Assembly (NCBI RefSeq): GCF_003574735.1
Contig: NZ_QORW01000019.1
Location: 1 to 64,000, forward strand
Direction of reading: 5' to 3'
Length of the DNA stretch: 64,000 nt
DNA from: Dongia deserti
GTDB lineage: Bacteria > Pseudomonadota > Alphaproteobacteria > Dongiales > Dongiaceae
Under the pieces are notes generated by a model. The model worked only from the letters and a program-made list of their open reading frames with translations, had not been told where the DNA came from and searched no databases. Positions 1 to 64,000 of this stretch are shown here, in pieces (position 1 is the first letter of the stretch; each line of letters begins with the position of its first letter). A program made the position numbers and the translations under genes.

Positions 1-257
1 GCGAACCAAGCGACGACAGCGGATCCACTGATAGCGCCTCCGGCAGTGAGTCCGAAGGAAGCAGCCCCAGCGGCGGCGGCGTTGCTGATGCGGCCGGCGG
101 CGCGGTCAGTGATGTCGGTCGCGCGGTCGGTGATGCCGGCCGGTCAGTAGGCGACGCGGTTGGCGGCAAGGGAGGTCGTGGCTCGATCGGTGGCGGCGGA
201 CACGACGGCAAGGGCGGCAAAGACAAGGGCAAGGACAAGGGGCGCAAGAACGACTGA
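1..257 (+). CDS. C-terminal end of a Gly/Ser/Lys-rich low-complexity protein (partial)
   Basis: An open frame enters from the left edge and stops with TGA at 255-257, giving about 84 residues. The sequence starts acidic and serine-rich, passes through imperfect repeats of the type AVSDVGRAVGDAGRSVGDAV, and ends in a very basic tail of GGKDKGKDKGRKND type. No domain is recognisable. Such repeats with a lysine-rich end occur in exported or nucleic-acid-associated low-complexity proteins, but nothing here decides between them. It faces rhaI tail to tail with a 72 nt gap. The reading frame is convincing because it stays open and compositionally coherent; the function is unknown. Confidence 0.5.
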   Translation, partial: EPSDDSGSTDSASGSESEGSSPSGGGVADAAGGAVSDVGRAVGDAGRSVGDAVGGKGGRGSIGGGGHDGKGGKDKGKDKGRKND

Positions 258-329
258 CACCGGCTCGCTTCGCCTGTTTCCGCAAGAAGACCTTGGCGCG
301 TGGCGCAATGTCCTATGTAGCGAGCGGAT

Positions 330-1625
330 CTAGACGATGCCGCTTCCGCCGCGCGCAACCGGCGGACGCTTCTTGGCCACGTTGGTGCGGTACCCGCTAG
401 TGCGATAGGCGGTGATCGGATCGATCGCGCCACTATCATCCTGACGCGCTTTCTTCAGGATCGGCTCGACATCGGTGCGGAAGCCGGCCTTCAAGATCTC
501 CGAAGCCAGCATGACGTCGTTCCGATCCTGTGCTTCCTCGAGCCCTGTGCGGTCGACCAGCAAGGCCTGCGCGTAGGCGCGGCGGATCTCGTTGGCACTG
601 CGGATCAGGCTCTCGATCGGATCGGTCACATTGTGTGACTGGTCCAGCATGTGCGCGGGATCGAAACGCGGCGCGCGGTGCAGCTCCGCATCCACGAGCT
701 CGTTAAAGACGAGGAACAGGCGAAATGGATCGATCGAGCCGGTGTCGAGATCATCGTCGCCGTATTTCGAATCGTTGAAGTGAAATCCGCCGAGCCGCCC
801 GAACTGGATCAGGCGCGCTACGATCATCTCGATATTCACGTTTGGCGCATGGTGGCCGAGATCGACCAGGCAATAGGCGCGGTCGCCTAGGCTGGTCACG
901 GCGAGATAGCTGGTGCCCCAATCCTGGATGACCGTCGAATAGAAGGCTGGCTCGTACATCTTGTGCTCGATGAACAGCTTCCAGTCATTCGGGGTCGCTG
1001 CATAGATCTGCCGCACGGACTCGAGATACCGCTCGAACGCCTTGGTGAAGTTGGTCTGGCCGGGGAAGTTGGACCCATCGGCGATCCATACCGTCAGGGC
1101 CTTGGAGCCGAGCGCCTTGCCGATCTCGATGCATTCGAGATTGTGCTCGACTGCCTGCTGGCGTGTCGCCTTGTCGGTATGGGAAAGCGAGCCGAACTTG
1201 TAGGACAGCTTCTGGTCCCGCTGGTCCTGGAAAGTATTGGAGTTCATGGCATCGAAGCTGAGGCCGCGCGCGGCGGCATACAACTTCAGCTCGTTCGCAT
1301 CGCGCGGCTTGTCCCACGGGATGTGCAGCGAGACACGCGGGGTCGCGCGGCACAGCTGGTGGATGACGCAGCAATCGTCGAGCTTCTCCAGAATGTTCCG
1401 TGGCTCGCCGATGCCCGGAAATCGAGCGAAGCGCGTGCCGCCGGTGCCGACGCCCCAGGAAGGAACCGCGACCTGGAAGGTGGCGACCTTCTTGGTGACG
1501 CTGTCGATGTCGACGCCGCGACGCGCCAGCTGCTCGCCCAGCGCACTATAATCGGCGGCAAGGGCCGTGCTCAGCGGCTTGTTGTGCTCGGCGATCACGT
1601 CAGGGGAAATCTGCCATTCGGTCAT
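330..1625 (-). CDS. rhaI: L-rhamnose isomerase, rhizobial RhaI type
   Basis: The 431-residue product is a xylose-isomerase-like TIM-barrel enzyme that converts L-rhamnose to L-rhamnulose, the first catabolic step in the cytoplasm. Metal-site residues of the family are visible in FIEHKMYEP, CLVDLGHHAP and GGFHFNDSKYGDDD. The frame stays open to 1862, but the extra 79 codons overlap the end of rhaD and look like low-quality translation. The ATG at 1625 (MTEWQISPDVIAEHN) follows a GGAGG-like site in the reverse complement (CTGGGAGGAGTGCG) and is chosen. It lies 32 nt downstream of rhaD, so the two form one operon. The neighbourhood of rhamnose genes supports the assignment. Confidence 0.9.
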   Translation of the reverse strand: MTEWQISPDVIAEHNKPLSTALAADYSALGEQLARRGVDIDSVTKKVATFQVAVPSWGVGTGGTRFARFPGIGEPRNILEKLDDCCVIHQLCRATPRVSLHIPWDKPRDANELKLYAAARGLSFDAMNSNTFQDQRDQKLSYKFGSLSHTDKATRQQAVEHNLECIEIGKALGSKALTVWIADGSNFPGQTNFTKAFERYLESVRQIYAATPNDWKLFIEHKMYEPAFYSTVIQDWGTSYLAVTSLGDRAYCLVDLGHHAPNVNIEMIVARLIQFGRLGGFHFNDSKYGDDDLDTGSIDPFRLFLVFNELVDAELHRAPRFDPAHMLDQSHNVTDPIESLIRSANEIRRAYAQALLVDRTGLEEAQDRNDVMLASEILKAGFRTDVEPILKKARQDDSGAIDPITAYRTSGYRTNVAKKRPPVARGGSGIV

Positions 1626-1657
1626 CGCACTCCTCCCAGGACTCTTGCGCGGGCTTG

Positions 1658-3760
1658 TCAGCGCGTGAAAGACTGCGCGTTGCCCGCATCGACATTGATG
1701 ATGTTGCCGGTCGATTTCGCCGAAAGATCGGAAGCGAGGAAATAGGTCGCCTCCGCAATGTCCTCCGGATAAACTGACAGTTTCAGCATGCTGCGCTTGC
1801 GATAGTGCTCTTCCAGCTCGTCCGGTTTCATGTTGTAGGCGGACGCGCGCTGCGCCCGCCATTCTCCGGTCCAGATCTTCGACCCGCGCAGCACCGCGTC
1901 GGGATTGACGACATTGACGCGGATGCCATGGTCCGCGCCTTCCAGCGCCAGGCAGCGCGCAAGATGAATCTCAGCCGCTTTGGCGGCGCAATAGGCGGAC
2001 GCATTGACCGAAGCAGCGAGGCCGTTCTTCGACGCGATGAATACGATCGCGCCGCCCAGCTTCTGTTTCTTCATCAGCCGGAAGGCTTCGCGCGAGACCA
2101 GGAAATAGCCCTTGCCCAGGATGTCCATGTTGCGGTCCCAGACCGCGAGGTCTGTGTCCTCGATCGGTGAAGCCGAAGAAATCCCGGCATTGGATACCAG
2201 AATGTCGAGCCCGCCATATTCCGCTGCGGCGTGCGCAAACGCCGCGATGACCGCGTTTTCGTCCGTGACGTCCATTGCGAACGATCGCACCTGGTCCTTG
2301 CCGAAGCTCTTGGCGAACTCGACCTCGGTTTCCTTAAGCGAACCTTCATCGATGTCCGCGAGCACGACACAGGCGCCTTCGCTCATCAGCTTGGCGGCGA
2401 TAGCGCGGCCAATGCCGCCCGCACCGCCGGTCACCAGGGCGATGCGGCCGGCGAGCGACTTGGGCTTCGGCATGCGCTGCAACTTCGCTGCCTCCAGCAG
2501 CCAGTATTCGATGTCGAAGGCTTCCTGCTCCGGCAAGCCGACATAGGAATCGACGAGGGCCGCGCCGCGCATCACGTTGATGGCGTTGACGTAGAACTCG
2601 CCGGCGATGCGCGCCGTCGCCTTGTCGCGCGCGAAGGTGATCATGCCGATGCCAGGCACCAGATAGACCACGGCATTGGGATCACGCATCTTCGGACTGT
2701 CCGGGCGCTTGCAGCGCTCATAGTACGCTGCGTATTCCGCGCGATAGTCGGCGATCGCCTTGTCGAGGCCGGATACTGCGGTGTCGAGATTCTTCGAGAC
2801 CGGATCGAACGGCACGACCAGCGGCGCGATCTTGGTGCGCAGGAAATGATCTGGGCAGCTTGTGCCCATCGCGGCGAGCTTCGAAAGCTCGTGTGAATTG
2901 ACGAACTCCAGTACCGCCGGCTGGTCGTCAAAATGCCCGACCTTCTTTTCCGCGCCGCCGATGCGGGCGCGGATCTCCACCATCAACTGGCCGGCGATGC
3001 GGCGGCGATCGGCTGGCGCCAGCGCCTGATGCTGGGCACCGCCGAAGCCCGGCTTGCCGCGCGTCTCCTCCGCGAACCAGCGCACCGCTTTGTTGATGGC
3101 GCGCAAAGTGACTTCGTAGCATTCCTTGGCGCTGTTGCCCCAGGCGATGAGGCCATGGCCGCCGAGGACCGCGCCCTTCGCCTTCGGGTGTTCCTTCACG
3201 AAGCGCTCGAGATCGAGGCCGAGCTGAAAGCCCGGTCGGCGCCAAGGCAGCCAGCCGATCTCATCACCGAACACCGTCTGCGTCACGGCCTTGCTGTTCT
3301 TCATCGCTGCGATCGCGATCACTGCGTCGGGGTGCATGTGGTCGACATGCTTGTAGGAAATGAAGGCGTGCAGGGGCGTGTCGATTGAGGCCGCGCGGGG
3401 GTTGAGGTTGAAGGTGCAATGGGGGAGATAGCCCACCATCTCGTCTTCGTACTTCTCACCGCGATAAACTGCCTTCAGATGCTGCAGCTTCTCCATATAG
3501 AGCGTGGCGAAGCCGTCCAGCTTCATGGTGCCGACGTCACCGCCGGAGCCCTTCACCCACAGCACCTCGACCTCTTTACCCGTCAAAGGATCCTTCTGGA
3601 TCACTTTGGCGGAGGTGTTGCCGCCACCGTAGTTGGTGATGCGCTTGTCGGCACCGAGGAGATGCGAGCGGTAGAGTAGCCGCCCCGGCTCATCCAAACT
3701 CGCGGCGTGCGCCTCATCCCAGCGATTCTCCAAAAGCTCAATCTGGGCCAAATCGGCCAT
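1658..3760 (-). CDS. rhaD: bifunctional rhamnulose-1-phosphate aldolase / short-chain dehydrogenase
   Basis: This 700-residue fusion is typical of rhizobial rhamnose loci. The N-terminal half (about 1-400) is a class II aldolase domain, with NYGGGNTSAK near residue 43, the histidine cluster HVDHMHPDA, and GHGLIAWG near residue 200. It should split rhamnulose-1-phosphate into dihydroxyacetone phosphate and lactaldehyde. The C-terminal part (about 435-700) is an SDR domain with VTGGAGGIGRAIA near 441 and YCAAK near 588, presumed to oxidise or reduce lactaldehyde. The start at 3760 leaves a 177 nt divergent promoter region shared with the DeoR regulator, which probably represses it. rhaI follows in the same operon. 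Confidence 0.92.
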   Translation of the reverse strand: MADLAQIELLENRWDEAHAASLDEPGRLLYRSHLLGADKRITNYGGGNTSAKVIQKDPLTGKEVEVLWVKGSGGDVGTMKLDGFATLYMEKLQHLKAVYRGEKYEDEMVGYLPHCTFNLNPRAASIDTPLHAFISYKHVDHMHPDAVIAIAAMKNSKAVTQTVFGDEIGWLPWRRPGFQLGLDLERFVKEHPKAKGAVLGGHGLIAWGNSAKECYEVTLRAINKAVRWFAEETRGKPGFGGAQHQALAPADRRRIAGQLMVEIRARIGGAEKKVGHFDDQPAVLEFVNSHELSKLAAMGTSCPDHFLRTKIAPLVVPFDPVSKNLDTAVSGLDKAIADYRAEYAAYYERCKRPDSPKMRDPNAVVYLVPGIGMITFARDKATARIAGEFYVNAINVMRGAALVDSYVGLPEQEAFDIEYWLLEAAKLQRMPKPKSLAGRIALVTGGAGGIGRAIAAKLMSEGACVVLADIDEGSLKETEVEFAKSFGKDQVRSFAMDVTDENAVIAAFAHAAAEYGGLDILVSNAGISSASPIEDTDLAVWDRNMDILGKGYFLVSREAFRLMKKQKLGGAIVFIASKNGLAASVNASAYCAAKAAEIHLARCLALEGADHGIRVNVVNPDAVLRGSKIWTGEWRAQRASAYNMKPDELEEHYRKRSMLKLSVYPEDIAEATYFLASDLSAKSTGNIINVDAGNAQSFTR

Positions 3761-3828
3761 GAATCCTCTCCCTGCCTGGCAGTGGTTTAGCGGCGAGCAT
3801 CGCGCCCGCCGGCAAGAAAATCAATTCC

Positions 3829-3881
3829 TTTCGATCAATTTCCTTCATTTTGCCCCGCAGCATGACTGATTGTGATCGAAA
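3829..3881. promoter_or_regulatory. inverted TTTCGATCA / TGATCGAAA pair between rhaD and deoR
   Basis: A perfect 9-nt inverted repeat is formed by TTTCGATCA at 3829-3837 and TGATCGAAA at 3873-3881, within the rhaD/deoR divergent region. The same core recurs at 7077-7085, next to the second DeoR gene. DeoR-family repressors often bind several half-sites around a promoter, so this is the most likely operator for the local regulator(s). Binding is inferred. Confidence 0.5.
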
Positions 3882-3885
3882 CTGA

Positions 3886-3913
3886 TTGACTTGGCCGTGA
3901 GCGACCGTAATCT
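3886..3913 (+). promoter_or_regulatory. candidate sigma70 promoter of the first DeoR gene
   Basis: TTGACT (3886-3891) is followed after 16 nt by TAATCT (3908-3913), which would start transcription about 18 nt before the ATG at 3938. A GGAGGG ribosome site lies at 3926-3931. The TGATCGAAA half-site (3873-3881) sits directly upstream of the -35 box, which fits autoregulation. The boxes were judged by eye only. Confidence 0.4.
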
Positions 3914-3937
3914 GCGATCAAGAGGCGGAGGGTCGGC

Positions 3938-4744
3938 ATGCACGAGCGGGAGCGCCATCGCATCATCCTGAGCGCACTCCAGGAGCGGGCGGTCGTCACG
4001 GTCCAGGACGTCATGGAATATACCGGCGCGTCGGAGGCGACGATCCGGCGCGACATGGCGGCCCTCGCCGACGAGGGCCGTCTGCGCAAGGTGCGTGGCG
4101 GGGCCGAAGCGATCCATCCCGCCAGCACTCTCACCGCGCGCTCCTTCCGGCAGAGCCAGTCGGTCAACCTGGCGCAAAAGCGCGCGATCGCGCGCGCGGC
4201 TGTCGAATTGTGCCACGAGGGCGAGGCTGTCATCATCAATGGCGGCACGACGACCTTCCAGATGGTGCATTACCTGACCGGACATCGGCTGCAGGTGCTG
4301 ACCAACTCGTTCCCGATCTCGGAACATCTGCTCAGGCATTCCCGCTGCACCGTGATGGTGCCGGCCGGCACGATCTACCGCGAGCAGAGCATCATCCTGA
4401 GCCCGTTCGAGAATGACGGGACGGCGCATTTCTATGCCAAACGCATGTTCATGAGCGCGCAGGGCGTGAGCCCGCTCGGCATCATGGAGTCGGACGCGCT
4501 CATCGTCCAGTCGGAGCAGCGCCTGATGCGCCAGGCGGAAGAGCTGGTGCTGCTGGTGGATTCGAGCAAGTTCAAAAACCGCTCCAGCCTCATCATCTGC
4601 CCGCTGGAGCGCGCCGCCACCATCATCACCGACGAGGGCATCAGCGACGATGCCCGCCGCATGGTGGAAGATGCGGGGATCGGGTTAATCGTTGTCGCGC
4701 CAGAAAGCGCGAGCGAGCGGGAGGAGTCGACGCTGGTGGCGTAG
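3938..4744 (+). CDS. rhaR: DeoR-family transcriptional regulator (RhaR-like)
   Basis: The 268-residue protein has a DeoR N-terminal winged helix (residues about 5-58) with the hallmark SEATIRRDMAALADEGRLRKVRGGA. A DeoR sensor domain follows, of the ISOCOT sugar-phosphate-binding type, seen in IINGGTTTFQMVHYL, LTNSF and LVDSSKFKNRSSL. In rhizobia a DeoR-family RhaR represses rhamnose genes, and this gene diverges directly from rhaD-rhaI. A good GGAGGG site precedes the ATG. A second DeoR gene lies at 6273-7064, so which one answers to which rhamnose intermediate cannot be read from sequence. The family call is firm; the gene symbol is by context. Confidence 0.8.
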   Translation: MHERERHRIILSALQERAVVTVQDVMEYTGASEATIRRDMAALADEGRLRKVRGGAEAIHPASTLTARSFRQSQSVNLAQKRAIARAAVELCHEGEAVIINGGTTTFQMVHYLTGHRLQVLTNSFPISEHLLRHSRCTVMVPAGTIYREQSIILSPFENDGTAHFYAKRMFMSAQGVSPLGIMESDALIVQSEQRLMRQAEELVLLVDSSKFKNRSSLIICPLERAATIITDEGISDDARRMVEDAGIGLIVVAPESASEREESTLVA

Positions 4745-4769
4745 TGCGCCCCTGATCATCTCACTCAAT

Positions 4770-4895
4770 GTCATCCCGGCCGAGCGGAGCGAGCGCCGGG
4801 ACCCATACGACGGCGCAGCCTTCGGGTCTACCAATGCGGAAGCGTGGATGGCGCATGGGCCCCGGATCAGCCGCAAAGCGGCTGTCCGGGGTGAC
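4770..4895. repeat. dispersed palindromic intergenic element, copy 1
   Basis: The gap between deoR and rhaK holds a 126-nt element bounded by GTCATCCCGG and CCGGGGTGAC, an imperfect terminal inverted repeat. An internal hairpin is formed by AGCCGCAAAGCGGCT. Its first 37 nt (4770-4806) reappear in reverse orientation at 21182-21218 with 4 mismatches. It looks like a REP/RIME-type repeat of alphaproteobacterial intergenic regions and may also terminate the convergent transcripts of deoR and rhaK. Confidence 0.6.
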
Positions 4896-4908
4896 GTTGA
4901 AGGGGCGG

Positions 4909-6276
4909 TCACTGTTGCGCGCAGAGGTTACGCCAAGTCTCGCGATATTCATGCAAGCTCTTCAACTCCAGAGCGCTCGCTTCCTCGATCTGCGGCGCGA
5001 ACACCTGGCGCTTGCTGTGCGCTTCGAGGGCGAGCGCGGCAGCGCCCATGGCGGTCCCTTCCGCCGCAATGTTGTGCGACACGCGCTGCGCAGGCCGCAG
5101 GGCTGCCAGCGTCCCAAGCAGCGTCTTGTTCCGCGCCAGCCCGCCATCCACCACGATCGGGTTGGCGGAGCGAAGCTGGTCCAGCACCACATCCATCATG
5201 AGCGCGACATAGAGCGTGGCGATCGCCGTACGCTCTTCCGCGCCGGAGGGCTCCGGTCCTTTCAGCGCGCCTGCACGCGAGGGGAAGGGGCCACCCGGCG
5301 CAAGGCTCGGCAATGCGAATTGTCCGCGATCGATCACGCGCTGCAGACTCTCACGCGAGACGACTGCCTGCGCGCCTTCGGTGATCACCTCGTATTCGCG
5401 GCCGCCCATGAAGCGCGCGGTAGCGATCGGCGCACGATCGACCGTCACATTAGCCAGCATGTCGCGCGACGCGTCCAATGCGTCGAGCGGGCAAGCCTGA
5501 TTGAACACGATGACCCACGTGCCGGTGGAAATGAGTGTGACGTCGGAATGGCCGAGGCTGCGGTAGTAGTACAGCGCGGCATTGCTGTCATGGACGCCGT
5601 TGTGGATCGGGACGGATTGACTGCCGATGCGCGCCTCACCCAGGATCTCGCCGGCGCGGCGGAGGGGCGGGAACTTCGCGCGCCAGCCGCGGCGCTCAAC
5701 CAACGAACTGAACGTGTCCGCGCGCGGATTCCAGAGATGCGAGTGGCAGCCGATGGAGCTGATCTCCGACACCTTCGCCCTGGTGAACAGCCAGTTCCAG
5801 AATTGCGGATAGTTGAGGATGGCGTCGGCTTGGCGGAACATGTCCGGCGCCATCTGCTCGCGCATGTAGATGTGGCGCGCGACATTGAGGCCGCCGGGCA
5901 GATTGGGCGTGAAGCTCTCGGCAAAGTCCGGCGCTTGCCCGGCGAACCGGCGATCGATCTCCGATGGCACCGGCTGCTCGTAATCGAGGATCGGCGCGGC
6001 AAGCTCATCACCCGTGGTGAGCGCGAAGGTGCAGCCATGGGTACTCACCATCAATCCGGCAATCTCGTGGCGCTCCGATAGGCTGGCGAGTGTTGCCTTC
6101 AGCCACTCGAAGAGAGGCTGGTGATCCAGCACGCGCAGCCCATCGGCCAGGATCGTGCGCTGCGCGGTGCGTTCTTCAAAGAGCAGCTTGCCCGTTCGGT
6201 CGCCGAATCCCAGCAGCTTCGCATTGGTCTTGCCGAGATCGAAGACAGCAAGCGCCTGTTCGTCACCCGTACTCAC
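4909..6276 (-). CDS. rhaK: L-rhamnulokinase-type FGGY sugar kinase
   Basis: The 455-residue protein belongs to the FGGY carbohydrate kinase family. The N-terminal phosphate loop is AVFDLGKTNAKLL (residues about 10-22), and the C-terminal nucleotide-binding half contains VVDGGLARNKTLLG and GTAMGAAAL. By location it phosphorylates L-rhamnulose to the substrate of RhaD. It resembles the rhizobial RhaK more than enterobacterial RhaB, which starts differently. In Rhizobium, RhaK is also needed for RhaSTPQ transport activity. Its start overlaps the stop of the upstream DeoR gene in an ATGA, so the two are co-translated. The exact substrate is inferred from context. Confidence 0.82.
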   Translation of the reverse strand: MSTGDEQALAVFDLGKTNAKLLGFGDRTGKLLFEERTAQRTILADGLRVLDHQPLFEWLKATLASLSERHEIAGLMVSTHGCTFALTTGDELAAPILDYEQPVPSEIDRRFAGQAPDFAESFTPNLPGGLNVARHIYMREQMAPDMFRQADAILNYPQFWNWLFTRAKVSEISSIGCHSHLWNPRADTFSSLVERRGWRAKFPPLRRAGEILGEARIGSQSVPIHNGVHDSNAALYYYRSLGHSDVTLISTGTWVIVFNQACPLDALDASRDMLANVTVDRAPIATARFMGGREYEVITEGAQAVVSRESLQRVIDRGQFALPSLAPGGPFPSRAGALKGPEPSGAEERTAIATLYVALMMDVVLDQLRSANPIVVDGGLARNKTLLGTLAALRPAQRVSHNIAAEGTAMGAAALALEAHSKRQVFAPQIEEASALELKSLHEYRETWRNLCAQQ

Positions 6277-7064
6277 TGTTTGTCCCCGCTCTTGGGTGTC
6301 CTGGCGATGATGACCTTGATGCCGGCGTCGGTCAGCATGCGGTCGTCGGAGTCGGAGAGTCCGTCATCGGTGATGAGGGTCGCGATGCGCGAGAAGCTGA
6401 CGACCGAGTAGCGGGCTCGCACGCCGAACTTCCGGCTGTCGGCCAGCACGACGACTTCATCGGCGCGCCCCAGCAGGCGTTCCATCTCGCGCACCAGCAG
6501 GGGATGGGATTCCATAACGCCGGCCGGTCCGACCCCTTGCGCGCCGATGAAGAACTTGGATGCGTAGAACTCCGGCAGCTCCATCTCCGGCGAATAGAGA
6601 ATGCCCGGACCGCGATGCAATTCGCCGCCGGCGATGGTCAGGTGACAGGTTCCGTTCTGCCATAGCGTCGCGGCGAGCGGCATGGAGTTGGTGTAGATCT
6701 TGACGTTGCGACGCGCGAGCCGCAGCGCGAACAGGTAGCAGGTGCTGCCGCCGTGGATGATCAGCGCGTCGCCGTCACTGACCAGTTTCTCGGCCTCCTC
6801 CGCGATCGCCTTCTTGGCCTCCACGCCCAGCATCTGGTTCTCTTCGAACGGCCGCGCAGATAACCGCTCGGGACCACTGCCATTATCGGCCGCTGCGATT
6901 CCGCCAAAGACCTTACGCACAGCGCCCATCTCATGGAGCTTGCCGATATCGCGACGGATGGTGGCGGGTGAGGCGACGACGATCTGCGAGAGATCGCGCA
7001 CGGTCGCGAATGGCCGGTCGCGCAGGAAACCGAGGATGTGTCGATGACGCTCTCCCTCATTCAT
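6273..7064 (-). CDS. second DeoR-family transcriptional regulator
   Basis: The 263-residue protein has the DeoR winged-helix signature (ASPATIRRDIGKLHEMGAVRKVFGG) in its first 60 residues. The sensor domain shows IIHGGSTCYLFAL, YTNSMP and LADSRKFGVRARYSVV. It is clearly paralogous to the regulator at 3938-4744 but diverged along its whole length. It is co-transcribed with rhaK (4 nt overlap) and diverges from the rhaT importer operon across a 275 nt region containing a TGATCGAAA box and a large palindrome. It may control the importer while the other DeoR controls rhaDI; equally, both could share sites. Confidence 0.82.
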   Translation of the reverse strand: MNEGERHRHILGFLRDRPFATVRDLSQIVVASPATIRRDIGKLHEMGAVRKVFGGIAAADNGSGPERLSARPFEENQMLGVEAKKAIAEEAEKLVSDGDALIIHGGSTCYLFALRLARRNVKIYTNSMPLAATLWQNGTCHLTIAGGELHRGPGILYSPEMELPEFYASKFFIGAQGVGPAGVMESHPLLVREMERLLGRADEVVVLADSRKFGVRARYSVVSFSRIATLITDDGLSDSDDRMLTDAGIKVIIARTPKSGDKQ

Positions 7065-7076
7065 GGCACGCCTCGA

Positions 7077-7085
7077 TGATCGAAA
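7077..7085. promoter_or_regulatory. TGATCGAAA box next to the second DeoR gene
   Basis: TGATCGAAA, followed by TTG, lies 13 nt upstream of the DeoR start at 7064. It is identical to the half-site at 3873-3881 near the other DeoR gene, which suggests a shared operator sequence. Confidence 0.4.
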
Positions 7086-7117
7086 TTGCTCACTGCTGCA
7101 CTGCAGCGATCAGCTTG

Positions 7118-7155
7118 CATGAGTAAGGATGATCGCTTGACGATCCTTGCTCATG
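7118..7155. promoter_or_regulatory. large imperfect palindrome over the rhaT promoter
   Basis: The arms CATGAG.AAGGAT..TCG and CGATCCTTGCTCATG flank a 5-nt centre (CTTGA), with one mismatch and a 2-nt bulge. The centre and right arm include the -35 box of the promoter at 7137-7165. A shorter perfect palindrome, GCTGCACTGCAGC, lies upstream at 7095-7107. The position is that expected of a repressor operator. Confidence 0.5.
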
Positions 7156-7165
7156 CATGTTTAAC
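7137..7165 (+). promoter_or_regulatory. candidate sigma70 promoter of the rhaTPQS operon
   Basis: TTGACG (7137-7142), a 17-nt spacer and TTTAAC (7160-7165) make a good match to the consensus. Transcription would begin near 7172, leaving a leader of about 168 nt before the TTG start at 7340. Confidence 0.5.
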
Positions 7166-7339
7166 CTTAATCAAGGCGATAGGAAAGCAATTCCCCGATC
7201 TTTCGGCGCACGCCGGAAGACCGTCACAAGAGATCGCACAAGGGAGGCAAGCGCACATGGTTGGGGCGACATCTGCCGGCCGCCTTGCGTGCATGGTCTG
7301 CAAGCATCGCGGTGCCGCGCCGCGTCGGGAGCGCGCCCG

Positions 7340-8859
<1,520 letters not shown>

Positions 8860-8860
<1 letters not shown>

Positions 8861-9849
8861 TGGCGGTCGCAGCGGCGATCCAGCGGCGCTCGGCCGCCTC
8901 ACGGCTGGTCGAGGCGTACGGCCAGGAACTCGTGGTGCTCGGCGCCATCATCGCCTTGTTCGTGATCGTCGGCACCGTCAACCCGCGGTTCCTCAGCGAG
9001 AACAATCTGATCAACATCTTTTCGGGCAACGCCTATATCGCCGTCGCGGCAATCGGGATGAGTCTCGTTATCATCAGCGGCAATATCGACGTGTCGGTCG
9101 GATCCCTGATTGGGGTGCTCGCGACGATTGCAGGCACGCTGGCAGTGCAGGGCTATCCGATCTGGGTCGCCTGGACGGTTCCGGTGCTGGTGGGAATGGC
9201 GATCAATGCCTGCGTCGGCGCGCTGATCGCCTATTTTCGCATTCCGTCCATCGTGGTCACGCTCGGCATGCTGTCGATCCTGAAGGGCGGGCTCATCAGC
9301 ATTACCGCAGGCACCTGGATCACAGGCATGCCGCCGGAGTTCTTCATCGCGCAGGCGCGGTTCTTCGGCATCCCGGCCCCGGTCTATTTCATGGTGGTGC
9401 TGACCGTGGTTATGGCCCTGTGGATGCGCTATGCCGGACTGGGCCGGGCGATCTATGCGGTTGGCGGCAACGCGGAAGCCGCGCGCGCCTCCGGGCTTTA
9501 TCCCGAGCGGATCTGCGTCGCGGCCTTCGCGATGCACGGCTTCTTCGCAGGCATTGCGGCGCTGCTGTTCGCGACCCAGCTGCAGGTGATCCAGTCGACG
9601 GTTCCGCCCAACCTGGAGCTGACGGTGATCACCGCCTCTGTCATCGGCGGCGTCTCGATCCTGGGCGGCACGGGCACGGTGATCGGCTCCACTTTGGCCG
9701 CGATCCTCTTCGCCTGCATCAGCTCGGCACTCGTCTTTCTCAACGTGTCGGCTTATTGGCTGCGCGCGGTTCTGGGCCTCCTGATCCTGGCGACGGTGCT
9801 GGCCGACATGGCGCGCCGGCGCCGCCATCGCGTGGCGGGGAGGGTGTGA
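8860..9849 (+). CDS. rhaP: rhamnose ABC importer, inner-membrane permease 1
   Basis: The 329-residue BPD_transp_2-type permease is hydrophobic throughout, with about 9-10 membrane segments. It shows the family sequence IISGNIDVSVGSLIGVLATIAG and the cytoplasmic-loop motif YAVGGNAEAARASGLYPERI, where the ATPase docks. It starts inside the rhaT stop codon (TAATG), so synthesis is coupled. With RhaQ it should form the heterodimeric channel of the rhamnose importer. Assignment to rhamnose rests on the locus, since CUT2 permeases do not reveal substrate by themselves. Confidence 0.85.
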
Positions 9850-10790
9850 TGAGCCGGTACCTGGTGCGCCACGAATCGATCCTCGCCATCCTGCTGGTGC
9901 TGGCGCTGATCGTTCTCTCCCTGCAGTCGGACCGATTCTTCACCGTGGACAATCTGCTGAATCAGGGCAGGTTGATGGCGGAGGTCGGGCTGATCGCCCT
10001 GGCGATGACCTTCGTCATTGTCTCGGCCGGCATCGATCTCTCGGTCGGCTCGATCCTGGGGCTGGTCGCCATCCTGCTCGGCGTGTTCTGGCAGAATGTG
10101 GGATTGCCCCTGCCGCTCGCGATGATGCTCGGCGTCTTCGTGGGCGGGCTGGCGGGCCTGTTCAACGGCTTCATCATCACGCGCTTCCGGGTGCCGCCGC
10201 TGATCGCGACCCTCGCAACGCTTGCGCTCTATCGCGGCCTGGCTGAAGGCATCAGTCAGGCGCGCTCGGTTCGCGGCTATCCCGAATGGTTCTTCGTGCT
10301 GGGGCAGGGCGAGGTGCTGGGCGTGCCGACCCAGCTCTGGATCTTCCTGGCCTGCGCGGTGATCGCGGCCATCGTGCTCGGCATCTCGACCTTCGGCCGC
10401 GCCACTTATGCTTCGGGGGCCAATGCCGTCGCTGCGCGCTTCTCGGGGATACCGGTCGATCGGACGATCCTGCTCATCTATACCGCGTCCGGCCTGATCT
10501 CGGGGCTGGCGGCGATCATCTTCGTGTCGCGGGTCTCCACCACGCGCTCGGATATGGGCACAGGGCTGGAGCTCGACGTGATCACGGCCGTGGTGCTGGG
10601 CGGCACCAGCATCTTCGGGGGCCGCGGCACCATCATCGGCACCATGCTGGGCCTGGCCCTGATGCAGGCGCTGAAGAACGGCCTCGCTCTGGCAGGCGTG
10701 AAAGGCGACGGTACGATCGTGGTGATCGGGCTCATCCTGATCGCCACGATCATCATCAGCAATCTGTTGCGGAGAGAATCCGACGGCTAG
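9849..10790 (+). CDS. rhaQ: rhamnose ABC importer, inner-membrane permease 2
   Basis: The 313-residue second CUT2 permease has the family sequence IVSAGIDLSVGSILGLVAILLG and the docking-loop motif YASGANAVAARFSGIPVDRT. The frame extends upstream into rhaP, but the ATG at 9849 overlaps the rhaP stop (GTGATG) and begins a normal permease N-terminus, MSRYLVRHESILAIL. It is about 35% alike to RhaP by eye, as expected for paired permeases. RhaS follows after 62 nt. Confidence 0.85.
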   Translation: MSRYLVRHESILAILLVLALIVLSLQSDRFFTVDNLLNQGRLMAEVGLIALAMTFVIVSAGIDLSVGSILGLVAILLGVFWQNVGLPLPLAMMLGVFVGGLAGLFNGFIITRFRVPPLIATLATLALYRGLAEGISQARSVRGYPEWFFVLGQGEVLGVPTQLWIFLACAVIAAIVLGISTFGRATYASGANAVAARFSGIPVDRTILLIYTASGLISGLAAIIFVSRVSTTRSDMGTGLELDVITAVVLGGTSIFGGRGTIIGTMLGLALMQALKNGLALAGVKGDGTIVVIGLILIATIIISNLLRRESDG

Positions 10791-10852
10791 CCGCGCGCAG
10801 ATCCGGGCCGCGGCCGTCGAACACATATCCGGGTCAAAGGATGGAGGAACGG

Positions 10853-11956
10853 ATGATAAGGACAAGCTTGATTGCGGCAGTGGCGCTCTCGGTCGTGACC
10901 GGCAGTGCGTGGGCGCAGACCTGGACCGGCGGCGACGATTTGCCGACCAATCCGTTGGCATGCGACGGTACCGCGGCCGAAGCGGCGGCGAAGCCCTATG
11001 ACGGTGGCGTGCCGACCAACGCCCCGGACCGCAAGGGCAAGGAGATCACGGTTGTCGATATTCCGAAGCTGATCGGCATCGGCTACTTCAACGCGACCTC
11101 GAAGGGCATCGCCGACGCTGCCAAGGAGTTGGGCAATGTCAAGGTCAAGACCGATGGCCCCACCAAGGCAAACATCGACGAGCAGATCACCTTCATCGAC
11201 AACTACATCACCAGCGGCGTGGACGGCATCCTGTTCGCCGCCAACGACCCGGTAGCGATCGCGCCGGTGCTGAAGAAAGCGCTGTCGAAGGGCATCAACG
11301 TCGTTGGCTACGACGCGAACTCCACGCCCGATGCGCGCCAGTGGTTCGTGAACCAGGCGGAGTTCAACGGCATCGCCAAGTCCTTGGTCGACAACATGGC
11401 CAAGGAGATCGGCGAGGATGGCGCCTTCGCCATCGTCACCTCCACCTTCACGACGCCGAACCAGGCCCGCTGGATCGCGGAGATGGCGGCCTATGCGGAG
11501 AAGTGCCATCCGAACATGAAGTGGCTCGAGACCGTCGAGGCGCAGGAAGACAACGTGCTCTCCTTCAACCAGGCCACCACGCTCATCAACAAGCACGGCG
11601 ACGAGCTAAAAGGCCTGTTCGGCATGACCTCGGTCGCGACACCGGCTTCGGCGGAAGCGGTGACCCAGGCCGGCAAGTGCGGCGAGATCGCGGTGGTCGG
11701 CCTCGCCACGCCGAACGCGATGAAGCCCTATGTCGAGAAGGATTGCGTGAAGTCGGTGGTGCTGTGGAACCCGGTCGATCTCGGCTACGCGGCCATGCAT
11801 GTGCTACGTGCGGTGGCTGACGGTGAGCTGAAGCCGGGCGCTACCTCCGTGAAGGCAGGCAAGCTGGGCGAGCTGCAGGTCATCAACGGCTCCGAGATCC
11901 TGCTGGGCGCGCCGTTCACCTTCACCAAGGAGAATATTGGCGGGTTTGATTTCTAG
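10853..11956 (+). CDS. rhaS: rhamnose ABC importer, periplasmic binding protein
   Basis: The 367-residue protein begins with a Sec signal peptide (MIRTSLIAAVALSVVTGSAWA, cut before QTW). A periplasmic-binding fold of the RhaS/LsrB branch follows, with ITVVDIPKLIGIGYFNATSKG, ITSGVDGILFAANDP and VVGYDANSTPDARQWFVNQA. The chosen ATG has GGAGG 6 nt upstream; earlier in-frame starts fall inside rhaQ. In Rhizobium, rhaS precedes rhaTPQ, whereas here it is last. The relatives include AI-2-binding LsrB, so an autoinducer ligand cannot be excluded from sequence alone, but the rhamnose enzymes around it favour L-rhamnose. Confidence 0.83.
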   Translation: MIRTSLIAAVALSVVTGSAWAQTWTGGDDLPTNPLACDGTAAEAAAKPYDGGVPTNAPDRKGKEITVVDIPKLIGIGYFNATSKGIADAAKELGNVKVKTDGPTKANIDEQITFIDNYITSGVDGILFAANDPVAIAPVLKKALSKGINVVGYDANSTPDARQWFVNQAEFNGIAKSLVDNMAKEIGEDGAFAIVTSTFTTPNQARWIAEMAAYAEKCHPNMKWLETVEAQEDNVLSFNQATTLINKHGDELKGLFGMTSVATPASAEAVTQAGKCGEIAVVGLATPNAMKPYVEKDCVKSVVLWNPVDLGYAAMHVLRAVADGELKPGATSVKAGKLGELQVINGSEILLGAPFTFTKENIGGFDF

Positions 11957-11976
11957 GCGGCACATTCGCCCGTAGC

Positions 11977-12014
11977 GGCGCGCTTGTCACGCGGCAGGCG
12001 CGCCGGTTTCTTTT
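11977..12014 (+). terminator. rho-independent terminator after rhaS
   Basis: GGCGCGC (11977-11983) pairs perfectly with GCGCGCC (11998-12004) over a 14-nt loop. The hairpin is followed by the T-rich run GGTTTCTTTT. It lies 20 nt after the rhaS stop. Confidence 0.6.
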
Positions 12015-12021
12015 GGGGAGT

Positions 12022-12045
12022 CCCTCGCCCCTTGCGGGAGAAGGG
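12022..12045. repeat. short palindromic repeat of the CCCTC...GAAGGG type
   Basis: The 24-nt unit around CCCCTTGCGGGAGAAGGG matches the ends of the element at 19287-19534. It is a single solo copy between convergent genes and may add to termination of the glycine-rich operon. Confidence 0.45.
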
Positions 12046-12051
12046 AAGGAA

Positions 12052-13098
12052 TCAATCCTGGATGACGTAGACTTGGCCCGGTTTGCCGTTGGTGCCGGGC
12101 GTACCGGCTTTGCCGGCACCACCGGAATCGCCCTTCGGTCCGATTTCGAAGCGCGATTGCTGCTGACAGCCTTTCATGCCGCCGGCGCCGCCTGGACCGC
12201 CTTCGCCGGGCGCGCCTGGTTTCCCCGATTTGCCGCCGACGCCGCCGGAGACGGAGGTCACGATCTGACCGCGATCCAACGCGCTTTGCAGCGCCGGCAC
12301 ATAAGCGACGTTACCGCCGGTCCCGCCATTGCCGCCCGCCCCGCCGTTGCCACCGTTGCCGCCCTTGGCACCCTTCTCGCCGTTCGACCCCGTCGCGGTC
12401 GGCGTGCAGATCTGGAAGGAGTGCAGCCAGGACTGCGTCTGGCCTTCGCGGCCGGGCTGGCTTTGCAGGATCCTGGCGTCCTGCATCAGCTTGAGATAGC
12501 CCGATATCGACTGCGCAATGACCGGGTCTTCGACCTTTGCGGCCTGCGTCTCCGGCAGGATGGAACCGAGGCACGATGACACCGCGCAGCTCGATGTTTC
12601 GCATTTGCATTGCGTGTCGGCGCCGGGGCCGCCCGCTACGCCTGGGCCACCAGGCCCGCCGTTGCCGCCGGCGCCGCCATCCATTCCGTCATTGAGGATG
12701 ATGAGGCGACCGGATCCTTCAACGGACGTGCCGCGGATCAGGACGGTGCCGGCGGCGATGCCAGGATAGCCCGGCCCGCCGTTGCCGCCATTTGCTCCCG
12801 GTGCGCCCGGCGCGCCGTCGCGGGCGAGATCGGACAGGCTGCCGCGCGGGAATGCCTGGATGATGGTGTCGGCATTGACCTGGATGCGGCCCGCATGGAT
12901 CTCGAGATTGCGGCCCCACAGGATGTAGGTGCCGCCATTGAACACCAGCACATCATCGCTCGGATCAAGCTCGATGCGAATCCCTTGATCGTTGCCGAGA
13001 TTGAAGACCTGCTCGAATGGCACGGCAGTCTCCGCCAGCGCCGCCTTCGACGCGATGATCGCTGCCGCCACTGCGCCAAGATGAAGGAGCGGCCTCAT
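12052..13098 (-). CDS. exported glycine-rich collagen-like protein, third gene of operon
   Basis: The 348-residue product starts with a signal peptide (cleavage expected near ALA22-E23). A short non-repetitive module follows (about 50-83: VLVFNGG, then NLEIHAGRIQVNADTIIQAF). The rest is dominated by Gly-X-Y and GGX repeats such as GAPGAPGANGGNGGPGYPG and GGNGGAGGNGGTGGN. These are interrupted by a hydrophobic strand pair (AGTVLIRGTSVEGSGRLIIL) and a Cys-rich insert (CKCETSSCAVSSC). Six cysteines suggest disulfides outside the cytoplasm. The start overlaps the stop of the previous gene (ATGA). It is a paralogue of that gene. Function is unknown; a triple-helical collagen-like or polyglycine-II fibre or surface protein is the likeliest reading. 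Confidence 0.75.
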   Translation of the reverse strand: MRPLLHLGAVAAAIIASKAALAETAVPFEQVFNLGNDQGIRIELDPSDDVLVFNGGTYILWGRNLEIHAGRIQVNADTIIQAFPRGSLSDLARDGAPGAPGANGGNGGPGYPGIAAGTVLIRGTSVEGSGRLIILNDGMDGGAGGNGGPGGPGVAGGPGADTQCKCETSSCAVSSCLGSILPETQAAKVEDPVIAQSISGYLKLMQDARILQSQPGREGQTQSWLHSFQICTPTATGSNGEKGAKGGNGGNGGAGGNGGTGGNVAYVPALQSALDRGQIVTSVSGGVGGKSGKPGAPGEGGPGGAGGMKGCQQQSRFEIGPKGDSGGAGKAGTPGTNGKPGQVYVIQD

Positions 13099-14006
13099 GG
13101 CGCCTGCTCCTGAACCGCGACGCCCGCGGTGCCCGGCGCTCCGGCTGATCCGGGTTGGGCACCAGTCGTGCGGCGGCCCGGCGCGCCATCGACGCCGCCA
13201 GTACCGCATCCGATGATTCCCGCGCCGCCGAGACCGCCTTTGCCGGGATTGCCGGCCTCGCCGGGATTGCCGCCGGCACCGCCGGCACCGGCTGTAGTCG
13301 TCACGACGAAATGCTTGCTCATGAACAAAGGCGCCAGCGCCTCGGAGTAGACGACGATGCCGCCGTTGCCGCCGCGCCCGCCCGGCCCGCCTTGCCCGCC
13401 AATGCCGCCCCAACCGCCATCGCCGCCGTCCTGCGGCTCGTCACCGCCGCACACCCGCGCCCGCCCGTTGCGGCCATTCCCGCCATCGCCGCCTTGCCCG
13501 CCATCCTGTCCCTTGCCGCCGCCTTGGCCAGAGACGTCGACGATCAATCGGCCCTTGGCCGCGATCTCGCCGATGCGCAGCACGACCTTGCCGGCCGCGG
13601 CGCCATCGTCGCCAACGACGCCTGAACCGCCGGGCGCGCCATTGCCTCCCCGATCGCCATCATTCATGCCGTCGGCGCCGCGCGCCGCCTGGTTTGGCTC
13701 GCCCGGTTTCGGCGGCTTTGTGTGAAGTGTAAAGGAGCGGATGGTCGTATCGGCATCGATCCGCGCATGGCGCGCGACCACGATGAGATTGCCGTCTTCC
13801 AGCACCAGCTCGCCGCCATTGAAGACCAGGATTTCGGTCTCGGGATTGGTCTGCACGATGATCATGTTGCCGGAGCGGACCTTGGCAAGGTCGTGGAAGA
13901 AGACTTCGCGCAGCGACTCCTCCGCTGCCGCAGCATCGCCAAATCCCGCCGCCGCCAGGATGCAGGCGGCCGTCAGGATCGATCGCGATGTCGCGCGTGC
14001 ATTCAT
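13095..14006 (-). CDS. exported glycine-rich collagen-like protein, second gene of operon
   Basis: The 303-residue protein has a signal peptide ending near residue 28. The module at about 59-92 is ILVFNGGELVLEDGNLIVVA, then RHARIDADTTIRSF. Gly-rich blocks follow (GDRGGNGAPGGSGVVGDDG, GGWGGIGGQGGPGGRGGNGG, GAGGAGGNPGEAGNPGKGG). Between them are hydrophobic strands such as AGKVVLRIGEIAAKGRLIVDV. The layout runs in parallel with the protein from 12052-13098: same module, same strand pair, same spacing of Gly blocks. This points to duplication. Cysteines are few (mature part: RVCGGDE and IIGCGTGG). ATGA overlaps at both ends put it in the middle of a three-gene transcription unit. No characterised homologue is recognised. 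Confidence 0.75.
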   Translation of the reverse strand: MNARATSRSILTAACILAAAGFGDAAAAEESLREVFFHDLAKVRSGNMIIVQTNPETEILVFNGGELVLEDGNLIVVARHARIDADTTIRSFTLHTKPPKPGEPNQAARGADGMNDGDRGGNGAPGGSGVVGDDGAAAGKVVLRIGEIAAKGRLIVDVSGQGGGKGQDGGQGGDGGNGRNGRARVCGGDEPQDGGDGGWGGIGGQGGPGGRGGNGGIVVYSEALAPLFMSKHFVVTTTAGAGGAGGNPGEAGNPGKGGLGGAGIIGCGTGGVDGAPGRRTTGAQPGSAGAPGTAGVAVQEQAP

Positions 14007-16885
14007 TGCAGCTGCGTCCCTGTCTTGACGAACAGGATCTCGATCTCGTCGATCACTGGCGGCTGTTTCCAGCCGCTCGCCTGTGCGACCTCGACATAGA
14101 GGTAGTAGGGGGCATCCAGCGGAAAGGCGTTGTCGAGGATCTTGGCGAAGGCCTGATCGGTCGGCACGGACTCCCGCCAGTCCGGCTTCACCTCGCGTGG
14201 GATGGAGATGGTCTTGGCGAAGCCGGTCACGATGGCGCCTGAATCGTCGAGGGCATCGATCACGCGATGGCAGTTGCCGTCGATCGTGACCGTTCCCCAG
14301 CGCGGATGCTCGATGCGCAGGTCGATGCGGCTTGCCATCTTGGGATCGCCCTCGAAATGCACCTTGGTCACGGCGGCACCCAGCAGGAACTGCGCGCCGC
14401 CGCTCGGGCCCGGCGGTGTGATCGAGATCGGGATCAGGATCGGGTGCGATGCGAAACCGGCCCCGGCTCGGCCGAGCCTGATCTGTGCGGCGATCGAGCG
14501 ATTGACCGATTCGAGAAATCGCGCGCGCAGATAGGACGCCTGCAGATTGTGGCTGATATCGGATTCATAGGCGGCGCGGAAGAACTCGACCGTCGGCGGG
14601 GTGGCGGGGTTCCGATCGACGAACGCGCCCGCTTGTTCCGCAAGCCCGCCGGCGAAGCCCTCGTAATACTGCTTGAGCGCGGTGCGCTCGGCTTGCAGCG
14701 CGGCCTTCATCTCCAATCCATCGTATTGTTCCGGACGGCGTAGATCCAGGCCCGCCGCCGTCAAGACATCGTCCATGGGATAGAGCGCCTGGTCCGGCAT
14801 GCTGATCTGCCGCCCAGTCACGTAGTAGAAGCCCTTGCGCAGCAGGTTGGCGGAGCGCGTGACGTCGGCCAGCAGGCGCGCGCTCATGAGGCTGGAGATC
14901 AGCACCTGACGCTGCACGCCATCTTCCGCCGGCAGCGACTTCAATGTGAGCAGGTCGTCGCGCACGGCGCTCAACCACCTGAGATCGGCGTCGATCGCGC
15001 GCAGCCGGCGCGTGTCCGCCAGGATCATGGCCTGCAGCGTGCCGGCGCTTGCCATGATTGCCTCCGCTTCCTGCAGCAGGGCGCTCGATTTCTTCTGCTG
15101 CTCCTCGTCGACCGGTGTGTAGTCGTTGAGGGGGAGCGTGAATTCCGCGGGACCGTTCGGCAGGCCGGCGCGCAGGGAGTCGGCCTTTTCGTGCACGGTC
15201 GCCATCGATGTCCCAAATGCGGCAAGCTCCGCATCGTTCTTCTGCTTGCCCGTAAGATGGCCAAGCGCGGGCGCGACATGCGGGTCGGCTGCCTTCCACG
15301 CAGCCTCGAAATCGGCAAGCAGGAGCGCATAGGCTCGATAACGGCTTGCGATTTCGCGCAGGTCGGTCGGCGCGCCGGCCGGCTGCTCGGTGTCCTTGCT
15401 GCCGTAGTAGGAAACTGGTTTCGTGACTTCGGGGGTCGAGACCAGCGAATAAGGCGCGGCGGCAGGCCGTCCGATACCGATGACGGTATCGTAGGCGAAG
15501 AGATCGTCGACGATACGGCCGAAGCTCGCTGCTTGCGCCCTCTCGGCCGTGTATTGCCCAAGCAGCACCTCGTAGATTGTAACGGCCTCCGTGATCTTGG
15601 CATGGCCGTCCTGAACCATCTTCAGCAGCTTTTCGCTATTGCTACCGATGCGCTGCGCTGCGGCGGCACGATCCGCGCTCTGCGTGCGCAGGATGCGATC
15701 GATCTGATCCACCTGCTTGGCGGGGTCGACGAGCTTGCCGGCGGCCAACACGGCCAGCCTGGTGTCATCCCACAAGGCTAGAGCGCCCGCCTTCTTCCCC
15801 GTGCCGAATGTGGTGTCGAGCGACTTCTGGAAGGATTTGAGCCGCTCCGACAATCCCGTCATCGGGACTTCGTTGGGACCATGGCCGAAAGGGTCGATGC
15901 CGAGCGCCATCTGCGCGCGGATCATATCCAGCGTGGCGATGGCCTGTTGGCTGGCGCGGCGCGCGAGGCGTGGGCTCAGCTCATCGATCTTGGCGCGCAC
16001 GAATGCGCCGACCACGAGGTCGAAGGGCGCGCGCGCATGTAACCGCGCGAGCTTGGCAACCGCCAGATCCGGCCACACCAGCGTCGCGCCGAACAGGCCG
16101 TCATAGATCGTGCCTGCACTTTCGCCGATCGCAATGTCGTAGCCGGCGGACCACACGCTCTTCGGAAGCCCGGAATCGAATCCCTGATCGGCGGTCTTGT
16201 TGTGGAACCAGCGCAGCGGGTCGTCCTTCAGCTGGGCGAGCGCGGCTTCGCTCGCGTCCGTAGGCGGAACAATGGTGCGCGCATTGACCCGCAGCATGCG
16301 TTTCGGCCCGTCGGCCGCCGGCCATTGTGGCGGCCCATTGAGGATCCAACCTTGGGTCGGGAACATGAAAGGCATATCCGGCGCGCGCGACAGATCGAGC
16401 GTGCCGGCAATGATCTCCACCGACTGATGCCGCTCCGTCGGCGGATCCACGAGCGTGATGGCGGCATCACCCGTGAAGCGCACGGCATCGCCCTGAAGCT
16501 TGATCGTGCCGTTAGCCAAGCGGATCGGCATCGCGACGATGATCTCGCGCGCCTCGATGCTGATCTCCGATACGTCGTCCAGGACCTCGCCTGGCGCGGT
16601 CGCCAAGGCCGCGAAGGACCGCGGCGTCAGCTCCACGATGTCGCCGGCGATGCGATAGGCATACCGGTCGCCATCCTGGCGACGCCACGCCAGAATCTCG
16701 CGATCGTCATTCCAGAAGGATGCGGGATCGATCGGCTCCGACGGTGCCAGGATCGGGGCGAGACACCGGTCGAGCTGCGACTGCGCAAGCGCGTGTGTGG
16801 AGCCAAATCCGATCGAAAACGCCAGTCCGACGCACCACAAGACCCGTATGACCTGGGACGAGGTGACGCCTTGGCGATGCTTCAT
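14003..16885 (-). CDS. large exported protein of unknown function, first gene of operon
   Basis: The 960-residue protein has a signal peptide (residues 1-34, ending THALA before Q). A beta-rich region follows at about 60-160, whose ISIEAREIIVAMPIRLANGT faintly recalls the module shared by the two downstream proteins. The middle (about 230-780) is mostly alpha-helical and charged. The C-terminal region has strand-like sequence (PILIPISITPPGPSGGAQFL, GTVTIDGNCHRVIDAL). No transmembrane segment, enzyme motif or known domain is recognised. It is translationally coupled to the two glycine-rich genes, which suggests it helps export, assemble or anchor them, but that is inference. The long frame and operon setting make the gene itself certain. 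Confidence 0.75.
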   Translation of the reverse strand: MKHRQGVTSSQVIRVLWCVGLAFSIGFGSTHALAQSQLDRCLAPILAPSEPIDPASFWNDDREILAWRRQDGDRYAYRIAGDIVELTPRSFAALATAPGEVLDDVSEISIEAREIIVAMPIRLANGTIKLQGDAVRFTGDAAITLVDPPTERHQSVEIIAGTLDLSRAPDMPFMFPTQGWILNGPPQWPAADGPKRMLRVNARTIVPPTDASEAALAQLKDDPLRWFHNKTADQGFDSGLPKSVWSAGYDIAIGESAGTIYDGLFGATLVWPDLAVAKLARLHARAPFDLVVGAFVRAKIDELSPRLARRASQQAIATLDMIRAQMALGIDPFGHGPNEVPMTGLSERLKSFQKSLDTTFGTGKKAGALALWDDTRLAVLAAGKLVDPAKQVDQIDRILRTQSADRAAAAQRIGSNSEKLLKMVQDGHAKITEAVTIYEVLLGQYTAERAQAASFGRIVDDLFAYDTVIGIGRPAAAPYSLVSTPEVTKPVSYYGSKDTEQPAGAPTDLREIASRYRAYALLLADFEAAWKAADPHVAPALGHLTGKQKNDAELAAFGTSMATVHEKADSLRAGLPNGPAEFTLPLNDYTPVDEEQQKKSSALLQEAEAIMASAGTLQAMILADTRRLRAIDADLRWLSAVRDDLLTLKSLPAEDGVQRQVLISSLMSARLLADVTRSANLLRKGFYYVTGRQISMPDQALYPMDDVLTAAGLDLRRPEQYDGLEMKAALQAERTALKQYYEGFAGGLAEQAGAFVDRNPATPPTVEFFRAAYESDISHNLQASYLRARFLESVNRSIAAQIRLGRAGAGFASHPILIPISITPPGPSGGAQFLLGAAVTKVHFEGDPKMASRIDLRIEHPRWGTVTIDGNCHRVIDALDDSGAIVTGFAKTISIPREVKPDWRESVPTDQAFAKILDNAFPLDAPYYLYVEVAQASGWKQPPVIDEIEILFVKTGTQLQ

Positions 16886-17131
16886 CGCAATCCAAGAGCC
16901 TGAGGCGGCCGGACAGGGCTGCTGGCCGGCAGTCTGATACTGTCATGCATCGTGTTGGGCGCCCCTAGCAGCATCGCCGCGTGATGTGGAAGTCCCCCTC
17001 AGCGGTACTATAGCTGGGAGCCCCCAAAGATCAAAGCAGGCGATGGCGTAGGACCGCTCGAATGGCGTGATGCTCGTCACACGGGAGCCACACAAAAGCT
17101 GTCAAAATATGGTTAGCGACTGAACGTGCGA

Positions 17132-17788
17132 TCAGCGCGGTCGATAGGCATTGAGGATCATTTGCACCGCGCCATCCACGACTTCCTCCCGCGTCGGATC
17201 CTCCGGACGAGACGGCATGTTGAACAATCGCCGCAGGTAAAGCGGGCCCTTGACCAGCGCGACCAGCTGGTCGGCCGCCAAGGTCGGGTTGGGGATCACC
17301 AGCTTGCCGCTGGCTGTGGCCTTGCGCAGGAAGTCCGTCAGCATGGCGCGGAAGGGCAGGGGGCCAGTGCCGTACCAGGCATCCACCAGCTCGGGGAAGC
17401 GCGGCCCCTCCGAGACGATGATGCGATAGACCTTGATCGGCCCTTCGCCGAGCAGGAACTGCTCGACCGCGGTGGCGATGCGGCGCAGAGCCACCGCAAT
17501 GTCGGGCTCATCCTCGACCTCCGGGAACAGGTCCACGGCGAAGGCCCGGCAGGCATGGTGGATGATTTCAGCAAACAGCTTCTCCTTGCTGCCGAAATGC
17601 GAATAGACGGTCGCCTTCGATACACCCGCCGCCTTCGCGACCTGGTCCATGGAGACGGCACCATAGCCCTCCGTCATGAACAGGTCCCGGGCCGCCTCCA
17701 GAACTTTGATGGCTTTAGGCGCCCCGAACTCGTCAGGCGTGTCTAGGTCCAGGGTCCGCCTGGACTTGGGCAGTAGATCAAAGGTCAC
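17132..17788 (-). CDS. TetR/AcrR-family repressor of the adjacent efflux pump
   Basis: The 218-residue protein carries a TetR helix-turn-helix at about residues 27-72, with MDQVAKAAGVSKATVYSHFGSKEKLF typical of the family. A larger-than-minimal C-terminal ligand domain of the AcrR type follows. It starts with GTG at 17788 and diverges from the HlyD/EmrB pair. Two similar 17-nt boxes in the divergent region are its probable operators. Inducing ligands are unknown; repression of the pump genes and itself is the normal arrangement. Confidence 0.85.
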   Translation of the reverse strand: MTFDLLPKSRRTLDLDTPDEFGAPKAIKVLEAARDLFMTEGYGAVSMDQVAKAAGVSKATVYSHFGSKEKLFAEIIHHACRAFAVDLFPEVEDEPDIAVALRRIATAVEQFLLGEGPIKVYRIIVSEGPRFPELVDAWYGTGPLPFRAMLTDFLRKATASGKLVIPNPTLAADQLVALVKGPLYLRRLFNMPSRPEDPTREEVVDGAVQMILNAYRPR

Positions 17789-17847
17789 GTGACCGGCTCT
17801 CCCATACTCGCTTGCGGCAATCTAGCACGTCTCGCGAAGGCCAACAA

Positions 17848-17864
17848 AACTACTCAGTTTAGTT
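17848..17864. promoter_or_regulatory. TetR operator candidate 1
   Basis: AACTACTCAGTTTAGTT has inverted ends (AACTA / TAGTT) and matches the box at 17911-17927 in 14 of 17 positions. It lies just upstream of the -35 box of the efflux promoter. Confidence 0.5.
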
Positions 17865-17868
17865 CTGC

Positions 17869-17897
17869 TTGACAAGGCGGCCACCGAAGGGCATTTT
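17869..17897 (+). promoter_or_regulatory. candidate promoter of the HlyD/EmrB operon
   Basis: A perfect -35 TTGACA (17869-17874) is followed after 17 nt by a weak -10 CATTTT (17892-17897). The promoter lies between the two TetR-type boxes, a geometry suited to repression. Confidence 0.4.
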
Positions 17898-17910
17898 CCG
17901 ACGAGAGTTG

Positions 17911-17927
17911 TACTAGTCGGTTTAGTT
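17911..17927. promoter_or_regulatory. TetR operator candidate 2
   Basis: TACTAGTCGGTTTAGTT is a second copy of the box at 17848-17864, with inverted ACTA / TAGT ends. It lies 63 nt downstream of the first, between the promoter and the HlyD start. Confidence 0.5.
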
Positions 17928-17961
17928 TTCTGGTCGAATCTCCCCAGGAGAGGAAACGAAC

Positions 17962-19077
17962 ATGATCCGGAGGATCGCGCTGGGCCTTGGATTGCTGGCC
18001 GTTTTGGTCGGCTTCGGCTTTGGCGGGCACTATTGGTGGCAGGTCATCCGGTTCCAGCAATCGACCGACGACGCCTATGTGGAGAGCGACATCTCCGCGA
18101 TCAGTCCGCGCATCGACGGCTACATCCAGGAGGTGCGCGTCGCCGACAACCAAGCGGTCCGCAAGGGCGACATGCTCGCCATCATCGACGATCGCGATTT
18201 CCGCGCCCGCCTTGACCAGGCCCGCGCCACCCTGGCGACGGACCTTGCGGCGGTCGCGACCTATGACAGCCAGATCGCATTCCAGCACTCGAAGATCGAC
18301 CAGGCCCAGGCGCAGCTCGACTTCGCCGGCGCGGAACTGGAGCGCGCGAAGTCGACCTATGACCGGCGCAAGAAGCTGGTCGACGGCAAGATCATCAGCG
18401 TCCAGGAGATGGACGACGCCAGCGCTGATTATCGCAAGGCCAAAGCGGATGTGGTGCAGATGCGCGCCGCGCTGGTGGCGGAGCAGGGCCAACTCGCGGT
18501 GATCGAGGCCGAGCGTCGTCAGGCACAGGCCAAGGTGGCGCAGGCGGAGGCCGAGGTCGAGCTTGCCGCGAGCGAGTTGGAGAAGACCGTCATCCGCGCG
18601 CCGATCGACGGCGTGGTCGGCGACCGCACGCTCAGAGCCGGGCAGTTCGCGAAGCAGGGCCAGCAATTGCTGGCCCTGGTTCCGATTGACATGCACGTGG
18701 TTGCCAATTTCAAGGAGACGCAGCTTGGCCGCATCCGGCCGGGCCAGAAGGTCGAGATCCGTGTGGACGCCTTCCCGGGGCAGCCGGTAATCGGGACCGT
18801 CGAGAGTTTCTCGCCGGCGAGCGGCGCCATGTTCAGCCTGCTGCCGCCGGAAAATGCCACCGGCAACTTCACCAAGATCGTGCAGCGTGTGCCGGTGCGC
18901 ATCGGCCTGCCGCGCGGCAACACGCTCACTGGATTGCTGCGGCCGGGTCTGTCCGTCGTGGTGAGCATCGATACGCGCGGCGGCGAGGGTGAAGCGCAGG
19001 TGGCCGCGGGCAACAACCTGCTGTTCGGCGCCGCCCAGGCCAGCTCCGACCAGCACGCGGCCGACGACAGCAAATAG
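17962..19077 (+). CDS. HlyD/EmrA-type membrane fusion protein
   Basis: The 371-residue periplasmic adaptor has one N-terminal membrane anchor (residues about 5-23). A split lipoyl domain follows (STDDAYVESDISAISPRIDGYI and the return strand TVIRAPIDGVVGDRTL). Between the halves lies a long coiled-coil hairpin rich in Ala, Gln and Glu, and a beta-barrel domain follows. DDAYV is the hallmark of the EmrA branch. With the EmrB-like transporter downstream it should form a tripartite efflux pump that uses an outer-membrane channel encoded elsewhere. The ribosome site AGGAGAGGAAA precedes the ATG well. Confidence 0.87.
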   Translation: MIRRIALGLGLLAVLVGFGFGGHYWWQVIRFQQSTDDAYVESDISAISPRIDGYIQEVRVADNQAVRKGDMLAIIDDRDFRARLDQARATLATDLAAVATYDSQIAFQHSKIDQAQAQLDFAGAELERAKSTYDRRKKLVDGKIISVQEMDDASADYRKAKADVVQMRAALVAEQGQLAVIEAERRQAQAKVAQAEAEVELAASELEKTVIRAPIDGVVGDRTLRAGQFAKQGQQLLALVPIDMHVVANFKETQLGRIRPGQKVEIRVDAFPGQPVIGTVESFSPASGAMFSLLPPENATGNFTKIVQRVPVRIGLPRGNTLTGLLRPGLSVVVSIDTRGGEGEAQVAAGNNLLFGAAQASSDQHAADDSK

Positions 19078-19125
19078 CCTGCGCGTAGGTCGCCATGCAG
19101 TGCTCACTTCTCTTTCTGCGGCAAG

Positions 19126-19236
19126 GCTTGGTCTTGCCATCCATTGGTTTGACTGCACCCCCTAGCGCCGTCCGGACACCTTGCGCGAAACGCCGGGCGG
19201 CGACCACTGCAGTCATGGATGGCAAGACCAAGCTTT
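19126..19236. repeat. long bulged inverted repeat between hlyD and emrB genes
   Basis: GCTTGGTCTTGCCATCCAT (19126-19144) is the exact complement of 19215-19233. The pairing resumes with GACTGCA (19151-19157) against TGCAGTC (19208-19214), so a stem of 26 pairs has one 6-nt bulge around a 50-nt loop. It begins about 50 nt after the HlyD-gene stop. It may be a mobile palindromic repeat, a transcription attenuator or an mRNA-stabilising hairpin between the two pump genes. Confidence 0.6.
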
Positions 19237-19286
19237 GGCGAGAGGACGCGACCTTCGCATCTGAGCGAGTGAGCCATAAAGAAGCT

Positions 19287-19534
19287 CCCCTTCTCCCCTT
19301 GCGGGAGAAGGATACGCAGGCTTGGCGAGGTGGAGCCGAGCCTAGCCGGAGTTGGACGAGGGCTAGCGCACCGACAGGTGCGCGCGTTCGCAAGAGTGCT
19401 AGAGATACCGCATCGAACCTCGCGAGTACAGCGCTTGCGCGCTGCGCGCCTCCGGCGCTGCCCCCTCACCCAGCTTCGGCTAAGCTCACTTCGTTCGCTA
19501 AGCCTCCGCAACCCTCTCCCGCAAGGGGAGAGGG
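19287..19534. repeat. MITE-like element with terminal inverted repeats
   Basis: The ends at 19287-19311 and 19512-19534 are near-perfect reverse complements built on CCCTTGCGGGAGA, and each is itself palindromic. The 248-nt span has no gene and no good open frame. A solo end occurs at 12022-12045. It separates the two efflux genes, which normally lie adjacent, so it was probably inserted. Confidence 0.5.
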
Positions 19535-19558
19535 GGTTGTTGAGAGGGCGAAGCTGCA

Positions 19559-21103
19559 ATGAGCCCGGAGGTCACCACTCGCCACTGGGCCGGCTTCATC
19601 GCGATGGTGGTCGGCATGTTCATGGCAATCCTGGACATCCAGATCGTCGCATCGTCGCTGAAAGAGATTCAGGCGGGGCTCGCTGCCAGCGCGGATGAGA
19701 TCAGCTGGGTCCAAACCTCCTACCTGATCGCCGAAGTGGTGATGATCCCGCTGACCGGCTATCTGGCGCGGCTCCTTTCCACGCGCATTCTCTTCACGAT
19801 CTCGGCCGCCGGATTTGCATTGAGCTCGCTGCTCTGCGCACTGGCGGGGGACATCAATTCCATGATCGTCGCGCGCGCGATCCAGGGCTTCATCGGTGGG
19901 GCGATGATTCCGGTGACCTTCGCCGCCAGCTTTCTCATGTTCCCGCGCGAATGGCGCAACAACATCTCCGTGCTCATGGGGCTGGTCGCGACAATGGCGC
20001 CGACCATCGGCCCGTCGCTCGGCGGCTGGATCACCGAGAACAGCTCCTGGCACTGGCTGTTCCTGATCAACTTGCTGCCCGGAATCATCGTCTCGGTGCT
20101 GGTGTGGACCTGCATCGACATCGACAAGCCGAACCCGGCGCTGCTGAAGGGCATCGACATTTCCGGCTTCATTCTGATGGCGCTGTTCCTCGGCTCGCTG
20201 GAATATGTGATGGAGGAAGGGCCGCGCTGGGACTGGCTCGAGGACGAATCCGTGCGCACCGTCGCGATGATCGGCAGCGTGGCCGCTGCCGGATTCTTCT
20301 GGCGCATGTTCCGCTATGACAATCCGATCGTGGATCTGCGCGCTTTCGCCGATCGCAATTTCAGTCTCGGCTGCCTTTACAGCTTCATCATCGGCATCGG
20401 CCTCTATGGCAGCGTCTACATCATGCCGCTGTTCCTGGCGAACATCCGCGGTTACAACGCGCTGCAGATCGGCGAGGTGATGTTCGTGACCGGCGTGTTC
20501 CAGTTCCTCTCGGCGCCGATCGCGGGGCGCCTAGCGAAGGTACTGGACCCGCGCGCCATGCTGATGCTGGGACTTGGGCTGTTCGGCGGCGGGGTCTATC
20601 TGCAGTCTCTGCTGACGGTAGACTGGGGCTTCTGGGAATTCTTCCTGCCGCAGGCGGTCCGCGGCCTGGCACTCATGTTCCTGTTCATGCCGGTCAACAT
20701 CATGGCGCTCGGCACGCTGCCGCCCGAGCGGGTGCAGAATGCGAGCGGGCTCTACAACCTGATGCGCAATCTCGGCGGCGCGATCGGGCTTGCAGCCATC
20801 AACACGGTGATGATCGAGCGGCTGGCGCTGCACTGGATGCGGCTGGTGGAGAATTTGACGCCCGGCAATCCAAACCTGCAGAACTTCCTGTCGAACGCTG
20901 GAGCCGGGCTGTCGCTGCAGCTCGGAGAGGCGGGTGACGCGGCAGCCATCAGGCTGCTGGCCAACATGGTGCGGCAGCAGGCCGACGTGCTGACCTTCGC
21001 CGATGTGCTGCTGCTGATGGCGGCGGTGTTCTTCGCCGGCATGCTGCTGATCCCGCTGCTGCGCAAGCCCAAGCCTGCACCGAGCGCCGGTGGCGGGCAT
21101 TAG
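19559..21103 (+). CDS. EmrB/QacA-type MFS drug exporter (DHA2 family)
   Basis: The 514-residue protein has about 14 hydrophobic segments, as in the DHA2 family. The first helix, motif C in VARAIQGFIGGAMIPVTF and the DHA2-typical start FIAMVVGMFMAILDIQIVASS are present. It should export toxic organic compounds with proton antiport, coupled to the HlyD-type protein encoded upstream. The gap of 481 nt to that gene is unusual for the pair and is filled by two palindromic repeats, so expression of this gene may depend on read-through. Confidence 0.88.
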   Translation: MSPEVTTRHWAGFIAMVVGMFMAILDIQIVASSLKEIQAGLAASADEISWVQTSYLIAEVVMIPLTGYLARLLSTRILFTISAAGFALSSLLCALAGDINSMIVARAIQGFIGGAMIPVTFAASFLMFPREWRNNISVLMGLVATMAPTIGPSLGGWITENSSWHWLFLINLLPGIIVSVLVWTCIDIDKPNPALLKGIDISGFILMALFLGSLEYVMEEGPRWDWLEDESVRTVAMIGSVAAAGFFWRMFRYDNPIVDLRAFADRNFSLGCLYSFIIGIGLYGSVYIMPLFLANIRGYNALQIGEVMFVTGVFQFLSAPIAGRLAKVLDPRAMLMLGLGLFGGGVYLQSLLTVDWGFWEFFLPQAVRGLALMFLFMPVNIMALGTLPPERVQNASGLYNLMRNLGGAIGLAAINTVMIERLALHWMRLVENLTPGNPNLQNFLSNAGAGLSLQLGEAGDAAAIRLLANMVRQQADVLTFADVLLLMAAVFFAGMLLIPLLRKPKPAPSAGGGH

Positions 21104-21181
21104 ATACACAGGCGATTGTCAGTCTGTCACCCAGGCCTTAGCCAGCACCTATGCGCTATCGCTGCAGCGCTGACATGTCGT

Positions 21182-21218
21182 ATGGGTGCCGGCTTTCGCT
21201 CCGCTCGGCCGAGATGAC
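21182..21218. repeat. dispersed palindromic intergenic element, copy 2
   Basis: This stretch, 37 nt long, is the reverse complement of 4770-4806 with 4 mismatches (shared core CGCTCCGCTCGGCCG and ending in GATGAC). An upstream GTCACCCAGG near 21127 may be its other end. It lies between the convergent exporter and aldo/keto reductase genes. Confidence 0.55.
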
Positions 21219-21228
21219 AATTGACGTG

Positions 21229-22209
21229 TCATGAGAAACCAACAACCTTGTGCGGCACGTATGGCTCCTCCAACGCTGCAATCTCTTCTGCGGAAAGCTT
21301 AAGCGAAACCGCCGCGACCGCATCGGTCAAATGATGCGGCTTGCTGGCGCCGATGATGGGCGCGGTCACCACGGGCTTCGACAGCACCCAGGCGAGCGCC
21401 ACTTGCGCCCGCGATGCCCCGCGCGCTTTGGCGACTTCCGCGACACGCTCCACTATCTTGCGGTCGGCCTCTTCGGTCGCGCCATACAGGGTGCGGCCAA
21501 ACTCATCGGTCTCTAAGCGCTTGGTGGTCTCGCTCCAATCGCGGGTCAGGCGGCCGCGCGCCATCGGGCTCCACGGAATGACGCCGATTCCTTCCGCCGC
21601 ACAGAGCGGTAGCATCTCGCGCTCCTCCTCGCGATAGAGCAGGTTGAGATGGTTCTGCATGCTGGCGAAACGGGTCCAGCCACGAGCATCGGCGGCGTAG
21701 AGCGACTTGGCGAACTGCCAGGCGAACATGGAAGAGGCGCCGATATAACGCACCTTGCCGATCTTGATCAGGTCGTCCAGCGCCTCGAGCGTCTCCTCGA
21801 TCGGTGTGTCGTAGTCCCAGCGATGGATTTGGTAGAGATCGACATAGTCGGTGCCGAGGCGCTTCAGGCTGGCGTCGATCTCGTTGAAGATCGCCTTGCG
21901 GGAAAGGCCGCCGCCGTTCGGTCCTGGCCGCATTTTGAAATAGACCTTGGTCGCCAGCACGATCTCCTCGCGCTTGGCAAAGTCGCGCAGCGCGCGGCCG
22001 ACGATCTCCTCGCTGGTACCGTCCGAATAGGTGTTGGCGGTATCGATGAAATTGATGCCGAGTTCCAGCGCCTGCTTGATGAGCGGACGGCTGGCCTCCT
22101 CATCGAGCGTCCAGAGGTGAGAGCCCCGCTCCGGCACGCCATAGGTCATGCAGCCTAGGCAGATGCGCGAAACCTTGAGGCCGGCCTTGCCGAGCCTGAC
22201 GTATTCCAT
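21229..22209 (-). CDS. aldo/keto reductase
   Basis: The 326-residue protein is an NADPH-dependent aldo/keto reductase with the (beta/alpha)8 fold. The catalytic tetrad is visible as Asp and Tyr in FIDTANTYSDG, Lys in LATKVYF and His in YQIHRWD. The frame is open to 22248, but the ATG at 22209 is preceded by GGAGGGG and gives the normal start MEYVRLGKAGLKVSRICLG. It lies 10 nt downstream of a second reductase of the same superfamily but a different subgroup, so they form an operon. Physiological substrate is unknown; sugar or aldehyde reduction is plausible next to sugar transport genes. Confidence 0.82.
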   Translation of the reverse strand: MEYVRLGKAGLKVSRICLGCMTYGVPERGSHLWTLDEEASRPLIKQALELGINFIDTANTYSDGTSEEIVGRALRDFAKREEIVLATKVYFKMRPGPNGGGLSRKAIFNEIDASLKRLGTDYVDLYQIHRWDYDTPIEETLEALDDLIKIGKVRYIGASSMFAWQFAKSLYAADARGWTRFASMQNHLNLLYREEEREMLPLCAAEGIGVIPWSPMARGRLTRDWSETTKRLETDEFGRTLYGATEEADRKIVERVAEVAKARGASRAQVALAWVLSKPVVTAPIIGASKPHHLTDAVAAVSLKLSAEEIAALEEPYVPHKVVGFS

Positions 22210-22219
22210 GCACCCCTCC

Positions 22220-23047
22220 CTACGTGAAGAGCTCCGGATCGGGGCCAATGCGTCCCCGATTATTGTCGAGCGTGGCGATCTTCGCCATGTCGTCCTCGGT
22301 CAGCTCGAAATTGAACACGTCGAAGTTCTCGACAATGCGCGCGGGCGTCACCGATTTCGGGATCGCGACCAGGCCGTTCTGGATGTGCCAGCGGAGCGCG
22401 ACCTGCGCCGGCGTGCGGCCATGCTTCTGGGCGATGCCGGCGATTAGCGGGTCTTTCATGACACGGCCCTGGCCCAGCGGGCTCCAGGATTCGGTGACGA
22501 TCTTGTGCCTGGCGTGGAACTCGCGCTGCACCGTCTGCTGGAAGCGCGGATGAAGCTCGATCTGGTTGATGACGGGCACGATGCCGGTCTCGCCGATGAT
22601 GTGCTCCAGATGCGGGACCTTGAAATTGGAAACGCCGACCGACTTGGCGCGGCCGCTGCTCTTGATCTCCTGCAGGGCGCGCCAGGTCTCGACATAGAGA
22701 TTGGTGCGCGGTGTCGGCCAGTGGATGAGATAGAGGTCGACATACTCGAGCCGCAGCTTCTTCAGGCTCTCGTCGAACGCCTTCAGCGCATTCTGGGTGC
22801 CATGCCGGTCATTCCACAGCTTGGTGGTGATGAAAAGCTGCTCGCGCGGCACGCCGGCGGCGCGGATGCCGGCGGCGACGCCCTCTTCGTTGCCATAGAT
22901 CGCGGCGGTGTCGATGGAGCGATAGCCGGCCTCGATCGCGGCCTTGACCGCTTTCGGCGCCTCGGCATTGTCGACCTGCCAGACGCCGAAGCCGATCTGC
23001 GGGATCTCGACGCCGTCATTCAAGCGAATATGCGTTTGTTGAGCCAT
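22220..23047 (-). CDS. aldo/keto reductase, 2,5-diketo-D-gluconate reductase-like
   Basis: The 275-residue protein matches the short DkgA/DkgB group of aldo/keto reductases. Catalytic residues appear in SIDTAAIYGNE (Asp, Tyr), FITTKLWN (Lys) and LYLIHWP (His), and the coenzyme end in IPKSVTPARI. The start MAQQTHIRLNDGVEIPQIGFG is typical, so the 163-codon upstream extension is rejected. It is the first gene of a two-gene reductase operon and diverges from the CUT1 importer. It probably reduces keto-sugars or reactive aldehydes; the actual substrate cannot be read. Confidence 0.82.
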   Translation of the reverse strand: MAQQTHIRLNDGVEIPQIGFGVWQVDNAEAPKAVKAAIEAGYRSIDTAAIYGNEEGVAAGIRAAGVPREQLFITTKLWNDRHGTQNALKAFDESLKKLRLEYVDLYLIHWPTPRTNLYVETWRALQEIKSSGRAKSVGVSNFKVPHLEHIIGETGIVPVINQIELHPRFQQTVQREFHARHKIVTESWSPLGQGRVMKDPLIAGIAQKHGRTPAQVALRWHIQNGLVAIPKSVTPARIVENFDVFNFELTEDDMAKIATLDNNRGRIGPDPELFT

Positions 23048-23651
23048 TGGTCTTTTTCCGGACTGTGTAAGAGCAGCAAAATGATAGATTGGAATCGCGG
23101 GGGCGTTTGTCATCCCTTTCTCCTTCCCCGTGTGGGGGAAGATCGGGATGGGGGTCCGTAGCGCGAACCCCGGCAACGATATTGGCTCGCCTGAATATAG
23201 GATCAATGACAGATGTTGGTGCGGCGTCATGCCCATCCAGCGACGCCTAACCTCACTTCGTTCGCATTGAGCTGCCGCTTGCCGGCGAATAGCGGTCCGT
23301 CGACCCGGCGTTCCTGACTGCGTCGCCAACGCATCATCTATGACGTGCGCGATATCAACCCGCGTCGTGTACGGCCAGAACTCGACACCGCCGAGAGCCA
23401 TCGAATGGGGTGGGCCGGCGCGTCCGAACTGCGATCGTCGCCCCGGCCTTAGTCTTGCGCCGGTGAACGACGTCGCGCCGATCGAGCTGAGCGAAGAGGG
23501 GCCCAAGGACGATGCCAAACCCTCAGAACACCTCAAGGGAGCCAGCCGGGAGATGGGTTAAGCACTGGTGTTTGGGCGCAAATGCACTGTAGAGTCCGTG
23601 GGTCCGGTACTGCAAAGCGGGCCGGCCCAAAAAACGAGGGGAGGAAAAGCA
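23048..23651. other. 604-nt intergenic region between reductase and importer genes
   Basis: No convincing gene is seen. It must hold the divergent promoters. A repeat-like stretch CCTAACCTCACTTCGTTCGC near 23248 resembles one near 19482. Open frames here (for example 23340-23561) show no signature, no ribosome site and a composition like repeat-derived DNA. A strong GAGGGGAGGAAAA site just before 23652 belongs to the binding protein gene. Confidence 0.5.
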
Positions 23652-25136
23652 ATGTCATCTTACACGAAGTCTGTGTGCGCGCTTTCCGCCGCCGTCGCGC
23701 TCGGCGCCTTTTCAGGCGTCTCGATGGCCGGCGAGTTCGACGGGGTCACCGTCAACATCCTTACCCGCCCGGGCTATGTCATCGCCGGCCGCCTTGCGGA
23801 GCGCGGCAAGGAGTTCGAAGCCGCGACGGGAGCCAAGATCGTCGTTACGGAAGTGCCGTTCGCTGAGATCTTCCCGAAGATCCAGAATGACTGGTCGACG
23901 GGCACGAATGCGATCGACGTTGGCGTATTTGCCGCCGGTTGGGGCGTGGAACTCGATTCGGCGGGGCTGCTCGAAGATCTGACGCCGTACGTGAAGAAAG
24001 ACAAGAAGCTCGACCTCAACGACGTTGCGCCCTACTTCCGTGACTTCGGCCAGAAGATCGGCGGCAAGACCAAGCTGCTGATGGTCGATGGCGATTTCCA
24101 GATGGTCTACTATCGCAAGGACGTGCTCGAGAAGGCCGGCCTGCAAGCGCCGAAGACTTGGGAGCAATACATCGATGTGGCGTCCAAGATCCATGGCCAG
24201 GACATGAATGGCGACGGCCAGGGGGACTACGGTTCCTGCATATTCAAGAAGCGCAACGCTCAATCCTACTTCGCCATTCAGACCGTCGCCGCGTCGTATG
24301 TGCAGACCCACGGCACGGCCCAGGGCTTCCACTTCGATGGCGCGACGATGAAGCCGATCGTGAACAACGAAGCCTGGAAGAAGGCCTTCGAGGTTTATAA
24401 GGAGACAGGCAAGTACGGCCCGCCGGAAGAGCTTAACATGGACATTGGCGACACCCGCGGCCTGTTCAAGGCCGGCCGCTGCGGGCTGCTCATCGAGTGG
24501 GGCGATCCCGGCACCCTGCAGCTCGACGCCGATGCCGCCAAGGTCAAGGGCCTAATCTACGCGATCGCCGCTGTCGGCTCCGAGGAGGTGCTCGACCGCG
24601 CCACCGGCAAGCTTGTGCCGGTGACGAAAGAGAGCGCTCCGCATTCCGTTGACGGCATCAACTATGCGCCCTTCGCCGCCTTTGGCGGTTGGGCCGGCGC
24701 GATCAACGCCAAGGCGGACCAGAAAAAGAAGGACGCGGCCTATGCCTTCCTCTCCTACATGAACCAGGCTGCCCAGTCGAACGTCGATGTGACTATCGGC
24801 GCCACGGGATACAATCCGTATCGCAACTCGCAGCTCGCCAGCACCGATCTGTGGGTGAAAGCCGGCATGCCGAAGGAGTTGGCGGAGAACTATATCGGCG
24901 CCATCAATGCAGCCCTGAACAACCCCAATATGGCTTCCGACATGAAGATCCCGGGTGCGCAAAAATATACCGGAGTCATTCTTGATACCGAGCTCGCCCG
25001 CTATCTCGCCGGCGAGATCACGGTCGAGGAGGCTCTGGAGAACATTGAGGCGGGCTGGGAGGAAGTGACCGAGGACTTCGGCCGCGACAGCCAGATCGAG
25101 GCGCAGGCTTTGGCGCTCGGCACCGTCGGCAACTAA
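23652..25136 (+). CDS. CUT1-family sugar ABC importer, periplasmic binding protein
   Basis: The 494-residue protein has a Sec signal peptide (residues about 1-26, ending VSMA). A family 1 extracellular solute-binding fold follows, with the inter-domain sequence DGDFQMVYYRKDVLEKAGLQAPKTWEQ and the calcium-loop-like QDMNGDGQGDYG. It is longer than MalE (about 370 residues), as are binding proteins for some polyols and complex sugars. The upstream 28 codons of open frame are discarded because the ATG at 23652 follows GAGGGGAGGAAAA. Two permeases and an ATPase follow on the same strand. The transported sugar is unknown. Confidence 0.83.
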   Translation: MSSYTKSVCALSAAVALGAFSGVSMAGEFDGVTVNILTRPGYVIAGRLAERGKEFEAATGAKIVVTEVPFAEIFPKIQNDWSTGTNAIDVGVFAAGWGVELDSAGLLEDLTPYVKKDKKLDLNDVAPYFRDFGQKIGGKTKLLMVDGDFQMVYYRKDVLEKAGLQAPKTWEQYIDVASKIHGQDMNGDGQGDYGSCIFKKRNAQSYFAIQTVAASYVQTHGTAQGFHFDGATMKPIVNNEAWKKAFEVYKETGKYGPPEELNMDIGDTRGLFKAGRCGLLIEWGDPGTLQLDADAAKVKGLIYAIAAVGSEEVLDRATGKLVPVTKESAPHSVDGINYAPFAAFGGWAGAINAKADQKKKDAAYAFLSYMNQAAQSNVDVTIGATGYNPYRNSQLASTDLWVKAGMPKELAENYIGAINAALNNPNMASDMKIPGAQKYTGVILDTELARYLAGEITVEEALENIEAGWEEVTEDFGRDSQIEAQALALGTVGN

Positions 25137-25145
25137 GCCCGTCCG

Positions 25146-26300
25146 ATGCCGAATGCTGGCGCAGATGTCCAGCCGGGGGACTCCCCGGCTGGCGTCCTTC
25201 CGCATGAGAGGTGGGGAGAGTGGCTCGACCGCCATTCGCGCACGTTCTTCATCGCGCCAGCGGTCGTGCTCATTCTGATCTTTGCGATCTTCCCGACCAT
25301 CTATTCGATTGTTTTCGCCCTGAGCCGCGTCCGGTTCACCGGCGAGGGCTTGAAGTTTCGGCTTGTCTGGTTCCAGAATTTCGCCAAGCAGTTCTTCGGC
25401 AACGACCAGGTGCATTTCCTCGGCAAGGTCGGCACGATGGGTGCGCTTGGCACGCTCTTCTTCGCGGCCGTCACTGCTGCCGTGCTCTGGTGGCTCCGTC
25501 GGTCTTATGGCAAGACGAGCTGGATCGGCATGACCGGCCGAGCCATCTCGGCCACCATGGCCATCTTTGTCGCGTGGATCATCGGCGCCACGCTCTTGTC
25601 GGGCAACCCGATTGGAACACTGCTCACGACGCTCTTCTATGTAGTTGTGGGCTGCGCCCTGCAGTTCGTGATCGGCACTGGCCTGGCGTTCCTGTGCTCG
25701 CAGCCGATATCCGGCAAGAACTTCTTCCGCGTGATTTTCTTCATTCCGTTGATGATCACCCCTTTGGGAGTGGGTTACGCCATGAAAATGGTCGCCGACA
25801 TCACGAAGGGGCCGTTTCAGCCCTTGTTCGGTGCGGCCACCGTGGACGCCTGGGTCTGGTCCGCCGACCCCTGGGCGGCGCGCATCGTGATGATGGTCTG
25901 CGACTCATGGCAATGGATTCCCTTCATCTTCATCGCCATGCTGGCTGCGCTTGAGAACGTGCCCAGGGACCATGTCGAGGCAGCGCAGGTGGACGGCGCG
26001 TCAGGCATCGATATCTTCAAGGAGATCACTTGGCCGCAGATTGTCCCGGTTGCCGTGACGGTGCTTCTGATCCGCATGATCGAAGCCTTCAAGATCGTGG
26101 ATCTCCCGAACATCATGACGGGCGGGGGGCCGGGATCCTCCACCGAGTCGATGACGCTTCACTCCATGTACATCTGGCGCGCCAATGATATCGGCACGTC
26201 AGCTGCGGTGGCTTACCTCCTGCTGCTTTTGACCGTCGTAACCTGCGCCTCGTTCTTCAACTACGTGGTGCTTGGCCAGCTGCGAAGGGCCCGCGGATGA
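25146..26300 (+). CDS. CUT1 sugar ABC importer, permease 1 (MalF/UgpA-like, enlarged)
   Basis: The 384-residue permease has the C-terminal MalF/UgpA core with the EAA loop HVEAAQVDGASGIDIFKEITWPQI, followed by IVDLPNIMTGGGPGSSTESM, a family hallmark. It is some 80 residues longer than UgpA. After the first membrane helix it carries an extra hydrophobic region (about residues 95-170: GALGTLFFAAVTAAVLWWL and MAIFVAWIIGATLL) not usual in this group. It follows the binding protein by 9 nt and overlaps permease 2 by an ATGA. Substrate is unknown. Confidence 0.82.
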   Translation: MPNAGADVQPGDSPAGVLPHERWGEWLDRHSRTFFIAPAVVLILIFAIFPTIYSIVFALSRVRFTGEGLKFRLVWFQNFAKQFFGNDQVHFLGKVGTMGALGTLFFAAVTAAVLWWLRRSYGKTSWIGMTGRAISATMAIFVAWIIGATLLSGNPIGTLLTTLFYVVVGCALQFVIGTGLAFLCSQPISGKNFFRVIFFIPLMITPLGVGYAMKMVADITKGPFQPLFGAATVDAWVWSADPWAARIVMMVCDSWQWIPFIFIAMLAALENVPRDHVEAAQVDGASGIDIFKEITWPQIVPVAVTVLLIRMIEAFKIVDLPNIMTGGGPGSSTESMTLHSMYIWRANDIGTSAAVAYLLLLLTVVTCASFFNYVVLGQLRRARG

Positions 26301-27481
26301 GCAAGGCAACCTTCCGGTTCGACAAGGCCGACCGTAGCCTGATGGAGCGCGTGTTCGAGCCGCCCGCGGTCGGCAAGATGTCACCTGCCGCAAGCCTGCT
26401 GGCCCACGGTCTGCTTGTCGCCTGGTCGGTCATCGTGCTCTTCCCCATCTACTGGGTCATCATCACGTCCTTCAAGGACGCCGCTGCGGTGAACCAGGGT
26501 CCCTTCTATGTTCCATTTCTGGACTTCGAACCGACGCTCGACGCCTGGCGGAGCCAGTTTACCAGCGATCCGTTCTGCGACGTGCCTTCCATCGTCAGGC
26601 AGGTAGGTCTGCTGGCTTACAACTCCTTTGCCTTCATCCTTTCACCCGTCGTGACACTCCAGCCCATGGAGCCGCAGATCTGCAAGATCTTCCTGGCGTT
26701 CACGAACTCGATCGTGATCTCAATCGCGGCAACGGCCATCTGCATCGTTGTCGGCGCCATGGCGGCTTACGCGCTGGTCCGCATCCAATACAGGCCAAAA
26801 GTGGGCAACGTGGGGATCTTCCTCGGGCTTCTTCTTCTGGTCATCCTGGCAACCAACTATGCGGGCGTGCCGTGGTGGATTGCTTCATCTGTGGCTTTGG
26901 TCCTTTTCTTCTTTCTCGCGCGCACGCTGGGAGCGCGCTTCGTGCGCAGCCTTGGCAATGGCGATATCCTGTTCTGGATCATCTCCCAGCGCATCCTGCC
27001 GCCCATCGTGGTCGTCATCCCGATCTACATCATGTTTCAGGCCGTCGGGCTGCTCGACACGCACCTGGCGCTGATCGTCGTGTATGCGGTGGCGAACCTG
27101 CCCATTGTCGTGTGGCTGATGCGCGACTTCTTCGCCAATCTGCCGATTGAGCTGGAGGAGTCGGCGCAACTCGATGGCGCCACGCGCTTGCGCATTTTCT
27201 GGGATGTCGTGCTGCCGTTGACGCGGCCTGGGCTCGCCGCAACGACCCTGCTCATCCTCATCCTGAACTGGAATGAGTATCTGTTCGCAGTGTTCCTGGC
27301 CTACGCCAAGGTGCAGACCATGCCGATCATGGTGGCGGCGAAGAACGCGGGTGAAAAGGGCGTGCTGTGGTGGGAGATGAGCGCCGTCATCGTGATCATG
27401 ATCATTCCTGTTATTCTGATGGCGATCCTGCTGACGCGATTCATTTCGAGGGGCGTGCTGATGGGCGCGGTGAAGGGGTAG
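26297..27481 (+). CDS. CUT1 sugar ABC importer, permease 2 (MalG/UgpE-like, enlarged)
   Basis: The 394-residue permease contains the MalG/UgpE core with the EAA loop ELEESAQLDGATRLRIFWDVVLP and the typical WNEYLFAVFL near the end. Usual length is about 280 residues. The excess lies in a long periplasmic stretch after the first helix (EPTLDAWRSQFTSDPFCDVPS onward) and in an inserted hydrophobic pair (GIFLGLLLLVILATNYAGVP and ASSVALVLFFFLA) before the EAA loop. Both permeases of this importer are thus enlarged. It is coupled to permease 1 by a 4-nt overlap and to the ATPase by a 2-nt gap. Confidence 0.82.
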   Translation: MSKATFRFDKADRSLMERVFEPPAVGKMSPAASLLAHGLLVAWSVIVLFPIYWVIITSFKDAAAVNQGPFYVPFLDFEPTLDAWRSQFTSDPFCDVPSIVRQVGLLAYNSFAFILSPVVTLQPMEPQICKIFLAFTNSIVISIAATAICIVVGAMAAYALVRIQYRPKVGNVGIFLGLLLLVILATNYAGVPWWIASSVALVLFFFLARTLGARFVRSLGNGDILFWIISQRILPPIVVVIPIYIMFQAVGLLDTHLALIVVYAVANLPIVVWLMRDFFANLPIELEESAQLDGATRLRIFWDVVLPLTRPGLAATTLLILILNWNEYLFAVFLAYAKVQTMPIMVAAKNAGEKGVLWWEMSAVIVIMIIPVILMAILLTRFISRGVLMGAVKG

Positions 27482-27483
27482 GT

Positions 27484-28554
27484 ATGCCAGCCGGCAGCCC
27501 GAAGGTTCCGGTCAAGTTTGACAAGGTCCAGAAGTATTTTGGTCCGGTGAAGGTGCTCGAGCAATTCGATCTCGACGTGGCGCCGGGCGAGTTCCTTGTG
27601 CTGCTCGGTGCTTCGGGGTCCGGTAAGACGACGGCGCTGCGTATCCTGTCGGGGCTGGAGACCGCGACGGCAGGCCGGGTCGTCATCGGGGAGCGCGACG
27701 TGACCAACATCCTCCCAAAGTACCGCGACGTCTCCATGGTCTTCCAGTCCTACGCGCTCTATCCGCACAAGACGGTCGCCGAGAACATCGGCTTTCCGCT
27801 CAAAGTGCGGCGCGTAGCCAAGGCGGAAATGGACAGCGCGATTCGAGATGCGGCATCGCAGGTGCAGCTCGGCGATCTGCTCGATCGCTACCCGCGCGAG
27901 CTTTCTGGCGGCCAGAGACAGCGTGTCGCGCTGGCGCGCGCCATCATCCGCCGCCCGTCGGTCTTTCTCATGGACGAGCCGCTGTCGAATCTCGATGCGA
28001 AACTCCGCGGCTACATGAGAGCCGAGCTCAAGCATATGCAGCAGGCGCTCGGCATCACGACCATCTATGTCACACACGATCAAATCGAGGCCATGACGCT
28101 TGCTCACCGGGTGGCGATCCTCGACAGAGGTGTGCTACAGCAACTGGCGACGCCCGCGGAAATTTACAACGATCCCGCCAACCTCTTTGTCGCCCAGTTC
28201 ATCGGTTCGCCACCAATGAACATCGTGCGTGGCGGGCTCGAGGGCAGATATTTCCTGACGAACGGCGCGAGGATCGACTCACCGGTCGGCGGGCACGTGG
28301 ATAAGGCGATCCTGGGTGTGCGGCCGGAGGATTGCGCTGTGGTTGCTCCCGAGAATGTGGCCTTGAAAGGCGTGATATATACGACCGAACTGATCGGCGA
28401 TCACACGCTGGTCACCGTAGAGATCGGGCATGACAAGCTCACGGTGAAAGCGTCGAAGGATATCCATGGCAATCAGGGTGATACCGTCGGCGTGGCACTG
28501 CGGCGGGAGCACTTGTACGTTTTCGACGCGGCCAGCGGCCAGCGGATCCGCTGA
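27484..28554 (+). CDS. CUT1 sugar ABC importer, MalK/UgpC-like ATPase
   Basis: The 356-residue ATPase has Walker A GASGSGKTT near residue 42, Q-loop VFQSYALYPHKTV, signature LSGGQRQRVALARAI near 139 and Walker B VFLMDEPLSNLD. The H-switch is TIYVTHDQIEAM. A C-terminal OB-fold (TOBE) regulatory region completes the MalK type. The start MPAGSPKVPVKFDKVQ at 27484 lies 2 nt after the permease stop; the 39-codon upstream frame is a shadow. ATPases of this class can serve several CUT1 importers. It closes the four-gene operon. Confidence 0.88.
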   Translation: MPAGSPKVPVKFDKVQKYFGPVKVLEQFDLDVAPGEFLVLLGASGSGKTTALRILSGLETATAGRVVIGERDVTNILPKYRDVSMVFQSYALYPHKTVAENIGFPLKVRRVAKAEMDSAIRDAASQVQLGDLLDRYPRELSGGQRQRVALARAIIRRPSVFLMDEPLSNLDAKLRGYMRAELKHMQQALGITTIYVTHDQIEAMTLAHRVAILDRGVLQQLATPAEIYNDPANLFVAQFIGSPPMNIVRGGLEGRYFLTNGARIDSPVGGHVDKAILGVRPEDCAVVAPENVALKGVIYTTELIGDHTLVTVEIGHDKLTVKASKDIHGNQGDTVGVALRREHLYVFDAASGQRIR

Positions 28555-28640
28555 CGCGCCAGCAATCCATTGCGTCCGTCGAGGCTAGATATGGACTTCG
28601 ACGCCGGTCGCAACCTTCCCCTCACTGGGGATAGGGGCAA

Positions 28641-29381
28641 CTAAGCCGCACCCACGATGTGGGCAACCACCGTGTTCATGCTGGTCTGGGCGATGTGTTC
28701 GTCGCTGACCACGCGCCCGTGGCGCAGGGCGACCACGCGGTCGCACACGGCGAACACGTCGGTCAGGCGGTGACTGATCAGGATCACCGCGATCTCCTGC
28801 CGCTTGAGCTCTCGGATCAGATCGAGAACATGCTCCACTTCGCGCACCGCCAAGGCGGCTGTCGGCTCGTCCATGATGACGAGCTTGGGATTGAAGGTAA
28901 GAGCGCGGGCAATCGCCACGGATTGCTGCTGCCCGCCTGACAGCTTGCCGACCGGATGGCGCACAGAAGGCACGCGGGCGCCAAGCTTGCGGATCATCGC
29001 CTCTGCCTCCTGCTCGATGCGGGCGCGATCGATCATGCGGATCGGCGTGCCGAGCAGGCGCCTGGTCGGCTCGCGCCCGAGAAAGATGTTGGAGGCGACA
29101 TCCTGCATGCGGGCGAGGGCGAGGTCCTGATAGATCATCTCGATCCCGCGCTCGCGGATCTCGCCCGGTGAATGGCCGCTGATATCCGTGCCGTCGAAAC
29201 GGATGGTGCCGCCGTCGGGCTTGTGGATGCCGGTGATGATCTTCATGAGCGTGGATTTGCCGGCGCCGTTGTCGCCGACCAGCGCCACAACCTCACCGGC
29301 ATCGATCTTGAGATCGACGCCGAGCAGGACCTGCACCGGCCCGAAGTGCTTCTTGATGCCGTCGAGTTCGAGCAGGCTCAT
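28641..29381 (-). CDS. CUT2 sugar ABC importer, single-domain ATPase (FrcA-like)
   Basis: The 246-residue protein is a single ABC domain, as in FrcA of rhizobial fructose importers, not the doubled RbsA type. It has Walker A GDNGAGKST near residue 37, signature LSGGQQQSVAIARAL, Walker B LVIMDEPTAALAV and H-switch VILISHRL. The long frame upstream is antisense-like overlap with the permease; MSLLELDGIKKHFG at 29381 overlaps the permease stop (ATGA). It is the last gene of the operon that begins with the hydroxyacid dehydrogenase or LacI gene. Confidence 0.85.
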   Translation of the reverse strand: MSLLELDGIKKHFGPVQVLLGVDLKIDAGEVVALVGDNGAGKSTLMKIITGIHKPDGGTIRFDGTDISGHSPGEIRERGIEMIYQDLALARMQDVASNIFLGREPTRRLLGTPIRMIDRARIEQEAEAMIRKLGARVPSVRHPVGKLSGGQQQSVAIARALTFNPKLVIMDEPTAALAVREVEHVLDLIRELKRQEIAVILISHRLTDVFAVCDRVVALRHGRVVSDEHIAQTSMNTVVAHIVGAA

Positions 29382-30370
29382 CGCTGACCTCGCGCCCTGT
29401 TCACCTGGTCCAGCCACACCGCCAGCACCAGCACCGCGCCGATCGCCATCTGCTGATAGAAGGACGAGACCGCGAGCAGGTTCAGGCCGTTCTGCAGAAC
29501 ACCCATGACCAGCGCGCCAATGAGGGTGCCAAGCACGCTGGCGCGTCCGCCGAACAGGTTGGTGCCGCCGAGGATCGCGGCGGTGATGGCGGTGAGCTCG
29601 TAGTTGAGGCCGGCGGTCGGATCGCCAGCATTGACGCGCGCCAGGAACAGTAGGCCGGCCACGCCCGCGAGCGTTCCGGACACCATATAGAGTGCTATGC
29701 GGTGCCGGTCGACGCGGATGCCCATGGCGCGCGCCGCGGTCTCGTTGTCGCCGATCACTTGCGCATATTTGCCGAAGCGCGTGTAGGCGAGCACGAAATG
29801 CGCGACGATCGCCACCGCGATGAAGACGAAGACCGGCATCGGCACGCCGAACGGCCGGCCTTGGCCCAAGAAAACGATCGGGTCCGGCATGCCATAAACA
29901 GGCTGGCCGTTGGTGAAGACGAGGCCTAGGCCCCGCGCGACGCCGAGCATGCCGAGCGTCACGATGAAGGCGGGGATTCCGGCCTTCGCATTGAGCAGGC
30001 CGTTGATCAGTCCGCAGAATGCGCCGACCGCGAGGCACGTGACGATCGCAACCGGCCATGGCAGATCAAGCGCATTGACGCTGAGCGCGCCGAGGACACC
30101 GGACAGCGCGAGCACCGAGCCGAGCGACAGATCGATCCCGGCGGCCGCGATCACGAAGGTCGCGCCGAACCCGAGAATGCCGATCACGGCCGTCGCCAGC
30201 AGGATGTTGAGAAAATTCGAGACACTGAGGAAATAGGGCGACAGGATCGACAGCGCGACGACCAGGACTGCGAGCACCAGCAGCGATTCCAGGCGCACGG
30301 AAAAGCGCATGGCTCGCAAGCCGGATTGCGGCCCAGCTGCGGCGGCTGTCGAGGAGTCGTTTGTCGCCAT
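29378..30370 (-). CDS. CUT2 sugar ABC importer, inner-membrane permease
   Basis: The 330-residue BPD_transp_2 permease has about 9-10 membrane segments, the family sequence VIAAAGIDLSLGSVLALSGVLG and the docking motif YAQVIGDNETAARAMGIRVDRH. Only one permease gene is present, so it should form a homodimer, as in Frc and Rbs systems. It sits between the binding protein (66 nt upstream) and the ATPase (4 nt overlap). The sugar follows from the binding protein, which looks AlsB-like. Confidence 0.85.
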   Translation of the reverse strand: MATNDSSTAAAAGPQSGLRAMRFSVRLESLLVLAVLVVALSILSPYFLSVSNFLNILLATAVIGILGFGATFVIAAAGIDLSLGSVLALSGVLGALSVNALDLPWPVAIVTCLAVGAFCGLINGLLNAKAGIPAFIVTLGMLGVARGLGLVFTNGQPVYGMPDPIVFLGQGRPFGVPMPVFVFIAVAIVAHFVLAYTRFGKYAQVIGDNETAARAMGIRVDRHRIALYMVSGTLAGVAGLLFLARVNAGDPTAGLNYELTAITAAILGGTNLFGGRASVLGTLIGALVMGVLQNGLNLLAVSSFYQQMAIGAVLVLAVWLDQVNRARGQR

Positions 30371-30436
30371 TGCCAGCTCTTGAAAAAGCGGCTGCTGCTC
30401 CGCCGGCTTGAACCGGCGGAGCAGCAGCCGGTTGCA

Positions 30437-31414
30437 TTACTTCACGTACTGCAGGTTGGGATCAGTGCCCGCTTCCATCACTTCCTTGGTCAGGACCAGG
30501 GTGTCGACATAGGTGAACTTCTTCACCTCGCCGCCCTCGAGCAGGGTCTTCGCCTTCTCGACGGCCTGCTTGCCGACGAGATAGGGCAGCTGCGCGACGC
30601 TGGCGGTGAGACGCCCGGCCTTGATCGATTTCACCGCGTCGGTATTGCCGTCAACGCCGATGACAGCGATCTCGCCGCCTTTGCCCGCCGCATAGACGGA
30701 TTCGACTGCGCCCAGGGCCATGGTGTCATTGGCGCAGAAGATGCCGACCAGATCCGGATTGGCGGTCAGCGTGTCATTGGTGATATTGGCGGCCTTCTGT
30801 CGGTCCCAGTCACCGGGCAGAGAGGCGACGATCTTAAGATCCGGCGCCACTTTGGCGAGCCGGTCGGCGAAGCCCTTGGCGCGCTTCTGACCGGTGATGT
30901 TGCCGGCGAGGCCTTCGATCACCAGGACCGAGCCCTTCTTACCTTTGAGATGCTCGGCCATGAAGTCGGCGCCCTTGGCCCCGGCCTCGGTGTTGTCGGA
31001 GCCGATGGTGAAAGCGATCTTCACGCCGGCTTTCTCCGCGATGTCATGGTCGAGATTGGCGTCGAGATCGACCACCGGGATGCCCATCTCCGTCGCCTGC
31101 TTCAGGCACGGTAGCAGGATGGTGGAGTTGATCGCGGCGGTGATCATCACGGCCGGCTTGCGCTGCAGCATGGTATTGCAAGTGTTGAGCTGCGGCTCGG
31201 CAGCCTGATCGGATTCGACCGCCTGCAGGAAATACTCGACGTTCGCTTCCTTGGTGCCGTCCTCGATGCCTTGCTCCATCGCGCCCCAGAAGGGATTGGA
31301 CAAGGTCTTCAGCAGCACGCCGAAAACAGGCTTGTCCTGGGCGATCGCCGGCGTCGCGAGCATCGCGGCAAGCAGCGCCGCACTCATTCCAGTTGCGATT
31401 GTCTTGATGCGCAT
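30437..31414 (-). CDS. CUT2 sugar binding protein, D-allose (AlsB)-like
   Basis: The 325-residue periplasmic protein has a signal peptide (ending ATPAIA before Q). Its sequence tracks AlsB-type allose or psicose binders: FGVLLKTLSNPFWGAMEQGIED, LVIEGLAGNITGQKRAKGF, LPGDWDRQKA and IFCANDTMALGAVESVYAAGK. Two ATGs stand in tandem behind GGGAGGAG. The second (31414) has the better spacing, while 31417 is the alternative. It lies 19 nt after the LacI stop. D-allose, D-psicose or a related hexose is the best guess for ligand; ribose cannot be excluded. Confidence 0.82.
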   Translation of the reverse strand: MRIKTIATGMSAALLAAMLATPAIAQDKPVFGVLLKTLSNPFWGAMEQGIEDGTKEANVEYFLQAVESDQAAEPQLNTCNTMLQRKPAVMITAAINSTILLPCLKQATEMGIPVVDLDANLDHDIAEKAGVKIAFTIGSDNTEAGAKGADFMAEHLKGKKGSVLVIEGLAGNITGQKRAKGFADRLAKVAPDLKIVASLPGDWDRQKAANITNDTLTANPDLVGIFCANDTMALGAVESVYAAGKGGEIAVIGVDGNTDAVKSIKAGRLTASVAQLPYLVGKQAVEKAKTLLEGGEVKKFTYVDTLVLTKEVMEAGTDPNLQYVK

Positions 31415-31433
31415 CATCTCCTCCCGCTGGTTT

Positions 31434-32498
31434 CTATGTGGTGGCTTCCAATCGCCGCTTCCGCTGTGCGGTCGATGGCGGTCTGGTGGACTCCCTGACA
31501 TGCAGGGAGCAGGGCAGTCGGACCCGCGCAAGCTCGCCGCCGGTTCCGGTCAGCCGTTGCTTCAGCAGCCGCCAGGATTCGGCGGCCAATTCATCTACCG
31601 GCTGGGCGACCGCGCTGACATAGGGGCGCAAGGCCGTCATCCAGTCGGAATCATCGAAGCTCAAGAGCGAGACATTGCCGGGAAATTCCAGATCGAGCGC
31701 GCGGATCGCCTTGATGGCGCCCAGCGTCGCGATATAGGCGGCGGAGAAGATCGCGGTCGGCCGGTCGGCTCGCCGCAACTCCTGCTCGATCGTGCCGCGG
31801 CAGCCATCGACAGTGAACCCGCCAACAATGACGCGCGCTTTGTGCGCGAGGCCCGCCTCGCTCAGTGCATCCCGATAGCCCGCGATGCGATCGCTGATGT
31901 TCGCGAGGCTGGTATCGCTCACCACCAGCACGATGTCGACGTGGCCGAGATCGAGCAGATGCTGGCAGCCGCGCTTGGCGGCGTCGAAATTGTCCGCCGC
32001 GATCGTATCGAACCCGGCGAGGCCGAAGCCGCGATCCACCAGCACCGTCGGCGGCAGGTCGGCGGCGCTGTGGGCGAAGGCGGAAATGTCGTCGCGCGCC
32101 GGGGAGATAATGAGTCCGTCGGTCTGACGTGCCAGCATTACCTGGACGCGATGCGCTTCCTGCTCGACATCCTCGTTGCTGCTCATGAGCAGGATCTGAT
32201 AGTCGCTCTCGGCCGCCAGCTCCTCGATCCGATGCACTAGCGCAGCGAAGAATGGATTGGTGAGATCGGGAATGACGATGCCGATCGTGCGCGTCTCCTG
32301 CCGGCGCAGGCTCGCGGCGAGGTGATTGGGCCGATAGCCGAGCTGCGCGACCGCGGCGAGCACGCGCTTCCTGCGTTCTTCGGCAACAGGACGGCGGCCG
32401 GTGAGCACGTTGGAGACGGTCGCCGGCGCGACCGACGCCAGTTCCGCAACATCGCGGATCGTCGGAATCTTGCCGCTGCGCCGGGACGTGTCGTTCAA
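31434..32498 (-). CDS. LacI-family transcriptional regulator
   Basis: The 354-residue protein has the LacI helix-turn-helix at residues about 12-58 (IRDVAELASVAPATVSNVLT, ending YRPNHLAASLRR) and a periplasmic-binding-like sensor. It starts with TTG at 32498, preceded by GGAGG at 5 nt; no ATG is available nearby. A TAAAATCGTTTTAA box lies 27 nt upstream of the start and a sister box lies before the dehydrogenase gene, so it probably represses itself, the importer and the dehydrogenase until its sugar appears. Confidence 0.87.
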   Translation of the reverse strand: MNDTSRRSGKIPTIRDVAELASVAPATVSNVLTGRRPVAEERRKRVLAAVAQLGYRPNHLAASLRRQETRTIGIVIPDLTNPFFAALVHRIEELAAESDYQILLMSSNEDVEQEAHRVQVMLARQTDGLIISPARDDISAFAHSAADLPPTVLVDRGFGLAGFDTIAADNFDAAKRGCQHLLDLGHVDIVLVVSDTSLANISDRIAGYRDALSEAGLAHKARVIVGGFTVDGCRGTIEQELRRADRPTAIFSAAYIATLGAIKAIRALDLEFPGNVSLLSFDDSDWMTALRPYVSAVAQPVDELAAESWRLLKQRLTGTGGELARVRLPCSLHVRESTRPPSTAQRKRRLEATT

Positions 32499-32524
32499 GT
32501 CGCCCTCCGACTTTCGCGGCTACA

Positions 32525-32538
32525 TAAAATCGTTTTAA
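32525..32538. promoter_or_regulatory. LacI-type operator upstream of the lacI-importer genes
   Basis: TAAAATCGTTTTAA is near-palindromic around a central CG, the hallmark of LacI-family sites. It matches the perfect palindrome at 33652-33665 in 11 of 14 positions, allowing for the reverse strand. Confidence 0.55.
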
Positions 32539-32559
32539 CCAGCTGAGTCATCGGAGCCC

Positions 32560-33588
32560 TCACGTGATCGAGACCGGCATCGAGCGCAGCCTTTTGGCGA
32601 TGACTGGATCTGCGCGCCGGCACATCACCGGCGGCAGACCACGCAGGATCAGCTCCGCATCCGCCACCGTCATGCGCCCGATCTGGTAGAGCGCTTCCGG
32701 CATGCCGCCGGTGCGGTGCGCGGAGAGCACCGCACTCTCCAGTTTGCGCACCGGGTGATCGGCCGGCACCGGCTCCTCCGGGAACACGTCGATTGCCGCC
32801 TTGATGCGTCCGCTCTCCACCTGACGCAGCAGCTCCGAGAAATCGACCACCGCGGCTCGGCTCATCAGCAGGAAACAGGAGCCCGGCTGGATCATGTTCA
32901 GCTCGCGCTGACCGAGGAAGCCTTGGTTCTCGGTGGTCACGCTCGCGAACACGAAGATGATGCGCGACGTCGACAGAACCTCGTCCAGGCTCGCGGGCCG
33001 GCAATCATGGGCGCGGATCACCTCCGCCGGCAGCCACGGATCATAGACCGTGACGGGATTGCGGAACGGTGTCAGCAAGGCTCGCAAAGTGCGGCCGAGA
33101 TCGCCAAAGCCGATGATTCCGACGGGCGCGCCGGCGAACATGAAGCAGCCTCGATTGGCTTCGAGGCCATAGGCTTCGCCGCCGGCGCGGAAAACGCGGT
33201 CCGCGGCAGTAATGCCGCGCGCGAGATCGATCGCCATGGCCAGTGCGGATTCCGCGACCCCCTGCGCAAAGGCGGAGGTGGGGCTCAGCACCCAGATGCC
33301 GCGCGCCTGGCAATGCTCGTAGTCGATGTTAGGTAGGAAGTTGGTCTCGACGTTGAAGATCGCCTTGAGATTCGGCGCGCGATCGATGCGCGCCTTTGGC
33401 ATCGCGGTCTGACCGATCAGGATCGCGGCCTCAGGCAGCAGGCGATCCACCATGTCGTCGGGCATGGGCTTATCTTCGGATACGACGAGGCGCCCGAGCG
33501 CCTCCAGGCGCCGGCGGACGTCCTGTTCGCAAATCACATCCAGGGTCCGCGGCAGCGGATCGATGAGAATAAGCGGCCGATCAGCCAT
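32560..33588 (-). CDS. D-isomer-specific 2-hydroxyacid dehydrogenase
   Basis: The 342-residue NAD(P)-dependent enzyme has the Rossmann signature VGIIGFGDLGRTL near residue 148. The catalytic Arg is in LMSRAAVVDF, Glu in DVFPEEPVPADH and His in LSAHRTGG, matching the Arg-Glu-His set of the family. It would interconvert a 2-hydroxyacid and a 2-ketoacid. The ATG at 33588 is chosen; an upstream ATG at 33633 is possible, but GGGAGG serves the shorter form. A LacI operator lies between its promoter boxes, tying it to sugar import downstream. Similar enzymes act on phosphoglycerate, hydroxypyruvate or sugar acids. Confidence 0.82.
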   Translation of the reverse strand: MADRPLILIDPLPRTLDVICEQDVRRRLEALGRLVVSEDKPMPDDMVDRLLPEAAILIGQTAMPKARIDRAPNLKAIFNVETNFLPNIDYEHCQARGIWVLSPTSAFAQGVAESALAMAIDLARGITAADRVFRAGGEAYGLEANRGCFMFAGAPVGIIGFGDLGRTLRALLTPFRNPVTVYDPWLPAEVIRAHDCRPASLDEVLSTSRIIFVFASVTTENQGFLGQRELNMIQPGSCFLLMSRAAVVDFSELLRQVESGRIKAAIDVFPEEPVPADHPVRKLESAVLSAHRTGGMPEALYQIGRMTVADAELILRGLPPVMCRRADPVIAKRLRSMPVSIT

Positions 33589-33642
33589 GAATTTCCATCC
33601 TCCCAGCCGCTCCTTGTGCCTGAGCGTGCTCAAGTGGGGCGC

Positions 33643-33671
33643 AGCGTAGCCTTAAATCGATTTAATGACAA
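33643..33671 (-). promoter_or_regulatory. promoter of the dehydrogenase gene with embedded LacI operator
   Basis: On the minus strand TTGTCA (33671-33666) and TACGCT (33648-33643) are spaced by 17 nt. The spacer contains the perfect palindrome TTAAATCGATTTAA at 33652-33665. A repressor bound there would block RNA polymerase directly. Confidence 0.55.
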
Positions 33672-33772
33672 GATGCACACCGAAATTCCCGGGCCAGCGG
33701 CAACAATTGCGATGCCTACGGTGACGCGCATGTGACGTCACGTGGAAGTAGCGGCTGCGCGGGGAACCGATC

Positions 33773-35053
33773 ATGGACCCCGACTCTTTTCATACCCGTT
33801 CGTCGCTAGGACTCAAACGCACTTGCTTTGGGTGGTGGATCCACGTGATCACCGCATGCCGGACTATTGTTGCCATTTTCATGACGGCTGTCGCATTCGC
33901 CGCGCTTCCGGCTGCAGCGAGCCAGGTTGGTGACGATGGATCCGACCGAATACTGATCGCCGATCCATCACCGGCGCTTCGATCATACCTGCTTAGCGGC
34001 GGCTTCATAGTGGAGAGTACCGAGCGCCTGGAGGCGCTCGATTTTTCTCTGGTGATTGTCGCGCTGCCGAAACACACGGCGGCAGTTGTCGCGCTCAATG
34101 ATCTGCAGGCGCACTTTCCGACTGCGGTTCTCGCTCTGGATGATTCGTTCTATCTCGCGCAGGACGCGCGACTACTCCATGGTCCTTTAGCCCAGCCAGG
34201 GCAGGTTCTGGCGGCGATCGGCTGGCGGTCGGATGATGGCGATGTGGGTAAGCCCATTCGCGTCGGCATGATCGACAGCTCTCTCGATCCTGCCCATCAG
34301 GCTCTTCGTGGTGCCGCCATTGTGCCGCGGACGTTTACGTCCGGGAAAGCGCCGGCGGCCGACACGGCACACGGCACGGCGATCGCGGCCATGCTGGTTG
34401 GGCGATCAAATGACCGGTCAGTGGTAGGCCTTGTGCGCGGAACCACCTTGCTTCACGCGAGCATTTTCCAGAACAGCAGGCAGGGCCCGAAGGCCAGCAG
34501 TGCCGACTTCCTACGTGCGGTCGATTGGATGCTGAAATCTGGCGTGAGAATTATCAACGCCAGCATTACGTCGCCGACGAAGAATGCCGTGGTGCTCTAC
34601 GCCCTGTCGACGCTCTCGCGCGAGGAGGCGGTCGTCGTTGCTGCGGCAGGCAATCACGGTCCGTCAGGCCCTCCGGTCTACCCGGCAGCCATCGAATCCG
34701 CCTTTGCGGTCACGGCGGTTTCGATCGATGGCAATGCCTATCCACACGCCAACACCGGCGATTATATCGATATTTCGGCGCCCGGGGTCGACCTGACGAC
34801 GACATCACCAAGAATCACCTCCGGCACATCCTTGGCCGTCCCCTTCGTGACCGCCGCGATCGCGCGGATGGTGCAGCGCTGTGGCGTTTCGCCCCCAGCG
34901 GCGACCGCACGCTTGCAGGCCAATGCCCGCGATCTCGGTCCGCGCGGCCGGGATTCGCATTTCGGGTGGGGTTTGCTGCAAGCGCCGCGCTGCAGCCCGA
35001 CCGCCACGCAGCTGAGCGATAGGCGACATCCGAGATCGGTGCCGGCGGACTAG
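33773..35053 (+). CDS. exported subtilisin-like serine protease (S8 family)
   Basis: The 426-residue protein has a long N-terminal region with a hydrophobic signal segment (about 30-50, ACRTIVAIFMTAVAFAALPA). A pro-region of about 110 residues follows, then a subtilase domain. The catalytic triad is visible: Asp in VGMIDSSLD, His in TAHGTAIAAML and Ser in SGTSLAVPFV, with the oxyanion Asn in AAAGNHG. It is a monocistronic gene between a dehydrogenase and an AraC regulator. Substrate and final location are unknown; the C-terminus ends shortly after the domain, so no obvious anchor is present. Confidence 0.85.
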   Translation: MDPDSFHTRSSLGLKRTCFGWWIHVITACRTIVAIFMTAVAFAALPAAASQVGDDGSDRILIADPSPALRSYLLSGGFIVESTERLEALDFSLVIVALPKHTAAVVALNDLQAHFPTAVLALDDSFYLAQDARLLHGPLAQPGQVLAAIGWRSDDGDVGKPIRVGMIDSSLDPAHQALRGAAIVPRTFTSGKAPAADTAHGTAIAAMLVGRSNDRSVVGLVRGTTLLHASIFQNSRQGPKASSADFLRAVDWMLKSGVRIINASITSPTKNAVVLYALSTLSREEAVVVAAAGNHGPSGPPVYPAAIESAFAVTAVSIDGNAYPHANTGDYIDISAPGVDLTTTSPRITSGTSLAVPFVTAAIARMVQRCGVSPPAATARLQANARDLGPRGRDSHFGWGLLQAPRCSPTATQLSDRRHPRSVPAD

Positions 35054-35103
35054 CCAAGCCGAGCGGCATTCCAGCGGTAAGGCCTGCAGCGAGCGCGGCA
35101 TGG

Positions 35104-35883
35104 TTATTGGTGAGCGGCGACATACTCGCTGGGCGGCATGCCGAGCGCCTTCCTGAACATGGTGGTGAAGGCGGCTGGGCTTTCATAGCCGAGGTCGAGG
35201 GCGACGCGCGTGATGGGTTCGCGCGCGACCAGGCGCGGCAGGGCCGAGAACAAACAGGCCTGGCGCTGCCAGGCAGCGAAGCTCATGCCGGTCTCGCGCT
35301 TGAAGAGGCGCGTAAAGGACCGTCGGCTGAGGCCGAGATTCTCCGCCCAGTCGTCGATCGTCTCATGCGGGGTCGGATCCTTGATGAAGCGGCGGCAGCG
35401 TCGCGCCAACTCTCGATCATCGGGGAGGGGTAGCGAGAGCGGCAGGATCGGCAACCGTCGCACTTCTTCCAATAGCAGCGCCATGATGAGACCGTCGCGC
35501 CCGTCGATCTCATATTCCAGCGGCAGATCGATCGCGGCGAGCAACAGGGAACGCATGAGCGGCGAGATGCCCAGCACGCTGCAGGAGGGCGGCATGCCGG
35601 CGATCGCGTCCGGCTCGATGAAAATGCTGTTGGTGGTGACCGGGCCGATGGTGCGCACGCTGTGCTGAATGCCGAAAGGAATCCACACGCCTTGCGCGGG
35701 CGGCACGACCCAGGCGCCGTGCTCCGTCGAGACCATCATGACACCGCTCGCGCCATAGAGCAGCTGATAGCGGCGATGCTGATGGGGTGCAACTTCGAAA
35801 TCCGGCGGGTAGTCGTTGCCAACGGCCACGACCGGACGCGGCGTGCCCTCATACAGCATCGATGGGCCGAGGTTCCTGACCAT
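35104..35883 (-). CDS. AraC-family transcriptional regulator
   Basis: The protein has about 259 residues from ATG 35883; an in-frame TTG at 35934 would add 17. The N-terminus is a cupin sensor (PHQHRRYQLLYGASGVM, WVVPPAQGVWIPFGIQHSV), as in single-component AraC activators. The C-terminus is the double helix-turn-helix (ETIDDWAENLGLSRRSFTRLFKRETG and ITRVALDLGYESPAAFTTMFRKALG). It diverges from the Fsr-like exporter gene, so exporter control is the obvious role. The effector is unknown. Confidence 0.83.
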   Translation of the reverse strand: MVRNLGPSMLYEGTPRPVVAVGNDYPPDFEVAPHQHRRYQLLYGASGVMMVSTEHGAWVVPPAQGVWIPFGIQHSVRTIGPVTTNSIFIEPDAIAGMPPSCSVLGISPLMRSLLLAAIDLPLEYEIDGRDGLIMALLLEEVRRLPILPLSLPLPDDRELARRCRRFIKDPTPHETIDDWAENLGLSRRSFTRLFKRETGMSFAAWQRQACLFSALPRLVAREPITRVALDLGYESPAAFTTMFRKALGMPPSEYVAAHQ

Positions 35884-35993
35884 GGCGGCAGTTTGCTTGG
35901 CCCATTCGAGAAAGTAAATGGCCCATCTTCGCAAGCAGGCAGAAATCCGGCTCGATATTCTGCCCCGCTGACATGCCGAATTGAGCGGAGCCC

Positions 35994-37223
35994 ATGAGCG
36001 ATACCAGTCTGGCGGCCGGCCACTATCCCGATAAGGCAGCGGAAAAGACGGCGCTGGCCATCCTCGTCGCCATCAGCTTCTGCCACCTGACCAACGACAC
36101 CATGCAGTCGCTGCTGTTGTCGATCTATCCGATGCTGAAAGAAAGCTATGCGCTGGATTTCGGGCAAGTCGGCCTCATCACGCTCACCTTCCAGGTGACG
36201 GCTTCGCTGCTGCAGCCGATGATCGGGCTCTATACCGATCGCCGGCCGAGGCCGTTCGCCTTGGCTGGCGGCATGGCGTCTACGTTGCTGGGGTTGCTGC
36301 TGCTTTCGTACGCGAGTAGCTATCCGATGCTACTGCTGGCGGCGGCACTGATCGGGACCGGATCGTCGGTGTTCCATCCCGAAGCGTCGCGCGTTGCGCG
36401 ACTGGCGTCGGGTGGCCGGCACGGCCTGGCGCAGTCATTGTTCCAGGTCGGCGGCAATCTCGGGTCGGCGATCGGGCCGCTGGCCGCTGCTTACATCGTG
36501 CTGCCGCGCGGGCAGAGCGCCATTGCCTGGTTCTCGCTCGTCGCGCTGATCGCGATTCTGGTTCTCGTGCGGGTCGGTGCGTGGTATCGCGCGCACTTGG
36601 TCGCTCACACACGCCAGGGGCAGCGCCGCATCCAGTTCAATCAGCTGACGCGGCGCGAGGTCGGGGTCGCGCTCGCTGTCCTGCTGGGCCTGATCTTCTC
36701 CAAGTTCTTCTACACCGCGAGCCTCAGCAGCTATTATACCTTCTACATGATCGAGCATTTCGGCGTGTCGATGCAGCGGGCGCAGATCTACCTCTTCATC
36801 TATCTCGCCGCGTTCTCACTTGGTACGCTCGTTGGCGGTCCCATCGGTGACAAGATCGGGCGCAAGAAGGTCATCTGGTTCTCTATTCTGGGCTCGCTGC
36901 CCTTCACGCTGATTCTGCCCTACGCCAACGAGTTCTGGGTCGTCGTGCTGACGGTTCCGATTGGGCTCATCCTCTCCTCCGCTTTCTCGGCGATCGTCGT
37001 CTATGCGCAGGAGTTGATGCCGGGCCGGGTCGGCATGGTCGCGGGTCTGTTCTTCGGCCTGGCTTTCGGAATGGGCGGCATCGGCGCGGCGGTGCTCGGC
37101 GAACTCGCCGACGTGACCAGCATCGAGCTGGTGTTCCAGTTGTGCGCGTTCCTGCCCGTGATCGGCCTTGTCACCTGGCTGCTGCCGAATCTCGAGAGCT
37201 CATCCAAGCGCAGCGCCGCCTGA
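35994..37223 (+). CDS. MFS exporter of the fosmidomycin-resistance (Fsr) type
   Basis: The 409-residue MFS protein has about 12 membrane segments. It shows the Fsr hallmarks CHLTNDTMQSLLLSIYPML at the start and LIGTGSSVFHPEASRVARLAS in the N-terminal half. The cytoplasmic motif A-like DKIGRKKV lies between helices 8 and 9. Fsr proteins export fosmidomycin and probably other small anions or drugs. It starts with ATG behind GGAG and is divergent from the AraC regulator. Natural substrate is unknown. Confidence 0.85.
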   Translation: MSDTSLAAGHYPDKAAEKTALAILVAISFCHLTNDTMQSLLLSIYPMLKESYALDFGQVGLITLTFQVTASLLQPMIGLYTDRRPRPFALAGGMASTLLGLLLLSYASSYPMLLLAAALIGTGSSVFHPEASRVARLASGGRHGLAQSLFQVGGNLGSAIGPLAAAYIVLPRGQSAIAWFSLVALIAILVLVRVGAWYRAHLVAHTRQGQRRIQFNQLTRREVGVALAVLLGLIFSKFFYTASLSSYYTFYMIEHFGVSMQRAQIYLFIYLAAFSLGTLVGGPIGDKIGRKKVIWFSILGSLPFTLILPYANEFWVVVLTVPIGLILSSAFSAIVVYAQELMPGRVGMVAGLFFGLAFGMGGIGAAVLGELADVTSIELVFQLCAFLPVIGLVTWLLPNLESSSKRSAA

Positions 37224-37578
37224 TCCTCACTCACTTTCCGCACACCGCTCGGGAACTGCGAGCCGCCTCGCGGCTTGTTACCCGGCGGTCCGGCGGGATC
37301 GGATCGAGCACGGCGAACTGTGACTTTTCGGTGTCAAGTCATTGAGCCGTAGCAAAAATTTCGTGGCTGGCCATAATGCTGCCGCAGTGCAACATCAGTG
37401 ATGTTGCGGCGCGGTGACGCTGTTGGCTTTGTTGCCAAGTGGTCACCGCTTTTCGTTTCGATCCCGATGGACAATGCGCGGCTCCGAGATATGGCGTCGG
37501 ACGGAGGGACAATTAAAGGTGCAGGTAGCTCGATTGCCGGAAGACAACGGGCGAGAGAATCGCGGGCCGGTCGCTCGC
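37224..37578. other. intergenic region at the left end of the EPS locus
   Basis: The 355-nt gap shows no convincing gene. It contains the perfect palindrome at 37389-37407 and must hold the promoter of the first glycosyltransferase gene. An in-frame extension of that glycosyltransferase to 37414 is not supported by family length. Confidence 0.45.
37389..37407. promoter_or_regulatory. perfect 19-nt palindrome upstream of the EPS genes
   Basis: GCAACATCAGTGATGTTGC has 9-nt arms around a single G. It lies about 170 nt before the first glycosyltransferase start, in an otherwise empty gap, and is a good candidate operator for an exopolysaccharide regulator. Confidence 0.45.
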
Positions 37579-38697
37579 ATGTATAAGACCCGGGTTTGCG
37601 TCGTCGGATTGCGCGGTATCCCGGGAGTCATGGGGGGGATCGAGTCGCATTGCGAACAGGTGTTCCCCCGCTTGAAAGCGCTCGCCCGGCACTACAACAT
37701 CACCATCATCGGCAGGACACCCTACATTCCGGGCGGCGCCTATAAGTACCAGGGCGTCCGCGTGGTGCCGCTGCCCGCAATCAAGAACAAGTATCTCGAA
37801 GCCATCAGCAATACGACTCTAGCGGTGCTGTATGCGCGCTTCGTGCTGCGGGCGGAAATTCTCCACATTCACGGCATCGGACCGGCCCTGCTGGGCCCGC
37901 TCGCTCGGATGCTGGGAATGAAGCTGGTGGTCACTCACCACGGCCGGGATTTCGAGCGGCAGAAGTGGAACACCGTCGGCAAGGCCGCTTTGCGCCTGGG
38001 CGAACGATGCGCGACCGCCGCGGCGCATCACATCATCGTCGTATCGAAATCCGTGACGGAGAAGTTGCGGCGCCGCAATCCGCACCTGCGCGGACGCATC
38101 CACTATATCCCGAACGGCGCGACCGAGTTTGCCGAGATCGAGGCGAGCCAGGATGAGCAGTCGATCCTGGCCCAGTTTGAGCTTGAACCGCAGCGTTACA
38201 TCCTCAGTGTCGGCCGGCTGGTGCCAGAGAAGGGTTTTCATGATCTGATCACAGCCTTCCATGGGGCAGATCCGGCTCACAAGCTCGCCATTGCCGGCGC
38301 GGCCGATCACGAAGACGACTACTCCCGCTCGCTCCTGCGCCATGCCAGCGAGCGCATCCGTTTCTGCGGCTTCCAACCTCATGACATGCTGCGCGTCCTC
38401 TATCGCAATGCCGCCTTGTTCGTGCTGCCGTCGAGCCACGAGGGCCTGCCGATCGCGGCGCTCGAAGCCGCCAATCTCGGCATCCCGGTGCTGCTCAGCG
38501 ATATCCGCCCGAATCTCGATATCGAGCTCGCCCCGACGAACTATTTCCCGGTGGGAGATGTCGACGCCTTGAAGCGAAAGCTGCTGACGAGTTACGAGAC
38601 GTATCGCGTGGATCGCGCCGTGATCGCGCGGCGATTCAATTGGGGCTGCGTCAGCGAGGCGACGCGGCAGGTGTATGCGGCTTTGGCGGCTGCATGA
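37579..38697 (+). CDS. glycosyltransferase family 4
   Basis: The 372-residue GT-B enzyme has the N-terminal sequence VCVVGLRGIPGVMGGIESHCE, typical of GT4 enzymes that act on rhamnose or hexose residues. The C-terminal nucleotide-sugar part is ILSVGRLVPEKGFHDLI with the E-x7-E region SSHEGLPIAALEAANLGIPVL. Cytoplasmic face of the inner membrane is expected. The start MYKTRVCVVGLRGIPG at 37579 is chosen over a longer frame because the added 55 residues lack the fold. It opens the EPS gene set; donor and acceptor sugars are unknown. Confidence 0.83.
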   Translation: MYKTRVCVVGLRGIPGVMGGIESHCEQVFPRLKALARHYNITIIGRTPYIPGGAYKYQGVRVVPLPAIKNKYLEAISNTTLAVLYARFVLRAEILHIHGIGPALLGPLARMLGMKLVVTHHGRDFERQKWNTVGKAALRLGERCATAAAHHIIVVSKSVTEKLRRRNPHLRGRIHYIPNGATEFAEIEASQDEQSILAQFELEPQRYILSVGRLVPEKGFHDLITAFHGADPAHKLAIAGAADHEDDYSRSLLRHASERIRFCGFQPHDMLRVLYRNAALFVLPSSHEGLPIAALEAANLGIPVLLSDIRPNLDIELAPTNYFPVGDVDALKRKLLTSYETYRVDRAVIARRFNWGCVSEATRQVYAALAAA

Positions 38698-38810
38698 TGG
38701 CGGTTGAATTCGCACGCATGGCCGCCGGTATGGACGAATGTGCGTAGGGCTGCCGGCGCCGCGCTGGGGTTCATCAGACTGACGAAAGCAAGACTCGACA
38801 GGAAAAGTGC

Positions 38811-40532
38811 ATGAGCAATGCAGCAACCATGAATCAGGACGATCGGCTGATCAACATAGACGTGCTCGGCGCTTTGCGGCGGCGCAAATGGATCGGGCTA
38901 GCGATCGCCGTGCTCGGCGTCACCGCGACCTACACGATCGTCAAGATCTGGCCATCCACCTATCAATCGATCGCCACCATCCTGATCGAGGAGCCCAACG
39001 TTCCCCCCGATCTGGTGAAATCGACGGTCTCGACCTATGCGCAGGAGCGGCTGCAGATCATCCAGCAGCGGGTGATGACCAGCCAGAACCTGTACGACGT
39101 CATCAAGCAGTTCAACCTGTATCCCGAAGAGCAGCTGACCGCGCCCAGGTCCGCGCTCATCAACAAGATGCGCTCGAACGTCGAGCTGGCGGTCGTGAGT
39201 GCCAATCTCTCCGGCCAGCAGCAGCCGCAGCGCGCGCGTCAGCAGCCGCAGGCCTCCATCGCATTTACGCTCGCCTTCGCAGACGAAAATCAGGACCTCG
39301 CTCAACAGGTGGCGGGCAGGCTGACCGATCTCTACTTGGCGGAAAACGATCGCACCCGCCAGCAAAAGGCGGCCGGCACAACCCAGTTCTTGAGCGAGCA
39401 GGCGGCCAAGTTGTACGACGACGTCCAGAAACTGGAGAAGCGCCTGCTCGAAGTGCGCTCGAAATACAATGGCAGCCTGCCCGAGCAATTCAACATGAAC
39501 ACCCAGATGCTGAATCAGGCGCAGGCGCAGCTCACGCAAAATCGGGCCGACCTGCAGATCCTGACCGACAAGAAATCCTACCTGCAGAGCCAGCTCAGCA
39601 CGATCAGCCCCTATACCCCGATGACGGCGAATGGGCGACCTGCAACTCCGCAGGCGCAGCTCATGGACCTGGAGCTGCAATATAGCGACCTCTCCACCCG
39701 CTACGGCTCGAAGCATCCCGACGTCGTCCGGCTGCAGCGCCAAATCCAGGTCTTGAAGAGCCAGATCGGCGGCGTCGATACGCGCGCATTGGATCAGGCG
39801 AAGTATTCGACGTTGCAAGCCCAGCTTTCCGACGCGCTTCAGCGCTATGGTGAAAAGCACCCGGATGTCCAGCGCCTGCGCCGGCAAGTTGACGAGATGA
39901 AGGCGCAGATGGCAGCGGCACCGGCAATGTCGAGCTTCACCCGGCCGCAAGGTCCGCCGGACAACCCGATGTACATCCAGATCCAGAGTCAGCTGGCAGA
40001 CGCGGATGCGCAGATCCGCGGCCTCAATGAGCGCTCCGCGGCGCTCGAAGCCAACATCGAAGATCTTCAGAAGCGCATCCTGCAGACCCCGGCCGTCGAG
40101 GCGGAATACAACTCGCTGCAGAACCAGCACCGGGTGGCACTGGAACGCTATCAGAACTTCAAGGACAAGGAAGCCGACGCCCAGGTCGCGGAAAACATGG
40201 AGCAGCAGAGCAAGGGCGAGACCTTCTCCGTGATCGAGCCGCCGATGCGTCCGGACTTGCCGGCAAGGCCGAACAAGAATCTGCTGATGGCGGTCGGTTT
40301 CTTCCTGACGGCGATGCTGGCCGCCGCCGCCATGGTCGCGATCGACATGCTTGATCCCCGCATCTATGAGCCCAAGAGCCTGATGGTGGCCTTCGGCGAA
40401 ATGCCGCTCGCGACGGTGCCCTATATCAGGACCATCGACGAGACGCGCGGACGAAGGCTGCGCATGATCGGCGTCGCCAGCGTGGCGGCCATTCTGATGG
40501 CCGGCGTCCTGGCGTTCAGCTCTATATTCTGA
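38811..40532 (+). CDS. Wzz/GumC-type polysaccharide co-polymerase with long coiled coils
   Basis: The 573-residue protein has a Wzz domain at its N-terminus with a first membrane helix (about residues 27-46) and a long periplasmic alpha-helical region. C-terminal helices are at about 493-515 and 548-570. The GumC-like proline motif is RPDLPARPNKNLLM. Within the periplasmic part a segment is duplicated: TRYGSKHPDVVRLQRQIQVL near residue 303 and QRYGEKHPDVQRLRRQVDEM near 346. It has no fused kinase domain; a separate BY-kinase-like gene lies at 43285. It should set chain length and help export. AGGAAAAG precedes the ATG. Confidence 0.85.
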   Translation: MSNAATMNQDDRLINIDVLGALRRRKWIGLAIAVLGVTATYTIVKIWPSTYQSIATILIEEPNVPPDLVKSTVSTYAQERLQIIQQRVMTSQNLYDVIKQFNLYPEEQLTAPRSALINKMRSNVELAVVSANLSGQQQPQRARQQPQASIAFTLAFADENQDLAQQVAGRLTDLYLAENDRTRQQKAAGTTQFLSEQAAKLYDDVQKLEKRLLEVRSKYNGSLPEQFNMNTQMLNQAQAQLTQNRADLQILTDKKSYLQSQLSTISPYTPMTANGRPATPQAQLMDLELQYSDLSTRYGSKHPDVVRLQRQIQVLKSQIGGVDTRALDQAKYSTLQAQLSDALQRYGEKHPDVQRLRRQVDEMKAQMAAAPAMSSFTRPQGPPDNPMYIQIQSQLADADAQIRGLNERSAALEANIEDLQKRILQTPAVEAEYNSLQNQHRVALERYQNFKDKEADAQVAENMEQQSKGETFSVIEPPMRPDLPARPNKNLLMAVGFFLTAMLAAAAMVAIDMLDPRIYEPKSLMVAFGEMPLATVPYIRTIDETRGRRLRMIGVASVAAILMAGVLAFSSIF

Positions 40533-40634
40533 AGCGGAGTGGAAGCTAGGGGCTCGCGGCGTCGCGGAAGATCTCGGTCAAGCTGTTCGAAGAATGGTGC
40601 TGTCCTATCGCCGCGCTGGACCCGTTGTGCCCCT

Positions 40635-42059
40635 CTATTTCTCCTTCTTCTCGAACACGAAACGGCGGCTGGTCTTGACGCCGTTGACCATGACGTCCTG
40701 CAGTTCTAGCACGCCATCGGCACTGGCGTGTGCGACCTTGGCGTTGCCTTCGATCTCGATCGAGCCCCCCCGCATCACCACCATCGGAGGGTTCTGATTC
40801 TTCTTCTTGCTAAGGCTGATGGCGACTGTTCCGCGGCCGGCATGCAGCTTGGTGTCAACGATTTCGAGCGTGCCGCCCGCCTGGATGCAGGCGCCCTGCG
40901 TATCGTTGCGCGAGACCGGATTGCGGAAGTCGCAGCGTCGGATCACATTGTTACCTTCCGCCCAGAGACGGGCGCCGAACTTGCACGAATCGCTGCTGCA
41001 ATCCTCCATTGTCACGTTGGTGGTCTTGAGATCGAATCCGCCGTCCCCCATGCTGCTGGCGTGGCAATTGCGAATCGTCACGTTCATGGTCTTGCGTTCG
41101 CATACGATGCCGTCGCCCTGCACGTAACCCGGCTCCTTTCCCTCCTTCGGCGGTGGGGGCTCATTGATGGCGTTGCGCAGGACGATGTCCTCGAACAGCA
41201 GGTTCTTGCCCTCCGAGACGGCGATCAGCTGACAGACGTTGCGGCCGCCGGCATCCATCTTGGCAGCGTCAAGCTCCAGGTTGCGCAACGTCGAGTCCGA
41301 CAGGTGGCGGAAGCGCGCGAATCCGCGAATGATGCCGATGGCGCGGCAGTCGGTGACGATCAGATTCTGCAGCATCGCGCCGCGATCGGTCTCGATCACG
41401 CGCCCGACGTTCCTCGCCTCGAGGCCGGAGATGACAATATCCCGGAAGGTCGCCGTCTCCTTGCCGCGGAACTTGAAAAAGCCGTCGGCCGGCGTGCCGT
41501 CGATATGGAAACCGGAGACCCTGAGGTGCGATGCGCCTTCAATCAAGGCGAAATAGGCAGATCCGCGCCGGCCGAAATCTTTGACCGACCAAGGCTGCGC
41601 GCTCTTGAAAAAGGCGGCAACGTCCTTCGAAGCCGCGGCGACGCCGTTATCGTCGGCAATGAGGCCGGCCTGCAAGAAGACCGGATTGCTCTCGTCGCCC
41701 GACGCCTTGATGCGAATCTGGCCCTTGTCGATCGCGATGGGCTGGCCCGCGCTGTCGAACCCGATGAGGAAACCCGAGCCCGGCCGCGCCGAACTCAGTG
41801 CCTTCGACAAGGAATCGATCGGCATGGCGTTCTGCCAATCGCGTCCATCCTCGTCGCCAGCGCCCGAGAGCGTGAACAGCGTGACCGACTTCGGCTTCGC
41901 GGCTGTCGCCGTCTGCACTGTGGGATTGATTGCTTCCGCGCGCAGGCGGCCCGCGCTCAGTGCGGTCAGCAACCCGGCAAGCGTCACCGTCAGAGCTTGG
42001 CGCCGCGTCATCAGGGGCGGGGTAGTGTGTCGCTGCATGAACTTGCCACTGGGTCGCAT
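40635..42059 (-). CDS. Tat-exported right-handed beta-helix protein
   Basis: The 474-residue protein begins with a twin-arginine signal (MTRRQALTVTLAGLLTALSA near residues 17-36), so it is folded before export. The body is a parallel beta-helix with repeated short strands, such as ATFRDIVISGLEARNVGR, NVTIRNCHASSMGDGGFD and NVTMEDCSSDSCKFGARL. This is the fold of polysaccharide lyases, epimerases and hydrolases. The ATG at 42059 has GGAGG 9 nt upstream. It is antisense to the surrounding EPS genes but inside the locus, so it may trim or modify the polymer in the periplasm. Catalytic residues could not be assigned. Confidence 0.78.
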   Translation of the reverse strand: MRPSGKFMQRHTTPPLMTRRQALTVTLAGLLTALSAGRLRAEAINPTVQTATAAKPKSVTLFTLSGAGDEDGRDWQNAMPIDSLSKALSSARPGSGFLIGFDSAGQPIAIDKGQIRIKASGDESNPVFLQAGLIADDNGVAAASKDVAAFFKSAQPWSVKDFGRRGSAYFALIEGASHLRVSGFHIDGTPADGFFKFRGKETATFRDIVISGLEARNVGRVIETDRGAMLQNLIVTDCRAIGIIRGFARFRHLSDSTLRNLELDAAKMDAGGRNVCQLIAVSEGKNLLFEDIVLRNAINEPPPPKEGKEPGYVQGDGIVCERKTMNVTIRNCHASSMGDGGFDLKTTNVTMEDCSSDSCKFGARLWAEGNNVIRRCDFRNPVSRNDTQGACIQAGGTLEIVDTKLHAGRGTVAISLSKKKNQNPPMVVMRGGSIEIEGNAKVAHASADGVLELQDVMVNGVKTSRRFVFEKKEK

Positions 42060-42189
42060 ATTGACGTGCCTCCTGGATGAAAAACATGAAAAACCTGGGA
42101 GTGACCGGATCGGATGTCAAACAACATGTCCGTAGCTTCGCTCGCGGCCGCGGCGATAGGTCATATCCGGCGTCGTCTTCAGATTGCCT

Positions 42190-42579
42190 TCAAATACCGT
42201 CGGCATCGCTGCTTGCGGCACGAGGTCGATCTGCAGTCAGCGCCATGCGGCGGAGAGCGATGGCGCCCCCGCAGCCGATGCAAGCGCCGACGATATCGGC
42301 CAGCACATCGAACACATCCGGCGACCGTCCCGGCGAGAATGCCTGAAGCAGCTCGATTGCGATCCCAAACGCCGCGAGCCCGAAAGCCGTGCGCACCACG
42401 CTGCGCTCGGAGCTTATGCCACCCAGGAGACCGAGCAAGGCGTAAGCGATGACGTGCTCCGCCTTATCGCCGATCGACACCGGCGGCAAAGTGGTGCTCG
42501 GTGTCAGCGACAGAGCGCCGACCAACACACTCGCGAGATAGAAGGCCGCTCGCAACAGCCGGCGGATCAACGGAGACAT
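42190..42579 (-). CDS. VanZ-family small membrane protein
   Basis: The 129-residue protein has four hydrophobic segments and the VanZ-type sequence SIGDKAEHVIAYALLGLLGG, with Asp, His and Tyr spaced as in the family. The frame is open further upstream to a GTG at 42657, but the ATG at 42579 (MSPLIRRLLRAAFYL) starts directly before the first helix. VanZ-like proteins occur in many EPS loci, with an unproven role in membrane lipid or polymer handling. It is on the strand opposite to the export genes and lies 130 nt upstream of the beta-helix gene, probably co-transcribed with it. Confidence 0.75.
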   Translation of the reverse strand: MSPLIRRLLRAAFYLASVLVGALSLTPSTTLPPVSIGDKAEHVIAYALLGLLGGISSERSVVRTAFGLAAFGIAIELLQAFSPGRSPDVFDVLADIVGACIGCGGAIALRRMALTADRPRAASSDADGI

Positions 42580-43284
42580 GAAGGGCCATGTGCTTTTATC
42601 GAACAAGAAGCGTGGCGCACGGAGTCGTGGGACCCCAGCGGAATCGTTCAAGAGCACCTCAACTCAACGATCTGCGGCAAGGACTTTAGCCCACCAACAC
42701 GACCATTAAGCGATGCAACGATATACCGGCGCCGAACCCATTGCTGATGTCACAGGATTAATTCTGATAAGTCACAGGGGTGCGGGCTGCTGCGTGCTAC
42801 CTTCCGATCAACTCAAAAATGTTTTGCGTTTGCGAGATGCCGTATCGACGGCCAAAAAAGAAGAAGAGGTAACGAAGCTCATGATCTCGCTGGTCTCATG
42901 GTTTCGTGCATCGAAGTGACGGACCGGCTACCGGCATTCACGTCTATTCGACAGAACAAGTCTGGCGACAATGAACGCGGCCGCGGCGTTCAGCTCAGTG
43001 AATGCTGTTAAGCACGTAGCGCAGGGGGAGGAAGAACCAATAAGGACCCTTGGCTCTGGATTCGGGTGTTTGTCGTTAATCGCGCCGAAGAATGGAACGT
43101 TCGTGCGAAAGCCATTGGTGGGAGTTCGCCACGAAATCGCCACAATAGAATCTTGTGCGGCGCCGAACTATTCGTGTCCTGCTGTGTTGTCTGCACTTGC
43201 ACACCCTGACGGCCATGGTCATGATCTTCGCAGCTGCAGCATCGGGAGCCTGGCTGCTGAATTGCACCGCGAACGGAGATGCCG
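42580..43284. other. long intergenic region upstream of the kinase gene
   Basis: About 700 nt lie between the VanZ and kinase genes. A 68-codon frame at 42713-42919 has no recognisable feature and is not called. The stretch 42740-42900 is AT-richer than its surroundings and carries GTCACAGG at 42749-42756 and again at 42771-42778, 22 nt (two helical turns) apart. This may be a regulator site for the kinase-ATPase pair. Confidence 0.4.
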
Positions 43285-44064
43285 ATGGAGCAGATTGAGA
43301 AGGCGCTAGCCAGGGCGCGCGAGATGCGGGCTGGAAGCCTCGGCGGACTCCGGCCGAATGGCCGGGCCGTGTCGACCAACGGCTTCACGCCCCAGTACAC
43401 CGAGACCGCGGTCGCGAAATGCGATCAGAAGCGGACGAGCAAGGAGCGGCTGGTCGCGGACAGTTTCGGCCATCCCGCATCCGACATCTATGGGCTGTTG
43501 CGCACGCAGGTTCTGCAGCGCCTGAAGAAGCACGGCATGTCGACCGTTGCCGTCACCGGACCGGATTTGAGCAGCGGCGTGACGACGACCGCGGCAAATC
43601 TTGCGATCGCCGTCGCGCTCGATGTCAACCAGACGGTGCTCCTCGTCGATCTCAACCTGCGCAAGCCGGCGATCCATGAGAAGTTCGGCTTTCAACCGAC
43701 GGTCGGCATCGACGACTATCTGCGCGGCGAGGCACAGCTGAAGGATTGCCTCGTGTGCCCAGGGATAGCGCGCCTGGTCGTGCTGCCGGCGCGTGAGGCA
43801 AAGGGCGAGGCGGCGGCGGAGGTGATCAGCTCGCCGCGCATGACTGCGCTGGCCAAGGAACTGCAGAACCGCTACGCGGATCGCATCATCATCTACGACG
43901 CGCCACCGTTGCTGACCTCCAGCGATACGCTCGGGTTCCTTCCTAACGTGGATGCTGTCCTGCTGGTGGCGCGCAGCGGCCGTACCACCAAGGCGGAGCT
44001 TGAGAGATCGGCCCACCTGCTCGGAAACAAAGCCATCGTCGGTACGCTGTTGAACGCCTACTAG
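43285..44064 (+). CDS. BY-kinase-like (CpsD/XrtA-associated) ATPase with altered Walker A
   Basis: The 259-residue protein has the fold of bacterial tyrosine autokinases that pair with Wzz. Walker A' is VLLVDLNLRKPAIHEKFG and Walker B is IIIYDAPPLL. The Walker A loop reads TGPDLSSGVTTTAANLA, where the usual GKTT/GKST lysine is valine. There is also no tyrosine cluster at the C-terminus (only the last residue of TLLNAY). It may therefore be inactive as a kinase and act as a structural or regulatory partner. GGAG stands 6 nt before ATG 43285; the ATG at 43279 abuts it directly. It is followed by the ExeA-like ATPase gene. Confidence 0.8.
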   Translation: MEQIEKALARAREMRAGSLGGLRPNGRAVSTNGFTPQYTETAVAKCDQKRTSKERLVADSFGHPASDIYGLLRTQVLQRLKKHGMSTVAVTGPDLSSGVTTTAANLAIAVALDVNQTVLLVDLNLRKPAIHEKFGFQPTVGIDDYLRGEAQLKDCLVCPGIARLVVLPAREAKGEAAAEVISSPRMTALAKELQNRYADRIIIYDAPPLLTSSDTLGFLPNVDAVLLVARSGRTTKAELERSAHLLGNKAIVGTLLNAY

Positions 44065-44103
44065 GCTGTTCCGGCAAGCCAGGAAGATCGCCAGGTAGAC
44101 TGC

Positions 44104-45282
44104 ATGTACGAATCCTTCTTCGGCCTGAGAGAGAAACCGTTTTCGCTGCTGCCGGATCCGGACTTCCTGTTCATGAGCAGCAAGCACTCGCTTGCGCTCA
44201 GCATCCTGGAATACAGCTTGGCCGGGCAGGCCGGGTTCTGCGCCATCACCGGGGATATCGGATCGGGCAAGACGACGCTGATCCGCTCGCTGCTTCGGCG
44301 GATCGGGCGCGACGTCACGCTGGGTCTCATTTCCAACACTCACACCGGGCTGACGGACATCACCGCGTGGGCGCTGGCGTCCTTCGGCCGCGGAACGAAT
44401 GCCCAGACCGACGCGGAGATCTACCAGGAGCTGATGCATTTCCTGATCGAGGAATATGCCGGCGGGCGGCGCTGTATCCTCGTAGTCGACGAGGCACAGA
44501 ACTTGACGGTGGAAGCGCTGGAGGAGCTGCGTCTCCTGTCCAACATCAACTCGGACAAGGATCTGCTGCTGCAGATCATCCTGGTCGGGCAGCCGGAGCT
44601 GTTGATGAAGCTGAAGAGCCCGGAGCTCACCCAGTTCGCCCAGCGCATCAGCATCTCCTACCATCTGACGCCGTTGAACTATCTCGATACGCGGCGCTAT
44701 ATCCGCCACCGGCTAGAGGTCGCGGGGGCCGACCGCCCCATCTTCACCGACACGGCGATCGGCGCGGTCCAGTTCTTCTCTGGCGGCGTTCCGCGCGTGA
44801 TCAATTCGATCTGCGACATGGCGATGGTCTATGGTTTGGCGGACAACAGGACCGACATCGACCTCGACATCGTTCTGCGCGTGATCGCCGACCGCCAGGC
44901 GAGCGGTGTCTCGCCCTTCATCCGCGAGGAACGGGCAGACGATCCAATGGTGGTTGCGGAGATCACGGCCATGGTGCGCGAAGCGGTGGAACTGCGCGCC
45001 GTGCCGGGCGAGAACGACCCATCAACCGGTTCCCCGCGCGCATCCGACCTGGCGCTGGACGAAGAGCCGGCGCTCGATGAGAGGGCGCGCTTTAACGGAC
45101 ACGTGGCGGTGGACGACTACGCCCGGCTGGAGGTTCCGCAGGCCGGCCCGAATCAAGGCTATGGCGATCTGCGGATCGATGCGCTGTCATTGAACGACTA
45201 CCGGACCGAGCCGAAGCGCGGCGAGGCCAACGAATCCCAGCGTCCCTCCTGGTTCCGAAGGACGTTCAGGCGAACGAGCTGA
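44104..45282 (+). CDS. ExeA-like AAA ATPase of EPS loci
   Basis: The 392-residue protein begins MYESFFGLREKPFSLLPDPDFLF, the hallmark of ExeA-like ATPases, which also occur beside exosortase-type EPS genes. Walker A is GDIGSGKTT near residue 46, Walker B is CILVVDEAQNL near 125, and sensor-type sequence is VGQPELLMKL. The C-terminal 100 residues are acidic and low in hydrophobicity. It lies 39 nt after the BY-kinase-like gene. Its role in polysaccharide secretion is not known in detail; it may remodel the envelope complex. A 17 nt tail-to-tail overlap joins it to the next gene on the minus strand. Confidence 0.83.
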   Translation: MYESFFGLREKPFSLLPDPDFLFMSSKHSLALSILEYSLAGQAGFCAITGDIGSGKTTLIRSLLRRIGRDVTLGLISNTHTGLTDITAWALASFGRGTNAQTDAEIYQELMHFLIEEYAGGRRCILVVDEAQNLTVEALEELRLLSNINSDKDLLLQIILVGQPELLMKLKSPELTQFAQRISISYHLTPLNYLDTRRYIRHRLEVAGADRPIFTDTAIGAVQFFSGGVPRVINSICDMAMVYGLADNRTDIDLDIVLRVIADRQASGVSPFIREERADDPMVVAEITAMVREAVELRAVPGENDPSTGSPRASDLALDEEPALDERARFNGHVAVDDYARLEVPQAGPNQGYGDLRIDALSLNDYRTEPKRGEANESQRPSWFRRTFRRTS

Positions 45283-46429
45283 GTTCGCGTTGCTGCGCGC
45301 TATGTTCCGCGGTCACGCTCCGATAGACCTCCGAAATCGCCGCGACGCTGGCCTCCATGGAGAACAGGGCGCGGCAGCGCGCCACCGCGGCTGCGCCGTA
45401 GCGGCTCCGCAGAGCGTCATCCGTCACCAGTGTGCGCAGGGCGCCGACGAAGCCGTCGAAGTCGTCCGGATCGACCAGCAAGCCGGTTTCACCAGCGACC
45501 ACGGCCTCGGGCACGCCGGCAACCGCGGTGGCCAGCACGGGGACCCCGCAAGCCATCGCCTCGACGACGATGCGCGGGAAGGCCTCCTTGTCGCGTTTGG
45601 AGGGCAGGACCAGGATATCAAGCGAGCGCAGCACGTCGGGCACATCCGAACGCGGACCGATATAGTGGTACCGGCCGGTGATTCCTTCCTCCTTGGCCAA
45701 ATCCTGCAGCTCCCTGGCCTTTTCGCCGCCGCTGAAATCGTTGCCTGCCAGCAGCACCTTGACATTAAGCCCCTCGCGCGCCAGCCGGCCCGCCGCCTGT
45801 ATCACCCACTCGGGACGCTTGCGGTCCACCAGGTTGCTGATGAATCCGATATTGATCGGGCCTTCTCGCCGGTTGGTCGCCGGATAGAACACCGAGAGAT
45901 CGACTCCGTTGTAGATGACGGAGCTCGCCGGCAGATCCACGCCATCAAAGCGCCGCTGGTTGTTCGCCGCGACGAAGACGATGTGGGAAGCAAGGCGCCG
46001 CAACAGCCAATCGATCCAGCGCTGCGGCAGTTGCTGATGCACTTGCCAGACCACCGGAATTCTCTTGGGGCGGGCCGCCAAGCCCCATGCGAGGGCGCTC
46101 GATTCGTCGTGAACATGAATGATGTCGGGCGAAGCAGACTTGAGAAAACGCCGCGCAGCGCGGAACAGCGTGATTCGCTTGGCGATCCGCTGCAGCCGGT
46201 TGCCGTCGCCGGGGTTGGGCGTATAGGGCAGGCCCTGGCTCTCCATCAACGGCACCACGTCGATCCCGATCGTGCGGTGGTAGTCGAGCGGCGGGCCGGC
46301 GCTGTTGCAGATGCTCAGCGTTTTCCACTCACCGCTGGAATCGAGAGCTTTGGCAAGCAAGGCTCCGGTGATCACCGATCCGCCGAGGCCGTCACGCGAA
46401 TGAGTCACCAGAACTGTCTGCATGGTCAC
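45266..46429 (-). CDS. glycosyltransferase family 4
   Basis: The 387-residue GT-B enzyme has the N-terminal loop SRDGLGGSVITGALLAKAL. The C-terminal part has the E-x7-E region KEAFPRIVVEAMACGVPVLA and NIGFISNLVDRKRPEWVI. It starts with GTG at 46429, overlapping the stop of the GT2 gene (GTGA), with GAGG 7 nt upstream; an ATG at 46423 is an alternative. The sugar it adds is unknown. It pairs with the GT2 gene in a two-gene minus-strand operon. Confidence 0.82.
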   Translation of the reverse strand: MTMQTVLVTHSRDGLGGSVITGALLAKALDSSGEWKTLSICNSAGPPLDYHRTIGIDVVPLMESQGLPYTPNPGDGNRLQRIAKRITLFRAARRFLKSASPDIIHVHDESSALAWGLAARPKRIPVVWQVHQQLPQRWIDWLLRRLASHIVFVAANNQRRFDGVDLPASSVIYNGVDLSVFYPATNRREGPINIGFISNLVDRKRPEWVIQAAGRLAREGLNVKVLLAGNDFSGGEKARELQDLAKEEGITGRYHYIGPRSDVPDVLRSLDILVLPSKRDKEAFPRIVVEAMACGVPVLATAVAGVPEAVVAGETGLLVDPDDFDGFVGALRTLVTDDALRSRYGAAAVARCRALFSMEASVAAISEVYRSVTAEHSAQQRELSSFA

Positions 46430-47304
46430 AAGCCCACCTCGATCACCCGTTTCTTGGTCATTCGCAATCGCCGCCCGAGCGCTTCACGCGGGCCAAGCAA
46501 GCGCACCAGCTTCGCGGCCCACAAGAGCCGGCCGACCAAGGAGCCGGCATTCCGCCATCTGATGCCGAGCGCGACCGCAGTCAAGTCTCGACGGTTGATC
46601 GACGGCATTGCGGCGGCGTGCTTGGCGATAAAGGCTTCGATGCCGACCGCGCGGCGCAGGCTCGGGGTGGAGATGCGATCGCCTTCATGTTCGCGCCACT
46701 CGACGGTCAGGTCCTTCACCACGCAATATTCGAAGCCGTGCGAGATCATGCGGATCAGGAAGTCCCAATCGTTGAACACCGGCAGGGCGGGGTCGAATCC
46801 GCCAAGGCATTCGAACGCCGAGCGGCGGATCACGAGATTGCTTCCGGTCATCCCGAAGTTCTTATCGAACAGCTGCTTCCGGATCGCTTCGCGTGGGGGC
46901 ATGATGATCGGCTGGGTGCTGCCGTCATGCTTGATGCGGCAGAGGCCTGAAATGACGGCGTCGGCGCCCGTGCGATCGAGTTCCGCCATGGCAGACGCCA
47001 GATATTCCGGACGCCAGACATCGTCGTCATCGAGGAAGGCGAGGAGCTCAGCCGTGCTTGCCGCTGCTCCAGCATTGCGCGAACCGGATGCTCCGGGATT
47101 GGATCTGTTCAATATCCGCCGCAGAGGAATCTCGGTGCGCAACGCCGACACTTGCACGATCGCTGCGGTAGGACCATCATCGAGATCGTCCACCACCATG
47201 ATCTCGGCCGGAGCCAGCGATTGCTGTAAGGCGCTGCCAAGCGAGCGGGATAAATGGCCCGGTCGCCCATGGGTCGGAATGATGCATGCGACTTTCGAAA
47301 GCAA
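46426..47304 (-). CDS. glycosyltransferase family 2
   Basis: The 292-residue GT-A enzyme has the family start VACIIPTHGRPGHLSRSLGSAL and the metal-binding acidic motif AFLDDDDVWRP. The acceptor-side acidic motif is FNDWDFLIR. It begins with TTG at 47304, with AAGGA about 8 nt upstream. A 4-nt overlap joins it to the following GT4. It should transfer one sugar of the repeat unit on the cytoplasmic side. Specificity cannot be read. Confidence 0.8.
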   Translation of the reverse strand: MLSKVACIIPTHGRPGHLSRSLGSALQQSLAPAEIMVVDDLDDGPTAAIVQVSALRTEIPLRRILNRSNPGASGSRNAGAAASTAELLAFLDDDDVWRPEYLASAMAELDRTGADAVISGLCRIKHDGSTQPIIMPPREAIRKQLFDKNFGMTGSNLVIRRSAFECLGGFDPALPVFNDWDFLIRMISHGFEYCVVKDLTVEWREHEGDRISTPSLRRAVGIEAFIAKHAAAMPSINRRDLTAVALGIRWRNAGSLVGRLLWAAKLVRLLGPREALGRRLRMTKKRVIEVGL

Positions 47305-47534
47305 TCGCTATTCCTTCGCCATGAAATCCAAGCTGCGAGAGCAAGTGCTCCAAGTCGGGCTGGACGATAACAGAACGCTTTTCCCGATCAATAGTTCAAG
47401 TAGCACGGGTTTGCGTGCTCAAACTTTATTTGTTCGTAGTCATGTATTCGTGTGACTATTCTGTGTCATGAACCGCTGATAAAGCTCTCGACATCCATCC
47501 ATGATGTCGAGGCGTCGCGGGTCACAGAGATGTC

Positions 47535-48377
47535 GTGTTGTCGATCCCAACGATGGGCATTATCAAGCGCGCCATGGAGTGGATGAATCCGAAACCCGAA
47601 TTGATGACCAGCGTCGTGCGGACCAAGATCATCGTCGTAAGCCTGGCTGACGCGGAAGAGCGCCGCAGTCGATTCCGGGAGCGCGCGCAGAATGCGCCTG
47701 TCGCCTGGGACTTCTATCCAGCGCGCACCAGTCTGCATCCTGCGCTGAGCTACGATGAGCAGGCGGCCATCGTCGCCAAAGGGCGGCCGTTGCGTGCCGC
47801 CGAACTCGGTTGCTTCTCTAGCCACTACGCCGCCTGGGAAGACCTGCAGTCCGACGAGGCCGATCAGTACGTGGTGCTGGAGGACGACGTCATCGTCGAT
47901 TGGACGTTTCTGTCCAAGCTGGCCGAGATCGCGCTCACAGAGATGGGCATCAACTATCTGCGCCTGTACTACAAGTTTCCGACCACCACGGCGGTGGTCA
48001 GGGAGGACTTCATCGAGCGGGCGCGCTCGATTGTGGAGCTGGGTGGGCCTGCTTATGGCACGCAGGGCTATGCCATCACCAAGGCCGGCGCGAAGGTCTT
48101 CCTCGATCATTGCCGCACCGTGACCAGGCCCATCGACGATGAAATGGATCGCGCGTGGGTGCACGGCCAACCCAATCTTGCCGTGTTCCCGTTTCCGGTC
48201 ATGGAGGAGTTCTCAGGCTCGACCATTGGTAATGCCCGGTTCGAAAAGTTCGACGTGCCGCAGCACCTGAAGCTGAAAAGGCTCGTGCATTACCGCGTCG
48301 AGCGGCTGCGGCGGGACGCATCAAAAGCAATCCGGCGCTTCCAGCGCTTTTGGGAGAGGCAGCTCTCGAAGACATGA
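47535..48377 (+). CDS. glycosyltransferase family 25
   Basis: The roughly 280-residue protein matches family 25 (LPS/EPS galactosyl- or glucosyltransferases). The start of the fold is KIIVVSLADAEERRSRFRERA, then ELGCFSSHYAAWEDLQ, the acidic motif VVLEDDVIVD and AYGTQGYAITKAGAKVFLDH. The GTG at 47535 has an AGAGA site; the ATG at 47553 would shorten it by 6 residues. The C-terminal basic stretch (RYRVERLRRDASKAIRRFQRF-like) may bind the membrane surface. It begins a three-gene plus-strand operon with the pyruvyl transferase and a GT2. Confidence 0.82.
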   Translation: MLSIPTMGIIKRAMEWMNPKPELMTSVVRTKIIVVSLADAEERRSRFRERAQNAPVAWDFYPARTSLHPALSYDEQAAIVAKGRPLRAAELGCFSSHYAAWEDLQSDEADQYVVLEDDVIVDWTFLSKLAEIALTEMGINYLRLYYKFPTTTAVVREDFIERARSIVELGGPAYGTQGYAITKAGAKVFLDHCRTVTRPIDDEMDRAWVHGQPNLAVFPFPVMEEFSGSTIGNARFEKFDVPQHLKLKRLVHYRVERLRRDASKAIRRFQRFWERQLSKT

Positions 48378-48426
48378 AGTCAGGGGGAGGGAAACCGGCA
48401 AGGCAGAGCAAACGTCACGGAGCGCC

Positions 48427-49431
48427 ATGCCCAGTTTGAATGCACAACTCAGCAAGCGGATCGACGAGACCCTGACACCGCTGATCGCCGGTCGTTCGGA
48501 GCGAATCTGCATCATCGACCCGCCGGGCTATGCCAATGTGGGAGACAGCGCGATCTTCCTTGGTGAGCTCGCCTTCCTGCGGCGGAATTTCCCCGGGGCG
48601 CGGATCGACTTCTTCGACACCGTGAACTACACGCCGGCCTGCGACCGGTTCATCCGGGACTCGTCCATCATCCTTCTGCAGGGCGGCGGGAATTTCGGCG
48701 AGATCTGGCCGCGTCATCATGCCATACGGATGGAGATCCTTAACCGCTTTCCGGGCAAGCCGATCGTGCAGTTCCCACAGAGCATTTCCTTTACAACTCA
48801 AGCCGGCATCGAAGCGACGGCGCGCGCCATCGAGCGACAGGGCAACTTCACGCTGCTGGTGCGCGATCGCAGGAGCCAGGCCTTTGCCGAGCAGAACTTT
48901 ACATGCGCCACGGTCCCATGCCCCGACATGGCCTTTGCACTCGGCGATATCCAGCGCGAACCGGCCTCGCTCGATTTCTTATGCCTGCTGCGTCAGGACA
49001 AGGAAATGGTGACGGACCATCCCAGGCTGCTGAAAATCCTGAGTGGGCTTGGGGGCTCGCTGGACGTCGCGGACTGGATCGAGGCGCCGAACTCGCGACT
49101 CGGTCAACGGGACAAGGCGCTGGGCGCGACGTGGCGACGGCATCCCTGGACCATCGGCTTGACGCGCTCCTTCGCATTCAGTGTGCGCGAGCGCTATGCG
49201 CGGGAGCGGCTCGCCTTCGGGCTCGGCCTTCTGAGCAAAGGATCGATGGTCATCACCGACCGGCTGCACGCTCATGTTCTCTGTTGCCTGCTCGGCGTCC
49301 GGCACCTGCTGTTCGACTCCCTGGACGGCAAGGTGTCCGCCCTTTACGAGGCATGGACCAAGGACACGCAACATGCGCGACTCGTCAGTTCCGTCGATCA
49401 GGTCGCGGGATTGGTATATGACTTCCGATAG
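48427..49431 (+). CDS. polysaccharide pyruvyl transferase (ExoV-like)
   Basis: The 334-residue protein is of the polysaccharide pyruvyl transferase family, which adds ketal-linked pyruvate from phosphoenolpyruvate to sugars in the repeat unit. The family sequences GYANVGDSAIFLGELAFLRR, IILLQGGGNFGEIWPRHH, PCPDMAFALG and VITDRLHAHVLCCLLG are clear. It lies in the cytoplasm, acting on lipid-linked sugar. It predicts that the polymer is acidic. The start has GGAG 4 nt upstream. The gene overlaps the following GT2 by 14 nt. Confidence 0.85.
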   Translation: MPSLNAQLSKRIDETLTPLIAGRSERICIIDPPGYANVGDSAIFLGELAFLRRNFPGARIDFFDTVNYTPACDRFIRDSSIILLQGGGNFGEIWPRHHAIRMEILNRFPGKPIVQFPQSISFTTQAGIEATARAIERQGNFTLLVRDRRSQAFAEQNFTCATVPCPDMAFALGDIQREPASLDFLCLLRQDKEMVTDHPRLLKILSGLGGSLDVADWIEAPNSRLGQRDKALGATWRRHPWTIGLTRSFAFSVRERYARERLAFGLGLLSKGSMVITDRLHAHVLCCLLGVRHLLFDSLDGKVSALYEAWTKDTQHARLVSSVDQVAGLVYDFR

Positions 49432-50392
49432 GCCGGATCTGTCGATCGTTATATGCACGCGCAACCGCGCCGATCAGCTGCGCGGTACGCTCGACTCCCT
49501 GATGGCGATGAGGACGGCGCGCGCGTGGGAAGCCATCCTGATCGACAACGCCTCGACTGATGGCACTGCCGACAAGATCCGCCGCGCCAGCGAGATCGAA
49601 CCGCGTATTCGCTATTTCCGCGAGGAACGCATCGGCCTTGGCGCGGCGCGCGATCGCGGCTGGCGCGAAGCGCGGAGCGATCTCGTCACCTTGACCGACG
49701 ACGATTGCTATGTTGCCGAGGACTACGTCGATGCTATCCTCGCCGCCTTCGACGGGCGGCCGGATATCGGCGTTCTGGGTGGACGCATCCTGCTGTTCGA
49801 TCCAGCTGATGCCCGCGTGACCATTGACGAGCGCGACTATGCGGTGGAGATCGCGCCTTACTCCTTTGTGATCGCCGGTGCCATCAAGGGCGCCAACCTG
49901 TCGTTCCGGCGCGAGGCCTTGCAGGCGATCGGCGGCTTCGATCCCGAGCTTGGGGCGGGCACGCCGTTTCCATGCGAGGACATCGACGCGGTCGCTGCAG
50001 TTTTGTGGGCGGGCTTCAAGGGGCGCTACGATCCGCGGCCACTGGTGCGGCATCATCATCGGCGGCGCCCTCCGGACGTGCCACGCCTCAGGGCCGGCTA
50101 TGATCGCGGTCGCGGCGCCTACTATGCCAAGTTCCTGTTGCGGCCCGAATGCCGGCGCGCCTATGCGGCGGGATGGCTGGGCGAAGTGCGCAACAACTTG
50201 GACCGCGCCGGCCTGGCCCAGTTGTCCCGGGAGCTTCGCGCGGCTGCTGCTTATCTCAGGTCCCGCCGGAAGATGATGCCGCTGATTGCCCTCACGCTGC
50301 CGGCGTTGGCGCTCTACGGAACCGCAGCGTTGGCAACTGGCGCTCGCGCCGTGCTGAAGCCCAGAACAAGTCGCGCCACGGCGGAACTCTAG
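49418..50392 (+). CDS. glycosyltransferase family 2 (ExoU/ExoW-like)
   Basis: The 324-residue GT-A enzyme has the start DLSIVICTRNRADQLRGTLDSL, the acidic motif VTLTDDDCYVAEDY and the acceptor region NLSFRREALQAIGGFDPELG, followed by EDIDAVAAVLW. A hydrophobic C-terminal stretch (about 285-310) may anchor it. The ATG at 49418 lies inside the previous gene; upstream starts would overlap it deeply. It meets the next gene tail to tail with a 4-nt overlap. Confidence 0.83.
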   Translation: MTSDRPDLSIVICTRNRADQLRGTLDSLMAMRTARAWEAILIDNASTDGTADKIRRASEIEPRIRYFREERIGLGAARDRGWREARSDLVTLTDDDCYVAEDYVDAILAAFDGRPDIGVLGGRILLFDPADARVTIDERDYAVEIAPYSFVIAGAIKGANLSFRREALQAIGGFDPELGAGTPFPCEDIDAVAAVLWAGFKGRYDPRPLVRHHHRRRPPDVPRLRAGYDRGRGAYYAKFLLRPECRRAYAAGWLGEVRNNLDRAGLAQLSRELRAAAAYLRSRRKMMPLIALTLPALALYGTAALATGARAVLKPRTSRATAEL

Positions 50393-51351
50393 CTCGGGCG
50401 GCGGCGCAGGATGGATCGCAGCCGGCGGGCTGCATAAGCACCCGTACGAGTCGATAGACCGGCAAGCACGAGGAAACGCAGCGGATCCTCCTGGGCATAG
50501 AAGCCGCGCCAGAACGCGCGGTCGACCTTCCGCTCCTTCGCTGCATAGAGCGCATACAGATAGACTTCGAGATTGAACAGCCTCCGGAGCAGCGGGCGAA
50601 CCGGCTCCGGGGCGTCGGGCAGCATCGTGGTAATAGTCTCGCACAGGCAGTGCCGCGTGTCGGTCGAATTCCTGTGCGTCACCATGTTGACGGCATCACG
50701 GTGATAGATTGCCATCGTGCCGGGCGCCGCTATCACCGGCGCATCGCGCGCCACGCGCAGCCAGAGATCCTTGTCTCCGCCGCGCGAGCAACGGCCGGCA
50801 GGGAACAGCCCCGCATCGATCAGGGTTTGCCGCCGAAATGCTGATGCCGAGGTCCAAACCGGGCATTCCTTGAGCTCTAGCCAAGTCGCCAGCAAGGCTG
50901 GGAAATCCAGCAGCCGGGCATCGTCCCGACCGATACGGCTCGTATAACGGTCCGGTTCCTCCCGGCCATCCGGCCAGACGTTCGAATAACCCGAGAAGAT
51001 GCCGCCGATACGATCCGGTGCCTCGGCTCGCGCGATAGTCGTACGGATGGCGGCGAGATGATTGGGCGCCCAAGCGTCGTCGGCATCTAGGAAAGCAACC
51101 CATTCTGATTGGGCGCGCAGGATCGCCATGTTGCGCGCAGCATAGCCGCCGGGCCCGGGTTCAGACCGGCGCAGAATCGTCAGTCGTTCGTCTCGATACC
51201 GTACGACCTCGTCCAGTCCGCCGTCAGTGGAGGCATCGTCCACGACGAATATCTCGGCCGGCGGTTCGGTCTGGTCGAATACGGATTGAAGCGCGCGCGC
51301 GATGTGCGGACGCTTGTTGTAGATGGGGATGACGACAGCGAAATCCGACAC
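50389..51351 (-). CDS. glycosyltransferase family 2, paralogue A
   Basis: The 320-residue GT-A enzyme starts FAVVIPIYNKRPHIARALQSV and contains GPGGYAARNMAILRA, WVAFLDADDAW and AGRCSRGGDKDLWLRVA. These segments recur nearly unchanged in the protein encoded at 52255-53310, so the two are duplicates. It starts with GTG at 51351 without a clear ribosome site. A 184-nt gap separates it from the upstream acetyltransferase gene. The sugar it adds is unknown. Confidence 0.8.
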   Translation of the reverse strand: MSDFAVVIPIYNKRPHIARALQSVFDQTEPPAEIFVVDDASTDGGLDEVVRYRDERLTILRRSEPGPGGYAARNMAILRAQSEWVAFLDADDAWAPNHLAAIRTTIARAEAPDRIGGIFSGYSNVWPDGREEPDRYTSRIGRDDARLLDFPALLATWLELKECPVWTSASAFRRQTLIDAGLFPAGRCSRGGDKDLWLRVARDAPVIAAPGTMAIYHRDAVNMVTHRNSTDTRHCLCETITTMLPDAPEPVRPLLRRLFNLEVYLYALYAAKERKVDRAFWRGFYAQEDPLRFLVLAGLSTRTGAYAARRLRSILRRRPS

Positions 51352-51535
51352 GAGAGCGGGCGATCAATTGTGCGTGGTGATACCGGGGAGCACGGCCAAT
51401 AGCCAGCCGTAATGACCGGAATAAACAGTCGCCACCGGTCTTGGTTCCGATGAAAGCCCGCATTCTTGTGACATCTCGGTTGACGAACGCGGAGCCACGC
51501 TGTGTCAGGTCCCGCGAGATCGTGGTCGGTTGCCG

Positions 51536-52258
51536 TCAGTGTGGAGCGACATCCTCGCGTGCCGCTGGCGCCGTACGGGCCTGTCTGTTGATGTAGCCGG
51601 CTGAGCCCTTGAGCGACAGAACCTTTGCGGGTATTCCGCCAACAACCGCATTCTCGGGCACATCCTTGGTCACCACGGCGTTCGCTCCGATGACCGCGCC
51701 GTTGCCGATCCTGATACGCCCGATGATCTTCGCGCCGGAGGCGATGAAGACACGATCGCCCACGATCGGAGAGCCCATGAGGGCGCCGCGATTATGTTGC
51801 CCCAGCATGATGCCGTGCGTGAGGTTGACGTTGCTGCCGATGATGGCGTCGCCGTTCACGTAGACGCCGCCGAACCTGTTAATGAAGAGGCCCGGGCCGA
51901 TCACCGTGTATTCGGGAATGACGATCCCGTATTTGTATCTGCAGCGCAGGAGGATGTATTTCACCAGAAGATACAGGCTCCACTTCGCCCACCGCTGGAC
52001 CCTGAGATAGCCGCAGGTTCTCATCCACACCGTGTACTTATATCCGGGCGTGAACAGGAAGTGGCGAAGGAAGGATTTGATGTCCGACTTACCAGCGTAG
52101 CGGAAGAGATCGGCCTTGAGCAGACTCTTAAGTTCTTGGAAAGTGCGCGCGCAGCCTGCCGTATGCGGTTTGGCAAGCTCGTCCAGCGATAGAGACTCGT
52201 CAGGAGGTCCGGAATCGTCGGTGATTGTCGACGCGTCTGCGGATGGCAGTTGTGTCAT
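51536..52258 (-). CDS. serine acetyltransferase-like left-handed beta-helix acyltransferase
   Basis: The 240-residue protein has a hydrophilic N-terminus of about 45 residues and a helical linker. A hexapeptide-repeat domain follows (about 115-225), with INRFGGVYVNGDAIIGSNVNL, LTHGIMLGQHNRG, IGNGAVIGANAVVTKDVPEN and GIPAKVL. This closely resembles CysE and the EPS acetyltransferases. In this setting it most likely O-acetylates a sugar of the repeat unit with acetyl-CoA. Catalytic His is in LTHGIML. It is coupled to the upstream GT2 by an ATGA overlap. Confidence 0.82.
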   Translation of the reverse strand: MTQLPSADASTITDDSGPPDESLSLDELAKPHTAGCARTFQELKSLLKADLFRYAGKSDIKSFLRHFLFTPGYKYTVWMRTCGYLRVQRWAKWSLYLLVKYILLRCRYKYGIVIPEYTVIGPGLFINRFGGVYVNGDAIIGSNVNLTHGIMLGQHNRGALMGSPIVGDRVFIASGAKIIGRIRIGNGAVIGANAVVTKDVPENAVVGGIPAKVLSLKGSAGYINRQARTAPAAREDVAPH

Positions 52259-53310
52259 GATGAGCCCCCTTGGTGGTAGCTGGAACGCGAATCCGCTGCC
52301 GGCTCTATCGGAGCGGCAACGGTTCGGCGCGATGCTGCCTCTAGGCGCTGGCGGCGCATGCGAGGATGGAAATGCAGCAAGGGGCGCAAGGCGAGATCGG
52401 TGAGCCTGCTCGATAGGGTGGCGAGAACTAGGTATCGGACCGGGTTCTCGGTTGCGAAGAAGCCTTGCCACGCCATTTTATCGAGCCCGGCGGTCTTGAT
52501 CGTGCGGATGGCGTATTTGTAGACCTCGAGATTGAAGACCTTGCGCAGCAAACTCTCGGTCGCAGCCGAGCCGTACGGCAGCATCGCTTCGATGCTCTGG
52601 CACATGCAGTGGCGCTCATTCGCCGACGTCCTGCCGGTGACCATGTTGACGGAGTCTTTGTAGTAGATTGCGCTGATCCTAGGATCGAGCGCTGTCACAC
52701 CGAGGGTGGCGATCCTGAACCACATGTCCTTGTCGCCGCCGCGGGTGCATCGGCCGGCCGGGAACAATCCGGCCTTGACGAGTGCATCCTTCCGGCACGC
52801 CGCGGCGGAGGTCCACACCGGTGAGCCGCCGACCGCCAGCCACGTGGAGAGGAACTGACCGAAATCCAGGAACGCCACTGCGGATCCTTTCCGGGAACGG
52901 CTGTAGATGTCCGGCTCCTCCCTACCGCCCGGATAGATGTTGCGATAGCCGGTCGCCACGCAAACGAGTTCCTCCGCCTGTCTGCTCGAGCGGATTGCCT
53001 CCGCAATGTCTTCGAGATGATGTGGCAGCCATTCATCGTCAGCGTCGAGAAAGGCCACCCATTCTTCACTGGCGCGCTCGATGGCAAAGTTCCGTGCGGC
53101 GTAGCCCCCAGGCCCGGGCTGACCGCGCCGATGCAGCTGGATACGACGGTCTTCAAGACTCTGAACGTACTCGTAGCTACCATCGGTGGAACCATCGTCG
53201 ACGACGATGATCTCCTGCGGTGCGAGCGTTTGCGAGAGGATGGAGCGGATCGCACGATCGACATGCGGTCGCTTGTTGTACAGCGGTATGACGACTGAGA
53301 ACCGTGCCAC
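52255..53310 (-). CDS. glycosyltransferase family 2, paralogue B
   Basis: The 351-residue GT-A enzyme has FSVVIPLYNKRPHVDRAIRSI, GPGGYAARNFAIERA, WVAFLDADDEWLPHHL and AGRCTRGGDKDMWFRIA, in the same order and spacing as paralogue A at 50389-51351. An extra C-terminal tail of about 30 basic residues distinguishes it. The GTG start at 53310 lacks a strong ribosome site. An 18-nt tandem repeat lies 50-85 nt upstream. It heads the operon with the acetyltransferase. Confidence 0.81.
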   Translation of the reverse strand: MARFSVVIPLYNKRPHVDRAIRSILSQTLAPQEIIVVDDGSTDGSYEYVQSLEDRRIQLHRRGQPGPGGYAARNFAIERASEEWVAFLDADDEWLPHHLEDIAEAIRSSRQAEELVCVATGYRNIYPGGREEPDIYSRSRKGSAVAFLDFGQFLSTWLAVGGSPVWTSAAACRKDALVKAGLFPAGRCTRGGDKDMWFRIATLGVTALDPRISAIYYKDSVNMVTGRTSANERHCMCQSIEAMLPYGSAATESLLRKVFNLEVYKYAIRTIKTAGLDKMAWQGFFATENPVRYLVLATLSSRLTDLALRPLLHFHPRMRRQRLEAASRRTVAAPIEPAADSRSSYHQGGSS

Positions 53311-53726
53311 AGCAAAACCATTGGTCTGTTGTCCAGCGCGGCTCGACCTGCAGAAATAGTCTCAACAGCCGCAGTCATCTCAACAGCCGCAATCATACAT
53401 AGAACCAGACTACCGATGCTAGAATGTTCGCGGCGCGAGATGGTGATATTGCACAGACGAGGCGCGTGCGAAATTGAATTTTCGTGCTGGAGCGCGTGCC
53501 ATGATGTCGCTCTGGCGCAGGCATCGGTGACATTTCGAAAACATCGCGCAGCATCGTCATTTGCACATGAGTCTCTCGGCGTTGAACCATCTGCGCGTGC
53601 GTGTTAGCTAGGTCGCCGCATCGCTGACGACGCCATATCCCCAGAGGTCGATTTTTGGTAGGAGATCTTTCGACGTCCGCGCGCTCGCTGCCAGCGGATT
53701 CATCCGACGCACAGCCGGAGGCGACC
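53311..53726. other. divergent intergenic region between GT2 and GT4 genes
   Basis: The 416-nt gap carries promoters for both flanking genes. It contains a tandem 18-nt repeat at 53360-53395. No gene is supported. The GT4 frame is open from about 53655, but its best start is at 53727. Confidence 0.45.
53360..53395. repeat. two tandem copies of an 18-nt unit
   Basis: TCTCAACAGCCGCAGTCA (53360-53377) is followed directly by TCTCAACAGCCGCAATCA (53378-53395), with a single difference. The spacing of 18 nt and the promoter-proximal position suggest a regulator site or a recent slippage duplication. Confidence 0.5.
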
Positions 53727-54878
53727 TTGGCGGCCAAGCAAGGCCGCCGGCAGGTGCTTTTCATTATAAACTCGTTGGCGGGCGGCGGCGCGGAGCGCGT
53801 GATGTGCACGCTGCTGCGAGCCTCGCAAGGCGAGTTGCGTGATCATCACTTTTCGCTGCTCCTGTTGGATCGCGAAACTCCGGCCTATGACGTGCCGCAC
53901 TGGATCGAGGTGGAGCAGCTCGACTGTCAACATTCCCTCATTCGCAGTGTCTGGTCGGTGTATCGGGCCATGCGGCGCCTGAAACCGGATCTCACTGTCA
54001 GTTTCCTGACGCGCGCCAACGTTGCCAACGTCATTGCGGCCGGGCTTCTTGGCATTCGCGCGATCGTGAGCGAGCGCGTCAACACGACCAGCCACCTCGG
54101 CCGCGGCATCGGAGCCGCCATTGCGCGCTTCCTTGTCAGGGCGACCTATCCAAAGGCGCGTTCGGTGATTGCCGTGTCCCAGGGCGTAGCCGACGAACTG
54201 CACTCTGCCTATAGCGTGCCGAGCGAACGCATTTCGGTCATCGCCAATCCGATCGACCTCGATGAGATCCGCGCCCAGGCCGAAGGCGGCGATCCGGTCG
54301 CCGTGCAAGGGCCCTACGCCGTGACGATGGGGCGACTGACGCAGAACAAGAATTTCGGCATGCTGATCGAGGCCTTCGCACGGTCCGGCATCCCGGGCAA
54401 GCTGGTCATTCTCGGCGAAGGACCGGAGCGGTCGCCACTAAGCGAGAAAATCGAGGCGCTCGGGCTGAGCGGCCGCATTGTGATGCCGGGCTTCTCGGCC
54501 AATCCCTTCCCGACGCTGCGCCGGGCGGCGTTCTATGTGTCGCCGTCGAATGCGGAGGGGTTCCCGAACAGCCTGCTCGAAGCCATGAGCGTCGGGCTCG
54601 CGGTCATCTCCACCAACTGCCCGTCAGGTCCGTCCGAGATTCTCGCTGATTTACCGCGGGAGCGCGTCACGCCAGGCGTGATGTTCGCCGAGCACGGGAT
54701 CCTGGTATCGGTGGACGATCCCGATGCGATGGCGGATGCCTTGCGCGCCATGAGCGATGCAGGGCGCCGGCGGATGTACGGCGAGAGGGCGCAGCGCCGT
54801 GCCGCCGACTTCGGCGTGGCCCGGGCCTGCGACGCCTACTGGTCCATCATCCGCGCACAGGGGGCGCTCGCCAACTAG
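53727..54878 (+). CDS. glycosyltransferase family 4
   Basis: The 383-residue GT-B enzyme has the N-terminal FIINSLAGGGAERVMCTLL, typical of GT4 enzymes of polysaccharide clusters. The C-terminal half has VTMGRLTQNKNFGMLIEAFA and the E-x7-E region NAEGFPNSLLEAMSVGLAVIS. The frame is open upstream to a TTG at 53655, but the TTG at 53727 has a perfect GGAGG 5 nt before it and gives a standard N-terminus. The donor sugar is unknown. It is transcribed alone in this part of the locus. Confidence 0.82.
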   Translation: MAAKQGRRQVLFIINSLAGGGAERVMCTLLRASQGELRDHHFSLLLLDRETPAYDVPHWIEVEQLDCQHSLIRSVWSVYRAMRRLKPDLTVSFLTRANVANVIAAGLLGIRAIVSERVNTTSHLGRGIGAAIARFLVRATYPKARSVIAVSQGVADELHSAYSVPSERISVIANPIDLDEIRAQAEGGDPVAVQGPYAVTMGRLTQNKNFGMLIEAFARSGIPGKLVILGEGPERSPLSEKIEALGLSGRIVMPGFSANPFPTLRRAAFYVSPSNAEGFPNSLLEAMSVGLAVISTNCPSGPSEILADLPRERVTPGVMFAEHGILVSVDDPDAMADALRAMSDAGRRRMYGERAQRRAADFGVARACDAYWSIIRAQGALAN

Positions 54879-55221
54879 TTTGGGACAGCCGAGTCGGTCG
54901 TTGCGCTGGCACGAGCTGGATCTCTGCCAGATGTCCGACGGCATCTATTCGGCCGCGAACTTCCGTGTGCGTCAGGCGCCGCGCATCTTTCCAGCATTGT
55001 TCTTCATGTGCGCGGTCATTGTCTTGTTCCTGCCGCTCTTCTCCTCCGTACCTGGTCGCTGACAGGCCAGAACGGCCTACGCCAGGCGTTCGACTACGGC
55101 CATCTGACAGCGAGCGGATCGGTGCTCGTTACCCAGCAGATCAAGAAATCGCGCTGACTCTAGAGGCAGAGCGTAAGCGCCGTACAGCACCTTCGTACCC
55201 GGTGAGGATTTTCCCTTGCTA
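54879..55221. other. intergenic region after the GT4 gene
   Basis: The 343-nt gap lies between convergent genes. Apart from one possible 43-codon membrane peptide frame (54931-55062) nothing is recognised; no clear terminator hairpin was found by eye. Confidence 0.4.
54931..55062 (+). CDS. possible small single-span membrane protein
   Basis: A 43-codon frame starts at ATG 54931 and ends TGA 55060-55062. It would encode MSDGIYSAANFRVRQAPRIF followed by a hydrophobic segment of about 20 residues (FPALFFMCAVIVLFLPLFSS). The basic residues before the helix fit an N-in orientation. No good ribosome site is present and no homologue is recalled. It could equally be a chance frame or the remnant of a longer gene. 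Confidence 0.25.
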   Translation: MSDGIYSAANFRVRQAPRIFPALFFMCAVIVLFLPLFSSVPGR

Positions 55222-57018
55222 TCAACTCAGCGGCCAGAACATCGGAATCACGATTGTCGCGGTTGCCCAAAGGAGGAGGTTCAAAGGCAGCCCGAGCTTG
55301 ACGAAATCGGTGAAGCGATAGCCGCCGGCATTGTAGACGAAAGTGTTTGTCTGATAGCCGATTGGCGTCGCGAAGCTGGCACTTGCCGCAAACATGACCG
55401 CGACGACGAATGGCCGTGGATCTACTCCTATTTGGTGGGCCAGCCCAACGGCGATCGGGGTCAGGAGAATTGCTGCGGCGTTGTTGCTCATGATCTCTGT
55501 AAGGAGCGAGGTGAGCAGGTAAACGGCCGAGAGGATAGCCACCGGACCAAGGGCGCCGACGGCCGCGGCGAAGCTTTCGACGATAAGCCGCGCCGCGCCG
55601 GTCTTCTCCATCGCCAGCCCGACCGCCAGCATGCCGAAGATCAGCATCAGGATGTTCCATCTGATCGAGCTATACGCTTCCTCCGGATCGATACAGCGTA
55701 ACGCGACAATGGCCGTGGCCGCCATGAGCGCCAGAGCCGCAATCGGCAACACCTCGAACGCGGCGAGACTCATAACGAGGAGCACAGCAGCAATCGCGAT
55801 CGGCGCCTTGTCCCTTCTGAGCGGCCGCTCGGTCGGTTGCGACAGGTTTACCAGCTCCTGATAGTCAAACAGCCGCTTCATGCTTTCTGAAGAGCCCTCT
55901 AGAAGCAGCGTGTCGCCCATCTGGAGCGAGACATCATCGAAGCTGCCCGAGAGACCAGCGCCGCGACGATGGATGGCGAGAATATAGGCGCCATACAGGC
56001 GACGCAGGTTGAGATCCGCAACGCGCCGCCCAAGAAACCTCGACTGAGGCCCGACGATTCCCTCCATCACTATGGTCTCGCGTGCGCCCATCGGCTCGAT
56101 GGCGTGGACATGGCGGCCGCCGAACGCGACGTCCCCAGCCTCGCGCAGACCGAGCATGTCACCGACCTTGCTGCGGACGACCAGTCGGTCGCCGGCTTGG
56201 AGGAATAGGGAGTTGTCGAGCGAACCACGCAACGAGACATCACCGCGAATGAGATCGATGACACGCAGACCACGCTGGTCCGTGAAGCCAGCCTCCTTGA
56301 GGCGCTTGCCGATAAGCGGAGAGTCGAGCGGGACCAGCACATCCGCCATAAAGTGACGATCCTCCGAGCGCGGCAGCAGGCTGGACAGGCTCTCGCGGTC
56401 AGGGAGCAGCCATCGGCCGGCTAGCAAGAGATAGACAATCCCGACTGCTCCCATGATCGCGCCCGCTGCCGTGATCTCAAACATGCCGAAGGGTGCGAGA
56501 CCTTGCCGTTGAGCTACGCCGTCCACCAGAATGTTGGTCGAGGTACCGATCAGTGTCGTCGTGCCGCCGAATATGCTGGCAAAGGAAAGCGGGATCAGGA
56601 ACTTCGATGGGGCGAGCTTTAGAGTCCGTGCGAGACCGATTACGACCGGCGTAAGGATGACTACCACGGGCGTATTGTTGATGAAGGCGGACATTAGAAT
56701 GACGCTCGTCATCATGGCGGCTAGCGCGAGAAGCGGGGAGCTTCCCGCAGCCATGGAGACAAGCCGGCCGAGGCTATCGATCACCCCCGTGCGCTCCAGC
56801 CCAGCGCTCAGGACGAACATCGCTGCGATGGTGATGGGTGCACTGTTACTGAAGATTCCCAGGACATCGGTCGTGCTGAGAATGCCCGTCATCAGCAGCA
56901 CGGCGACGGCGCAGCCGGCGACAACATCTGGCGCCATCCGTTCCCGGATGAACCCGAAAAACACGATCACGACGAGAAAGAGAACAATGGCAATTTGCAT
57001 TGCCGGCCAGTCAAACAT
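55222..57018 (-). CDS. SLC13/DASS-type permease with two RCK_C (TrkA_C) domains
   Basis: The 598-residue protein has two blocks of membrane helices (about 1-205 and 400-598) separated by a cytoplasmic region with two RCK_C-like domains (DQRGLRVIDLIRGDVSLRGS and RRLYGAYILAIHRRGAGLSG as their strands). The family signatures SAFINNTPVVVILTPVVIGLA and IMSNNAAAILLTPIAVGLA are the paired hairpin motifs of ion transporters of this fold. Such proteins import sulfate, dicarboxylates or related anions. The ATG at 57018 follows GAGGTGG. It lies 269 nt from the outer-membrane barrel gene and is probably independent of EPS assembly. Confidence 0.82.
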   Translation of the reverse strand: MFDWPAMQIAIVLFLVVIVFFGFIRERMAPDVVAGCAVAVLLMTGILSTTDVLGIFSNSAPITIAAMFVLSAGLERTGVIDSLGRLVSMAAGSSPLLALAAMMTSVILMSAFINNTPVVVILTPVVIGLARTLKLAPSKFLIPLSFASIFGGTTTLIGTSTNILVDGVAQRQGLAPFGMFEITAAGAIMGAVGIVYLLLAGRWLLPDRESLSSLLPRSEDRHFMADVLVPLDSPLIGKRLKEAGFTDQRGLRVIDLIRGDVSLRGSLDNSLFLQAGDRLVVRSKVGDMLGLREAGDVAFGGRHVHAIEPMGARETIVMEGIVGPQSRFLGRRVADLNLRRLYGAYILAIHRRGAGLSGSFDDVSLQMGDTLLLEGSSESMKRLFDYQELVNLSQPTERPLRRDKAPIAIAAVLLVMSLAAFEVLPIAALALMAATAIVALRCIDPEEAYSSIRWNILMLIFGMLAVGLAMEKTGAARLIVESFAAAVGALGPVAILSAVYLLTSLLTEIMSNNAAAILLTPIAVGLAHQIGVDPRPFVVAVMFAASASFATPIGYQTNTFVYNAGGYRFTDFVKLGLPLNLLLWATATIVIPMFWPLS

Positions 57019-57287
57019 GTCCACCTCAACTCGCTTGTGAAATACACGCTTGCTGGCAGCCAAGCGGCTGCGGAGTCATGGTCCTGAACTGGCAGAACGT
57101 TAGCGTGCTGTCGAGTGTCAAGTCAGGAAGGCTTTTAGCCGGCCATGCGCTCGCCCCAGAGAGGCAGCGAACGGTTCCCATCCGGCGCTCGGGAGCTCAT
57201 TCTGGGGCCCCCGTCGGGCCGAACTACTAAAGCTAGAAGGTTGTATGGCGAAGCGGCTACCAAGAGCGTCGCAGCGCTGATGGAGGC

Positions 57288-58506
57288 TCAGAAACCCGTA
57301 CCAGCCCAGGTCGGGAAGTTGTACTGCAGGGTGAGGAAGACAGAATTCGAGGTTGCGGACTCATCGTCATCTCTGAACAGCCGATAGCGGAAACGGTATG
57401 CCGCCTCCAGGCTCCAATCTTCCGTCAGTTGCCAGGCGATCGCCGGCCGCACCGACGTGTAACGCGAGGTGCCACTCTCTTCGGAGGTTTCGCTTTGCTC
57501 TCCCAGGAGGTCGTCATTATCGGCGTAATCGAGATTGAGGCGGGCGGTAGTGAGCGGCGTCAACTGGTGGTCAACGCCGAACGCTACGCGGTTGCGCAGG
57601 ACCTGGTCGCCATCGCCCGATGGCTCGGTGTCGTGGGATAGCGATGCGCGAATCGAAGTCTGGTCGCTCATGATATAGCGCATATTAAATTTCACGCGAT
57701 AACCAAGCTCGTCGTCATCCCGGCCGGGGTCCTCGTGTTGCATGGAATAGGCGAGGCCAAGACCGCCGCCGATCGTGAATAAGTCGGAGGGGGTATAGGT
57801 GTATCCGAACAGCGTGTTGATCGTGTCGGTGTAGTCCTTGCCCGGCTCATCAGGGATGAAGCGGACGGCGCCGACGGTGGCGTTGACCCGCTCCAACTCG
57901 TTGAGCTGCCGGCGATAGTCGATCGACGGACCAAAATACTGGTAATCGGTCTTTCGGTTGGTGTGGTAGTCCACGTTGCGATAGGTGCCGCTCACAGCGA
58001 GCTGATCAATCGGCGAGAGCAGATAGTTCCACCCGGTATCGACATCCCACCTGACGAAGCGGAAGGAATCGTCCAGGATCCGGCCGGTGATGTCCTGCTC
58101 GTTCTTCAGCGTGGTGTCACGGGTGAAGCCGACGTCAAACTGAAATGCGCTGCGTTCGCTGAGCGCCTGATCGACGGAAAGGTCGAGGAACTGATCCTGC
58201 GAGTTGAACTCGGAGTGATCGATATATTCCGCGAAGTCGAACCGCCCGTCGAAGGCGATCTGCGACGTCGGGGAATTGCGCTCCAGGTGCAATGCCGGCG
58301 TCGTGATGAAGCCGAACGTCTCGATCTCGCGATCGCGACTCAGCAACAGGTTGTCGCTATAGAGCACCCTTTGCGAAATGTTCGTTTCAAGCCGCCACTC
58401 CTGGGCGGAAGCGTTCTTCCCCCCGGCGCAGAGACCTACAACGATGATCGCCCAAAGTGCGATGTGAGTGCTAACGATCCCCGAGCGTTTCAGGCGCTTC
58501 CCCCAT
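57288..58506 (-). CDS. outer-membrane beta-barrel protein of EPS loci; apparent frameshift at start
   Basis: The frame from 58367 down to 57288 encodes about 360 residues of alternating polar/hydrophobic strands ending in the aromatic FLTLQYNFPTWAGTGF, as in outer-membrane barrels beside exosortase-type EPS genes. No start codon lies upstream in this frame, yet it reads a perfect signal peptide (KRLKRSGIVSTHIALWAIIV, cleaved at ASA-QEW). An ATG at 58506 would begin it (MGKRLKRSG) if the run of five G at 58504-58500 were four. So either the gene carries a one-base insertion, or there is a sequencing error or slippage. It lies 10 nt downstream of the Wza-like gene. Confidence 0.7.
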
Positions 58507-58516
58507 CGTTAATGAT

Positions 58517-59140
58517 TCAGAACAAGCCCGCCTGCGGCACGACCACCACGTCACCACCCCTCAGCAGGATGTTCTTGTCGAGATTTTCCCCATCCTCGAC
58601 TTCCGAGTAGTCAAACAGAATTGCGGTTTGTGTTCCAGTATCATCCCGCCGCAAGATCTTGATCTTACTCTTACTTGCGAACGGTGTCAGCCCACCAGCG
58701 AGGCTCAAGGCCTGCATGACATCAAGCCGTGTGTCATATGCGAACGTGCCCGGCGCCTTAACCTGCCCGACGACCGAGACCGAATTGCCCGTCGCCTTGA
58801 CCATCGAGACCGTCACTTCGTTGTCGGTCAGATTGGGAAAATACTGACTTTCCCGTAGGTTAGTAGCAATTTGCTGCTGCAGCTCCTGGAGCGTCTTGCC
58901 GCGCGCGTTCAGATTGCCGACCAGGGGAAAGGCGATCCCGCCATCCGGCTGCACGGGCACGTCCTTGTCGAGGTTCGGCTCGCCATAAACCGAGATATGC
59001 AGCAGGTCGCCGCCATTGATTCGGTAACCGGTATCCTGAGGAGTCGCCGGAACGACGGTCTCTTGAGCGGCAGCAGAGCTGGCGCCGATCACCGCCGCGG
59101 CGGCAAGGCAGAGCAGAGTCTGGGAGAGAGAGCGGAGCAT
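58517..59140 (-). CDS. polysaccharide export protein, Wza/BexD family (short form)
   Basis: The 207-residue exported protein has a signal peptide (MLRSLSQTLLCLAAAAVIGA onward). The Poly_export domain has GYRINGGDLLHISVYGEPNL and VPVQPDGGIAFPLVGNLNAR. One SLBB domain follows (NSVSVVGQVKAPGTFAYDTR, LSLAGGLTPFA). It is the short alphaproteobacterial type without the C-terminal membrane helix of Wza, so the pore must be completed by another protein, perhaps the barrel encoded next. GAGGA sits 6 nt before ATG 59140; ATG 59152 overlaps that site. No lipobox Cys was seen. Confidence 0.86.
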   Translation of the reverse strand: MLRSLSQTLLCLAAAAVIGASSAAAQETVVPATPQDTGYRINGGDLLHISVYGEPNLDKDVPVQPDGGIAFPLVGNLNARGKTLQELQQQIATNLRESQYFPNLTDNEVTVSMVKATGNSVSVVGQVKAPGTFAYDTRLDVMQALSLAGGLTPFASKSKIKILRRDDTGTQTAILFDYSEVEDGENLDKNILLRGGDVVVVPQAGLF

Positions 59141-59264
59141 CGAAGTCCTCATCGTCAGTCAGTTGCATGCCGTAAACGAACCTGGACGGTCCGAAACGGA
59201 CCAGAGGCGATGTTTGTTCCCCAGGGCAGAAAACTTTCTCGCTTGGCGTGCACACGCGGCATCG

Positions 59265-60263
59265 TCAGACCGCTTCTGAGAAAACATTGCTACGGTGCCA
59301 CCGGGCTGCCGATGCGACGATGCTGTCGATATCGCTCCGGGTGGCGACCCAGCCGAGATCGCGCTCGGCAAGCCCGGGTGCCGCGAACAAGCGCGACGGA
59401 TCGCCGGCACGGCGCGGCGCCTCGATCGTCGGCACCTTGGTGCCGAGTACGCGCTCGACCGCTCCAAGCACTTGGCGGACCGAGATAGGGTGGCCGCTCC
59501 CCAGATTGAAGGCGCGGCTGCCGCCGGTCGTCTCGAGAAACGCAAGCGCCTGGAGATGAGCCTCGGCCAGATCCTCGACATGCACATAATCGCGCTCGCA
59601 TGTTCCATCCGCCGTCGGGTAGTCGCTGCCAAAGACGCTGAGCGGCCGGCTGAGATCGAGTGCGGCCTGAATGGCGAGGGGGACGAGATGAGTCTCCGTG
59701 CTGTGCGCCTCGCCGATATCGCCATCGGCGTCGGCGCCCGCCGCGTTGAAATAGCGCAACAGGACCGTGCGGATCGCACCGGTCGAGGCGACGTCGGTCA
59801 GGAAGTTCTCGGCGGCCAATTTGGTGCGGCCGTAGACATTGATCGGTCGCGTCGATTCGGTTTCTTCGATCGGCAGCTTCGCGGGCATGCCGTAGACCGC
59901 GCAGGTGCTGGAGAACACGATACGCGAGACGCCGCAGCGCCGCATGGCGGCCACCAGAGCGATCACTCCCCCGACGTTACTGTCGTAATACTCATGCGGC
60001 TTGCCGGCGGATTCGCCCACCAGTGACAGGGCGGCGAAGTGAAGGACGGCAGTCACCTTGTGGCGCGCCATCACGTCGGAAACGAAAGCCTCATCGCGCA
60101 CGTCGCCGACTTCCAGTGGGCCCCATTTGACAGCTTGCCGATGGCCGGTCGAGAGGTTGTCGAGGGTGACTGGAGTAAGGCCCGATCGGTACAGGGCCTT
60201 GCACACATGGCTGCCGACATAGCCGGCGCCGCCAGTCACCAGAACGCTTGGTTGCTTGGTCAT
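59265..60263 (-). CDS. galE: UDP-glucose 4-epimerase
   Basis: The 332-residue extended SDR protein has the Rossmann motif VTGGAGYVGSHVCKAL at residues 9-24, TLDNLSTGH, the catalytic Ser-Ser-Thr in VFSSTCAVYG and YxxxK in YGRTKLAAE. GalE interconverts UDP-glucose and UDP-galactose and so supplies galactose for EPS synthesis. GAGGA precedes the ATG. It is 124 nt upstream of the Wza-like gene on the same strand. The substrate could also be another UDP-hexose. Confidence 0.88.
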   Translation of the reverse strand: MTKQPSVLVTGGAGYVGSHVCKALYRSGLTPVTLDNLSTGHRQAVKWGPLEVGDVRDEAFVSDVMARHKVTAVLHFAALSLVGESAGKPHEYYDSNVGGVIALVAAMRRCGVSRIVFSSTCAVYGMPAKLPIEETESTRPINVYGRTKLAAENFLTDVASTGAIRTVLLRYFNAAGADADGDIGEAHSTETHLVPLAIQAALDLSRPLSVFGSDYPTADGTCERDYVHVEDLAEAHLQALAFLETTGGSRAFNLGSGHPISVRQVLGAVERVLGTKVPTIEAPRRAGDPSRLFAAPGLAERDLGWVATRSDIDSIVASAARWHRSNVFSEAV

Positions 60264-61055
60264 GGGAAGTCCTCTCGCTGCGCCTTCAAGAACCCCCGAC
60301 GAGCACCAGCGGCAACTCCTCCATGCGCTGGGCGGATTAGATGCTTCGGCTGCGCCTCACTTTCACGAACGAGCGTGCGCGACCATTCTTATGATATCCG
60401 CAGGCCAAAGCGGTCCATCTTTGCGGCTCATGCATGCCATGGAGGCGACCGAAGCGTCAACTAACTCTCCCAAGTGTTCTCCGATCTATGCGCGAGCAAG
60501 TGAGGCGCGGAACGAAACGTGTGGCTCATCGGCACGCGCTCATCGAAATCGCGATCTTCGTCGATGCAGCCGGGAACTTTTCGATGCACAAGAACTTGGT
60601 GTCCGCACGAAAGGACAAGAGCGGAGAAAGCACACAGCTTTGTCGCGAGTTTCTCACAGCTTTGTCGGAGTCGCGGAACGTGCCATGGAGTAAAAAAGTA
60701 GAATTACGAGTCTGCCTGCGACGCGTCAAAGTCAATTGAGTGAACGCGAAGGAGCGAGGGCCAGGTAGATCGGCAAAGAGGCGTTTCGAACTCTTCTGCT
60801 GGCGATACAAAACTGTGAATGGACACGGCTTGTCGCAGTTTCCTCACAGTTTAGTTGGTGGCCATTCGATGCGTGGCGAACAGATGAGGAGCTTGAAAGC
60901 CTGTTGCGCTGCGATAGCATGGCCCTGACAAACGCAACTGCTGGCTTGGCGCCCTGGAACGTTCGATAGCGATCAAAATAACAACAAGAATGCCAAGAGC
61001 TACTGTCTGGTGGGAGACGTGGTGAACTGTTCGGGGGAGGGATACAGGTGGCGCC
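60264..61055. other. 792-nt intergenic region between galE and the priming transferase gene
   Basis: No gene is supported here. The region carries a near-duplicate 34-nt motif at 60632-60665 and 60823-60855. It also has a perfect inverted repeat AAACTGTGA (60810-60818) / TCACAGTTT (60844-60852). It is AT-richer than the genes around it. It should contain the promoters of galE and of the operon that starts at 61056. Confidence 0.5.
60632..60855. repeat. pair of 33-34 nt direct repeats with TCACAG cores
   Basis: The segments at 60632-60665 and 60823-60855 align along their whole length (shared ACAC.GCTT.GTCGC.AGTTT and CTCACAG.TT..GT) with two single-base gaps. They are 191 nt apart, upstream of the priming glycosyltransferase gene. 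The second copy includes one arm of the AAACTGTGA / TCACAGTTT inverted repeat. A regulator binding at both and looping the DNA is possible. Confidence 0.45.
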
Positions 61056-62591
61056 ATGCTTCAAATGCGCACTGCGGCCAGGATGCGTCCTCACGCGGTG
61101 GACTCCTCGGAGCTGAGTTCCTTCCGAACCCAAACATCGGTACGCAAGCACTATCTTCCCCGCGATCCGCGGCTCGGCGGACTGCTTCTGGCGCTGTGCG
61201 ATCTCGCCGTGTTCGCTGCAGTGATCGCACTGATCGCGATGCTGCTTGCGCCGGGCGGCGCTGAGCGCTTCTCGACATCGTGGCCGCACTTCACGCTCAC
61301 CAGCGTGCTTGCCTTCATCGTCGCGCATTCGCTGGCGAGTTCCTATGACATCGCCGGCGCGGTGCACACATCTCTGTTCGACTTCGTTATCAAGCCCGCC
61401 ATTCTGACCTGCACGGCGGTGACCTTCAGCTACATGATCGAAGTCTGGCTCGGCCGCAGTGCGGTCGAAGGAGAGTTTGCACTCAGCATCGGCGAGCTTT
61501 CTGCCGAGCACTATGTGATCGTCTTCGCGACGCTGGCGATGGCAGGCGAGCGGCTGCTCGGCTACGGGCTGCTCAATCGCTGGCAGGCGGCCGGTCATCT
61601 CTCGACCAACGTGGTGGTGTTCGGCGCTGAAACGATCGGGCAGCGTCTCGTCAAGGTCGTGCGCGAGGAATATGCGGACTCTGTCGAGGTCGTCGGAATC
61701 TTTGACGATCGCACCCAGCGCGCGCCGGACCATGTTCATGGCATCGCCGTCGAGGGCGGCATCGACGCGTTGATCGAGTTCGTGAAGTCCACCCCGGCGG
61801 TCGATAAGGTGCTGATCGCCCTGCCGATGAGTGCGGAAAGCCGCATCCTGCAGCTCCTGACCAAGCTGCGGAGCTTGGCGGTCGATGTGGCGCTGGTGCC
61901 GGACTTTGTGGGCATGCGCCTCGAGCGGCAGTTCGCGCGCGCCGGCCAGCCGCCGCTCCTCAGCGTCCTGCGAAGGCCGCAGTCGGAGTTCGACTGGCTG
62001 GTTAAGCGCAGCTTCGATTTCACCACCTCACTTGTCCTGCTGATCGCGCTCTCGCCGCTGCTGGCGCTGACCGCGCTCGCCATCCGGCTGGACAGCCCGG
62101 GACCCATTCTGTTTCGCCAGCCTCGACTCGGGCTCAACAACAAGGAATTCAACGTCCTCAAATTCCGCTCGATGTATGTCGAGAAGGCCGACCTGGAGGC
62201 CCGCGAGCAGACTAAGCGGGACGACGCGCGGGTGACGCGGGTCGGCACGTGGCTACGGCGCCTCAGCATCGACGAGCTGCCGCAGCTCTTCAACGTGCTC
62301 GCCGGCGACATGTCGTTGGTCGGACCGCGACCGCATGCTTTGGGCATGCAGGTGAAGGATCGGTTGTGCGATGAGATCGTGCGTGAATATGCAGTGCGCC
62401 ACCGCATGCGGCCGGGCATAACCGGCTGGGCGCAGGTGCGCGGGCTGCGCGGCGCCGTGGATGAGCCGGCGCTGCTGGAGGCGCGCGTGAACCACGACAT
62501 TTACTATATCGATAATTGGTCGTTCTTCTTTGATCTGCGAATTCTCATGATGACCGTGATCGAACTGATAAGGCCGAGGAATGCATTCTAA
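61056..62591 (+). CDS. undecaprenyl-phosphate sugar phosphotransferase (WcaJ-type priming enzyme)
   Basis: The 511-residue protein has four or five N-terminal membrane helices and a cytoplasmic Rossmann-like domain (VVVFGAETIGQRLVKVV). A C-terminal sugar transferase domain starts with VKRSFDFTTSLVLLIALSPL, whose K-R-x-x-D is typical; GPILFRQPRLGLNNKEFNVL and DELPQLFNVLAGDMSLVGPR follow. It transfers a hexose-1-phosphate, probably glucose, from UDP-sugar to undecaprenyl phosphate and so starts each EPS repeat unit. It leads the operon with uppS and the UDP-glucose dehydrogenase gene. Confidence 0.88.
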   Translation: MLQMRTAARMRPHAVDSSELSSFRTQTSVRKHYLPRDPRLGGLLLALCDLAVFAAVIALIAMLLAPGGAERFSTSWPHFTLTSVLAFIVAHSLASSYDIAGAVHTSLFDFVIKPAILTCTAVTFSYMIEVWLGRSAVEGEFALSIGELSAEHYVIVFATLAMAGERLLGYGLLNRWQAAGHLSTNVVVFGAETIGQRLVKVVREEYADSVEVVGIFDDRTQRAPDHVHGIAVEGGIDALIEFVKSTPAVDKVLIALPMSAESRILQLLTKLRSLAVDVALVPDFVGMRLERQFARAGQPPLLSVLRRPQSEFDWLVKRSFDFTTSLVLLIALSPLLALTALAIRLDSPGPILFRQPRLGLNNKEFNVLKFRSMYVEKADLEAREQTKRDDARVTRVGTWLRRLSIDELPQLFNVLAGDMSLVGPRPHALGMQVKDRLCDEIVREYAVRHRMRPGITGWAQVRGLRGAVDEPALLEARVNHDIYYIDNWSFFFDLRILMMTVIELIRPRNAF

Positions 62592-62698
62592 TTGTCAACT
62601 TCATTTCCGCGCATGACCGCGCGAACTCGGCTGTCTCCTGCCGTCACAGCACAATATGAGATCGGTCCGCGTCCACTCCGGGATCAGGGGCGCGCGGC

Positions 62699-63496
62699 AT
62701 GACTGAATTCTCGAGTGCACTTGTGGAGATCCGCAAGCTCGCGCCGGAAACGGCGCCGCAGCCGAGCGTGCCGGCTGCCCTGCACGTCGCGATCATCATG
62801 GATGGCAATGGAAGGTGGGCCCGCGCGCGCGGGCTGCCACGCACCATGGGCCATTATCATGGCGCCGAAGCGGCACGCGCGGTCGTCAAGGCAGCCGTAC
62901 AATCCGGCGTCACGCACCTGACCCTGTTCGGCTTTTCGTCGGAAAATTGGAAACGGCCGAAGGCGGAAGTGCAATACCTCATGGGCATGCTGCGCCGCTA
63001 CCTGCAAAGGGACGTGAAGGAACTGCACGAGGCAGGCATCCGTCTCTCGGTGATCGGCGAGCGTGCTGCCCTGCCGGGCGATATCGTGACGCTGATCGGA
63101 GAGGCCGAGAAGCTGACACGTGACAACTGCCGCCTGCACCTGACCATCGCTCTGAATTATGGCGGACGCGGCGATATCGTGACCGCCGTACGTCGCCTGG
63201 CATCGCGCGTGGCGACCGGCATGTTGGACCCGGAGGATATCGACGAAGGATCCTTCGGCGCCCATCTTTCCACTGCTTCGCTCCCGGATCCCGATCTCAT
63301 GATCCGCACCAGCGGAGAGCAGCGCATCAGCAATTTCCTGCTCTGGCAGCTTGCCTATGCGGAGATGGCCTTTGTAGAGAAGTGCTGGCCCGATTTCACC
63401 GGAGAGGACCTGATGGCAACGTTGGCGGAGTTCCGCCGCCGCGACCGCCGTTTTGGCGCAATCATGTCGGACGCCCAGGCGGGCGCCGCCATTTAG
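62699..63496 (+). CDS. uppS: isoprenyl transferase / undecaprenyl diphosphate synthase
   Basis: The 265-residue cis-prenyltransferase has all family motifs: HVAIIMDGNGRWARARGLPR with the catalytic Asp, FGFSSENWKRP, LNYGGRGDIV and DLMIRTSGEQRISNFLLWQL. It makes the C55 lipid carrier from isopentenyl and farnesyl diphosphate. In most genomes uppS sits with cdsA, dxr and frr; here it is between the priming transferase and UDP-glucose dehydrogenase genes. It may therefore be an EPS-dedicated copy. The N-terminus has about 27 extra residues before the family start. Confidence 0.88.
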   Translation: MTEFSSALVEIRKLAPETAPQPSVPAALHVAIIMDGNGRWARARGLPRTMGHYHGAEAARAVVKAAVQSGVTHLTLFGFSSENWKRPKAEVQYLMGMLRRYLQRDVKELHEAGIRLSVIGERAALPGDIVTLIGEAEKLTRDNCRLHLTIALNYGGRGDIVTAVRRLASRVATGMLDPEDIDEGSFGAHLSTASLPDPDLMIRTSGEQRISNFLLWQLAYAEMAFVEKCWPDFTGEDLMATLAEFRRRDRRFGAIMSDAQAGAAI

Positions 63497-63511
63497 ATAT
63501 AGGAGTGATCG

Positions 63512-64000
63512 ATGAAAATTGCCGTCATTGGCAGCGGTTATGTCGGCCTGGTTTCCGGTGCCTGCTTCTCCGAGTTCGGGTTCGAGGTTGTGTGCGTCGA
63601 CCAGGACGCGACCAAGATCGCACAGCTCAATGACGGCAAAATTCCGATCTACGAGCCGGAGCTCGACACGCTCGTGAAGAACAATGCCGCACGCAAGCGG
63701 CTCTCCTTTACCACCGATCTCAGCGCCGCCATGGCGGGCGCGGCCGCGGTCTTCATCGCGGTCGGCACACCGAGCCGGCGGGGCGACGGCCATGCCGATC
63801 TCAGCTATGTCTATGCCGCGGCAAAGAGCATCGCGCGCGAGATTCGGGGCTATACCGTCGTCGTCACAAAATCGACCGTTCCGGTCGGCACGGGCCGCGA
63901 AGTGGGAAGGATCATCCGCGAGACCAATCCCAACGCCGATTTCGACATGGTTTCGAACCCCGAGTTCCTGCGCGAAGGCTCGGCGATCGGCGACTTCATG
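63512..64000 (+). CDS. UDP-glucose 6-dehydrogenase (partial, runs off the window)
   Basis: The first 163 residues are present. The N-terminal Rossmann motif is MKIAVIGSGYVGLVSGACFSE, followed by VDQDATKIAQLNDGKIPIYEPEL. The family sequences VFIAVGTPSRRGDGHADLSY, TKSTVPVGTGREV and SNPEFLREGSAIGDF end at the edge. The enzyme oxidises UDP-glucose to UDP-glucuronate with NAD, so the polymer probably contains glucuronic acid. AGGAG precedes the ATG, 15 nt after uppS, so the genes are co-transcribed. The GDP-mannose or UDP-ManNAc dehydrogenase branches are less likely. Confidence 0.87.
   Translation, partial: MKIAVIGSGYVGLVSGACFSEFGFEVVCVDQDATKIAQLNDGKIPIYEPELDTLVKNNAARKRLSFTTDLSAAMAGAAAVFIAVGTPSRRGDGHADLSYVYAAAKSIAREIRGYTVVVTKSTVPVGTGREVGRIIRETNPNADFDMVSNPEFLREGSAIGDFM

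Follow-up and report, generated by a model that had tools for sequence, protein, structure and literature searches.

A stretch of 64,000 nucleotides from Dongia deserti (the window), lying on G000:C11, one of the 51 contigs that make up a 6.1-Mb genome, carries a minus-strand operon of three genes whose products all appear to be exported. The second and third genes encode glycine-rich paralogues for which a compact bundle of polyproline-II/polyglycine-II helices is predicted, and the first encodes a large protein of an orphan family. We tentatively favour, at a likelihood a little short of even, an accessory envelope complex in which the two bundle modules would act as rigid binding surfaces on the large partner, a reading in which the fold is predicted and the function inferred. 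An earlier note on this DNA had described three ATGA-joined genes encoding 960, 303 and 348 residues, and its coordinates proved exact (Table 1).

Table 1. Features of the operon and of the segment that contains it (positions in the window).
Feature	Position	Strand	Remarks
Gene 1	16885..14003	-	960 aa, exported, orphan family
Gene 1 Sec-type signal peptide	16784..16885	-	approximately residues 1-34, rule of thumb
Gene 1 beta-strand-rich region	16241..16693	-	residues 65-215, block pLDDT 36-77; related to truncated pNK6c gene
ATGA overlap, genes 1/2	14003-14006	-	4 bases; also present in G001
Gene 2	14006..13095	-	303 aa, exported, glycine-rich, paralogue of gene 3
Gene 2 N-terminal motif common with gene 3	13719..13922	-	alignment and shuffles
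Gene 2 glycine-rich region	13122..13688	-	residues 107-295; presumed polyproline-II/polyglycine-II helices, from gene 3 fold
ATGA overlap, genes 2/3	13095-13098	-	4 bases; also present in G001
Gene 3	13098..12052	-	348 aa, exported, glycine-rich
Gene 3 N-terminal beta motif common with gene 2	12835..13029	-	alignment, shuffles, model
Gene 3 first glycine-rich segments	12610..12822	-	residues 93-163, block pLDDT 71-95
Gene 3 cysteine/helix insert	12391..12609	-	residues 164-236, 5 of 6 Cys, mostly low-confidence, largely missing in gene 2
Gene 3 second glycine-rich part	12076..12390	-	residues 237-341, block pLDDT 77-97
9.2-kb segment	12006..21228	.	operon plus TetR, HlyD-type and MFS genes (Pfam); absent at matching G002 site

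The open reading frame list nests gene 3 within a longer 453-aa frame that begins with TTG; the ATG at 13098 is taken as the start because it is supported by both the signal peptide and the start of the orthologue. The ATGA coupling suggests linked translation of the three genes and may also fix the stoichiometry of their products, as the earlier note proposed, and the conserved gene order and overlaps would be compatible with co-translation of a complex.

All three genes are found, in the same order and with both overlaps, in a second genome of the genus (G001, 68% complete), the sole other genome found to have any of them complete, so that the co-occurrence proposed as a check on the earlier note is borne out. 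Protein identity between the window and G001 is 47, 60 and 72% for genes 1, 2 and 3, respectively, and the third codon position is the most divergent in every gene; retention of the genes and their overlaps at such distances argues that the operon is more than a chance arrangement of frames. Estimates of dN/dS (NG86) are 0.47/0.88 for gene 1, 0.33/0.80 for gene 2 and 0.21/0.90 for gene 3. No match to the operon genes was obtained in two further genomes of the genus, G002 and G003 (100 and 97% complete).

Two genomes alone are known to carry the unit, and its presence is patchy. Among 61 related genomes, gene 1 is confined to the window's own and G001, and in the family and order samples (17 genomes each, with the same count) genes 2 and 3 occur in 2/17 and gene 1 in the same two. 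Profile A1 matched 1 and profile A3 matched 2 of 385 genomes of the class, A3 matched 2 of 398 in another sample, and A7, built for genes 2 and 3 and run on 17 family and 299 phylum genomes, matched 1 of the 299; these samples overlap between searches and the first passes scored part of the candidates, for example two per genome for A1 in the class. Wider samples returned only the window, save two matches judged to be chance, and the family of G373 gave 0/198 genomes in a search that had no positive control. Loci L009 (G158; E 5e-4) and L031 (G575; E 1.7e-4) lie within frames that read by eye as sensor histidine kinases, and E-values of this size are expected by chance because they refer to single genomes and hundreds were searched. 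A 59-base match (L002, on G000:C3) sits in genes that look unrelated by eye. A single scan of genome contigs with two peptide patterns led to a 47% match in the Rhodospirillaceae MAG JAEUKU010000195.1, a record that agrees with G001:C185; absence elsewhere in that scan says little, since two patterns were all that it used. Phage records contained no relative of gene 1 and, up to an E of 1, none of gene 3, and scans of viral contigs for relatives were empty.

Searches of Pfam, NCBIfam and PHROGs gave nothing significant for genes 2 and 3, the matches below threshold being DUF3804 (E 0.19) for gene 2 and FliMN_C (E 0.081), SclB (E 0.37) and phrog_33295 (function unknown; E 0.31) for gene 3. Database searches placed none of the three products in a characterised family, in keeping with the earlier note. 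That genes 2 and 3 are paralogues is shown by the alignment of their common N-terminal motif, which scores 88 against a highest value of 49 in 1000 shuffles. Glycine makes up 25 and 22% of their residues, with eight and seven runs, respectively, of at least four triplets having glycine at every third position (six and seven in the G001 orthologues; some registers overlap), the longest spanning eight triplets in gene 2, nine in gene 3 and at most ten in the orthologues. All 7/7 run lengths of gene 3 are identical in the two species, and those of gene 2 are largely kept (8 runs versus 6, with one run of 8 triplets versus 10). Glycines are kept between the two genomes at 71/77 positions in gene 3 and 63/75 in gene 2, and other residues at 178/271 and 114/222. 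A profile of the glycine-rich sequence also hit eight PDB sequences (E 0.0011 to 0.036), which were rejected because their molecule names and short matched stretches suggest artificial linkers and fusions.

Gene 3 is predicted to combine a small, solenoid-like core of beta-strands with glycine-rich segments packed as a compact bundle of polyproline-II/polyglycine-II helices. The modelling alignment held only four rows and the five models had mean pLDDT values of 52.5 to 74.1, with residues 170-227 of the insert below 50. Two features that mark membership of this fold class, several glycine-every-third runs per protein and layered packing, are present, the first in the sequences and the second in the model, and a similar bundle is predicted for gene 2 by paralogy. 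The preservation of run lengths between species would favour such a compact fold over an elastic or fibrous repeat. The springtail antifreeze protein 7jjv is the closest structural match of the gene 3 model; the strong value for this match comes from a second aligner run on nine chains, Foldseek giving only E 0.77 and a probability of 0.04, which counts against the fold. Also on the opposing side, a viral library yielded four matches at E < 0.001, and one of these phage or viral entries, a phage protein, carries the name collagen triple helix repeat. Of the fold anticipated in the earlier note, collagen-like or polyglycine-II, the polyglycine-II type is upheld by the model for gene 3 and by paralogy for gene 2; the collagen-like fibre is not, there being no Pfam collagen match and the runs being short and conserved.

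Gene 1, said in the earlier note to lack a recognisable domain, indeed has no significant match in Pfam, NCBIfam, PHROGs or PDB sequences. Its low-confidence model (mean pLDDT 40) comprises a beta N-terminal region, a long helical middle and a beta C-terminal region, and because the model is poor the helical body and a scaffold role are weakly founded. A truncated gene, NK6_c_3, on the Bradyrhizobium diazoefficiens plasmid pNK6c (AP014687.1) shares 31.8% identity with residues 41-208, its alignment score exceeding 1000/1000 shuffles; unlike gene 1, it encodes only 205 aa, is flanked by transposase genes and is annotated as an ABC solute-binding protein. The plasmid collection contained no match for genes 2 and 3.

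The Sec signal peptides claimed for the three products are consistent with their N-termini, each of which opens with positive charge, runs on into a hydrophobic core (Kyte-Doolittle mean 2.2-2.4 over 12 residues) and has an A-x-A-like cut site; the calls follow a rule of thumb rather than SignalP. By the same kind of rule, no transmembrane-like stretch occurs beyond residue 45 in any product (19-residue maximum 0.85-1.32), and family databases revealed no outer-membrane or anchor part in gene 1. No type II secretin GspD scored above its family cut-off in the genome (best matches 121 and 95.8 bits versus 351), a weak test, given that the cut-off was reached in only 2/6 of the control genomes that matched, and a secretion route is for the same reason still conceivable. 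With neither anchor nor exporter recognised, the periplasm is as likely a location as the surface. The alternatives considered below overlap with the favoured explanation and with one another on location, and their likelihoods need not total one.

The strongest of these, possible but on the unlikely side, is a periplasmic ligand-binding or assembly-factor complex in which the glycine bundles would be rigid platforms for protein-protein contacts and have no surface role. Signals of Sec type alone, the lack of a recognised anchor and of GspD above its cut-off (with the weakness noted above), and an even number of conserved cysteines in each mature protein (2, 2 and 6 for genes 1, 2 and 3) all point this way; against it, the neighbourhood is not conserved and so hints at no pathway. 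The model of the earlier note, in which collagen-like or polyglycine chains would form a fibre or an adhesive tip outside the cell and the gene 1 product would export or anchor them, is unlikely. The export signals, glycine-rich repeats and large partner would suit it, and the polyglycine bundle of phage gp38 shows that such a bundle can be an adhesive tip (PMC6851490). It is opposed by the missing Pfam collagen match, by runs of at most ten triplets whose lengths are exact in gene 3, by the lack of a transmembrane-like stretch after the signal and of an outer-membrane family in gene 1, and, as a weak test, by the GspD result; moreover, the HlyD-type and MFS genes that neighbour the operon here were not seen by eye beside that of G001.

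It is improbable that genes 2 and 3 encode low-complexity or disordered spacers without a fixed fold, as their composition and the poorly modelled insert of gene 3 might suggest, since the glycine-rich segments are confidently modelled, the run lengths are conserved and dN is lower than dS. Ice binding, in which the bundles would act as those of collembolan antifreeze proteins do, is very improbable despite the top structural match to a springtail protein, since, by composition, 13-14 of the 45-65 non-glycine positions in the runs are charged and the operon also encodes a large unrelated partner. Collembolan antifreeze proteins have one flat face of small residues from alternate helices of three to four GXX repeats, and charged residues on the opposite face too (PMC10235112), so that run composition is not decisive on this point.

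The collembolan protein (PDB 7JJV), a polyproline-II helical bundle, differs from the products of genes 2 and 3 in that these have beta-strands between their glycine-rich segments and are bacterial, with a paralogous partner and a co-encoded protein of 960 aa. Phage S16 gp38 has been described as a beta-helix in which the turns are prolonged to form a polyglycine sandwich, the part proposed to contact the receptor (PMC6851490); of the worked examples, this plan comes closest to what the products of genes 2 and 3 may resemble. Unlike this tail-fibre adhesin (PDB 6F45), the operon is chromosomal, its products have Sec-type signals and no phage gene was found among nine neighbours scanned; no named PHROG was found for any of the three genes, and gene 3 was unmatched in phage records. 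Glycine-rich polyproline-II bundles have also been proposed for mycobacterial PE_PGRS proteins from models and simulation (PMC13243192); the proteins studied here are set apart from them by the lack of a PE domain match (Pfam) and by short runs interrupted by beta-strands. Bacterial collagen-like proteins (Scl, Bucl) are similar in being exported and having Gly-X-Y tripeptides, the SclB match of gene 3 reaching 9.6 bits versus a cut-off of 325, but here Pfam collagen is unmatched up to E 1 and there is no long unbroken Gly-X-Y tract (longest, 10 triplets).

In the favoured accessory envelope complex, three Sec-exported proteins would be made together from the operon. Disulfides may help to hold the glycine bundles, and the products of genes 2 and 3 would pair and sit on the gene 1 product, a putative scaffold whose N-terminus is rich in beta-strands and whose body is probably long and helical. 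Rigid surfaces of the bundles could thereby bind a ligand or a surface, in the periplasm or at the cell exterior. A bolder proposal, and a doubtful one, is that this is the first bacterial three-part envelope machine of its kind. A large scaffold from an undescribed family would be dedicated to carrying two different polyproline-II bundle proteins, whose glycine lattice, rigid and hydrogen-bonded, would provide a surface for recognition or adhesion, and the whole would have spread as an accessory unit. The fold itself is of a known kind; for the gene 1 family and the three-part layout no description was found in the literature, subscription journals and preprints lying outside the coverage. 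Papers on the antifreeze proteins of springtails (PMC10235112), on phage tips (PMC6851490) and on PE_PGRS proteins (PMC13243192) describe glycine-rich polyproline-II bundles. If the bundles are real, the operon would offer a tractable case for the ligands and assembly of rigid bundles in a Gram-negative envelope and, as automated annotation is expected to label such genes collagen-like, it may correct that label.

The accessory character of the unit is seen at the matching site in G002, where matches to window positions 7125-12005 (86%) and 21229-23117 (86%) lie five bases apart. Gain of the intervening segment in the window genome and its deletion in G002 are equally possible. No integrase was recognised among the named genes of the segment, no tRNA in the window and no clear step in composition, the GC content being 64.8% in the segment, 64.6% in the left flank and 62.3% in the right. 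The genes flanking the operon in G001, read by eye, differ from those in the window. Terminator-like sites in the region (3 versus 3.2 expected) are at the expected number, and a promoter scan, which is not relied on here, gave 3 sites versus 0.9 expected, one of which (17034-17007) lies upstream of gene 1.

A search of a viral structure library with the predicted structure of gene 3 (window 12052-13098), the 348-residue glycine-rich protein of the operon, returned giant-virus proteins as weak-to-moderate matches, one of which contains a DUF7932 domain (E 2.2e-4), suggesting that a glycine-bundle plan like that modelled for gene 3 may be present in giant-virus proteins.

The N-terminus of gene 1 (960 residues) has a truncated relative, NK6_c_3, on the Bradyrhizobium diazoefficiens plasmid pNK6c. 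Its annotation, ABC solute-binding protein, looks wrong. The gene is surrounded by transposases.

Within the islet that carries the operon lies an efflux-like gene set. The end of a terminator-like hairpin that directly follows sugar-ABC genes coincides with the islet's left edge; terminator-like sites in the region are no more numerous than expected by chance. Besides the islet, a second segment (5.5 kb, window 23118-28641) has no counterpart in the sister genome lacking the operon (G002), whose matching DNA resumes at window 28642.

Features in and around the islet and on pNK6c (window coordinates unless an accession is given)
Feature	Position	Remarks
NK6_c_3	AP014687.1, 1638-2255	truncated relative of gene 1 N-terminus
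Terminator-like hairpin	11976-12005	13 pairs; plus strand
TetR (AefR-like) gene, divergent from HlyD-type adaptor and MFS transporter genes	17132-21103	Pfam
Extracellular solute-binding protein gene	23568-25136	inside second segment; Pfam SBP_bac_8
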